From the NCBI RefSeq assembly GCF_964204645.1, contig NC_134027.1, forward strand, positions 6,436,485 through 6,500,484: 64,000 nt of DNA, written 5' to 3'. The notes under the pieces were generated by a model. It ran no database searches and was not told where the DNA came from. It saw only the letters and a program-made list of their open reading frames with translations. A program made the position numbers and the translations under genes. This document shows, in pieces, positions 1 to 64,000 of this stretch; the stretch's first letter is position 1; each line of letters starts with the position of its first letter. This DNA is from Tubulanus polymorphus (taxonomy: Eukaryota; Nemertea; Palaeonemertea; Tubulaniformes; Tubulanidae).

Positions 1-1564
1 ATATCGGTATCAGATCAGGAAACGAATATATCATTTGCTCATCATTTGCTCCATTAGGATTGGTGACCACACATCTAAGAAATTATTTTTGGCAACGGAC
101 ACGTTATAGAGGATGGCATCATAAATCGACAAATTAGTCTCCTATTGATATGCGGACGCTATTTCTTAGCGACCATAGGGCGACGGAACGAACGTCTATA
201 AAAGTGCACTTGAAATTGGCTATTTTTCGGAAGAAATGGAAGCCTTTAAAGACATCGACGCTCACCTACAAAATTGCGCGCTAAATATCATAATCTTGGC
301 AGACAAACCCATGAATATATGTTCCACTATTGACAGGTGATTGTCGCACTATATTGGCGCTATTGAACACGCTCTCGACAGTTTGGATAAGTTTGACAAA
401 TATACTTAACTTTATCACGGCTCTAGGTTTTAACTTTCAGCCGATTCATTTGTTTGTTGTTCCCGCCGGAGAAAGCAATGAACTAAAAATTCCAATATAT
501 TGTATCGCGTGTTGGTTTAGAAATATATTTAAAATTGGACAATGGTTTTGTTGTTTAATTTGTGAGTCGCGGTGCCAACACGTTATGACTATTGGCGCTT
601 ATACGTCGACGCACGCGGTGGAATAAATATTTCAATCGAATAAAAAAAGAAACCGGTGAAATCAGACTTTAGAAAATTTGTAATTTTGAAAACTTGTTAA
701 ACTTCGAAGATTAGGAGAAATATTCTAGATATTTTGGCAACAACTTGATAACTTGATGGCTATTCTTATTCCGAAAACTCTTTGCGGTCTATAACTGCGC
801 ATTAAACTTAACCACAGTTAATAAACATATTGACAATATCAAGTACTTAGCACCATATAAAAATATCTAATTGTATCCTGTGTTATGAGTTTAGATGGAC
901 CAAATCGAACATACATATTTGTTTTATCAAAGATCAGAAGAATTTGATGTTGTTATTATTGTCTAGCAACAAAATCTATGGTCCGATTTCATTTTCACAA
1001 ACTATAATAAACATAACAAACAAACAAGCTACGATGTTGCGGTTTTGCTTTGCTGCTTCATTACATCATAAGTGGTCGAGAGTTTTTGTCGATAAGACAA
1101 GGCTGTAATGATTAATTGGCTTTCTGGCGAAGTGCCCTATGTAGAAAATGGAAACCCATAAATACCATAGTTAATGCATACTGGATACCGTTCACGTGTC
1201 AGTCATAACTTAAAAGCATTTTAAACGCTAATGGATCTTTTAATTATTACCTCACCTGCAAGGAAAGGTAACTAGTGTCTGTCAAGGGGTGCGGTGGGCA
1301 GATGGCAACGCCAAAGCGAAGACATTCGGTAGGTCAGCAGCATGTCGATATATTTCAACAATAACCAAGATCAACAATGTTTGATGATTAAGACTAGAAT
1401 TCCTAGAAATTTTAATTAGGATTTTGAACTTCACATCGTCATTTCTCAGTAATGCCCAGGAACACTGAACACGTGAAACTGATTTGTTTACTGTTTTTTA
1501 CGCATTTTCACGAAAATCCATGTATTCTCTCGAAACTGGCCTTAAACACGCCTTTTATTTACAG
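1..1564. other. Upstream/intronic sequence of WIF1-like gene
   Basis: No supported exon. The WIF1-like gene needs a 5' exon with signal peptide and the start of the WIF domain, but I see no open stretch with a suitable donor here. The 98-residue open frame at 330-626 has no recognisable domain and no splice context, so I do not call it a gene. Confidence 0.5.
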
Positions 1565-7078
<5,514 letters not shown>

Positions 7079-7161
7079 AACTACGCTAACACTGAGAGGA
7101 TGTATTCTCAAACTAGCAATCGGACATGACAGCTTGTATACTTTGATAATTTAAAATGCAA

Positions 7162-7167
7162 AATAAA
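7162..7167 (+). terminator. Polyadenylation signal of WIF1-like gene
   Basis: An AATAAA hexamer lies about 85 bases after the WIF1-like stop codon. It is the first good signal downstream and fits a very short 3' UTR. Confidence 0.55.
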
Positions 7168-7168
7168 A

Positions 7169-7890
7169 TGTCATAGATTGGGCATATGCTATATCGGCTG
7201 GGGACATCGGTGGGGTATTTTATATACAAAGGCGTATCTAAGGTCAGATTAAGAATAATGCTGATTTTTTTGATTTCGTAACTACCTCAACATTTAAGCC
7301 TTTAAGAGATTTAAGCCTTTTTGTTTTCATCCGATGTGTACAATCTTAGACGGTATGACACCATTATTCAAATGACTGTTTGACTAAGTCATCTGAAAAC
7401 GAAGTTTTATTTCATAAATTACTGACGGTCTTCGGTTTCCATAAAATGCAGTAAATTGTATTAGATAGGTATTTTTTAACTGACCTTAAAGCACATCGGA
7501 TGTTTTTCTACGGTCCTATATACATTTATAAGTTAATACTGAATCATGAATTATCTAGATACTCACTGATAATCACTTTTGTTGTAAACAATGCAGGACA
7601 ATCACGAGACAGGCCAAGAGCAACGGCCGATAGTAAAATGTATAGAAAAAGTAGCTTTGTAATTATCAAAAAGATTTAATTGTTCATATCGAAATAAACA
7701 TATTTTTGCGTTACATAATCGTTCTTTATCTTGAAGCTCTGTGAGCAGGATCAGTGTTCGTATCGAACAGCCCGATTGTGGAAAACGTCTTACAGCGTTG
7801 TTCGTCTAATGCAGCCAGTTGTCTTACAATCGTGCGTATTTTGGCCACTAACCCGGATGAAGTAACAAACAACATAAACTAGGATAATGA
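7169..7890. other. Convergent intergenic region WIF1-like / zinc finger
   Basis: This is the gap between two convergent genes. I see no coding exon, RNA gene or repeat family in it beyond AT-rich sequence. Confidence 0.5.
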
Positions 7891-7893
7891 TAA

Positions 7894-7899
7894 TTTATT
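7894..7899 (-). terminator. Polyadenylation signal of C2H2 gene
   Basis: AATAAA on the minus strand (TTTATT on plus), about 200 bases beyond the zinc-finger stop codon at 8097. Confidence 0.5.
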
Positions 7900-8096
7900 T
7901 CAAACAAACAACATACTTGCACATCAAAAACCTTTAAAATTTGGATGGATTTTGGACGTATGGTGGCTAATTCGGGCCGTACTACATGTAAAAAAATTTC
8001 TGCTCGGCTAGAGACACAATACAATTTTCTACATTGGACAATTTTTTTTTCTCGCATGAGAAAACAAAACTTTTCGTTTTCTCGAGCCAAAATATT

Positions 8097-10144
8097 CTAC
8101 GATTTCAAAGTATGACTCTCGCTCATTTGTATAATCTCATGCAAAAATTCTTCCGGAATTTCTATATTTTGATTAGGTTTGTTAACACCGTCATTCACGT
8201 GCATCTCATTAACCAGGCTTAATTCCTTTACAATCGGGTTTAAAGTGTTTGCCGATTTTAACAGCTTCATTTCATTAACGATAATTGAAGTTTCTTTTGT
8301 ATGAATGTCACTGACATGTTTTTTTAAATTGTCCGTTGTCAGAAATTTCATATTACAAACTTCGCATACAAATATTTCACGTTTCACGTCCGGTGAATGC
8401 TTTAAGTCGGTGTGAACTTTCAAAAGTTTCTCGTTTTTGAAGTCCTTGTCACAAAATTCACATTTGAACATGAGAAGCTGATGCTCTCTAAGCGCGTGTC
8501 GTTTATATTCAGTCTGGTTATCGAATATCATCGAACAGTGAAGACATTTGTGTTTGTCGCAAACGTGAACACTATTCAAATGACGATTCAAACTATGCTT
8601 GCGGACGAAGCTCTTTTCGCAGTGATTACACTTATAGAGACCTTGCCCGAGGTGTATACGCATGTGATCCTTCAGATTCCTTGCCCACTTGAATTGTTTA
8701 TTGCACCTGCCGCATTTGTAAACCGTCGACTGTTCGTGGACTTGTCTACGATGTTCACGTAAGCCAGCTTTTTTCGTGAACACGTTTCCACAAATTTCGC
8801 ATCGAAACGGTGTCGATCGTTCGTGCAGCCGTCGATGAACGTCGTAATCAGTTTGCGTCTTGAACAATTTACGACAGACGTCGCATCGAAACGGTTTCGA
8901 GCCGCTGTGGAAATTCATATGCTCGAGAAGTTGGTCTTTTCGCATGAAACGTTCGCGGCAAACGTCGCACTGAAACGGTCGAGCGCCGGAGTGAATACGT
9001 TTATGATTATTGAGATTCGACACGCGTACGAATTTCGCCGTGCACTGATCGCAATGGAACGGTTTTTCGCCGGTGTGCACCAACCGATGACGTTCCAATT
9101 GACTACGACAGTTGTACCGCTTACCGCAATCGACACAAAGATACGGAAGTCGTGCTATGTCGTTGCTCGAGTAAACAGCGGAATGTTCAAGATTATTTTC
9201 TGTTACCGTGTCACAAATTGCGTTCATTATTTTCACGACAGTTGTTGAGGTCTGGAATATGTTATTTTGAATCGCTGTAGCGCGTTGATCCGCAACGGGC
9301 TGCACTTCTATATTCAGGCGGTCCTTCGGAAGAACATTATTGATAGATGACTGCGTTTTTAGATTTTCTGTTGATCGCACTAGTTTTAAACAATCATTCT
9401 CTTCTACCATATAAATACAACCATCTATGTCGAATGTGTTCGTGTTGTCACTGGAAGAAATGACAATTTCCCTGCAACCTGCAAAATATCATGACTAATT
9501 GAAAATCATTCAAAATTGGTCACTTATACACTGGATCACTTAACATCTGCCGGGTTAAGCCTATTGAACTTACGTTTTCTATAAAAGTTTCTTCTCTCTT
9601 CCCAGTGACGCCAAGTAGCATCATCAACCTTTTCGATGAGATCGTCCAGAATATTGAGGTTTTCTTGCAATGATTTCAGTAGCAGTTCATTTGGGTAATC
9701 TGAAAAAACATCATAAATCATCAGTGTAACTCTATTTCCAATATGGCCATGATGATTGTTAAATCTAATGTTAATCAGTTATTACCAAATTGAAGTTTGT
9801 TGGTCTTGGAATTTCCTTTCTTTATCATAATTGTAGGTCTACCCTTTTCTATCACATAATCTGAAATCATAAAACACATCACTGGGCGTGTGAGGGTGGT
9901 GCTGGTGGTGCCATTGGACTGGTGGCATTAACTATCAAGCAAGGAAACGTACGAAAGGCTAGTCTAGTACCTAGCCGTCGTTCCACACTGAGGGAACCGG
10001 TATTGCGGTAAAAACAACGACTGGTATTCAGACTCTAACGAAAGGCAGGCTCACTTTCAGGCTTCATTATCCACCGAAGTGTACTGAAGTTACATGTAGC
10101 CATATTATCAAATAAATCCACCCCCACATACCTAATAGAACCAT
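8097..10144 (-). CDS. Ten-finger C2H2 zinc-finger protein
   Basis: Probable sequence-specific nuclear DNA-binding protein, about 531 residues. Minus-strand coding exons: 10144-10132 (start, MVLL), 9860-9786, 9699-9574, 9478-8097. All junctions have GT-AG borders and agree in phase, and the sum is a whole number of codons. The N-terminal 100 residues are acidic/basic and helical-looking, with no KRAB, BTB, ZAD or SCAN domain I recognise. Then come ten tandem C2H2 fingers from YLCVDCGKRY to FVCEVCNMKF. Canonical TGEKPF-type linkers occur only among the first fingers; later linkers diverge. A short tail follows the last finger. An open frame starting at 9410 covers only the last exon; the upstream exons extend it and the true start is probably at 10144. 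The orthologue is not recognised. The gene is head to head with the coiled-coil gene at 10630. Confidence 0.8.
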
Positions 10145-10629
10145 GATTTGTTTGCTCAGTGGTAATCGAAAAATCAAAAATCGCAAAAAAAAATTTCTAG
10201 TATATTTCGGTCTTCGACCTTGAGAGATGCGCTGCGGCAAAAAACCCGGTCGTGGTATATTGGTAAAACACGGATTCGGCCTTTAGGTGTATTCACCTCG
10301 CTCATCGGATTAAGTTTTTGATTGCCGTCCAGTGGTTCTACTCAGATAAAAGTCTTAACTTATTGGCAATAATAATTTGCTGCAACACCCGGTCGATTGA
10401 CGGTGGGCGGTTTAATCTCCTCGGCCCTGGCCTAGGGCCATGTCGAAAACTGGAAGAGAGAAGACCCGATAGGGCACTAATTTGGCAGGGTTGAGTAGCA
10501 CAGAAAATTACGGGGCGAAAGAGCTGGAATCGATCGTAACTATTTGACAGAGGAGAGCTAGTTAAAGCCAGAAAACGTAATCACCACCTTGGTTACGAAG
10601 ATAATCGGTATCGAAGCTTAGTGGTTGTT
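10145..10629. promoter_or_regulatory. Putative bidirectional promoter interval
   Basis: About 485 bp separates the start codons of two divergent genes, the C2H2 gene (-) and the coiled-coil gene (+). No TATA box is clear. The shared-promoter role is inferred only from the head-to-head arrangement. Confidence 0.4.
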
Positions 10630-12964
10630 ATGGAAATGACGGATGATTTTGGGAGCGGACTGTTCGGCACGATGGTTGTAGATAATACGCGCTCAGATGA
10701 TGAGGATGATTTCAGCGAACCGGATAACGATACAGCAACACAACGATCGCAATGCCGACGTAAAAGTTTAGCCGATTCAATTAAAGAGTGCAAAAAGGCG
10801 AAAAATATTAGGAAAAATATACCACGTCAGCCAGGACACTATAGGGTTCGTTAATGTAAAATTTCCGAGGTCATTTAATTTGCAAATCAAAATGTCGGGA
10901 ACAAATCGTTTCAATTAGATTATCTATTCGAAAGTTGTGCGACAGGCGGCATTTGACAGATGACACCGATGCACATGGTAGAACAGTGAAACATTACGAC
11001 ATACCAGTGATGGGGAATTTTGAACGAAGCACCCGAAGATTGACATTGTCGGCAGTTCGACAGTAAGTTGAATAAAAATGGGCGCAGTCGCAGTGTCTTA
11101 AGACAACGTGTACTACCGACAATCTAGGGTCCATTTTTGGTCTGCACTGCTCAGAGTATGGGTTTCTGGGATTCATTATCAAAAAGAATCTCATTCATAT
11201 GTTCTTCAAATGACAAACATATTTTGTGAACAATAGCGCAGTCGAAAAAGAGAAGATTCAACGAATCAGCAAAGAGCAAGAGACGTCGGAGGTAGCAAGA
11301 GCGTTTCTGGCCAATCTCAACAAGGAATTCCGTCATGTGATCAACGCCAATAAACAGCGGCACAAGCGAGATGTGCACAAAACTATTGCCGATACAGAAG
11401 ACAGGAAATCCATCGTACTGGAAGAATTAAGCCACGCTGCCGGCAAAAAGGTTTAAAAAATGTATTCCAGACTAAAAACTCTCGTATGAAACTATATCAT
11501 TGCACCAGATTTACATTAAAAATAGCAATATCCCAGTGAAGATGTGTTATAGGGGATTAGTAATACGACACACCTCTATTTTCACGAGGAAGATATGGAC
11601 ACATACTCATGACGTATCAATTGTAATTGTTTTCAATATTCAATGTTTTAAGGAAGCGGCCAAGTTGATAGAAGACGAGCGAAAAAGAAGACTCGAAGAA
11701 TTGGCGGACATGATTGACGACAACAAGGTCCAGTATTTCTCAGATCAACTATCGACCATTGAAAATAAAAAAGCAATCTAAATCTAAACGAAGATGTTTG
11801 AATTTTAGGCCTGCGAGAAACAGGTGCAAAGTTTACTAAACGCGATTGCGGCTAATAATGATAAAATGGATGCCGTCAGGAATGAAATCATGCAAGCGAT
11901 GGCTTTACGAGATGTAAATATAATGTAATCGAAAAGTCGTTGATGCAATCGTGGCAGTTAGTAATTGAGATTATTTCGTAATTTTTCTCACGAACTTAGG
12001 AAGGGTTAAAAGAAATAGAAAACGAAGATTACCATTTCGTCTGCGATCACAAGGATCAGCTACTCAATGAATTTCAATATAAACTCATTAAAAAACCACA
12101 ACTAGATAAACAGGTACGACAAAAACAAACGAAAACGTACTTCTTTTACAAGACTTTGTGATTTATTTTCTCATTAACGCCGTTTCTTATCCAACATCTG
12201 AAATAAAAAGCACCACAATCCAGATTTTCAATTCCCCGGTAAAGAAAAAAAAACAAATAGAGAATCAGCAATTAATACTTCATTTCTGTAGATCGCCCAA
12301 GAACAGCGTCAGCGATCATTAAAAACCACAATGACCGATTTCATCAAACAGGACGCCCACGAAAAACTTCAAGGAGCGATGTCTGAAATGTTGAAACTCT
12401 TCTCGACTGTTGAAGTGAGCGAAAACACAAAGGCCGAACCCAATTATTGATGCCAGAACAACATACTATCAATTAGCTTTTTATCTATTTTAGGTATTAA
12501 ATACAGATTTATTTTTTATCGCTTTCAGATTAATGATTTAGAAGATGAGATGTTTGCAAAATCTCAGATACAACAAAGGAAATCCATTTGTTTGGATGAG
12601 CTTCAACAAGTGTAAGGCTAAGTACAATGAATTGATAATGAATAGTCAAAATTCAAAATATTGAATGAAGGTAATTTGCTCTTTTAGAGTTCTGAGCAGG
12701 GATCTAGAGAGAGAATGCGCTCATGAAAAAGCGAGAAGAATTTTGGAGTTGGAACAAAATGGAGCCGGCATCAGCGATTATATCAAAGACGCTATCGACC
12801 GAGTCCACCGCGAAATGATCGTCAACATATTCAATGGCCACCTAGTGGCACCACAAGTGAAACGCCGAATCCAGATTGGGACCCAACAGGAGAGTGAGCA
12901 GGATAGACGGCTGCGGAAGCAGCGTGAGGGCATGAGACGCAAATCCATGTATGTTGCATCGTAA
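10630..12964 (+). CDS. Coiled-coil protein of unknown function
   Basis: Predicted 437-residue, highly charged, mostly helical protein. Exons: 10630-10849 (start MEMTDDFGSGLFG), 10960-11062, 11237-11450, 11653-11727, 11809-11913, 12000-12113, 12292-12414, 12529-12611, 12688-12964 (TAA). Phases agree throughout and the total is a whole number of codons. The weakest junctions are the exon 1 donor (GTTAAT) with the exon 2 acceptor, and the exon 4 donor (GTCCAG). The N-terminal 40 residues are acidic (SDDEDDFSEPD). The rest is dominated by Glu/Lys/Gln heptad-like stretches such as RKRRLEELADMIDDNK and VLSRDLERECAHEKARRILE, and the C terminus is basic. There is no signal peptide or membrane segment. 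The layout resembles ciliary or centrosomal scaffold proteins, but I do not recognise the family. Confidence 0.65.
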
Positions 12965-13073
12965 AATATGGTTAGAAAAGCAGCATATATTATATAGCCA
13001 TAGTTACCACCCAGCCAAAACCATAGCAACGCCACTTCACCTAAACTTGTTATATAAATTGACCCATATCAGC

Positions 13074-13079
13074 GAATAA
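13074..13079 (+). terminator. Polyadenylation signal of coiled-coil gene
   Basis: AATAAA about 110 bases after the TAA stop at 12964. Confidence 0.5.
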
Positions 13080-13614
13080 ACTATATACTCATACGACAAA
13101 GCTTGTTCAGTTTCTAAGTACCGGTATTTTTTCAGGGAAGAGTTTGACGGAAAATATTTTGGCTGAATTTTATTCTCTCCATGTTTCTCGCGAAGTATCC
13201 GGTTAATATAATGAAGTCTATCGAAATTTCTACTTTTCCTTTAATCGTAGCCAGGTACCAGACACAGTGCCCGCTTGCAAGACCCGTCATCAATTTTTAT
13301 ACAATAAAGAAAATATGGGTAGCTTTTTTTATAAAACGAAGCCAGAGTTTCGCTGAGTACCGTTGGCGTCGAGATCAATTCTGGCTGTTAACGGGATAGT
13401 TCAGAGTCTTCTAGATCTGATAGGCGATAGTAATTGTTTCTTTGAGATTTTTTTCAGGTCAATTAGTTTTGTTCCGCCCACTAGCGGAAAATACAGTCCG
13501 CGCAATGCCGAGTTGAACGCGCCAATGATTTGTGGGGTTCGAACATGCCAGTTCAGTAATAGGTAGTAAAAGTAGCCTTTCTAATCTAATCGCTACCCCG
13601 CCGAAGAATTAAAC

Positions 13615-16397
13615 ATGGCCGCCACTGAGCTGCCAACAAGTTCTATGAACAATTTGAACATCAATTTGGCAAACAATTCCACTTCGGTCGACATTCAAAA
13701 AGGCAACGAACCTGGTGCTGCAGGGAGCGGATTGATTATAGCTTCTAGTTCATTAGAAGACCTGACATTCGATGCGTTGGAAGATGAAGACGCGTCCAAA
13801 ACTCGTCGAGCGCACAGCGGAACGATCAGTCAAATCGTTCGTTCACGATCAGTTCATCCTGATGATGATGCTAATCAGGCACCAAGCCCAGCAACAACCA
13901 TAGATACTGTAAGCAAAACGTGTTAGTCTGGTAGCTTAAAGACTGCATTTCCAAGGCTCAATTTATACAATTCTAAAATAACCACCCTGCGCTCCGGTTC
14001 TTGTTAAGATTAAGTTGCCTTTCTCCAATCAATTCAATTCAAGAAAACACAGAAACATCTTCTATCTGGCATAATCAGAAGGTTCATCATGTTAGGATTG
14101 TTTAATTCCAATTATCAGCATCCCATACAAAAAATCTCTGCCCGGGATCGGATACTGTCAAAATCGAGCCCCTCATTTTGATTCAAGTGTCAAATTAAAT
14201 TTAACTTATTGCTCTTACATCGCAGGATACGAACAGTGAAGATTTAGTGCAAGGAGGCAGCGAGGATACGAGTAGTAGGGAAGATGTTTGTGAAACGAGC
14301 AGTCAATCGAGTGATATACGATCGAGAATCTATGACGCGGATGAAGAAGACGTTGAACCTGCCGATGATATTCACAGTGAGGTGTGGCGACAACAGAAAC
14401 TGCATGTATTCATACTGAGTGAAGCCGGAAAACCAATATACTCGCGGTAAGTCGGACGTTCAATAGACTTGCCTCAGATCTCTTCAAGGCTTCCCAGGTA
14501 GTTCCACTCCAGCAACAATGCTGGCCTCAATAGCTCATTGGGATTAGTTGCGATGCTGTTGCATTCATTATCAGATGCTGTTGCATTCATGCTCAGAGAC
14601 AAGCGGGTTCGAGTCCTGCTGGCTGATGACTGTGTATGGAGAAATAATACTATATAAGGCCGTCCCCATCCCTTGCTGAGGTTAAATCAACAATCCAATA
14701 GGGTTAGGCAGAGTATGACAAAAAGCAAAAACAATGGGTCATCTTCACTTGAATTGAAGTGGGAAGATTTTGTCTGGGGTACATCATAATCTGAGGCAAT
14801 CCGATCTGCGACAAGTGGAAATACAGTAAAACTGACTGGTATTGTTATTCTAGTTGAATTCATGTATACATTTTTTTTAATGAGCAGGTATGGTAAAGAG
14901 GATAAACTAGTGACGATAATGGGAGTGATGCAAGCGCTCGTGTCATTCGTACAGGACTCGAAGGATTCATTACGTTGTATCGTAGCCGGAAATCATAAAT
15001 TCGTATTTCTCGTACGCGAGCATATCATGTTAGTGTGTGTTTCACGGACAAGCGAGTCGACCGCTCAGTTGCTTATGCGACTCATGTACGTTAATAATCA
15101 AATCATCAGCGTATTAACTCATAGTCAGTTGGCGCGAATATTCAAACAGCGTCGCAATTACGATTTGCGTCGGTTGTTGTCCGGTGCTGAGAAATTCATA
15201 GACAACCTACTGCAGCTAATAGACTGTGATCCGAGTTATTTATTGGGCTCCGTGCGATGCCTGCCATTAGCTAGTTCAGTCAGGGATACTATCGCGCAAA
15301 CTGTCATTCAATATGCAAAGGTTAAGGTGAGTAAGACTAAATTAAAAACATTTTAACAATTTCCCTTGAACTCCATTGAAAGATTTCTGGAATTGTTTTC
15401 AGGATTTAGTGTTTGCGATATTGATAGCAAATAACCAATTAGTGACATTAGTTCGTATGAAGAAGTATTTCTTACACCCAGTAGATTTACATCTGATCAT
15501 CAACCTGGTCAGTGCATCAGAGTCATTCAAGGCAGCTGAATCTTGGACACCTATCTGTTTACCTAAATTCGATTCAAGGTCAGTACGCCACGGGTAGTGT
15601 CTCTCTCAGAAACTGCATATTGCAATACTTACTCCAACGCAATCTAAGCTTAGTTTGTATTTTGTATATAGTGGATACCTCCATGGACATGTATCCTATC
15701 TGGATGAAGATTGCCACACTTGCCTTTTACTATTGACCGTCGATAGAGATATGTTCTTCACGCTGTCAGATTGCAAGGCGAAGATTACTAATGTAAGTTT
15801 ATGTGGATCAACTTGATTCATCCAATTATTAGCAATCTGGTTTAGATATTTGAAAACGAACGAAAGCATTTTGTATTTTGTACCGTTTTAGAGATTAAAT
15901 CGTCACCATTGTTTGGAGGCAATTAAGGAATCAGTGCTACAAAAAGGTTACAGCACGAGGCAGGTTGGAATTCCGGACTTACGGCATTTCATATATAAAT
16001 CACGCAGTACGGCTCAGTTCACGAGTCCAGATTTCGAAGCGCCGTACGTCACTTCCGAGGAACGTGAACGGGTTTTCTCGCTATACCAATATCTACATCA
16101 TCGAATTCATAATTCAACTCGACCACTGCGATTACTATTTCACGTAGGAGAATATGAAACATTACTAGGATGGGTAAGTATTGTGAGCGAGAAGATAATG
16201 ATAATGAAAATCGAGTACTGAATGTAGATAATTCAACTTGTGTATTATATTTTAAGGTGACTGCTGGTTTTGAATTGTACACAGTATTCGGTCCATTGGT
16301 GACGAAACCAATAGCCATTCATTCCATAGAGAAATTACTGAAATGGATCAAGAGAGAAGAAGCACGCCTGTTCATTCTCAATTCACCTACCTTTTGA
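13615..16397 (+). CDS. MON1: MON1 vacuolar fusion protein (Rab7 GEF subunit)
   Basis: MON1 pairs with CCZ1 on endosomes and activates Rab7 (RAB5-to-RAB7 conversion, lysosome and autophagosome fusion). Coding exons: 13615-13908, 14226-14446, 14888-15326, 15403-15578, 15672-15792, 15892-16173, 16257-16397. Phases agree and the total encodes 557 residues, close to the usual animal length of about 550. The N-terminal 160 residues are low-complexity and acidic. The conserved first longin block begins at KLHVFILSEAGKPIYSRYG and continues through LVTIMGVMQALVSFVQD. Later conserved blocks include SGYLHGHVSYLDEDCHTC and LYTVFGPLVTK near the C terminus, which ends in TFNSPTF-like residues (LNSPTF). The start ATG at 13615 has context AAACATGGCC. 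No frameshift or missing block was seen. It is a single-copy housekeeping gene in most animals, so the orthology call is strong. Confidence 0.95.
14515..14700 (+). repeat. tRNA-derived SINE-like sequence in MON1 intron
   Basis: An A-box-like TAGCTCATTGGG at 14531-14542 and a perfect B-box GGTTCGAGTCC at 14606-14616 lie 63 bases apart. The B-box sits in a pairable T-arm (AGCGG with CTGCT). Between them a 17-bp unit, GATGCTGTTGCATTCAT, is repeated directly at 14552 and 14574. No functional anticodon arm or acceptor stem is clear, so it is not a working tRNA. A tRNA-derived SINE or tRNA pseudogene is the best reading; the outer limits are approximate. Confidence 0.55.
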
Positions 16398-16927
16398 TAT
16401 CGTCTGTTAAATAATGATAATAATCACAATGTGCTCTTAGAGGTTATAAATGAATGATGAAGAGTTATGTAAACTCTTTAAACTTTCTTATGATTTTCCA
16501 ATCATCTCTGGTGTAACTCAATTTTGTACTAGTCTTAAGTTCAGGCATTGTTCTATCATATTTCTAGAAAAAACTGTTGTTGATTTTAAATTCTTGAGCA
16601 GCTACCAGCATATTTCATTGTGCTTGCCAAAACAGGTACCGGTATATTCAGTAGCTACCAGTATATTTCATTTTGCACTAAGGAAAATACTTATGAATTG
16701 GAAAAAATTTGTCATGTTGTAAGATGAGCATTTTGTAGTATACTTTAAGGATGTACTTTCTTTAGTCATTGAATGATGTATATGTACTTTATTCTGAAAT
16801 TAGGCTCTACAATCTGGTGTTACTATACCAGCTATTGAAATGTTGGATATCTGGTCCTATCGAAATGTTATTAATATATCTGTTGGTCACATTGACCTAA
16901 TTAAATGTAAATTATTATTATTATGAA

Positions 16928-16933
16928 AATAAA
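16928..16933 (+). terminator. Polyadenylation signal of MON1
   Basis: AATAAA about 530 bases after the MON1 stop. It is the best candidate before the convergent EEPD1 transcript. Confidence 0.4.
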
Positions 16934-16999
16934 TGATATAATATATCTGTATATTACAAACCTTATCGAGTTCTGTGGACTTAAGATATGCTCCTTTCA

Positions 17000-19650
17000 C
17001 TAAGTACACAGATCGCTGAAACATGGGCCCTCAAGGAACTGAGTGGACACCTGCCACATCCACCTAGCACTTTTGCCTTCTATACTGATATGAAGTGATT
17101 TTGATTATTTGATACACAACCTTATCTACTAGGTGTTACACGCGGTCTCTGAAAATTTGCTTGACATCAACCAAAATGAGGGTTTTTGGAGGTTCAAGCC
17201 CTACAAAGATATATTTGATATTAATGATGGATAGTCTAGCACCAGTTGCTCTTCTACGCGCCTCAATCGCACTATCTTCACTTGATCAATTAGATTTCCT
17301 GCAATTTTCCTATGTGATTGATATCAAAGGCTGAGGAACAAAAATAAAGGAAGAACATGGATGATTCATGTTTTATATCATTTATTCAAAGCGATTTTTA
17401 GAAACAGACAAATGTACTTACAATACATTACAGTAACCCAGTATTAAAACTTCATCATCTATCCATTACAAAATAAATACAGATCATAAATCGGTAAATG
17501 GTATTACTATTAGACATTAACACATCTTACTAACACAACACTCGATAATACTGAATTTATTTCCTCATCAATAAAAGTTGAGGATTGGACGTTCAAAACA
17601 TCATCAGTGTAAAGATTCTTTTAAATCGTTTTGATGCTAATAGTTCAAAACATGTAGTAATGTTATCTCCAGAGAGGCTACTTTAATGTAGTACCAGTAC
17701 ATTTTGTTGCAATAATCACTACAATAATTCATTTCAATTCAGAATTTTACTGGCATTCATATTTACATTAACTTGTACATAAAACAGCACATGAAAGTTC
17801 ATTTAAGTTCTGTCTATAATCGCAGAATGAAAACCACCTCTTACAATCCAGCTAAAACGAGTTGTGTGGTCAGATTAACCTAAATTAATCTGTGCTAAAC
17901 GGGTTGGGTCCTGATATGGGCCCATTTTGGGTGTAGCTTTCACATAGCACCACTAGTTTTGCAAGCGCAACACATCTGGGACTCAAAATCCCAAGTGGGC
18001 TAAAAATCAATCCGGACCAATGTCTGACTGCTCCATATATCATTCCATTCTCAAATGGACTTCACCAATTAAATTCATGTGAATGCAGACAATAATCAAG
18101 GGTTCTTTTAATCAAACCAAGGCATAAGGCCTAGAATATTTAGCAAAATCACTTGTGTGTCCGTCAATATTTCTGAATAGAAGTTTTTTTGTCACACACA
18201 TTAACCACATCACAAGTAAATGATGGAAAACAGGGGCATAGGTTTTCTCTCGTAAAATATCATGGAACAGACATTCCTGCAAACCCCCTTGGTTATGCCC
18301 CTTGAAAAATGGAATCAACAACAGGAAGATATTTAGTGAGATGAGGCATGGTTTTTGGAAGCTCGGATTAAACACTGTGGTAATGCACATTAGGGGGCTG
18401 GTGAAATCAAAAATACAGCAGAAATTATTTGAAATGAAATATACAGCAGTTCTTTTACAAATGGTTTAAGCATAAACATTAGTGTGCTTACGGGTATGCT
18501 TATTATTGCCATTTGTAATATCGGTAGATTTTTTTTCAAACTCAAAACTGAAAATATGATATGATAGTGCATGTTCTCCTCTGGTGAGCAGGGATTGATT
18601 AAGCTGGGTTGATAATATCAATTTTTATAATGAAACCTCATGTATACACGGTGAGGAAACAAAAATATTGGGAAAATGGAATGAGCGGCCGGTGAATAAA
18701 TATTTAATAAAAATATATGATTCAAAGAATTTATGATACATACACAATGTTTTGCTATTGTTCTCATAAAAAATGTCTACTGTTCATTTGCTGATCACAT
18801 CAAAAATGTACAAAAAAGAAAGACTATTGTGCAAACGCAAACATGTCAAATTCAAGATAAAAAATGCATTTCTGATAAAATCTTATGATCATTTTGATAT
18901 ATTTTTAGCTTATACTAATTTATTGTATCCTGCCATACATACAGGGATTCTATGTTGATTGATATGGCAGGGTTTCCTCACATTGCCATCAGGTTTGAGT
19001 CCAAGCAAGGCAGGATGATTTTTTGTTCAAGATCGTTGTTTGATTTACCATACTCACAGAAATTTGATTTAAAAAACTAGCTACAAACAGTCACTAAACG
19101 TGGTACAAATTATCCAATAAATTCAATTGTGCATATAAAAATTTCATAATATAAATTGTCATGAACGTTATTAAGCGACACACAACAAATAGTTTTTAAG
19201 CCTCATGAAACAGTTCACATATTCATACCCAGCCTCAATATGTTAATCTGAATGGCTGATCTTAATGACGATTTGTACATACCGGTAAATAAATACATAC
19301 ATAAATTCTTTACAGCACAAAAATATATTATTACAATTAACTATCATTTGCTGATTTCTACAGTAAATGATGTACTGGCGCTTACATTCCATGGTTTACA
19401 AAATTCCAGCCCATTCTTCAACAGGTTTAGTGCGACTGCAGCTCGAGACCAGTACAGTTTCTCTGATAAAGCTAATTAATCTCAACATGCATAAACTCTA
19501 AAATATCTACTTTTGAACGTGAAAATAAACTACATTCTAATACACAGTACTATATTACTCAGTTATTGAAGAGAGCATAGCTTACAATAAATCAGTCATA
19601 CGTATCAAAAATCGATTAAGCAATATATTTTCCTTTTGTATCATAAACTA
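17000..19650. other. Long convergent 3' region between MON1 and EEPD1
   Basis: There is no supported coding exon. It probably includes a long EEPD1 3' UTR: a minus-strand AATAAA lies at 17381-17386, and the sequence is AT-rich and free of recognisable domains. Open frames here are short and unsupported. Confidence 0.45.
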
Positions 19651-22600
19651 TCATAACGTGCTCTCCCGTTTGAAACTGTCTAATGTTATATTTGATAGGT
19701 CGATATCACCAAATGTATTTACGTCTAAGTCTTCGTGACAATAGAATTCGCCCCACACGGGACAATGATCGCTGACCACTCCGCCCCACGACCAGTTATC
19801 CGGAATACACGGATGGAACAATCCTTGACGTACTACACCATACTTCCCTAAAATAACAATAAACATAAGTGCAAGTCAACTGCCAAGCGTAAGTAGATTG
19901 GATTCAGTCAGCTTCTTCATAAGATCATCACTGCCTGTACTCAAGAGGCGTTGATCTAGAAACAACTAAAAATGTCTCCGCAATTGATCAATAAGTAAAA
20001 AGTGAAAAGGAAAAGGTTTGACTAGATATAAGACACTAACCTGTAAACACTTTTTCTGTTTGTTTGTTAATCCATATATTATCGTAAGTGCGATTGCCTT
20101 TCTTATTCTTTTTGCTGATATTCGTATAGAATCCGTCGGGTACGAGGTTTATATAATCGTGTCGCCTGAATATGTCGAAATCTGTCGTGTCGGGATTCAA
20201 GTTGAAGTCGCCGAGGATCAACACATCTTCTTCACCTACAGAAAATAAAGGTACACGTGAATACAAGCAAAAGAAAAATACTTCACCTGACTTTCCTTTC
20301 ACAAACTAACAAACATCATTACGGTAATAATAAAAAGCATTTCAACAGCGCAAAAATCATTTTAAAAACAGCTCTTACACGCTCCACAGGGCAGATTGTC
20401 ATTGATAATGCGCCTGGAACAATTGACTTTTTAAGTGTCTTTTGATCTACGGTGAATCTAAAGATTATATTCCATTAGATTAGATATATTCTATAGTCTT
20501 TGAGGTGAAAAACTGAAAAAGCCGAAGGTATCCAAGACATAGGCCGGTTCATTTAGACTAGACTAGAAGATCGCAGATAACGAGAGAAAACTCACACGAA
20601 ACTGACTACGTATCCCAGGCAGATTTATTTTTTCTCGAATCTGATGAAAGTAAAACTGGCAGACTACATTATGATAGATTTTCATCGGTTAATATATCTC
20701 ATTCTTGACTATAAATTGAATTTCCTGATCTCTTAGGTTTCAGTTCTCATAGAAACGGATTTTCGACTAATGGTTATATCGAGTTCCCATAGATTTGCTT
20801 CCTGAGTGAATATTGAAATTCTCAATCATTGATGAGATACATTAATGCTCACCAGGGCAGGATAATTTAATAGCTTCAACAAGCGCCGGCATTCGTAAAA
20901 TCTCTTCTTCGAGTTCATCTAAATCTTCATTACCCAGGCCTGTCGCTTTCAGATGTACGCTCACCAGTACAAAGTCGAGTTTATCAACCTTCAAAAATAG
21001 AAATTTGTACATACATGCTGATTTTGATATCAAATAATCTTGTGTCTGACTTAAAAGAATCCCGGGATCATAAGTTCGGCATGTAGGAATATAAAGCCCA
21101 GGCTATATGTTAATCACACCTTGGACTTATATCTAGTTAATGTTCATGGTCAGACGGAAAGAAAACTCCCAGCAGCCTTCAGTAATACGAGCATAAAAAA
21201 AGGAGGAAACCTGGAACTTTAAAAAGCTTTAACCTTTCCCAGGAGCTAGAAAAGTAGAAGTCAAATCACCCTAGATTAGACACATACTTGAATCATCAAT
21301 ACAAGTGTTAGGTAAATCAATTCAGGTTTGCTAGCTTAACGTGATAAGATAGAAGGGGTAAATACCAGTCTTCAGATGACATACACATAACAGAAACTAA
21401 AAACAAGCAATATATATATGAATTTCAAAAATACATTTGTAGGCAAATCATGTCCCTTTCTATACTATTTGCAAATAACACTGGATCCTCCTGCGTACTG
21501 TGATCTGAGGCCGGAAGAATGTTTAAGAGGTTTTCTATTACTCACCTGGAAGAAGCCTATGAATGGACGTCTCGTAAAAGCGCGGTCTTTCTTCTCACTG
21601 GCCATCTGAAGCAGGTTGGCACCTTTAAACGATACATTTCGATTGACATCATAAATAAACCCATTGTATTCATTTCCCTGCAACAAAAAGTCCTCAACAA
21701 TTACAAAGGCCTTCATGCATCCTGTATATTATAAGTATACAGTTAGAAAAAAATGCAAAAGGTGTATCGTTTTGCCAAAAAAAAAAAACAAAGATAAATT
21801 GAACCAATTATGCTAGGTAATCAAGACACCTGTAAGGTTATTTGGGTAAAAATACAAGTAACGGTAATGCTTATCTAGACGAATAGGTTCAGACACAGGT
21901 TAAATAAGAATTATCTGCAAGATAAATAGTTCTCCGGTGTTCTAAACGAAACGAGGTTTCTTCATAGTCCTGGCAAAAAATAAATCTGTTTACTAAGAAA
22001 ACAAAAATGTTTTCAGACTGTGCAGCAGATATCAGCACTGAAATCACGATACAATACATAGGCGTAAGACTGAACATATCAACAAGTTACTTTCTATACA
22101 TGTACTTCAACATTTTGCGGTGAATGCCCACCTACGTCATTTCATACAGATTTCATATTTCAAAACTGGATTTAATGAATGGATAAGCGCTGTGTAATAT
22201 CTGGTTGTTAGATAACTATTGGGTGCAACGCATTATTACCTGAAACATACGACCAGTGGCTTCCGAAACACAGCACTTCCATAGACCGCGATCGCCTTTC
22301 CACTTTTTGACACTCGGCAAAGTGGGCTGATTTAACTCTGCACAAAACTGCCAAAAAACAAAAGTATGGTTGAAATTAAACCCGGTACTGAACCTGATGT
22401 GGGATTCACTTATCAATTGTCATTCTCTATTGATAAAAGAAGGTGATTCAAATTTCCATCTGTGATGGCAGCATAATTTCGCAGGTTATATTGTAGACTT
22501 TTTTAATTGACTCTGTAGTGACACAGTTCTGTCTAGTACACATGTACGAAAGAACTGCGCATAAACAATATTTATGTGTGTCTATGGATTTATTACAAAA

Positions 22601-25600
22601 ATACATATTAAATATGTCAGCACAAAGGGTTACTAAAACGTAGAAAAAAATCTAACAGCTACGGGAAAAAATACCTAGAAGGCATAGTTTCGAATAGGGA
22701 CTACTCAATAATAAACGACCACAATTTGTTCAAAATCATATTTGTTTGTGAAAAAAATTCAGTGGTTATGAAAGAGACGGATAAATTCTCTGTCTGAGTA
22801 ATGTATGGATTATCTTAGAAGTTATGTAAACTAAAAACAGAAATTTCATATGGATAACGCAAACAAGCAAGCTTTCTGTATTCATCCTTAAAAATAAAGG
22901 CTGGCTTTTGCTCAAAGCTGATCAGACAACTTAAGATTCAACCGGCAAAATGAAGCTGTTTATAAAACAGTTTGGGAAAATAGTCTACCAATTTATTGGG
23001 TATCAATATATCGCTGAGTGACCAAGGACATTGAAAATCTGAAATAAAGTAGATGTCTTTGCTGTGCAGATTACATTCTTTGTCTGATCTATGAGACACT
23101 TTAAGGGGAACTCGAAATTGATAGATTTCAAAGCAAATACTGTTCAAACGAAAGGTCAAGGTTTAGATTATAAATGACCGCTGACTGATCGTACCATAAA
23201 TATGGCCTGATTAATGAACAGTTGTAACCTTCAAAGTATTTCGGACGATATATTTGTCCATATTTTACAAGTTCTTACCTTTTGTAAACATTCTTTATCA
23301 GCTAATTCTTGAAATGCAATTATACTGAATCTGAAAGTAATAGATTGTACATTAGTGACTATTTTTGGAACTTTCCTCTTAGAATACCATAATAATGGGT
23401 TTTTAATGGACTGTTGTGAGCGGATTTCAGCATTTCTGCAGCGTGCTGAAAACCTCTGTCACAAGAGCTCTCGACCAGAGAGCTATTTTACAAGCTCTCT
23501 CGAAAATGTAAACTGCGCTAAAGCTTTTTGTTCCGATAGAAATCAAAACAATATTTACTTAAAACCAGACTCTACGTAACAGTAGTCATGATTGATCATA
23601 ATTTTATGCCGATTAAAATTTGCCACATCTGCCACAACAGACCCTGTGCATAGCAGGTTTTTGGTTCGTTTAGGTTGTTTACCCAAACTACATTACTTCA
23701 TATAGTTCAGTATCTATTTATATAGGCCTATTTAAAACCAAACTAGTTTGATCATTGACTAAGTGTCTATTGTCTTGGTTGGGAGTCTCGATTATAACTA
23801 TTTTGATATCTATGTTTTTGGGTAAAAAAAATCTGTTCGCCATATCATACCTCAATAGTATTTCTTATGAAATTGATCAAACTTTCAAGATTCCAGTTTC
23901 GAGGGCTATCTACTACACATATGTAATTCATTATTCAGTGAAGTATAAGAAACAAACACTAACGTCCGTCCGATGAAGTTTGAATTTGAAATTTATAAAT
24001 GCTATTAAGCTTTACGTTTACACAACCATCGATCAACAGTAAATTGAATCGATTTCCGATAATCTGAGTCCGAATGAATTTCCTACATTCGATTCACATT
24101 TACTTCGGTACCAGTTCATTCAACAAACCGGTAAATAGGTCCAGTGAGCAATGAACTCTGCTAGGAGTTGGTTTGATCGTGAATATTTCAAGGAGCTCAC
24201 TGGATCATCTAGGTCCAGACTTAAAATTCTAGGCTTCATCTTTCATGAAAGGCAACAATAGAATGAGCATGCTTTTATGTTCACAACACACTATCGAATA
24301 AAAATAGCTCTATAAATAATGGATCGGCCAAGTTCTAACTAACTGGAGAAGGTGCTTGCGTAATATTATAAATCTATTTCAACCGTGCAAGTCTATTTTC
24401 GACCTGTGTTTACATATTTATATCAACTTGTACATTGCATCTTTGCGAGTATTGCCAGTATTTCAGTACTCCTCTATCTGAGACTTCCTGATGAGAAATT
24501 GCAATATATCACCAGGCCCTAAACTATATCCTACTGATTGATTTAATTGTAGCAATGATACAGTACAGACGACTCAATTTCAATAACGTCTTCAAAGCTT
24601 TCAATTTTTCAAATCAAATTTCAAGCAAACAGGGCGAGGGTGGCCACTTTCGGCCACTTCACAAATCCTCAGAGTTTTACATGATTTTTTCACGTGATGA
24701 CACAAAATTCCCTGGGTGAATCAGAGAAATCTCTCGGGTTTAAAATGTTACAATTTAATCATTTCTCATCGTATCATGTATTGAAAAAGAAACTCATGGT
24801 CAATAAACAGGATTACCCAAATTCTCCCTGATTTTTTCTAGATTTTCCTGGTCAGTAACCACCCTGGCCAACTCGCAAAATATGATGTTGCATCATTTTT
24901 CACAATTTTGCACAAGTCGATGAAATGCGTAGAAACTGAATAAATCTTACCCATTCTCAAGTATCGTCCGGCAAACCACCTCGAGAACTCCGGGATTATC
25001 AGCTTTCTCGCAGCCGCAACGTTTCAGGTTCCAGCTCGCGACGCGGAACGCCGGGTGGTTCTTGCGTTTGAAATCGAACGGCGTCACGTCCGGGCGTTCA
25101 TGTTTTTCGAACAACGGTCGAAAGTGCGCGAGTATGTCCAACTGAGAATCGGTGAGTTGTTTTCGTATCAATTCCGCGCCCGTCGAAACCGAACTGTAAC
25201 GGTTATTATTGTTGCCGTTGCAATCGCTGAGTCGTTTCACCGAGTCAGTTTGCGGTAAGAAGCCATTCGTGTTATTGTTCGACGCTGAACTCGGTTCCGC
25301 GTTTAAAGTCACTTGGTGTCGAATTGCACTTAAAATCGAAGGATTGAATCCCTTCACTTTGACTAGATCATCGATGTTCTTAAAGTTGCCTTTTTTGTCT
25401 CTGTACGCGGTGATATTTTCGGCGAGTTGCTGATTGATACCTTTGATTTTCATCAACTGAAAAACATTCGAGCCATTAATCGCTATTTTACGCTTTATGC
25501 CATTTCGCATACCGACCAGGTCCGTATTGCTATTGTTAGGCGTAACGCGTTGCGAATTCGGCCGTCGATTTACGCAAATTTCCGAACTGATCAACGTCAT

Positions 25601-25918
25601 TTTGGCGGCACCGATGCCCGACACGAGCGCGATGTCTTCGATTTTTTTGAAGCCGTCTATTTGGCGACGGTACGCGACGATAGCCTGCGCGATCGCGCGA
25701 TTCACTCCGGGTAGAGTCATCAGTTCTTCCTCGGACGCCGTATTGATGTTCAACTGTTCGGGAATCGAGACTGAATCGCTGTTTGGTACCTCGACGAGAT
25801 TCCATGTCGCACTCGGATTGCGTCTGTGCTTCGTCAGTCGTTTCGGCGTCGCATGGTTTTCCTTAAAACACGGGTCCGGACCGTTTTTCGGTATGCAGCA
25901 GCTGTTTACGGCACCCAT
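19651..25918 (-). CDS. EEPD1: EEPD1-like HhH and endonuclease/exonuclease/phosphatase protein
   Basis: EEPD1 family protein, linked in vertebrates to replication-fork repair and cholesterol handling at the membrane. Minus-strand exons: 25918-24951, 23330-23279, 22347-22240, 21677-21546, 20988-20853, 20235-20041, 19847-19651 (TGA). Phases agree and the total is 595 residues (human about 569). The N terminus MGAVNSCCIPK fits an N-myristoylation site with adjacent cysteines. Two helix-hairpin-helix domains follow: LNINTASEEELMTLPGV (about residue 54) and a second around LMKIKGINQQLAENITAYRD. The EEP domain starts at FRVASWNLKRCGCEKADNPGV, continues with IIAFQELADKE and FCAELNQPTLPSVKKWKGD, and ends with LILGDFNLNPDTTDFD, YDNIWI and NWSWGGVVSDHCPVW. 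It keeps GDFN and the SDH motif, which suggests an active phosphodiesterase site. Very strong match. Confidence 0.95.
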
Positions 25919-28660
25919 TTCTATATCTGTCAGGACGATCGGTGGAACGCTTCGAAATTATTCTTCATTTCGTCTCGTCGTCTGCAAGCGTTTGAAGAAT
26001 TTCAAGTTGAAAGTCGAATATCTTCTGCAAATATAACACGAAAACAGGATGATCATCAATCTTTTATATTATTGCAAAGTCGTCATGGTTACCATCAACA
26101 GGTATCGCCATAAACTAATTTTTTAAATCACGGAGAAGATGGTTCTCGACTACGATCTCTTAACAACCCTCACTAACAGACGAACGAACGGATAAAAACT
26201 CATCTCAGTCTCGGCCGAGTTCGACATTTAACGAAGTTCCTCGAATTATCGAACCTATCAAACAGGGATAGAATGTGAAACGCGAGCAACCAATTAGTAA
26301 ATCAGTGTCCCTGGAGCAAATGTACCGCCAGACTTAGCAATGAATATAACGAGTGTCTAAACAGAGCAAACAGCGTTTCATATCTCATTTAGCGTTAGGA
26401 AAAAAGTGCCGAAACCTGATAGAAAAAGGTACCTTCCCTGTTCATTGACCTCCTGTCTGTAGTGAACAAGTCCTGAATAATAAGGTATTTCTTCTAGATA
26501 GGCAGTAGGCCTGCTGAAATACTACATTGGTCTGTACACAATTGTCACCGTCATACTAAATATCAATCACAATTGATTATGAAAGGAAAACTCGAATCTT
26601 GCTCAATATCAAACTTTGCACTCATGTTTCCAATACCTTATAATACTTTAGTGTCATTTGTGAAATCTCAGTTACACAATTCGGGAAATCATTTTATTAT
26701 ACGCTTTCATTTTTCCGTCATATCGAAATAACCAGTGAAAAGGATTGTTATTAGAAAAGGGTTTTCGGTAAATGAAATACCGTAGACACATGATTACCGC
26801 TGTAAAAGTACTAATATTAGTATCAAAGGTTGTGATTTCTAAGTAAAAGTATAGCGAAAAAGCAAGAGTACATAGAGGTACAAAGCCAGTAGTGTTCATT
26901 GTTCCGGATGCTATCTATTAAAATCGTAAAACAAACGAAACATGCCCTGAAAGTATCTTCATGTTTGTTGGGTTCTCATCATTTTTTAAAATTTGGTTTG
27001 AAATAGTTTCAAGATTTGTTGAATGGTGATATAGACCCACTACATTCAATCCTTCTAGCTGACCTTTAGGCCTTAACAGCAGGTGCAACGATTTATCCAA
27101 ATATTTTGAAAAATACGGATTAAAATGGATTGTGAGCTTTGAGTATTAACACTCCCTAAAACATTTTTTATTAGGGACCTATAGTAATAAGTAGAAAAGC
27201 CATACTGTAATTCATGCAATGTTGGTCACAAAATATCTGATTCATTGTAGCGTAGGCCGCATACCGTAGCTCCTATTTCATTCAGAATTTTGAAGTTTGT
27301 TTTTAAGATTGGAAACCTTGAGACTAACGAGTGGAATGTTATTGCCTGAAAATACTCTTGAAAATAAAAGTAGACCCTATGTGAACTGGATCAAAGACAA
27401 ATTCTATCTGGGGATATTATTTTTTTAGATGTAGGGCTTTTTGAAAATCACTTCAATGAAGAAATCATAAAAGGTTCATAGGGTAGGCCTTATTCATAAG
27501 ATAGGCCTTAGAAAGCAGGCAATCAAATATGAAAGGATACAAGCTCATTACTAGGCCTAACTATAACTAATATAGGCTGTAGGCTAGTCTTAGATGAATA
27601 AGGTACCGTATATCAGTAGGCCTAAGGCCATAGGCCCAGCCTTAAAGAGTTGGATATTATCTAGTTTCCAGTTAGATATCTTTCCTCTAATAAAGGTTTC
27701 AAGACCTATCTGTAATAACTAATGCATTGAATAGTTCATTATAGCCGATTGATGATAGCCTACAATTGGACCTACCCAAAGATTATTGTATCCTACACAA
27801 TATAACAGATAGCCAAAAATTGACAAATACCGAGATGATGATTTATCCATTCAGCTCTACATAAGGCTCTATGAATCAGCTCTATAGGCTCTATGAGTGC
27901 TTGCTTCTATATCTGATAGAGAAAAGGATATAGAGATCTGCCGGATGAACGAGTACAACTGTACTGAAATGTCATATGACAGCCGGCCCCTGCGGTCCTG
28001 CTGGTGCTGTGTGTAATATCTATTTAGGCCTACTCTGCACTACAACAATAATTAATGAATACCACGCATCAGCCTCCATGGAGATCAGCATCAATTACAT
28101 CGAATCACCAACCAATTTTCACAAAAATCAAGGATCATTTCCTACCATAATGAGACAAAGCAGAGAAGCGACCCAAAGAAATCATAAATTCTACAGCGCT
28201 AAACAGTAGTAAACACTCAAATCAAGACCATATTAGAGTATATTCATATGAATATAGATTAAGAGCATGTCTTTAATCCTCTATTTCCACTTGTTCCCCT
28301 AGCCGTTCTTTAAGTCAAAACAATACATACTAAAGCATAAGCCAACAGTTAACGTCCGGGTAAATGTCAGACTTAAGAGAGAAGACGAGGAAAATTGAGT
28401 AGGAAGTCAAGAACCGGCAACGCCAACTGACCTGGTTGGTAGCTGTAGAGACAACGAAAGTGTCCCGTTAATATAACTTTCACTGATTCCAATTAAAATA
28501 AGAATTGGTGGCTATTATTCAGAATAGGTATATCAACGTATATTACTTTATATAAACCTCAAACTTACGTAAATTCGACGTAAAACCACGAAAGATCAGG
28601 ATAAAATTCCGAAATACGCTATATCCTCTAGAAACACAATCGTGATTAACCGACTACCCG
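25919..28660. other. Intergenic region upstream of EEPD1
   Basis: No gene supported. It presumably starts with the EEPD1 promoter and 5' UTR. Around 27,480-27,640 the palindromic motif TAGGCCTA and close variants recur many times. The open frame at 27,976-28,209 has no recognisable domain. Confidence 0.45.
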
Positions 28661-28685
28661 TCTGATGGCGCCACCTCCTGGATCA

Positions 28686-29573
28686 AATTACAAGTTTTAT
28701 CAGAGCTAGGACGTTACCCTTTGAATATAGATGTTAGACGCAGGATGATTAACTTTTGGGTGAAAACAGTATCTGGAAAGCAAACCAAACTTAATTCAAT
28801 ACTCTATAAAATATCTTTCAATTTATTTTTAAGGGATAAATTTAAGAGCCCTTGGTTACCATATATAAAGAAAACGTTTGATGACTGTGGTTTGTCCTGC
28901 ATTTGGACGCAGCAATTCATGACTAACACAGTAAATCTTTTTCAAAACGAATAAAACAGATACTCCGTGACCAGCACCTTCAAGAAACTGTATCTGCCAT
29001 AAATACTAATCCGATATACACTAACTTTAGGCAATATAAAAATGATATTAGGTTAGAGAAGTATATAATAGAACTTGGTGATGACTTAGGAACTAGTTTA
29101 TTTGAATTTAGGGTCGGGTCCTATATTTTACCTGTGAACAAATTTTCAAACCTTCATTTAGACACAGCCGATAGAATATGCCCCACTTGTAATACTTTAG
29201 GTGACGAATCCCATTTTCTGTTTGACTGTACCTTACTTAACGAACAACGCAAAAACTTTTTGAATTTGAATACCTTTAATACCCTTGATATTCTGAAAAA
29301 CCCAACGGTCACCTTAGCTAAATTCATTAAGACCGGCTTAGATGTATATAGATCCCTCCAATAGTATATATAGTATTGTAAATAGTTGATGTATATAATA
29401 GTATATATAGTATTGTAAATAGTTGATGTATATATATATTTCGTTACGTTTTCATTCTCTAAATTTTAATCACTTTAGTGTTGTTTTGTAAATATTTGTA
29501 TATACATGTGTAATAGTTTTCCTCCATATACCATGGAAATGGTTGGAGTGTAAATAAATCGTAATCGTAAACT
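28686..29573 (+). mobile_element. Degenerate 3' end of a non-LTR (LINE) retrotransposon
   Basis: Two open stretches in different frames (28,686-28,954 and about 28,950-29,364) join by a frameshift near 28,950. They read as the C-terminal tail of a LINE reverse transcriptase. The first has the LGRYPLNIDVRRRMINFWVK type of sequence. The second holds the typical zinc-binding CPTCNTLGDESHFLFDC motif and ends at TAG 29,362. It is followed by a 37-bp tandem duplication (29,363-29,399 and 29,400-29,436) and a short 3' end, AAATAAATCGTAATCGTAA. There is no RT catalytic core, so the copy is 5'-truncated and dead. A CR1/L2-like clade is likely but not certain. Confidence 0.75.
29363..29436 (+). repeat. 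37-bp tandem duplication in LINE 3' UTR
   Basis: Two back-to-back copies of a 37-bp unit containing TATTGTAAATAGTTGATG, directly after the LINE stop codon. Confidence 0.8.
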
Positions 29574-29694
29574 CTATCATGTACGTAGGTTTAGGTTCGA
29601 ATCCGCGAAGTCCCAATTACTTTTTACCAATAAAAATTGAATGGAACACGACAAAAGATATCAAAACTAAAGTGATTGTTATTAAAAATTTTGA

Positions 29695-29700
29695 TTTATT
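29695..29700 (-). terminator. Polyadenylation signal of minus-strand coiled-coil gene
   Basis: Minus-strand AATAAA about 195 bases past the stop codon at 29,894. Confidence 0.45.
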
Positions 29701-29893
29701 AATAACATTATATTAAGCTACTTTTTTACAAATGAGTACAATATTTTACAGAAATGTACAACAACATATCATTATTATCAACTAAATGTTTACATTCACA
29801 AATAATCTTTAATCACAGTCGAAAAATACAAGCAGCTTCAAATCAACATTCCCAATATCAGAACATGTCTCATGCGAATCTGTATTTCCAGCA

Positions 29894-31863
29894 TCAGATT
29901 GGAAGCCACTGTTGAACAGGAATGTCTAAAACTATGTCCATATCTGGTGTGCACCTATAAAATGCAGAATAATCATTTCACTCAAAAGCAGCAGAATTAT
30001 ATTTTTTGATGAACCGTGGATATCAGGACTGGGGCTTATGAAGGCTGGCAAGCACTTGCATTTAGGGTACTTTCCTACAATAATAGCTCATAATGCAAAA
30101 TATTCAGATTTGGAATTTTTTCAATAACTTACTTTGGTCTATTGGGAAATAGTTCAGGAAATATCTCTTCACGCGTACTAGATTTCTGACTCCTCAGATT
30201 ATTCAGTTTCTCTTCTAAACACGCAATCTCATCAGTGAGATCTTTAATCTCGGAATTATGAAATTCTTTCTCCTAGAGAAAAAAACAGATCCATGGAACA
30301 ATCCAATGCCTTGAAACCAATAAATATCAAGTTTGATCAACCTTAAGACATCAATTTCCTAAGGAAAAATATCTTTCGATACAAACCTTGATCATGACCA
30401 GATTTTGTAGAGCCATGTCTTTCAAAGTCGGATGCATACGCTCTATAGATTCCTCAGTAAGTTGTGCAGTAAAATCATTCTCCACTTTAAATTGCTCTTT
30501 CTTGATTTTTGTGATCATTGTACTCGTCAGATGTTCCAATTCATCCAGCTCATCCTCATTTGCTATTTTCAAATGTTGGATTTGCTTCTGTAGATCGTTT
30601 ATCTGTAAAGCTTTCACCGGGTACTCTTTATCCTGTAGCAAAATAACTGCACTATTTACGAAATATTGTTTCAAGAAAAAGGTGATGTTTCAAACCTGAA
30701 GACTCTACCTTATAGTTGTGTAGAGTATAAAGTTCTTTCTGTGTCATCCTCAGCTTCTTGTTAATCTTTGACTGTTGATTCTGAATCACTAAACAATAAA
30801 CTCATTGCTATTTATATAATTTAATCACTGGGGCTTTAGATCCTTAAATACTTTTGCTTGATGTCCCAAGACCACCAATTACACAAAAGCTTTTCAATAG
30901 CAAGACTGTTTATTTTGCATCCTTTCTTACCATCGAGTTCTGTAGATATCTTTTCCCTAGTCTGCTCAAAATCATTCATAGTTGATAAAAGACTGTCGTG
31001 GAATTTTTGATTTAACGTCACTATTCCACCCTGAAACAAGTAGCAAAAATTATCGTGAATATACAATTATCATCTTTAAGATAATTCACCCATTAGGGCT
31101 TTTTGGATTCTTCTTACTCGAAAACGCTCGTATTTTCGAAGAAATGCTTTCACATTTTCATGAGCAGATCCCTCTTCGTTTTCAATATCTTCCTTTAACT
31201 GATCATTAGAAGTCGATCTTCAAGATCAATATGTCAAGGATGATTAACATTTCATTATTTGCAAAATCATTACTTATGAGAATAAAGGATACAGTTCTTC
31301 AAGTCGTTTCTTATAGTCATTTAGTGTTTGCCGGCGTGCTTTAATCCGTAACTAGAAAAAAGATTCAATTCAATGATTTGTTACCCTTGGAATATTAGAA
31401 CGCTTATGCATCTGAAGTTCTAATTCCTGAGATAATGTCTCTTCACCTGCAATATCTTGATGCGTTCAGCTTTGGCTGGATCAACTTTCTTTTCTTCTTT
31501 TGAATCAGCAGTAATTTTCGCATGGCAAGATGATGATTTGCGACCTTTCTGCCCAGCAACCAGACCAGTTGAACTAGTCACCTCTGAAACAGACCCAAGA
31601 CTAAGGAAACACCAAATCATCAAAAAGTGATCTCACTCAATTTTTCAAGACAATGACTCACCAGATTTTGGCCTTTCTTTCGGTCGTTTACCAATTGTTG
31701 CCGTAGTTTGTAGATTACTAGGGGTGGTTCGTTCCCATTGAGCATAGTCTTTAAACTCGACATCGATTTGTTCACCGAGTGATTTCAAGAGTTCATCGTC
31801 TGCTGTCTGATCACGCTCTATTCGACCAGCCGCCCGTCGCCCCCACCCCCCGGGACGAGGCAT
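29894..31863 (-). CDS. Coiled-coil protein with a U12-type intron
   Basis: Charged, helical protein of about 360-374 residues starting MPRPGGWGRRAAGRIERDQ. Minus-strand exons: 31863-31662, 31583-31447, 31352-31293 (see below), 31217-31118, 31030-30931, 30788-30709, 30632-30387, 30272-30133, 29954-29894 (TGA). Coiled-coil blocks include INDLQKQIQHLKIANEDELD and DLTDEIACLEEKLNNLRSQ; there is no signal peptide or membrane segment. The intron at 31218-31292 has minor-spliceosome signals. Exon 3 as listed has one base too many: a TGA appears after RIKARRQTLK unless one A of an AAAA run is removed. A 17-nt microexon at 31293-31309 would keep frame instead. The block DKEYPVKALQINDLQKQ reminds me of C20orf96-type (DUF4618) proteins, but that is a weak guess. 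Confidence 0.68.
31218..31292 (-). other. U12-type (minor spliceosome) intron
   Basis: The minus-strand donor reads GTATCCTTT, a perfect match to the U12 5' splice site. A perfect U12 branch-point TCCTTGAC lies at 31,240-31,233, with about 15 bases from the branch A to the terminal AG. The resulting junction keeps the downstream frame (EEL-STSNDQLKED). The intron is 75 nt long. Confidence 0.8.
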
Positions 31864-32935
31864 TCTATCAATGTGTATTAATTGGCGGAAGAACAAAATC
31901 CTAGAATACAGAAACAATACAAATGCAAATAAAACTAAAGTTGATTAATCCTTATTTTTGCATGCATTTATAATTCAATTTGACTGCCCATCACAGACCA
32001 GATTCGATCATCAAAATCTATTGAAACTTATTGGAATTTCTTTTAACTGAGCAAATAAGAAGTGGTGATTTAAATAAATGAATGTAATATCTTTTGTATC
32101 ACTGTGCAGCTTCAAACCATGCAACAAGTGTAAAGTTTCTGCGCACTCCTAACCATTCTTTAAAGAATAACATTCATTCTCCACAGGTCATAGATGATTT
32201 AGATAATTGGTTTGCTTATCAGCATATAGAAAGCAAAATGACAAACGCACTACACCTTGTACATCTGAGTACAATCGAGGTCCGGACCATGCAATATGAA
32301 TGCTTGCATGCATATCAATGATGTAAAATTCATTCCATGTACAACTTTACTTACTCATCACCTCCTGATGAATGAGGAGGAAACATAAGGCTACATTTAG
32401 TTTGTGAAATAAAAGTGATTCACTTCTTTCTTTTAGTTTCTTCATAAAAAATCATAGAAAGTGGTCAGAGATATTTTATGGATGCTAACTTTTAAGTAAG
32501 GCCAATTCTTTTTTAGCCTTCTTAATGACCGTTATTTTACAACCGATGAGAAAAATATTGATAACGCTATTATAACTAGGTTTAGTGTTAGGCCTAGTTT
32601 AGGAGGGTTAGTATTGTTACTTATTGTAGTATTAGTAATCAAATGTAGAAAAAAGGAAAACTTGAATTGAACAGTCAATCATCATAGCATCACGACAAGT
32701 CGACATCAATCAATCAGTCAGTCAGTAAAAATCAATCAGTCAAAAAAAAGCAACTGATAATACTAATTAATAGCCCATATCTGCCCCTTTTTGGCATCAG
32801 TCAGTCACTCACTGGGTCTCTGGGGTGTAGTCACTGTATTAAAATACTTGATATATCTGAATGATAATGTGAAAGTAATGGTGTTGGATGATAGATTTAA
32901 TAAAAAAAATAGCCTACACACCGTCAATTTTTGCA
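31864..32935. other. Intergenic region before the transposon
   Basis: It probably holds the promoter of the minus-strand coiled-coil gene. Small runs such as repeated CAATCAGTCA (about 32,700-32,750) are seen. No coding exon is supported. Confidence 0.45.
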
Positions 32936-32944
32936 TTACTACTC
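32936..32944. repeat. Left target-site duplication TTACTACTC
   Basis: Nine bases immediately outside the left TIR, identical to those immediately outside the right TIR. Confidence 0.9.
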
Positions 32945-32988
32945 GCAAAAGGTTGAAAGCCTGTTTTGGTCGATGGCTAGTGACGTCA
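32945..32988 (+). repeat. Left terminal inverted repeat
   Basis: 44 bp, matching the reverse complement of 39,766-39,809 at 43 of 44 positions. The inner 8 bases, TGACGTCA, form a perfect CRE (ATF/CREB) palindrome, and the element gene begins about 120 bp inside it. Confidence 0.9.
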
Positions 32989-33107
32989 TCAAGATCGCCT
33001 TTTTGTTACTCCCACAGCTAAACAACTCACTTTTGACGGTTAACCGCTGAATTTGAATTTGCTGTCAAGTGTATTCTTGCTGGCTGTTGATTAAAAGATT
33101 GTGAATC

Positions 33108-36100
33108 ATGTTTTCCGAACGTGTTAAGCTTGTCTCCGGACCAGTTGGTGGGTATATTGGTTTGAAAAAAGAGGTAGATTGCAAGATTATAAAAAACTCA
33201 CTGGGTAACACTGGTGAACGCCGCGAGCATCGTGCACGGTGGTGCAGGCGAGGCGTCGCGACCGCGCGGCGGCAGGGCTTTTTAATTTTGGCTTTTGCCA
33301 GTTTTGGAGTCTTGTTATTGCCACCACGGCCACGTTACCACCACACTCACATTGTCGCTAGGCCTACTGTACTGCCACTACTTTACTTGCTACTTACTCG
33401 GCTAAATTAATTTGTCTTCATCCACGCTTACTTCCCCCCTCCCCCCCCCCCCATGTTAACAAGTAATTTCTGCCAACCGAACCACCAGTCGCAGTAGCCG
33501 TAGGCAGTATACTATAGTGCAGTAGTGGGTACCCAGTGGCATGCCATTGCCATGCCACTGGGTATAGGCCTATGTTGCCCGTACACAGTCACCACCTACT
33601 AGGCCTTAAATATTCCAACAACCATTCCAAATCCAGCAACAAAAAATAAACAATAAATTTTAAGGCATCGAAACAGAAGAATGGTAGTTCCCTGTATTCA
33701 GAGTCAATGAAAATGTATTTCTTGTTGCAGATAGATAGCCTAACCAATTTCAGGATAAGTACTTTTCATTCCTTTATTTATATACGTAGCCTAACTGTTT
33801 AATCCTGGCCCTGGCCACTGAGGGTGTATGCATTAGGTCTGGTCCCAGTTTCACTGAGCTAGTTAGCCAACAATTAAGCTGAGAAATTTTGTTAAGTGGC
33901 AATTCAGGGGCAGATCAGGAGAGTATACAGGGGTGTACACCCCTTAAAACTTTTAAGTCGCAATGAAATTTAAAGGAAAAATTAAAAATATCAACAAGTA
34001 TTTTTAAAAAGCTTATATTCCAAAACATGTTCTCTGTAGGCCTACTTCCAAAATATAGGTATTATGTTTTCTGATGATCTGGTGCCCTTTTGATTTTTAA
34101 TTATATATGATACTGATATGTATGCCCTATTTTGGGCTGCACCCCTCCCTGAATCAGTCTGCCTGCAATTAAGAGGATGTTTATAGATAATTTGATTTAG
34201 AGGAATCTTTTAATTTAGTGCCTGATGTTAGGCCTTCCACAGCCTGGTAGAGGTGGTTTAGGTGAACAAGTTAGTCTTCACACTGCAGGACTTTTAGGTG
34301 AAGGTGAAACTGGCCCTTGTTTATGCATAGGCTACTGTGTGTGCACGCTTATCTTTATGCTTATTCAATTAGAATACCCATGTAGCTACCAAATAAGCAC
34401 CGCTTCAGAGGATTTTAGAAATTTTCACTTCAATAACACTGTGTTCTATTTTTGGGCACTAGCTACTATTATGCACAATTTTTTCAATCAATTCTATCAC
34501 ATTGATATACATATATGTGTCACTTCTTTTGCATGTAGTAGGGTCTTACAGTAACCAGTGTGCTCTCTCACACCTCCCTGTGATATTGGCCTGAGACTGA
34601 CAAATAATCTTTTTTGTAGCGTATTGGTCTCGTAGCAGACAGCATTTTAAAGTATGCTGGGCTAGATGGTGTAGGCTTATTTGAATGGACAAGGATCGTG
34701 TGCCCCGGAGGAACCATTGAAACATTGATGGAAGGTAATTTCTCGGTTCAGTACTGATTTATATTGTTCATTTTCATTGGGTTACTGATTAGTTGTATAT
34801 TACAGAATTGAAAAAGGTGAAGATGCTGAATGTGGAACAACTAATCGTCCATGTTGGAACAAATAATATGACGCGTGATGTCCCGCTTGAGATTGTTCTG
34901 CGAAGACACGTTGAATTAATTCGATTGTTGCTCTATAAATGTACTGGGACCATCATTGTACCAGCTCTTTTTCCTCGATGTGATGAGTAAGTATCAAGAA
35001 TAGATTTTTCTTGAAGTACTATATTTATGATCGATGTAATGATTTTTAAATTTCTTTCTTTTTTAAAGTTTCGATGCTGACACAAAAATATTTCATTACA
35101 ATGAAATGCTGCACCGCGAATGCTTTACACTTGGTGTAAAGTTCGTTGATTTTCACTTCTCAAGAGATCTCCTTTCACCGTAAGTAATCGTTTAATCTTA
35201 ATAAGCCCAGTAGGTTATGTGCATTTTTTCGCGATTTAAACTAACTTGTTTTTTTCTAAATTTTGTGATCTAGGACTGACTTGTTACACCCCAGCCGTAA
35301 GGGAAATCAGTTCATAAATAACAGGATAATGGAACTACTGCTATTGAAAGATGAAGATGAAATGTACGTAGAATTTTTCAATGGTGATACTCAATATACA
35401 TTCAATCAGCTTGATGTTTTAGAAGAAAGATTCCCCGATAAAGTATCAATATCCGAGGAACATTCATATGACATTTCAAAAAAATGCCGAAGGTACATAG
35501 GAAATTTAGATTCAATATCCAGTCGTATCTTATTCAATTACGTTATTACAATCGTTCCTGAAAATTGTCTTTCATACGTAGATGGTAATTGCCATTTAAT
35601 CAATTTGAAACTAGGTATATGTACTTGTGAAGCTTTTATAATGATTGGACAACCATATTTTTGCAAACATCTTTTTGCCTGTTTTGCCCAAAAAAACAAT
35701 ATAACCACAACGAAGGCTTTAATTGATGCATATAAATTCCACATTGTGGAGCCTCTGCCAACTTACAATTTTACTCGACAAAATAGTTCTGTTTCATCTA
35801 CCCTCATTGATAAGTTAAAAGATCATTCCCACATTGCTAGCTCGAATGATATCAATGCTGCTCGGAAAGGGCACATTCTAAGTATTTTACATAATGAAAG
35901 CCACTGTGGAATTAAGTTAATAAGCGGACGACCTGCCAAACGACAACCTCACAATATGGCTCATAGGCGTGCTGAGGGTCCAATCAAGGACAATCAGGTT
36001 GCCATAAACCTTCCTGAACTTGAAGTGATAGACCCTTACTGCCCTAAGGTTACAATGCCTAAAGATGCTGAGAATGCAAGACACGGAGGGCGAAAGATAA

Positions 36101-36952
36101 TTAGACCTGCTAACAGAGGTGTATCCTTTTCTGCTATGGTTGAAAATGCTGCTATGAAACTAGGTTAAAAAAGCTAAAATATCAGAAATTGAAACCATAG
36201 ACTCCACTGATCCAGATCCTGGCAATGATATCGAATTTTCAGCAGATATTTTAAGTCAGAATAAATCATCCTTACCGAAAAAATCAAAAGATACCAAACC
36301 AAAAGATATTAAGTCATAACCAGTTGTTAAAAATGACTCGAAGTCTGTTTTATTTGAAAAAAGTATTGTCTGTTCCTTTTGTATTAAAGACAAAATAAAT
36401 CCTCCATATCTTTGTTCATGTCGCAGGGAACTAGATAGGCACATATCCACTTCTCATTCATCTTTGAAACCTATCTCATGTGCTATTTGTTGGGCAGATG
36501 GGGTTATTAATTCATATGCAAGTGAAACATTCCTTCAAAAGCACATTCGTATTGAACATAATCATCATAAGAAAAAATCTATTGTAATCGATTATAATAA
36601 TAGAGATGATTATCTCAACAGTTCTCCTATTACAGAAATCAATAATTCCAATACTGAAAAAGAATTAGAAATTCTTATAGATCAACCTGGAAATGCAGGC
36701 CTCCAAAACCTAGCAAAATTGAAACTAGATAATCTTTTGCCATCAAAAGTTGAAAAAACCCCTCCTCAGTTAGTTGCTGAAACCTGCCCTGTCTGCCACA
36801 AAAACTGCAATGCTAATCCTAAGAAAAAGTCCACATTCTCAATTGAATGTGATAATTGCCATAGATGGTATCATTGGAAATGTGCTCCAATCAATGAGGC
36901 TCCTCCTGAACATATCAGGTGGTTTTGTTTTCATTGTGACCCGATTTCCTAA
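33108..36952 (+). CDS. Transposon gene: SGNH hydrolase-like, SWIM, C2H2 and PHD fusion
   Basis: Model: 33108-33173, 34620-34734, 34806-34986, 35069-35179, 35274-36163, 36324-36952, in phase, 663 residues. Exon 1 and the last intron are the least certain. An SGNH/GDSL-esterase-like domain comes first: IGLVADSILKYAG (nucleophile block; Gly of GDS is Ala, Ser kept), IVHVGTNNMTRD (GxN block) and TDLLHPSRKGNQ (DxxH block). So the Ser, Asn, Asp and His are present. Next is a SWIM zinc finger, CTC then CKH (CxC-x11-CxH, near 35,620-35,680). Two C2H2-like fingers follow (near 36,370 and 36,480), then a C4HC3 PHD finger, CPVCHKNC to WFCFHC (36,786-36,936). SWIM fingers are known from MULE transposases, and esterase and PHD domains from CR1-type ORF1 proteins, but here no DDE or RT domain is present. 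If the 36164-36323 intron is not real, the gene is broken by a frameshift near 36,165 and a TAA at 36,317. Function unknown. Confidence 0.7.
33433..33452. repeat. Poly-C run in transposon intron
   Basis: A run of mainly C bases (six C, a T, then about 13 C) within the first intron of the transposon gene. The length may be unreliable in assemblies. Confidence 0.7.
33530..33564. repeat. 14-bp-arm hairpin inside transposon
   Basis: Perfect inverted arms TACCCAGTGGCATG (33,530-33,543) and CATGCCACTGGGTA (33,551-33,564) are separated by 7 bases. It lies in the first intron of the transposon gene. Confidence 0.85.
36164..36323 (+). other. Putative short intron or lesion zone in transposon gene
   Basis: Reading straight through, the long frame stops at TAA 36,166 and the downstream frame has a TAA at 36,317. 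Splicing CTAG|GTTAAA to ACCAG|TTGTT removes both and keeps frame. An alternative acceptor, TTTCAG|CA at 36,243, fixes the frame but leaves the second stop. Both acceptors are phase-compatible; the pyrimidine tract is poor for the first. Confidence 0.4.
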
Positions 36953-36956
36953 ATAG

Positions 36957-37684
36957 TTTGTATTGAATATTATTGATCGGGTTTCGAATGAATCCCTGAC
37001 GTTAGAAATATTTTCATTTCCCATGGTGAACGTAGAAGCCGTCACTTAGTCACCTATATATTTACTCGATTACATATAAGGTTAAGAAGCGATGTATATG
37101 CACTGGTGTTTATAGTGCTCTATTTCAGGTTTTTTCTTTCAGGAAAATATATTTTGTGAATAGATTACCGCTTGATTTTTTATGTTACAGGTTACTGCAA
37201 AATCATCAGTTATTGTGATGCGTGCCGATGTCTCTGGATGATTCTGACCATGTCTAGAACTTCAACATCCTTGACTTATCATCAATTGGCAGCAGTATAC
37301 ATACATGCATGTTCAGAGAGTGTATGGACACATCAACCTCGGTTCAAGGCTGTCCTTGTATAATCCATATATAATATATATAGATTGGTCCCATTTTAAC
37401 TTACTCAACTGCTTGAATGTCTTGTTTGTTATTCGTAAATTTTCACTTATTCATTGATTGTTTCTGTAGAATTTTATATGTGATATATAAACGTGGAAAC
37501 CAGGGCCCATTGCACTATGAAAGACACTTGACATTTTTTTGGGACAGATCTTTCTATATGTTTATGTCCTCGAGGCATCTGAAGTTAAGAAAATTCCCTT
37601 TGAAAACTGGAAATGACATAATGAAATAAGTTGTGGAATGTTTAAATTCGACAAAATGAATGTATTTTGCATTCCTAAGGCCCT
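36957..37684. other. Transposon internal sequence without a gene
   Basis: This is the 3' flank of the transposon gene, AT-rich, and I see no domain in any frame. The DDE domain expected of an autonomous Mutator-like element is not here. Confidence 0.5.
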
Positions 37685-38715
37685 ATATATTTACTGCAGT
37701 TAGTCCTGTATGTCTTTTTTATCGCAATTTACTGTGGTTTATTCCTGTTTGTCCTGTATGTCTTTGTGATCGCAATCGCAATTCATTGGTTGCATTGTTT
37801 ACTGTTAATCCTGTATGTCTATCGCAATTAAGTTAGTCCTGTATGTCCTGTATGTCTTAGTTAATCGCAATTCATTGGTTGAATTGTCTGCTGTTAGTCC
37901 TGTATGTCCTGTATGTCTTAGTTAATCGCAATTCATTGATTGCATTGTCTACTGTTAGTCCTGTATGTCCTGTATGTCTTAGTTAATCGCAATTCATTGG
38001 TTGCATTGTTTACTGTTAGTCCTGTATATTCTGTATGTCTATCGCAATTAAGTTAGTCCTGTATGTCCTGTGGTTTAGTCCTGTATGTCTTAGTTAATCG
38101 CAATTCATTGGTTGAATTGTCTACTGTTAGTCCTGTATGTCCTGTGGTTTTGTCCTGTATGTCTTTGTGATCGCGATCGCAATTCATTGGTTGCATTGTT
38201 TACTGTTAGTCCTGTATGTCTATCGCAATTAAGTTAGTCCTGTATGTCCTGTATGTCTTAGTTAATCGCAATTCATTGGTTGTTGAATTGTCTACTGTTA
38301 GTCCTGTATGTCCTGTATGTCTTACTTAATCGCAATTCATTGGTTGCATTGTTTACTGTTAGTCCTGTATGTCTATCGCAATTAAGTTAGTCCTGTATGT
38401 CCTGTATGTCTTAGTTAATCGCAATTCATTGGTTGTTGAATTGTCTACTGTTAGTCCTGTATGTCCTGTGGTTTAGTCCTGTATGTCTTAGTTAATCGCA
38501 ATTCGTTGGTTGAATTGTCTACTGTTAATCCTGTATGTCCTGTATGTCTATCGCAATTAAGTTAGTCCTGTTTGTCCTGTATGTCTTAGCTACGAGCAAT
38601 TATCAAACTTGATAATTGCTCGTAGGTCTTAGTTAATCGCAATTCATTGGTTGCATTGTTTACTGTTAAAGCTGTATGTTCTGTATCTCTATCGCAATTT
38701 CATTGGTTGAATTGT
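37685..38715. repeat. Roughly 1-kb minisatellite inside transposon
   Basis: About a dozen degenerate tandem copies of a 60-100 bp compound unit are built from GTTAGTCCTGTATGTC, CTTAGTTAATCGCAATTC and ATTGGTTGCATTGTTTACTG modules. Copies differ by gain or loss of the CCTGTATGT module, so both the inner and outer units are repeated. It lies 3' of the element's gene and 5' of the right TIR. Confidence 0.85.
38590..38625. repeat. 17-bp-arm perfect hairpin within the minisatellite
   Basis: Perfect arms at 38,590-38,606 (CTACGAGCAATTATCAA) and 38,609-38,625 have a 2-base spacer. The hairpin interrupts one copy of the tandem unit and is followed by a repeat of GTCTTAG-like sequence, as if inserted. 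Confidence 0.85.
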
Positions 38716-38866
38716 TAACAGTCCTCTGTATGTACATGTAAAAATAATTAAGGTTCTGACAACAGGTTTGTAAAGTAATCAGCTATCTGTTTTGTCTATC
38801 GTTGCTTAAATTGTTAACTGTTGTTTTAGAGTTCTGTATGTCTTTGTCGATCATTTTGTCTGCACT

Positions 38867-39106
38867 CAGGGGCGGATCCAGCATTTTGAAGGGGGGGGGC
38901 AAATGAAAGCAACAACAGATGGCTGTAAGCCATTCCAGAGCAAGCACCGATAACGCGAAGACCCTCCCTAAAAATTTTTTGGAAAAATAGATGCAAGCAG
39001 GTGCATTCTGAGCATTACTTAATAGAAAGATTTCATTCGGTTTTTACTCAGTAACGCATAGATTTGCGGCTACATCGGTAAAAATAGAGGGGTGGATCCG
39101 CCACTG
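38867..39106. mobile_element. 240-bp nested MITE-like element
   Basis: The ends CAGGGGCGGATCCA (38,867) and the reverse complement of CAGTGGCGGATCCA (to 39,106) match at 13 of 14 positions. There is no open frame and no clear target duplication. The CAGGGGCGGATCC end is a type I associate with small hAT-like elements, but without a duplication the superfamily is uncertain. Confidence 0.6.
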
Positions 39107-39765
39107 AATAGCTATTGTTTTGTGTAGGATTGTATCTGTGAATTAAGTAAAGTTACTTACTCCAGTCTGATGTTATTGCTTATTGCTCGTATTTTATTGT
39201 TTTAAGTGTGCGAATACTTTTCTTAGATTTATGGAGATCAGGATGACGAGGGTTCGATTTGAACCAACAAATAAACAAAAACATTCAAACCTCAAATTAA
39301 TCCGTTTACTTGTCTTTATTTTTGGGGAACATTTTTTTACCTAGTTCAGATTTGATAACACAGTAGTCGCTTGTTCCAAAGCGATGTGCCGTTGAAGACA
39401 GACCTGAAGGTCTTTGCCGATAGCGATGCTATCCAGGATTTCAAAGGATGTGAAGAAGGTGCATCTTCGACAACCATAGTTTGCAGTTTTAACAATTTAA
39501 AACAATAATAGTTTCATTAAACAACTTAAAATTTAAAGATTTAGTGGACTTACTGTTTAACCAGGGCAGGGATTTCTCGCAACCGTACATGATATATACA
39601 TACACTAGCAGTAAATACAATGTACTTCTAACCCTTATAAAACTTAAACTATTATTAGTTATTTTACAATTATTGAACGGCAACGTTGAAATGCGATGTG
39701 CGCTCAGAGCGGCCGTAGTGATTTTGGCGTATTGTGGGATTCGAACCGCTCGGAATTTGTACTAG

Positions 39766-39809
39766 TGACGTCACTCGCCATCGACCAAAACAGGCTTTCA
39801 ACCTTTTGC
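39766..39809 (-). repeat. Right terminal inverted repeat
   Basis: The 44-bp partner of 32,945-32,988, in inverted orientation. It also has TGACGTCA at its inner edge (39,766-39,773). Confidence 0.9.
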
Positions 39810-39818
39810 TTACTACTC
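39810..39818. repeat. Right target-site duplication TTACTACTC
   Basis: Identical to the 9 bases left of the element. Confidence 0.9.
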
Positions 39819-41324
39819 TGGTCGGCCGCCATTTTGACGCTATTGAGTGTTGTCATAACAACTTGCTAGGTGGCAGCACTGAGAGGTACCTAACTGTATC
39901 GCTCGGGCAGCGGGAGTTTCGAAACGGGCGGCGTTTTTTGAAGATAGTTATTCATATCTCTTCAGGCCTTTTGCCTTTCAATTCTCAACTTGGTTACTTG
40001 CAATTAAAAGATATGAAACGGCTGATGAGGATTGGAATATAGGCGGGTGCTACGAAGTATTGTTTCTGGGCGGGGGGGGGGGGGGATTCCAAGCAATTTA
40101 TTTTCAAACCAGATCTGTCCGTGGACAAATTGCAACTTGCCGGCCGTCACGTGCCACGCAGATCCAAATCTGTTATGTAATAAACCAACCGCCTCTCTAA
40201 TCACCCTGGGTATTCGCCATATTTCACACCGAGAGATCGTGTGGCCTGGCAACTCGTCCTTTTGTTCGTAAGAGGAAATCGCGATTGAGCGCGGTGAAAT
40301 ATGTTTGAGCAGAGATCATCCTGTGATTGGTCAGACTCGTACCCGGACTGACCCTTGAGTGGTTAGAGGGGATTGTCCACCCGTTCTATTATAATAGGTT
40401 GTCCGCGAACTGCATTTGAAATTTTTAAAGCAAATCGACTCAGACGTTATCTCCGAAGGAAAACAGCAAAAAAATTAATGGACCCAACCCCAATCGCGTC
40501 CTTATCGGAATAAACGAAACGAATTAACGATCTACGAAATTAACTAAATGATGGGTTCGACTGAGGATAATCATTCATGATTTTTATGGCACCAAACGTC
40601 AAAGTTGCTAGGGGAAACCGTCTACATCAAATTATGTATGATACCATTAGCCTATCTGTTCCAATTTATTTTCATCGTAATCATTCTTGAGGTTTTTCGA
40701 AAAACCGAAAATTAAATTCGAAATTAAATCCAAATAATCGAATTAAACTCGAAAAAACTTGCCAGCTAATTCTAGCTAAATGCGAGTAGAATAGGAGCGT
40801 TGGGTGACATGAGGAATTTATCATTTAAAATTCATGGTCGATTGGTCCGCGTACATTCCGACACATCCGTGTGTGTGCGTGTCAAAACCCGTGTCTCATT
40901 TAGCTTTTCATTCTAGCATAGCAACAAAAGTGGCCCGTTGCATCCAATTGCGTGCGAGAGCATTGTGCTCTGAATGCACCTGACGCGACGCGACCCGCTT
41001 CATATTCACAAGTCATCGTCGCTACTCAACCGGTTCACATTTAATCCCGACCAAGTCACAGTCGCAGTCAGTCCGCTGTCAGCTGCGCCCGGATGAATAC
41101 CACCGCGTCAGCTGTGTTGAAGAATCTATTTGAGGAAACTGGAATTCAGTCGGTGGAATAAACAGAAACAGAAATAACAGGTTTCGAACGCTGATAAAAC
41201 TTTCATGTTTAGTACTGCGACACACGCATCGATTCAACAGGTGTAACTAGCAGCGCGCACTGACTTCAGAAAGACACTAGTGAAGTTTCGAAGCTGCGGT
41301 GAACACTGAGAGGGGCATCACACC
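39819..41324 (+). promoter_or_regulatory. Upstream region and 5' UTR of RREB1-like gene
   Basis: CpG is more frequent here than in the surroundings, including GACGCGACGCGACCCGC near 40,983, and there is a GATTGGTC inverted CCAAT box near 40,325. A long G run lies at 40,069-40,084. No TATA box is obvious. The promoter role is inferred from position before the start codon at 41,325. Confidence 0.45.
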
Positions 41325-44300
41325 ATGTCTCGCCGAAAACAAGCGAAACCAAGGCATGTCAGGGGTAAGTAGCGGTTTTATCGTACGCTTATATTATAGA
41401 GCTAATTATAGCCGGTCGTACGAGTGAAAATTCGTATCAAATAGATGATTTTGAAGCGATGAAATATGAAATCTGTTATGAAAACTTCTGAGTTTTGGCC
41501 GCGCGGAGCGCTGATTGTCGCGCAGTACTCTACTGTCACTGCATATTTTTGCGGTTTACTGATGCATGATTCTAGTTCAGTCGTTTTCGATCATTAAGTC
41601 TTTATTTCACAATAATTCATAGTAAATTCGATGTATTCTGAATGATGTTATTGAACAGATTTCATCATTTCTTTTGCTTCAGCAACTTTTTTTAAACATT
41701 TTTTTTTTCTGCTCAAAAACTTCTTTATTTCTTTAAGGAGTTATGAAAAATTTATGTTGATTCATGAGAAATTTTCTGGGTTGATGAATTTATCAATCAT
41801 TGATAAATCCATCAAACTCCCATTATGACTCCCTGCATTTACCAGGACAGGAGTAACTTTCGTTTGGGCAATAGAAACATTATATAGACTAGTTACACAG
41901 GAGAAAATATATTCTATTATTTGTATCTTTAATTACTTTTAAAAATTACCCACTCTCTATGCCCTGTTACTTACTACACATAAGTTAATAAGAAAAAGTT
42001 ACCAGGATTGATCTTGATATTTAGTATTTAATTAAGATTCATTCTTCTTGAGTTACTACAAAGGAATCTGCATACAGTTTCCTGTGAATAATAGAGCTGC
42101 GATCAATCACTGAGGTGCTTGTGTTCTTGATGGTTAATTGCAGTACCGGGCTCTCTGAATTTGTGAAATACCTGCATACAATCACAACCGGGAGATGCTG
42201 GTATTTCGTGCTCGTTGTTATGCATATACATGTCATCAACAAGTGCTTGTCACTGAGGTTCAATGAGACAAATAAATCGAAAAGGCGATGTTGTCCCACA
42301 TCCTAGAGAACTATGAATATCAATTGGTATTTCACTTGTACTTCAAGTGGCTTCCCTTAGGCATGTATTGTTTCCACTCAAGTTTCATTGAATTGATGAT
42401 GTTAGCATGAATTAATTTTATGAAAGCAGTTCAAGATATTCCTGTATAGCACAGTTACAAGCGTGTGGGAATCAAAATTTTGGCTTTGACAAAGTTTTTA
42501 CAACCATGAAAAAAATTGAATATACGTGAAATAGTTGCTTTGAACTACAAACTTTTAATCTTCTGAGACGACTGATTGTCTAACTGATGACAATCAGTGT
42601 TGAGACTAACTATTCTACTCATGATAATTAGTTAGGCCCTTGCTATTAAAAAATGAGGCAACATCTAATTGCTGAGTAGGCCTATTAAATTGAGTAGTTG
42701 ACTTGGATTGCTCATCATCAACATTCTATTGAAATTTGAATGATAGCGGACAAAGAGAAAGCCGTTATCTCTTATAGAAATGCCATCACAGTTATTGTCA
42801 AGTCTCTAACGGGTTTCTAACTACTCTTCTGTTCAATAATTGTATGCTAAAGATCTAAAAATGGCCCCCTTGAATATAAGGAGATTACAAGTTTCATCAG
42901 TCGGATTTTAGAGGTTGACTTGATAAGTTTTGTAAAACTGGTTTAAATCATGAGCGCATTCTGAAAATGGAATTTCAAGGTATTATCTCGGGTTAGTTTT
43001 TTAATCTAAGATTGAAACTAGAAACGTATTCTACAAAACATCGAGAAATCGAGTTTAATTCTAAAATTGTGCAGGTCTATCCATGGACTCTAAAACAAAG
43101 ATTACATGTGAGAGATCCAAATCTGGAGAGCTTTTTTCTTTTTTTTATCTGAAATGAGAATGTGTCACTGCGGTACATCTTGACACGGTGAATAATCGCA
43201 GCCACTTAGGTTTCGATGGGTGCGTCGTCGTGGGTTGTTTGATGTACACTCGACTATGAGGCACCTTCATTTGTTCTCCTGTTACTGCGCTCTCGTTGTG
43301 CAATTTCTGCATACGTTTCGTGTAATCGCGCGACGAGAAAGAACGGCCTTCTAGAAAAAAAAGCATTTTATGCAATTCTCGAATGACAACAAGGCGCAGA
43401 GTGTCGACGGTGGATGGGTTTTCGACAGGGGGACTTCGCCGTTACGAGTGTTTGGTTAATGCGGGAAGAATTGGAACAGCATCCTCGAAACCGAGGACCT
43501 GTTGACATATATTGTGCGCTGGTTACAAGATGGATAGCAGCACGACCGAACCAATGAGCGTACCTGCAAGCATATTTTCCCAGGCTTTCAAAAACCACTT
43601 GAGAAAAATAATCATGCTCATGAGAATAATAATACGTTTACAGGTGCATGTATATGTGTGTAGACATTGTTGTTTTGGATATTTGTGGAGACATCCACTC
43701 TCTGTCGCTTGCGCTGTCTTGTTTTTGGGAGAATTCTAAAAAGTCTTGTTGCTGAAATTAACCGGCTCTGTCAGGAATGGGAATTCATTGTGAATGTGCT
43801 TCGCCCGTGTCATATTTCTCATACAAACTGTTCTTGTGAAAACATGACCTTTCAACGCTTTAATCCTTCTCAGGCATTTAATCCCCTTAGATAATTAATG
43901 TTGGATCTCTGGTGTCGAATTACTGTTTTTATAAATCTATAGCATGAAACTAGTAGCAACCATTTGCGTGTTTAAACCTAATCCTAAAATTAGCCATTTT
44001 GGTTTCTTTTTATGATGACTTTGAATATTTCCTGGTTTTTTCTTATCAGTATTTTCCGTTTGGTTAATGGGGTGCGTGATAGAAGCCAGTCACTTCTTCC
44101 TAAAGGTTACGCTTATCGTCATTAGATAAATTTTCATGTATGCAAATTAGATAGAAATCTTCTTGGAACGAATACATATAAATATGTGAAGTACTGAGGT
44201 TTGTCATCTTGTATTCAGAGTTCAAGTTGTTGATTATAAATCACGTATAATATTCGAGGGGGGATATCGATTTCTGGAAGGTTTTCTTGTAAGATACCAA

Positions 44301-47300
44301 CGATGAGATCTTGTTCGCGTTGTTGAGCTGGTTGTTGTGTCAGTCCGGGAACAATGAGTCTACTTATGAGCCACCTGTATCATAAAGCAAATAAGAGTAT
44401 GAATTTATGATGGTTTCAAAAGATAAAGACATCCTTGGTCAGGTGGAAACAGGTTCCATTGATCCCCTATAGAGACAAGTGATGCCTAATAGATATTTTG
44501 TAGCTCTATCAATTGGATATCAATTGGTTGACACTGGATACATGGTTTTTATGTTTCTACTTATTTGAATAGGCCCAGCTTCCTAGATATTTAAAATTTG
44601 AATGTTTTGCCCGCGCATATTAGAATTATTGCCCCTGTGAAAAGTAAAGTTGATCATGGACCATTTTGTATTGGCGACCACTGTTTAGAAACTATAGCAT
44701 ATTTTCAATTAGCGCCGTTTCATCATATTGAGTAATATTAATTCAGTTTATATTTGAAATGCTTGAGTTAACTCTCATTATATTGCACCTTTAGCCCAGG
44801 TTAATTAGTATGTATGATACTAGCTTTAATTGTCCGATTGTTTGACTGCAGGGCTGACTGAATAATGTAATCCGGTGTTGCTGAGCTGCTCAGAACTACT
44901 CAGGTGTCTAAGCATTTTTATGTAACACAGTATTTACATCAATTAGTCCTGATATCACATTAACTGTAGTGTTAATATTAAGACACCCAATTATCCCTCT
45001 CTAAACATCCATTTACATAAAGCATTGACCATGGATTAAGATAGTGTCAAAGCAGTTAAATTGTTGCTCTAATCTTGTGGGTAATCAGGGAGATGCAAGA
45101 CCTCCCTACAGTTATCTGACAGTTATCTGAATGATTACCGCTCTAATTCTTATTTACAGATAAATAATTTCATCTTGAAATTGATGACTCCACCTTTCAC
45201 AATGTTTAAATCAGCTTATGATATGCAACATCTTGGAATCGTCATTATTTTCATTGTCGACATTGTCCTTCGGTGGCTTTCTTTAGAAACTGTTATCAAA
45301 AAATTCAATGTGGCAGGGCGTCGTTCGTTAAGCCGGCCATTAAAAGATGAAAATGGCTTTGAACGTTGATGATGGATATTTTGACAGCTGTGAGATGTAA
45401 TCACAACTATAAAACCATCAATATTTTACACGTATATATTCATACAATGCAGCGGCTGTTCCTAGTATGTGACACTGATCCTCTTACCGTTTGAACAATT
45501 TGCATCCTGCCTGCAGGAGCAACGAGTGATGTAAGCAGCCTTATAATTTTATGAAGTAACAGGTGTCTGAGTAGACTGCAATTCATAGAATACAGATATA
45601 TAGATATATACTTATAAAATACATATAAATATATAATCGCGAATGCCGACACAAGTTCTAGTGATACTCGTTCATCTTTTCATCAAGGTTTTTTGAATTC
45701 CTTCGAGAATACCTGAAACTGACTGTTTTAGTACTGATCACTGATACATATATATATGATGATTTATTCTTATAAAAAGTTTGTCAGAAATTTGATTGGA
45801 TTTTCTTAAACAGCATTTCGTTAAGCAGAATCTGATATCTATGTCAATGAGATTTAGCCTTTTAGCCGTTTGAGGATATATGACAATGAAATGATTTCAA
45901 GTTTCCATCTGGTAACTCTTCATTTGAAGCGTCTAATATATTCATGTACTGCACGCCGCATCAGACAATTCTTTTACAGTTTATGATGAAGTGAAGTCAG
46001 CCGCAGGACGTGTTTGTCTTATTGTCTTCCAAGCTGCTGCGTCGATCGGGCTACAGCTGTGACCCGTGCGTGTATACAGGGGCCTTGATGAAAAGATGCA
46101 GTACCCATGTTCGTAGCTAGCTCTCTCTCTCTCTGTCTCTCTTGCTTGCTCTCTCAGGACCATCACGTGCACAGCTGGCGTTTGATTCACGACATCCATC
46201 ACCCATTATGTGATAGATAATCAATGATACAGATCAAATATGGCTGCTGGAAGCACCTGGAACAAGCGGAGAGGTTGGCGATTATATATACACTAGCAGC
46301 TGTAACATTTCTTCTATATATATCACACAATATACATATGAAATGAATTCAGAGTTTGTCACATGATGGCTTCGCTGCTAGTATAGCATTAAAGTATATC
46401 GCAGTATGTGATGCAGTATGGCTGCGTCAACCCAGAAATTCTTGCCTATATCCATTCATCAGTAAAGTCATGAATCGGATGTTATCTTGTAATATGTCGT
46501 TAATGTACCCGGAAAACGCAATTATTTGATGATCTGATGACTGGAAAATGGTAATTCTCGAACTTTGATAGTCGAGGGTCTTCGATAACTTGTTTGATCC
46601 GATAGTTTGTTACTAGCTAGATAAAATGTTTATTTTTCCATCCCGAATTGTCGACTGAATATGTAACCAATGATTCTGTGTTGAAATTAGTGATATATAT
46701 ATATATATACATATATAATTATTTGCAACTGTTAAAGCCCGGGTATAGTGTGATAAACCTGACAGTTGCACATGCTATATATGGAGAGGCTTGCTGCACC
46801 AGTTTCAGATGGGGATTACGGGAGTATATATTGATGTAGTCGATTTGCATATCAATAATGTCTGCAACAGATGGTCGGATTCTGAGCATTACAGGGGAAA
46901 CTCTACAACTACTGATGTGGGGATGATGGAGCCCGCATATTACAATACAATCTGCATACAGACTGACTCCATGTTGAATAAATGGTATCACGAATCCATT
47001 ACCTAAAATATCTATTGTCTTGTGTATGATATTTTTTGACACTGTGTTGATGCGTTTTAACATCACTGAGATGGACTGGCATGAACAACAGTATACAGTA
47101 CAGAGTTGTGACAAACACTTCTCTCTCTCCCTGTTTCACTCCGAACATCACGGTGACTGATGTGGAGTTTACCACATTACAAACAGTTGTTGTATTCCCA
47201 GAAGCTGTATATATACTTTCTATACATTAGTGAGATGGAGGACTTTGATAACGATATGTGTCGCAGCCGGGGACAGTCAACAACTGTTACTAACGGTCTT

Positions 47301-50300
47301 TCTACAGTGTACACAGGTGCTTTAATTTCTAACGTTTTGATGATGGTTCTAGCGATGTTTATCAGATATTAAATATCCGCAGCTATAGTTAATGATGATG
47401 GTGGCGGCGTCGAGAGCAGCGACGATGGGTGAGAAAATCTAAATCTGTGACAAACGAATATTGTTTGCTCGGGACGTTTTTCATCACGAATTCTTTTATC
47501 CGGCCTTTCCACTTTGATAAATATACGTCATCTTATTTCGAGTGGTTTCGGGGCGTTATAGGTGCATCGCACCCCGAATCATTGCGGTTGCAATAAACGG
47601 TTATCTATTCACGGAATCTGTTTCACGAGCAGAGGCTTCGCTGTCGAAGATGCTTTCGTATGATTTGAAATTTGAAATCGCGCCGCGTTTGTGTCTGAGG
47701 GGCGGATGTTTTCGAGAGGAGGACTATAGATGCACCTGTATTGTCGCGTATTGTTACACGGCACACGCCTTTTCATCGTTGCCTCAGTTGCTGAGCACCT
47801 GTTTCTATCATTCATTGTGCCCAGTCATCTTCAGGTATAAATATCTCCCGGGCGAACCTGGTTTTTTGATACCGCGGTCTTTTCAACTCGGATGTGTAGG
47901 GTTATTGTCGAGATTGCCAGTTCTCCACGGTTACGGTTACAAGAACAACCGATGCCCTAATGATGACAACACAACTATCACGACCCTGGATTTTGTCTAT
48001 TCATCCCCGAGCGGGCCATTTGAAAATTCCAATACAGCGCCAGAGTTTCTGGATGCATTCATTATCTCAAAATGAATCTTTCATCTATACATCAGTCATC
48101 GTGATTGAGAAAACAACATCATTGGTAGAAATTTTGAATGTGGATTCAGCATCTTTGAACTTTATAGGATTTTTCATTGAACGACTTTTTACACTGACTT
48201 ACATCTCGGGTAAAAATACCTGAAATATCTGACACCGTGACCTTTGAAAGATGATTTTCTCGGAAAAGATTCAGAAGATATTTATATTGTGAATCAGTTT
48301 GGATGTGAGTTATGGAATGTTGCTGGGATTAGAAGGCCAGAGTTGCATCACGGGTATATTTGTATCGTCGATACCATAGTGACAAGTGTGTCGACATTCC
48401 ACTCTGCTAACCAATGTTGACAATGCAAAGATTTAACATCCTGAGTGGAAGTTGACTCAAAAGTGAATATTTATTGACAATCTCTTTGTGTGGGTGCCTA
48501 CAGTTGAAACATAAGTACATATTGTAATTGAGGTTGTTGCATTAATTGCTTTATTGTAACCCATTGTATCAGAGATTCTGCGAAATTAATAGAATGTAAC
48601 AATTGGCGAAATCACATAACCAGAGAGTGAAGATCTATGATGAACTTAGCACTTTTCTCCATATAAACAAAACTGATAGAAAATTATTTTGACTCCTCAA
48701 CTCTAGGATATAAAGTTAAATCTCCGCCCTTATACTTAGGAGTTAGCTCCTGATATTTTGAGTCAGCAATTCATTTTTAATCATCTTAAAAGATAACTCG
48801 ATTGCCGAATAAATTTTTCCAGATTTATTTCACTCAGTCGGTCATAGAACGGGTAGTGTGTTTTATGAGCGCTGTGAATCACTGATGTATGCATGGACTA
48901 TTTTCAGAACAACACTGAAGAGATACTTTAATATGTATATAAGTATAAAGAAATTCATACGCGTTTGTCAACTGTTCTTTATAGACAAAAGATGACTGAG
49001 AGTATTTGCTCTATTCATAAGCACCGAGCCCTGTATAAAACTCGGTTTTGTCACTGTTCAGTAAATTGTATGCTTGAAGGATGGGGCTATATGAATTACA
49101 ATCTCGGTTCTTTGTGTCAACTTTATTTATCTGCAGGTCCTGATGTGTGCATTTATGTATACATATATATATATATTCGGCAATGCAATTAGCATGACTA
49201 TGCGCGCTAGCGTCGCATAAAGGCTTAATATGTCTTAAAGCTATTAAGATGTAAGGCTCGGGGTTGCAGGCAAGTCCAGGCAGCCCAATCGTGCTGGGAC
49301 CAGGCCATGGCAAGTTGCCATAGTAGTAAATACACGTGAACGTGTGATTCTGAGCAACGACATTGTTCCATTTAATGAGGCAAGAATTGCTGTAAACTCT
49401 TCGTATGAAATTTAATGTTTCGTTGAGTATTTATAGAAGAACTATTCATTGTCGCGATGAACATTCAGAAAAGGGTCGCATTCTACAAATGACTGGCAAC
49501 ATTCCGAAACTGATGACTTTTCGTTATCTATAGAGAATTTCGAAACTGATTTCTTTTTGTTGTCGTCTTTATATATCCTGGTTGAATAAGAAAACTGAAA
49601 GTAAAACATTAAAAAAAGAATTTAAGAAAATTCTAAAACATTCCTTCCATAATCGATTTTAGCGTTATGAAATCCTGCTGATCAATTTCTTGGCCATTGG
49701 TTTATTCTCGCGGCTCCAGCGGTACTCTCAGTATTGACTCATTGGTGGTAAAGTTTGATTGTTTGATCAGGTAGATAGTTTCTGGGAGAGGGAGAGAGGT
49801 CTGAGATAACCTGTTTAAACTTGTACCTCAAACAAACATCAGTCACATATTACTCTTATCTCCTGTGACAAAGTACACACAATTTCTTGTGTCTTCTTTA
49901 ATCATCGGAAGGGTTAGGTACTTCACCGCAGTGCTGGAATCATGTGATATATAACAGTGATTTATTTAGTTAACTCTGATAAAATCTGAAAATCGAAATA
50001 CATAGTTCGGAGGCCAGGGCTTTTCGCACGTAGGACCTGATTGCTATTGCTATCTGCCGGGCAATCATTTTTCTATCTTTTTAAGATTCTTGGGTTTGGG
50101 ATTAGATCAGTTAATAAGCCTAGGTTGATCGTGATATAGCCTATAAATATGTCTAATCTAAGCGATTATCATTATGATAATCTTTATTTTCCTTTTCATT
50201 ACCTAAATTACCTACTACCTACTACCTAATATATCCATGATTGTTCGGATTTAAAGGGATTTGACAGATTTCCAGCCAGGCAGCTATTTGTCAACAAAGT

Positions 50301-53300
50301 CATGTATGGACCGATTTTGGTGTTGTGATTTTATTTGAAAGACATCCTTGGCGACGCACAATTATGCACTGTGCATGCATATTTGGCAATTAGTCAGGTA
50401 AAGATGGAGGCCCAATATTTGATTAAAGATTGAATGGAGGTGCAGTGCGACACTGGTGTTTACTGAACTTTGGTCTAAGGAACAGCAATTGTCCCATATA
50501 GCGCGGAGCACTGTAATCACATGCTGAGTGCGCATAATTCAGACATCTTAGCGATTACATTTTCTCGTTTGGACTTGTCGGCATTTCTGTGCCGGTTTTC
50601 TTCATGCCTTGATAGTTTTATTAATTTGGAATCTTTTCAAGTTCTATATCTATCTATCTATAAATAAAATGCCTGACAAAGCTCGTTCAGCAGAAGGGCC
50701 ATAATGAAATGAATCAACACATCAGTATTGAAGACTAATAGCTTAACCCTGAAACGGGAATGTTCAAGCATATGCCTCTAAATACAGATAGATATGCTCC
50801 ATTGTATTGGTCTTGTGACTATTTCATGACAGAGTTTGACCTTCGTGTATCTTCGTGTCCCATGGACCCAGCTCTTCTTGAAAATTGATTTGACCAATTT
50901 GACAGAAGTTTATAGGCAACATATTTCTCAGGACTGACCATCATTGAACTGCATCTTATTGATCATTAATTAGGGCACAGTTGCTGAGTTTACGATTAAT
51001 TGATTTGCGGCTAACGAGATCAGAAGTGGACATCAGATGGGCTTTTGTTAATGAGCTGAAATCAATATACAAGCAGATACGAGCAACGAATGGACCATCC
51101 ATCTCAAAGCCTTTCCTTCTTATTCTTATTTTCTTTTTAATGAGCTATTCGGTATTTGTAATAATCCATTCTATTTTTGAGCCTGTGAAAATTTCTCCAA
51201 GTTTCGTCACCCGGTACCTTAATGGGGAAATCAAATGTATTGTACATAATCGGGTTCAAATATAGAAAGTTATCTAACTGATCATACGACTTGTGTCACT
51301 GCCACTGATTAATCAGGATGTTCCAATCTACCTGAAAATAATCGTTAACCAGGAAATAACTTCTCTATCTTAATGGCCAAAATAGCTTTTTAATGACTTA
51401 TTTCTCTGAAAACACCAATGGTCACTGTATTACGCTCGGGCGGAAGGAATGTATCTCGTCACGTCGCGTTAATCGTGACTCAACAGGTAGAAATTTAAGA
51501 GTGGATTTTCGGCGAGTGAAGAAGTTTCTGGTCTGATAGACACGTATTGTGCATAGATGATTAACCTCAGTACTGCTTTTATTCCCACGGAACACTGCGG
51601 TATTAATTTGGCAGCTTTTGTTGCCTGCAGGTTATTCAGAAGAGTTCGCTATGGTTTGGCAAACAATACGCGCGCACTGTCAAAATTGACAGAGTCTTAA
51701 CAATTTTTCCCATCCTGTTTGAGCCTGTATTTGTTGTACAAAACCAGGCGCATTAATAGCGGCTGTATGCGTCTCGCTGCAATTTTATAGTCGTCGCTTT
51801 CATGGCCCAGTGGCCTGTAAGCTCGTAATGATGAATGGGGTTAAGATAAGCCCGGTCGCGAGGAACACGTTCGTAGCTGCTGACGTCTTTGTTATAGCGA
51901 TAGTAACCATAGCGCCATTGTGACTGCGACTGTTTGCTCTTCATTCTGATTGGAGAAGACCGGTCGTGTACTGTCGTTATTCCACGACTGGGCCTGCGTC
52001 ATAGATAAATCTTAATGCGGATAATTCTATGACACGCCTGCCGGTTTGAAATCACGTCTTTCTATAAACTGTAGATATAAATATCTACATATCTGTGCAT
52101 TAACATATCTTTTATAGAAACTTTATCAACAATACGCGTGCAATTCGGTATTCCCTGTCGGTGAACCCGGTTCAACTTCAAGTTCTATTCCGGCCTTCTA
52201 TTCCTGGTTTAATCTTTGAATCTCTTTTCTAGGAAAACAAATTTACAATGTCTTACAATAAAAACAGGGCCATTTCCGTGGTTTAAACATTGACAAATTC
52301 ATCATTTAGTATTTCTTAGCATTTACCGAAATCTTTCACCAGTTTCGATATAGATTTAACGGCTATTTTTTCTCGAACATCTTTTCAAGCATGGTTTCTT
52401 AAGTCGTTGTTTTAATAGCGCACTAATTAAGCATTCTTTAGTCTCGACTTACAATGCCCTAGCGTCAGAGACCGCGTTATAAAAAATGCAGCAGCAAAGT
52501 TTTCTCTCGAAAAATGCGACCCACACACGAGTTGAATGGTGACGCCAATGCGACATCATCCTTAATTATTAAGGACCGCGCGCGATTTTGATGGATAAAT
52601 TGCATGTAGTCGAATCGTTTTCCAGCACCCTACGCCTGATGTCTGTATTAATTTATAGGTGGTCGCATTTGTTTAGTATGCAGCTGTTTTTTCGTATAAT
52701 ATGGATGGTCTCCATCCCTGGTAATCAATTTTATGTACATATGCAGCGTATTATTCATATTCAGCATCTATGATATTGTTCGGCGTATGCATAGTTCCTA
52801 TTTGATTATTCCTTTCTGAGAACGATTGTTCGTTGGAAAAAGTGACTTCATCCGCAGCACGATAGATTCTGCGCTCTAACAATTTTACAAGTTTAAAAAC
52901 TCATTTTTACGGAGAGTCGAGGTCCTTTTAAATAATCGACGCGGCAATATGACTTTCAAGCCATTTCCTAAGGGATATGAGAATCTTTTTTTTTCAGTTA
53001 TGTTGCTTTATCATACAAGATCGATATACTGTATCAGCTTGTTGGATCTCTCTTTACAGCAAATCTATATAGTCGATTCTAATATCAGTATTTCTATAGT
53101 GACTGGATCTGCTGACTACTGTGACATCGTACGAAGCACGAAGAGCAAATAGACTCATTATCTCATGTTGCATCCTTTCATTGCAACTGCTCGTTTGCGG
53201 CATAATGATGCTGACTACTGAACAATATAATAACTGAACTATCTGGTAATTAATTGTTAGGTCGTTAGTTTTGTTAATCAGCCGGTTAGTCGGGGTTTAT

Positions 53301-56300
53301 GTCATCAGCTGCCGAGTAGCTGCTGCCCATTATTGTAACGGTTACTATGGCAATGTAGTCCATCACTCTCGCTTTTCACAGGACAGTTTTCAGTGTTTGA
53401 TCGGATACGCGACTGTTAGGACTCATCTCAGGTCCTCTCATCTGATCTGAAAAATACGTATGTTCAGAAATGGCCGAGTATGGATTTTACTTTAGTAAAG
53501 GTATACGTAATAATTGAAACAATTGATTATTTTGAAAGTGTTTTGAAATTATTGATATAAAAACATATAATAGGTATTGGAGAATTGGAGGTGTTTGTTT
53601 AATAGGAATTTCATTAAATCAGTTGGTAATTAATGGAATCGCTTTGAATTAAGTTATTTGTGTGAAGCTGAGAGAGGTGATGTGATTCTCTTATTACCAT
53701 GGTGATTGCAGCTGCTGGATTCTATTTCCTCGGGCAAAATAGGGAAATGAAAGTTATTGATTGGAAAGCGATTAAACTTATTGATCTCGCTCATTATCAT
53801 ATGCAGCTTCTGGTATCTAGCAGAAGATGGATATTGTGATGAAATCCGGGGATAAAGCGGGGTTCGGTGAATTATTGCGAGCTATGCGTGTCATGATGTG
53901 ACTAATGAAATGGGCGGTACGAATGATCGTTGAAAATCGTTACTGCGGTAATTGTTGCTCAAAATAAAAACCTGAATTGATCAAGTTGTGATATTTGCTG
54001 ATAAATTTGAGAGCAAACCCAGCTGTATTGATACTGTAGCATCTACCCTGGTGATGGGTTATAAACTCTAACGCAGCTGTCTCCCGCTCTCTCTCCCTCT
54101 CTCTTCTTTCTCTTCTCTTTAATAAAAGGCGCGTCACATGTACAGATATATATCTATTTGTATAGGACCATTGGTTAAAAAAGTTAGAAATATTAGATTC
54201 GGTATATGAAAATCAGAAATTCTAAACCGTATTATCCAAAACAGGTGAATACAGGCATCTGCCCCTCCTGCTCAATATATATATATATATTATATATATT
54301 TATATGTACGAGCAGAAGATATGTACAATAGATAGAATGATAGTTAGACTCATGATGGATGTAACTGCAACAGGTGTGATGTGACGAACGTTTGCTTCAT
54401 TCGTTAATAAAATGTCGTCATCGAAAGCCATCATTCGTCAATATCATAGACAATAATAATACTGAGATATGATATATGACGATTGTTTCATCATCATGTT
54501 ATTTTTAATTAAATCACTTATTGCCATATTAACCCATTCAACTGCAGAGCGCTTGTCAGTAATTTGGTCAGTAAAGTATTGGTATCTATATTCGATATTT
54601 TTTTCATTTCAGAAACTGATGAAGATGATATGCATAATATAGGAACAGCGGCTGAGCTGATGGGGAACAGTGATATCGAAACCACCGCCACTACCTCTGA
54701 TAATACACAGGTAAATTGACTGCATTGTAAGCGGTATAATTCAAACCAGTTTGTTTTCTCGAGAGTGTAGTTGTATTCATATTCTGTCCGCCGATTTGAA
54801 TGAGTGAATGATATAATCATTATTTTTCGTTAATAAAGAATGAAACTGCTGCTGCTGCTGCTGCTGCGGATACAGAAATGGTAACGCCTGATAAAGATAC
54901 AAACAATAACCGTGATAATAACCGCGAATCTATCGATGACCCCGATCGACTGGTGATCGTTGAACCTTCAGACCCGGATGACGTGCCTTCATCGACTGCA
55001 TCTAGCGTGTCCGGTGACCAGGGCGCATCTCCGAATCCATCCTTTCAGTCCACGCCTGGAAAAGGACGCAAGAGTCACAGCAAGGTAATGTAGAAGAATT
55101 GTTCGCAAAAATTAAAGATACTCTCGATCTAGATTGAACTCAACATTCTCTGTTGTGCTCCCAAGTCACCTGTAAATGAATATATTTTCAGATCGTTCCA
55201 GTCGCCGACAAAACTGGCGAGAAGAAATATATATGTCCGATTTGTAGCCAGCATCTTGGTTCCCAGCATGAGCTTACTGTCCATATCCGCAATCACAACT
55301 CTAAAGTTCCATCTTCACATTCCTGCACAATCTGTGGAAAGGTTTTGTGTTCCCAAAGTTCACTGGATCGACACATGTTAGTCCATTCCGGTAAGTTTTT
55401 GTTTTTCAAGTACGAAATTTGTGGTGCCAGTCGCAGTTTCTTGTACGCGTTCATTTTCTGTTTTTCAGGTGAACGTCCGTTTAAATGTCAAATTTGTCAC
55501 GTGTCTTTCACTACGAATGGCAACATGCACCGGCATATGCGCGTACACGAGAAGGAGTTCGCGAAATCTCCGTATCTGCTGAAAAACGCTCTCGACAGCG
55601 GTCTGTTGAATCTGAACGAGAATCGACGTGGCCGAAAACGCAAACAGCCGCTGTTCAGTGACCTGACTCTCAACGAGGAGAAACGTCGCGTCATTGAACA
55701 GGACGATAACACACCTCTAGCCATACCACTGAACTCCGATAAAGACGAACAAAAACAAGAATCGATGAAATTGCCGTTAGCATCGCCTAAACACGATTCA
55801 GACGATTCTTCTGAGGTAAGAGAATGATCATAAAGTTTCCTGCTGACACATATATATACACATAAATGTGGTATTTAGGAGGAAATGGGTTCTAACGATG
55901 TTCATTTATAGTTTGCTTTTTTCCGTCAACAGTCTGGAGAAACCGGGTAAAACACTGTGTACATCGATGTCGTTGTCATGCTATTGTCTATCTATTTCTT
56001 CTTTCTTACATCTTTTCATGTTGCATATTGACAATTTCTCGAAAACGCGAAATATTGAAAAGATCGTTTTGAATTGTTTTTGTGATGAAATTCGTTCTGT
56101 ATTATCATAATTTTTGCATGTTTCAGTGTTATGCTGCTGCTGTCTTTTTATTATCTTTTTGTAGTCATTTATCATATCATATGATTATTGTCTCATCCGG
56201 ACAACTGATGTACGTAGTTTAAATTTATTCCGAACTTAAAGATCCTTTCATTTTAATTTCAGTGTAAAACGTTATGTAGATCATGCGGCTCTCAATTCAG

Positions 56301-59300
56301 CACCTCTGCAGGGCTGGAGAAACATTTGGAAAACAATCCTGAATGTCATTTCAAATGCGGCGAATGTGGTAATCAGTTCAATGATCAAAGTCAGCTCAAT
56401 ATGCACCGTGCAATCGCTCATGCCGAAAAAGATATCGGCAGTCCGAGTCTTTTTAAAAATGGTTTCAATCCGGTGGCTGGCTTTCACGAAGTAGGATTTG
56501 TCAACTTTGCGACGGAGAAATTTCCGCAAATATTCCGCGAGGAAAAAGACACGGCGAAACCGAGCTCCGATGTATCTCAACAAGCGTGTAGTAAATGTAA
56601 TATGGTATTTCCTTCAATCGACATGCTCAAAATCCACATGATCAGTCACCTTCCCGAGAATATCATTCACTGCGATTTCTGTGATTGCGATTTCGTCGAT
56701 AACCACACGTTGAAAGAACATTTGTCAACGCATGCAGCAGAGATGGTCATCCCAAATGATGACTCTGGTAATAACAAAGACTCCCAAGTTTCCAAGGGCG
56801 ATTTCCTAGCCATGCTGAATTTAGCATCAGGTCCTGAAACGCGTGACGACGATGAAAGTATGCGCTCCGATAGCCTAATAAATGAAGAATACTTCCGTAA
56901 ACTCAATCAGATCGATCACGCAGGACTTTCATCCGCACCTAGCTCAGCTATTCCGTCCCCAGTGTCTATGATTCCTGATGAAAGTAACTCGCAAGACTTT
57001 GCCGATATTCACAAGATAATTCAGAACGCAAATGCCAGTGGTATTCCAGCATTTTCCACAGCGGCATCGACAGTGTCGAGAATGTCACCTGCGTCATCCG
57101 TCCATTCATACGGTTCGGCAGCCGCTTTGACCCCGACTCGCTTCATGATGGGAGCGTTTCCGTATAAACAAGATCTCGTTGATATGGATGAAAGCGATCG
57201 AAGTTTGGCAGCGAGCCCGGCTGGATCAAACATTACAGATGTCGCAATAGACACAGCCGCTGAAAATGAAGAGAAGGGGAAACACCGATTTACCTGTAAA
57301 TATTGCGAAGTCGGATTTGAAACTTTCAATGCAATGAAGGGTACATACATTGATTATTTCCTTCGGAACCATTTTCACAGCTTTGGGTTAGAATCTGACT
57401 GAAATTCGTTTTTACAAATTTGACTCAAATCCTCATCTGTGGAACGTACATTCCTAAATGGATTAAGAAAATATCTATTGAATAGGTGAATTAAATTTTA
57501 TATGTCCTTCCTTGTTTATTTTAGTTCACATGCGATCACACTTGGGTCTATCACCTTACAAGTGTAATATGTGTCCATATGCTAGCGCTGATAAAACTAC
57601 CCTAATTCGCCATCTACGAACACATAACGGTGAACGGCCATTCCAATGCAAAATTTGCGCTTTCGCATTCACTACAAAGGCAAACTGTGAAAGACATGTC
57701 AAGTAAGTTTTCAACTACCTTGTTTTTCCCTTTTACAACAGTTTAACTCAGGGTTATTACAACTTAATCAAGATGAAGTGCTCTTTAAAACTCGCCCTAG
57801 TTAAAATTAACCAGTCAAACCCATAGAAGGCGACTGGAATTATAATTTGCATTACCTGCATTTGTAGGAAGAAGCATGGAAAAATAACCAAAGAGGAAAT
57901 TGATGAAGCCGTTGGCTACAACCAGTATATGAAAGAAGAGGCTTCAAATGAAAAGATGAGCCCAAATAAAGTCAATAGCACAGATACCGTCTGTAAATAC
58001 TGTGGGGAAGATTTCAAGTTTTTCCGTGCGCTGAAACATCATCTACGTTCGCATACGAGCTGTCGTTTGAAACCTTTCGTTTGCACGTTGTGTGATATTG
58101 GCTTCTCGACGAAGGCAAATTGTATTCGTCATATACAAAAACAGCACGGACAGGTGAACGTCAGTTCTGTAGAAACCTTTATCCGAACAAATGTGCCAAA
58201 CGCGATGCCAAATCAGCAATTCGAAACACCGAAATTAGCTGCGTCATATCCGACAGCAGTAATGGCACTACAGTCAGCTATCCGTCCACAGATATACGTT
58301 ACACCACCTCCAGCTCATTCCAGTAAACCTCAGGTACCACATTTCCCGATTCAACTATTCACACCTACTTACTACCCCGGAAATCTTCAAGTGCCACCAA
58401 TTGCCAAAATTGAGACACCTCCACCAGCATCGATTACTGGTGGTAATCCGATTGACTTTAGTATTAAGTCGGAGCCTGCTGACTTCACGGCAAAGAAACA
58501 AAGTCCAGACGCACCTGTCGGAGCTTCAGAACAACGCAGAGATACACCAACCATGAATCTTGATGAACCGATGGATTTAAGTCAACCGTTATCAGCAGTT
58601 ACCGACACACCAAAATCGAGCATCGAAGAAACTGGAAAACTACAACAAATGTTGTTTGCTCCAGTAAACAGTCAAGCGACGGCCACAGTTGCGACAGCTT
58701 CATCGTCCTCGGTGCATCCAGCTTTCCGCACATACCGCTGTCCTGTCTGCCAGGTTCAGTTCAGCTCCGATACCAAGGTAATTTCAACAAAGCTCTTCTA
58801 TCAGAATGTACTTAAAAACCATATAGGTTTCATTCTTAAGTTAGATTCGTATTTATATTGATGTTGTTTATACTTTCAGTTGCACACTCATATGAAGACA
58901 CATACGACTAACCGTCCATTCCAGTGCACGTATTGTCCAGCTGGATTTACTATCAAAACCAACCTCGATATACATATCCGTACACGTCACCTCGACAGCA
59001 CGCCGGCAGCCCCATCTACACTCGCTACTTTACACAGTATGCTCGGCTCACGTAAATACATATCGCCGACATTGCGTATGATGGCCAAGCGTAAACAGTC
59101 ACAGCCCCAACACCGCCGTCCAAGTAGGACCGCTGAGAAACGCATCGTACATTCAGAGACTGAAGATGTCAAGCCGACTGAAGATGATTTGGCGTCTGTG
59201 AATAAGATAATCAGCAACACGGCGGATAATATGCCAGTTTTCCCTACAAAAGACACAGGACTGACTGAGAGTCGTGATGCTGTTGATATCGAACCATTGA

Positions 59301-61459
59301 TGGAGTCTACCCTAGAACAACAACTGCAGCAAATCATGGAAGGTGGAAATCCAAAAGACGTAAGTGTTTTAATGAAAAACATTTATGAATACCCAATTCA
59401 TTTCGACTTTCGAATCTGAGAAATAATATTTTACTTTGAAATTTTGATTTTAGGATGGGAATAAGTCTGAAGAATTGTCTCCAGGTAAAAAGAAGAAGAA
59501 TTCATATGCTAATGCTCCCAATCGAGTGGCCTGTCCATACTGTGGACGTAACTTCCCTTGGATTAGTTCATTACGTAGACACATTCTAACACATACAGGT
59601 ATGAATAATATCCAAAACACAGCAAAATATGTCTATCTTACTCCATTTAGAATTGAGACTAAAAAAAATTGAAATACTTCTTGAATTAATAGAAAATGTC
59701 CAATCTATTTCTAGGACAAAAACCGTTTAAATGTCCTGAGTGCTCAGTGTGGTTCTCAACCAAGTCAAATAGAGAACGTCATCTGCTGCGGAAACATGGA
59801 TTGAATCCAAACAACCCAAATGCTCGTCAAATTATGGATCGTCCTTATAAGTGTCAGCTATGCGTTTTTAGCTCATTTTCCAAACCAGGTATGTTTCAGA
59901 TTGTTATCATTCACAATTTCAGTTTTGGTTCTCAACAACTTGAAAACTCTTTCAATTCACATAATTATCATCCATCATTCTCATGGACTTTTCTTCCTTC
60001 AACTTTCAGAGAAATTACTTATGCATTACAAATCCAAGCACCCAGAGAGTGATCCTCCATTAAACCTACAGGATCTGGCTTCGTTAGAGAAATGGGATCA
60101 TAATCTTGAAGATAGCTCACATGAGAAAGACGATAGCGATGATGGAGGAGTGGACAAAGAGCTGACTCCAGTGAAGGGTGATCCAGAAGCAGCTGATATT
60201 CCCGAAGAAGCTGTTGATGAAGCACAAGACGATAATGTTAGCCACTCATCAGAAAGTGAACTGGTAACGATGGCAATGACAGAAATTCCAACTGCTGTCA
60301 TTGAAAATCGCAAAGTCGAAGAGGATCGTGGACCAACTCCGCCAATTGCGCGCTACGCGATCAACCCAGAACGAGACAATTACAATGTTGACAAGATCCT
60401 CGATTGTTGGGTATGCTCAGAGCATTTCCTGACGAGGAAACTGCTTTTGCGTCACCTGAAAGAGCATAATGTCGATTATCCGTATAAGTGTTACCTGTGC
60501 GATGCTTCATTCATCACTCGCAAAGAATGTTTGGAACACAAGACTGGCCTCCACATGCAGGACTGGGAAATGTTGAGAGAGCGTAACAAAATCGATGAGC
60601 TTTACCACTTCGTCGATATGATGGACAAGTTGGCGGATGAACAGAAGCCTGACGAATCAGAAGCAGTGAAAGCGGAAGCCGTCGAAGGAGAAGATACACC
60701 TATGACACCGGTTGAACGTAAAGTCTTCTGTTCTCTGTGCACGAAACGTTTCTGGTCGTTGCAGGATCTTAGACGTCATATGAGATCTCATACAGGTCAG
60801 TAGACGAAATATAAATATGTTGGATGATGTTGAATTTTTGTAAAAATTGAGCTTCAACTAATTAGTAATTTGACAATATATCTATAGGTGAAAAACCATT
60901 CGAATGTGATATTTGTGGACGGTATTTCACATTGAAACACAGCATGATGAGACATCGTCGTAAGCACAACATAGCTGATGATGAGGTGCCACCAATCCGA
61001 AATACTAGACAACGCAATTTTGTGATCGACCAGACATTGTCTACCCCATTGCCTACCGAGAAACCAAATGGATCGGCGAGAAATACTCCTGAAAGTGATA
61101 TGTTCATGGTAAGATACCAAACTTATACACAAAGATGTGACAAACATCTGGCAGATGGAGTAGAGTACAGATAGAATTCTCTATAGAATTCTAAACTCAT
61201 TGTTCATAAGTAAAATGAATTATGCTTATTTCAGATGCCTGCTAAAGAAAGCTATCCTGTATTGAGTCGTGCAGTTGTTCAAAATGCATCACCTCTTACA
61301 ACAACAACTAAAATGAATCCTCCATCCTCGATGTACGCCGGACTGTTTGGCGACAGTGACATTCTTCATAATCTACTTGGAGTTGAAAGTTCATCCATTG
61401 ACAAGATGTTGGATTCAGCAGATAACGCAGCTCAGATGCTCGGAATGGGAGCAAAGTAA
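41325..61459 (+). CDS. RREB1: RREB1/hindsight-like multi-zinc-finger transcription factor
   Basis: Nuclear DNA-binding regulator acting downstream of Ras/MAPK and TGF-beta signals in animals. Coding exons: 41325-41364, 54613-54710, 54839-55084, 55192-55390, 55469-55815, 56263-57340, 57525-57702, 57868-58777, 58880-59359, 59454-59598, 59715-59888, 60010-60795, 60888-61108, 61235-61459. Phases agree at every junction and the total is exactly 1,708 residues (human about 1,690-1,740). About 20 C2H2 fingers plus one atypical one are present. The first group, [20 protein letters not shown] and [16 protein letters not shown], is diagnostic of RREB1. The CtBP-type motif PMDLS lies near 58,570. Exon 1 (CACCATG context) encodes [14 protein letters not shown], the NuRD-recruiting motif known from FOG and SALL proteins. 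It is separated by 13.2 kb from exon 2, so its link rests on phase and the lack of other genes between. Confidence 0.92.
41365..54612 (+). other. 13-kb first intron of RREB1-like gene
   Basis: No gene or exon is supported. It contains CT microsatellites (about 46,110-46,155 and 54,082-54,118) and TA-rich runs (about 46,692-46,716, 49,161-49,176 and 54,276-54,302). Long first introns of transcription-factor genes often hold enhancers, but none can be named from this sequence. The 177-residue open frame at 47,542 has no domain. Confidence 0.5.
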
Positions 61460-63021
61460 TCGACCGTCATACTAGTGTGCAAGACAAGTGGAAGACTACA
61501 ATTATGACATCAGAATGAATGAAATCCTTTAAATATAGATTAAGTGTAATGCAACTATAGGCTGTAACTAGTAACTTATTTTATGGAACTCTTACCAAAT
61601 TTTTTATTTTAAGTGCATGATCTCTCAAATGCTTAAATGGTGCTTCCAGTAATGCATGTAATATGGTTTGAATTTTGAGTGAAATAATGACCGAAAAGTA
61701 TGCTTTTCCAATGACGTAATTGATGCATTTGATGCACATTAAAAACCTGCTAAAATCTCATAAGTAAGATGTATACATTTATATGAACTTATCATAAATA
61801 TGAAATGTTATTGCTAACTTAATGAATTGAAAGTTCAAGATGTATGATAGATAGATTATATTATTAATATATTTCAAATGGCAGGTATACATTCCATGAA
61901 ATTATTGAATAATTTATTTTATACCTGTGTATATATAATGTATATATTTATAAAATTTTCTGAGATTTACTCTATTCCTTCTGCCTATCTCTCTCATCAT
62001 TCCAATATGATTTACAATAAGTTATTCATTAATGTACTAGGAAACATGAATTCCATGAATTACCCTATCACATCTTCCATCCATTAGGACACTATATAAA
62101 CAGAGAGAAAACTTCGGATTTTCATCCGAATAATGAATGAATAGTATTTTGCATATGTCTAATGGTGCTTTCGTCTATATATTTAGATAATGATATTATA
62201 TGCATGAATAATATTTATATCATATGCAAGCAGAAGATTCTAATATTCCACTGCTTTAGATAAAGGATTAATGAGGCCAGCGTAATAATATATTTTGTTT
62301 AAGCGGTATGAATTGTGGTGGATTCCGCCGATTTGATACCCAACTTGATGAACAAAACTATTATTTGTACATATTGACTGAGATTCTTGACTGTAGATAT
62401 TTTTTCATGTGTGCTTGGAGTGTTTGTTTGTTGAGATTGATAGTTTGTTTATAATCATGTAAATATGTGTTTGTTTGTTGGACATGTAAACATTCCCTGG
62501 TCTTCCAGTTAAATGAATCTGCTCGTTGCAACCGACAAATTTTTTGCGCAAAATTTTGTATATTTTGAAATGTTGCAGATTTAAGAAGTGCGTGTTATCT
62601 TGAATTATGATCCGTTCCATTTCACTAGTTATCGGGTACATGTACAAGCTAGTGATAACGTAACATTCCAAAGCTTACCTCTGCATTCCATTTCTGAAGA
62701 AAATTAGCATATTCGTTTAGTTAATATTTATTCAATTTTCTGCTGCTGCCAGCTGACTGAAGCCATTTGTAAAGTATTTTCATTCTTGAAAAAAGTAGTA
62801 ATATATATTATCAATAACCATGATAGTGAAATGGGCTAATAAAATGATTCATTAATCAATTGCTTTTAATTTAAAATTGTACAAAGCTAAATATGATTAT
62901 TATAAAATTAAGTTATTTCTATAGATTAATTTAATATTTAATAATAATTTAGAAATCTGTGTAAAAACTGAGATGATTTTGCACTATTTTGAGTCTTTAT
63001 TTATATGATAGTTTGACCTGC

Positions 63022-63027
63022 AATAAA
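63022..63027 (+). terminator. Polyadenylation signal of RREB1-like gene
   Basis: AATAAA about 1.56 kb after the stop codon, at the end of a very AT-rich 3' UTR (61,460 to about 63,050). Confidence 0.5.
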
Positions 63028-63298
63028 TCTTTATTATGATAAATATTATTGTCTACTCATTTTATATTTACTTATCTATGGATTATGGATTCTATTCACA
63101 ACTATAGGGGTCATGGTCACTGTGAAATGATGAATCGCTTAGCCATATGAACGAGCAGACCCAGTTTTCAGCATGAATATAATGACAAAATTGCAATGGA
63201 TTTCGTTCCAATCCATCACATGTAGTGGGTAAGAGCATGGAGGATACTCTGAGACTATTATCAAATCAGAAACCATTTTTCAAAAATATCTCGACTCT

Positions 63299-63304
63299 TT
63301 TATT
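63299..63304 (-). terminator. Polyadenylation signal of rightmost gene
   Basis: Minus-strand AATAAA about 170 bases past the stop codon at 63,475. Confidence 0.4.
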
Positions 63305-63474
63305 GATAAATTTAAATACACGCTAAAAGATGATACATTGAAAAAATTTGGTTCCTTTTACTCGTGCTAACAAGAAAATCATTCACTCACTGAAGAATTC
63401 GGAGCTGTACATCTGAGCTGCCTCATCAACTGCAAGATGGAGCACAGTAATACATGGATGGATGAACCATTTTC

Positions 63475-64000
63475 CTAAAATGTTGATTTGTTCAGCTTTA
63501 TAAGATGGTTTATATATTTCACCAAGTTTTTGTTGTTTATGCTTCGCATGACATCGAGAAATTGTGCATCTGAAATAGAGTTTGATATTTTACAATATTT
63601 CAACACGAAAGAGTCTTAAGCGAAAGGCAACCAAAATATCTTGAAACAAATTCATTTCACTTTAATGATTTTTACCTAGCATGTTCAGTATTGGGACAAA
63701 CTGAAGAACAGTTTCATGTGAATTTGTTCTTTTGTTAACACAACGCTCCACTTGCTGTAGATATTCAGTAATAGATTCAACGTGACCTATGAATTTCGCA
63801 CAAATGATGTACTGGTAACCATTGTTAGCCGACTCACCAAACATATCGACGAACACCTACAATGTGAAATAGAGCAATTTCAAAGCTTTGTCGAGTGAGG
63901 GAGTTGATTTAATACCAGGGGTAGGGTGCATTTAAAGAACTTTGATACTGGATATGTAATAAGAATTTTTCAAAAATTTTACCCGATGGAAGCACTTGGA
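63475..64000 (-). CDS. 3' end of an unrecognised gene (partial)
   Basis: The last exons of a minus-strand gene run out of the window. A partial exon ends at 63,983 (donor GTAAAA), followed by 63,856-63,676 and the terminal exon 63,569-63,475 (TAG). Phases agree. The visible C terminus is about 97 residues, with FVDMFGESANNGYQYIICAK and a helical VESITEYLQQVERCVNK. I recognise no domain. It is convergent with the RREB1-like gene; both exons have clean AG/GT borders, which supports a real gene. Confidence 0.65.

Follow-up and report, generated by a model that had tools for sequence, protein, structure and literature searches.

What kind of transposon has well-matched inverted ends and a clean target-site duplication (TSD), yet seems to enclose no transposase? 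The question is raised by an element at positions 32945-39809 of the window, the 64,000-nucleotide stretch of the Tubulanus polymorphus genome analysed here. A sequence-only reading had taken it for a complete transposon that is either a non-autonomous Mutator-like element (MULE) with an unusual cargo gene, starting just inside the left terminal inverted repeat (TIR), or a member of an undescribed superfamily. Very probably, the window copy is a non-autonomous derivative that has lost an internal segment of its parent, a 12.1-kb DNA transposon of the Mutator/Rehavkus kind that moves by cut-and-paste and was active recently.

Table 1. Features of the window copy, with exons placed according to the predicted gene model of the parent element.
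Feature	Position in window	Strand	Remark
Left TSD copy, TTACTACTC, 9 bp	32936..32944	.	exact match to right copy
Left TIR, 44 bp	32945..32988	+	found also elsewhere in genome
Predicted exon 1, start of SGNH-domain part	33108..33204	+	parent gene model; 1 substitution in window
Predicted exon 2, ADS motif of SGNH domain	34636..34734	+	parent gene model
Predicted exon 3, GTNN motif of SGNH domain	34806..34986	+	parent gene model
Predicted exon 4	35069..35179	+	parent gene model
Predicted exon 5, DxxH-type motif DLLHP of SGNH domain	35274..35363	+	parent gene model
Deletion junction	35376..35377	.	about 5.36 kb of parent (element 2433-7792) gone
Remainder of giant exon, SWIM-like motif CxC...CxH at 35620-35670	35377..36165	+	frame stops at its end in window copy
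Open stretch, C2H2-like motifs (by eye) and C-terminal PHD finger (about 36785-36937)	36320..36949	+	
Minisatellite ahead of right end, units of about 61 bp	37690..38721	+	core array 37832-38543
Right TIR, 44 bp	39766..39809	-	found also elsewhere in genome
Right TSD copy, 9 bp	39810..39818	.	exact

The two TIR arms are complementary at 43 of 44 positions (98%), and the 9-bp duplication TTACTACTC is perfect on both sides, as the sequence-only reading had proposed. A TIR search for further copies with fitting ends had been set beforehand as the test that could refute that reading; copies were found and their ends fit. Searching the same assembly (268 Mb) with the left 100 bp of the element produced 40 scored matches (the best 40 of 70 candidates), 32 of them covering 86 bases or more. 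With the right 119 bp there were likewise 40 (the best 40 of 64 candidates), 32 of them covering 109 bases or more. The remaining eight on each side are to the TIR only (43-50 bases). Both numbers are lower bounds (at least 40 each), and the window copy is counted in both.

Twenty-six units were compared: 15 copies taken whole, 10 taken as two halves, and the window copy. Both ends are recognisable in 24 of them, one end being unrecognisable in each of L009 and L019; five further loci sampled from one end only (L024-L028) were excluded from the TSD count. Exact 9-bp TSDs flank 18 of the 24 two-ended copies and all 18 differ, whereas random pairing of left and right flanks gave 9-bp agreement in 0 of 1926 cases. 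Copy number and copy-specific TSDs together rule out a chance inverted repeat or an assembly artefact, and the recurrence of these ends across the genome bears out the claim of a complete transposon. Two observations count against the best explanation. One is the six two-ended copies that lack an exact TSD, with six mismatches in each of L010, L029/L030 and L035/L036, three in L011 and two in L037/L038, while a contig end lies six bases from where L045/L046 starts; the nine letters of L029/L030 are identical on both sides but shifted by one base. The other is that an unoccupied version of the window copy's insertion site was not found in the assembly. When the 18 joined flank pairs were compared with the fetched sequence, three matches spanned the joint (L020, L039 and L043), each of a locus to itself and at its own element end, and these were read as spurious.

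By eye, the TSD logo has no evident consensus. The 53 flanks are higher in G+C (0.41 vs 0.37) and CpG (1.15 vs 0.96) than the rest of the window, from which we claim no insertion preference, since a single window is a poor background and each site contributes two flanks that depend on one another.

The window copy corresponds to element positions 1-2432 and 7793-12097 of a full-length copy. The missing part, 2433-7792, takes in the protease-like and DDE parts, in keeping with the earlier view of a non-autonomous element without a DDE domain. The same junction is found, identical, in L013, L021 and L023, whose TSDs are AATAATCGG, CGTGACCCG and CTCGGGTGG; given that one deletion joint thus occurs at four loci with four distinct TSDs, the defective form has itself transposed. 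Judged from its sequence, the presumed cargo gene consists of the two outer parts of the predicted transposase gene, the middle having been deleted, and we saw no sign of a separate gene. The enclosed gene does start inside the left TIR, where exon 1 (at 33108) opens the parent's predicted transposase gene, but what the window copy holds is the two ends of that larger gene.

Among the parent copies, a 1918-codon open frame is kept at seven places, with DDE parts that are 100% identical as the tool rounds. In the gene model predicted on the 12.1-kb copy, 11 short upstream exons and this giant exon, separated by 11 introns that are all GT-AG, give a stop-free protein of 2259 amino acids. Within the family, exons 1-11 and introns differ about equally, as in decaying copies, and the selection test therefore lends no support to the 11 upstream exons. 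The protein is predicted to comprise an SGNH hydrolase domain, an Ulp1-like protease region, a GATA-like finger, a D-D-CxxH-W-E core, a SWIM-like motif, C2H2-like motifs and a PHD finger.

The candidate catalytic residues are D1406, D1498, C1517xxH1520, W1594, W1600 and E1629. All are retained in a diverged family that is 44% identical across the giant exon, and conservation among the blocks measured is highest in those of the D, D and E (73, 66 and 63%, respectively); as a measure of constraint between the two families, dN is 0.54 and dS, which is saturated, 2.26 (NG86). Motif and conservation thus suggest a core with D, D, CxxH, W and E in MULE order. According to extracts of its description, the tested MULE Muta1 has D214, D283, H307, W401 and E419, and the Muta1/Phantom clade shares these D-D-H-W-E catalytic residues with the predicted core (PMC5225508). 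The D-H and D-E spacings are close to those of Muta1, and D-D and W-E less so; the W-to-E distance, which is 18 in Muta1 but 29 or 35 in the predicted core, counts against the best explanation. Profile comparison of the DDE part with the PDB brought up a single, unrelated match.

We tentatively suggest that the parent may belong to a distinct, recently active MULE-related lineage, in which an Oskar-like SGNH hydrolase, an Ulp1-like protease, the DDE core and a TAF3-like PHD reader are united in one giant transposase. Somewhat more doubtful is that it is an ordinary MULE of a described clade such as Phantom, with an enlarged protein; this is a question of filing only, since an ordinary MULE would be a deletion derivative just as in the preferred explanation, and the two are not mutually exclusive. 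The 9-bp TSD fits such a MULE, lying within the 8-10 bp reported for the group, as do the CxxH and W of the core, paralleled in Muta1 (PMC5225508), and Ulp1 domains are known from MULEs of hydra, lancelet and plants (PMC2836005). However, the Pfam MULE profile (PF10551), the search advised by the sequence-only reading for full-length copies, finds neither the transposase of the 12.1-kb element nor its diverged relative, which counts against the best explanation too, and yet marks 56 other places in the genome at E<=0.001. Three of those 56 have a PHD-end-like stretch about 3 kb downstream on the same strand, 43-46% like the diverged family (E 1.7e-5, 1.7e-5 and 9e-5), in favour of an ordinary MULE. 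At 12.1 kb, the element exceeds the 1.4-10.0 kb range of 322 arthropod MULEs (PMC13359780), and its predicted 2259 residues compare with 504 in Muta1, for which the available extracts mention no PHD, SGNH or protease domain (PMC5225508).

The PHD finger and the minisatellite point in another direction, since these two are stated to distinguish Rehavkus from MULEs (PMC6446971). Rehavkus, a MULE relative, is the closest described kind, set beside the element by described structure and not by transposase sequence. From extracts of that description, Rehavkus has a 9-bp TSD (exact in 18 of 24 copies here), TIRs of 26-400 bp (44 bp here), a transposase PHD finger and a minisatellite before the 3' TIR, which here has units of about 61 bp (PMC6446971). 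Rehavkus-1_TC is 9.5 kb long, against 12.1 kb here (PMC10218199), and the extracts mention neither SGNH nor Ulp1-like parts, both of which are predicted here. As of 2019 very few Rehavkus elements were recorded, with Repbase the only source, and they were little studied; listed hosts are arthropods and annelids (PMC6446971).

PF00628 passes its cut-off of 24 bits in the window piece (26.5 bits), in a C-terminal piece of L032 and in the diverged family; scanned whole, the long L032 frame scores 22.6 bits, under that cut-off. The top PDB match of the finger is TAF3. For the protease-like profile A2, six of seven PDB matches are cysteine proteases, either Ulp1 or of the chlamydial Dub1 type (E 0.19-0.32), matches that are not independent, as five of the six are forms of one Dub1 enzyme. 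A genome search with Pfam C48 (PF02902) marked 23 other places, none in this transposon family. The SWIM, GATA and protease calls are under curated cut-offs or singly non-significant and are counted against the best explanation.

For the SGNH domain, the spliced protein scores 34.6 bits against PF13472 (cut-off 32.9), and PDB matches up to E 10 are limited to Oskar (E 0.008 and 0.0087) and the ORF1-encoded 4c1b (E 0.11), which we take to be the ZfL2-1 esterase. ZfL2-1 is a protein of a non-LTR retrotransposon and Oskar a host protein (PMC3905857), whereas in the gene model here a DNA transposase carries the SGNH-type domain they share; our literature search found no report of such a domain in a transposase. 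Capture of the SGNH exons from a host gene, as Pack-MULE cargo separate from the transposase, is unlikely. MULEs are prone to picking up host gene fragments (PMC6446971), the domain resembles Oskar, and two of four exon-3-like places outside the family (C7:9334088 and C1:19778219) have no transposase match nearby. Against capture, the exons join the giant exon in frame in the predicted model, and the other two places, though weak matches (E 0.004 and 0.0016), lie upstream of diverged transposase copies on the same strand: C10:9254480 by 5.1 kb (from C10:9259604) and C4:9937172 by 17 kb (from C4:9953994).

A superfamily of its own, outside MULE and Rehavkus, seems equally improbable. Pfam scans gave no transposase model match, nor any KDZ family, and in a viral collection a first scan gave no pattern matches and a second 33 stretches, none of them confirmed as a relative. 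TSD, TIR, catalytic motif, PHD finger and minisatellite each have a parallel in MULE or Rehavkus, however, and the undescribed superfamily offered by the sequence-only reading is not demonstrated, the structure fitting Rehavkus, while TSD length and the parent's catalytic motif uphold its MULE relationship. KDZ (Zisupton-like) elements encode large transposases whose several domains include a SWIM finger and an Ulp1-like part. That make-up is all that favours a KDZ origin, which is most improbable with a Zisupton TSD of 8 bp (PMC12730594) against exactly 9 bp in 18 of 24 copies here and no KDZ family among the Pfam matches. Ulp1-bearing MULEs and Ginger1 share the Ulp1-like protease domain, and at least one Ginger1 family also has a PHD finger; Ginger1 differs in its 4-bp TSDs and Gypsy-type integrase, and extracts of its description mention no SGNH domain (PMC2836005).

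Under the preferred reading of a deleted Mutator/Rehavkus-kind element, a single spliced protein of about 2259 amino acids would grip the TIRs with its zinc fingers, and the D-D-E core would cut and join DNA, staggered cuts at the target giving the 9-bp duplications. Where promoters are active, the PHD finger probably recognises histone H3 tails and may thereby steer insertion, and the Ulp1-like region probably strips SUMO or ubiquitin, either from proteins of the host or from the transposase itself. As for the SGNH domain, it would be a long-standing part of the protein and not recent cargo, perhaps with esterase activity or perhaps serving for binding, as it does in Oskar. The window copy, which retains its ends, would be mobile only with transposase supplied in trans by a full-length copy.

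The transposon in the window has lost its own transposition engine, and its 12-kb relatives appear to encode an unusually large transposase of many parts. Seven intact giant-frame copies and trans-mobilised derivatives would offer a testable Rehavkus-like system, in which the PHD finger gives a direct handle on chromatin-guided insertion. The SGNH fusion would bring an Oskar/L2-ORF1-type domain into a DNA transposase. If the lineage is indeed distinct, it would be a self-contained machine that locates active promoters and edits host protein modification during transposition.

The element at 32945-39809 of the window (6865 bp) is a non-autonomous deletion derivative, probably mobilised in trans, and intact copies of its parent are present in the same genome. 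Both features described in the sequence-only reading, the inverted termini and the 9-bp duplication, were confirmed to the exact base. When the 268-Mb assembly containing the window (77 contigs) was searched with 100 bp of the left end and 119 bp of the right end, each query gave at least 40 scored matches; 32 of 40 span at least 86 of the 100 bases on the left, 32 of 40 span at least 109 of the 119 bases on the right, and the remaining eight listed for each query cover the TIR alone. We fetched 20 stretches and 10 longer copies, the latter in two halves apiece. Target site duplications (TSDs) were compared in 26 units (15 single stretches, 10 half-pairs and the window copy), with L024-L028, fetched at a single end, left out of the count. 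Both ends were recognised in 24 of the 26 units, and 18 of these 24 have an exact 9-bp TSD, no two alike, compared with an exact 9-bp match in 0 of 1926 random control pairings. Other copies with matching ends and fitting duplications, which the earlier delimitation of the element implied, are thus found in the genome. Four stretches (L010, L012, L018 and L020) are 4.8-kb derivatives that keep about 0.4 kb of the family sequence at the left end and 2.6 kb at the right, around an unrelated, repeat-rich middle of about 2.3 kb; the 9-bp TSD is exact in three of them, L010 being the exception.

Our pairing of the left and right match lists gave distances between ends of about 2.1 to 17 kb, with a prevalent long form of about 12 kb. 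The longest pair (L047/L048, two halves of one copy) holds a foreign 5.5-kb insertion (L048:2895-8380), which has its own inverted ends, GGGTAACTCCACGTAATTTCGGAAG on the left and a near-complement on the right, and is apparently another DNA transposon. The full-length reference copy (C2:2994277-3006373, L031 and L032, 12097 bp) contains a stop-free frame of 1918 codons, the giant exon. A genome search with the predicted catalytic (DDE) part returned eight complete, stop-free 454-aa matches of the parent family, lying in frames of 1918 codons in seven cases and 1770 in one, and one further complete match, at 54%, in a diverged family. In other long copies, for example those at C5:22764590, C4:12478530 and C12:9990197, the DDE part is interrupted by stops. 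Among the long copies, identity to the reference is 98-99.9% for most aligned pieces longer than 1 kb, with pieces of L035, L037, L038 and L044 at 94-97%. Four copies, L029 (861-1403), L016, L017 and L039, carry a self-complementary insertion of 543 bp, which matches its own complement at about 90-92%; given its common element position (~658) and 98-99% likeness in the four copies, the insertion probably preceded the amplification of this sub-lineage.

Relative to the reference, the window copy consists of element positions 1-2432 fused to 7793-12097. A single gapped alignment puts the identity of its right part with the reference at 92%, a figure that we think is due in large part to the minisatellite. 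The same junction occurs in L013 and L023, which match the window copy at 99.8% identity along the entire length of the latter, and in L021, which is 99.9% identical over 5443 bp and has an additional deletion. These four copies carry four distinct TSDs, and the deleted form has therefore transposed. A non-autonomous derivative supplied with transposase in trans would behave in this way, in keeping with the non-autonomous status considered in the sequence-only reading; parent positions 2433-7792 are missing at all four loci. After the junction all four copies share an identical 299-codon frame, which ends in the window copy with a stop at 36165, and L013, L021 and L023 each have an indel difference in exon 3. 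The gene of the deleted form is itself damaged.

In the parent, the giant exon is predicted to be preceded by 11 short exons. Each of the 11 introns is GT-AG, and the predicted spliced frame is open through 2259 codons, with two exon junctions corrected in the model. All 11 exons are found with at most three differences apiece in L022, L029, L034, L039, L042, L043 and L046, as well as in the reference (L031); one exon is missing in L028 and one in L038. In Pfam, the front part as spliced scores 34.6 bits against the GDSL/SGNH family (curated cut-off 32.9), and against the PDB, at E up to 10, it retrieves only two Oskar structures and an ORF1-encoded protein (4c1b). A genome search with SGNH exon 3 gave four matches outside the parent family and listed none near the diverged locus at C6:15.73 Mb (L049). 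Two of the four are followed on the same strand by diverged transposase copies, the other two are not; weak as these matches are, the position of the former two speaks for an old association. No report of an SGNH/GDSL domain joined to a transposase was found among the titles and abstract openings listed by searches of an open-access library with few subscription journals, one listing covering 20 of 55 papers.

The diverged family (C6:15722500-15728300, L049) has a 1711-codon frame within the fetched stretch and shares 44% amino-acid identity with the parent giant exon over 1648 aligned codons. Comparison of the two families (dN 0.54, dS 2.26, NG86) places the predicted protein under constraint; because dS is saturated, it says no more than this. 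In the profile-HMM check for a MULE or other DDE domain, as proposed in the sequence-only reading, no Pfam transposase family matched the predicted transposase or its diverged relative. Residues invariant between the two families are D1406, D1498, C1517-x-x-H1520, W1594, W1600 and E1629. Compared with Muta1 (PMC5225508), the spacing is similar from the second D to E (131 here, 136 from D283 to E419 in Muta1) and from the second D to H (22 versus 24), and less close from the first to the second D (92 versus 69) and from W to E (29 or 35 versus 18). This arrangement supports a putative MULE-like catalytic core in the parent.

The predicted protease-like region retains H, D and Q...C in the same succession as Ulp1. 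Yeast Ulp1 was its top single-sequence match (E 0.83, individually not significant), and a two-sequence profile gave Ulp1 or chlamydial Dub1 forms in six of seven matches (E 0.19-0.32, none significant alone); protein scans and a genome search gave no Pfam C48 (PF02902) match in the parent family. Outside that family, Ulp1-type PF02902 matches at C4:26328541 and C2:24206705 lie within 1758-codon open frames, possibly another large mobile element. A GATA-like finger has a PDB match to GATA-1 (E 1.1e-7) and falls under the Pfam cut-off, and a SWIM motif was recognised by eye (E 0.1 in the diverged family). The assignment of the PHD finger is firm, and its nearest match is TAF3, which reads H3K4me3.

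A genome search with PF10551 found 56 places, none within the parent family. Three of these have, some 3 kb further downstream on the same strand, a stretch with 43-46% identity to the C-terminal end of the diverged family that carries the PHD finger (Table), and each such stretch and its MULE are candidates for parts of one gene. The C5 and C12 places resemble near-identical copies of one another, so these are perhaps two independent cases, not three. In the window, the Longin, helix-hairpin-helix and EGF-like stretches flanking the element are ordinary animal-type genes.

Table. Coding features in the window and PHD-like stretches near Pfam-recognised MULEs
Feature	Position	Strand	Associated MULE
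EGF-like domains	window 6221-6658	+	
C2H2 zinc-finger coding	window 8100-9488	-	
Longin domain, FUZ/MON1 type	window 14790-15353	+	
Helix-hairpin-helix repeats	window 24950-25957	-	
C2H2 zinc-finger coding	window 55180-60049	+	
PHD-like stretch	C5:13159407		C5:13156024
PHD-like stretch	C12:9941435		C12:9938272
PHD-like stretch	C9:8494641		C9:8491762

Rehavkus elements are described as having a 9-bp TSD, a PHD finger and a minisatellite preceding the 3' TIR, and all three are present here (PMC6446971). On these features, compared by description, the parent element is best placed as one of the MULE/Rehavkus kind. Published accounts also give a TSD of 8 bp for Zisupton (PMC12730594) and Ulp1 domains in MULEs (PMC2836005). 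RAG2, which is described as having a PHD finger and a transposon origin, provides a precedent for a PHD finger next to a transposase (PMC4411706). The parent is notable for its size and its predicted domain set.
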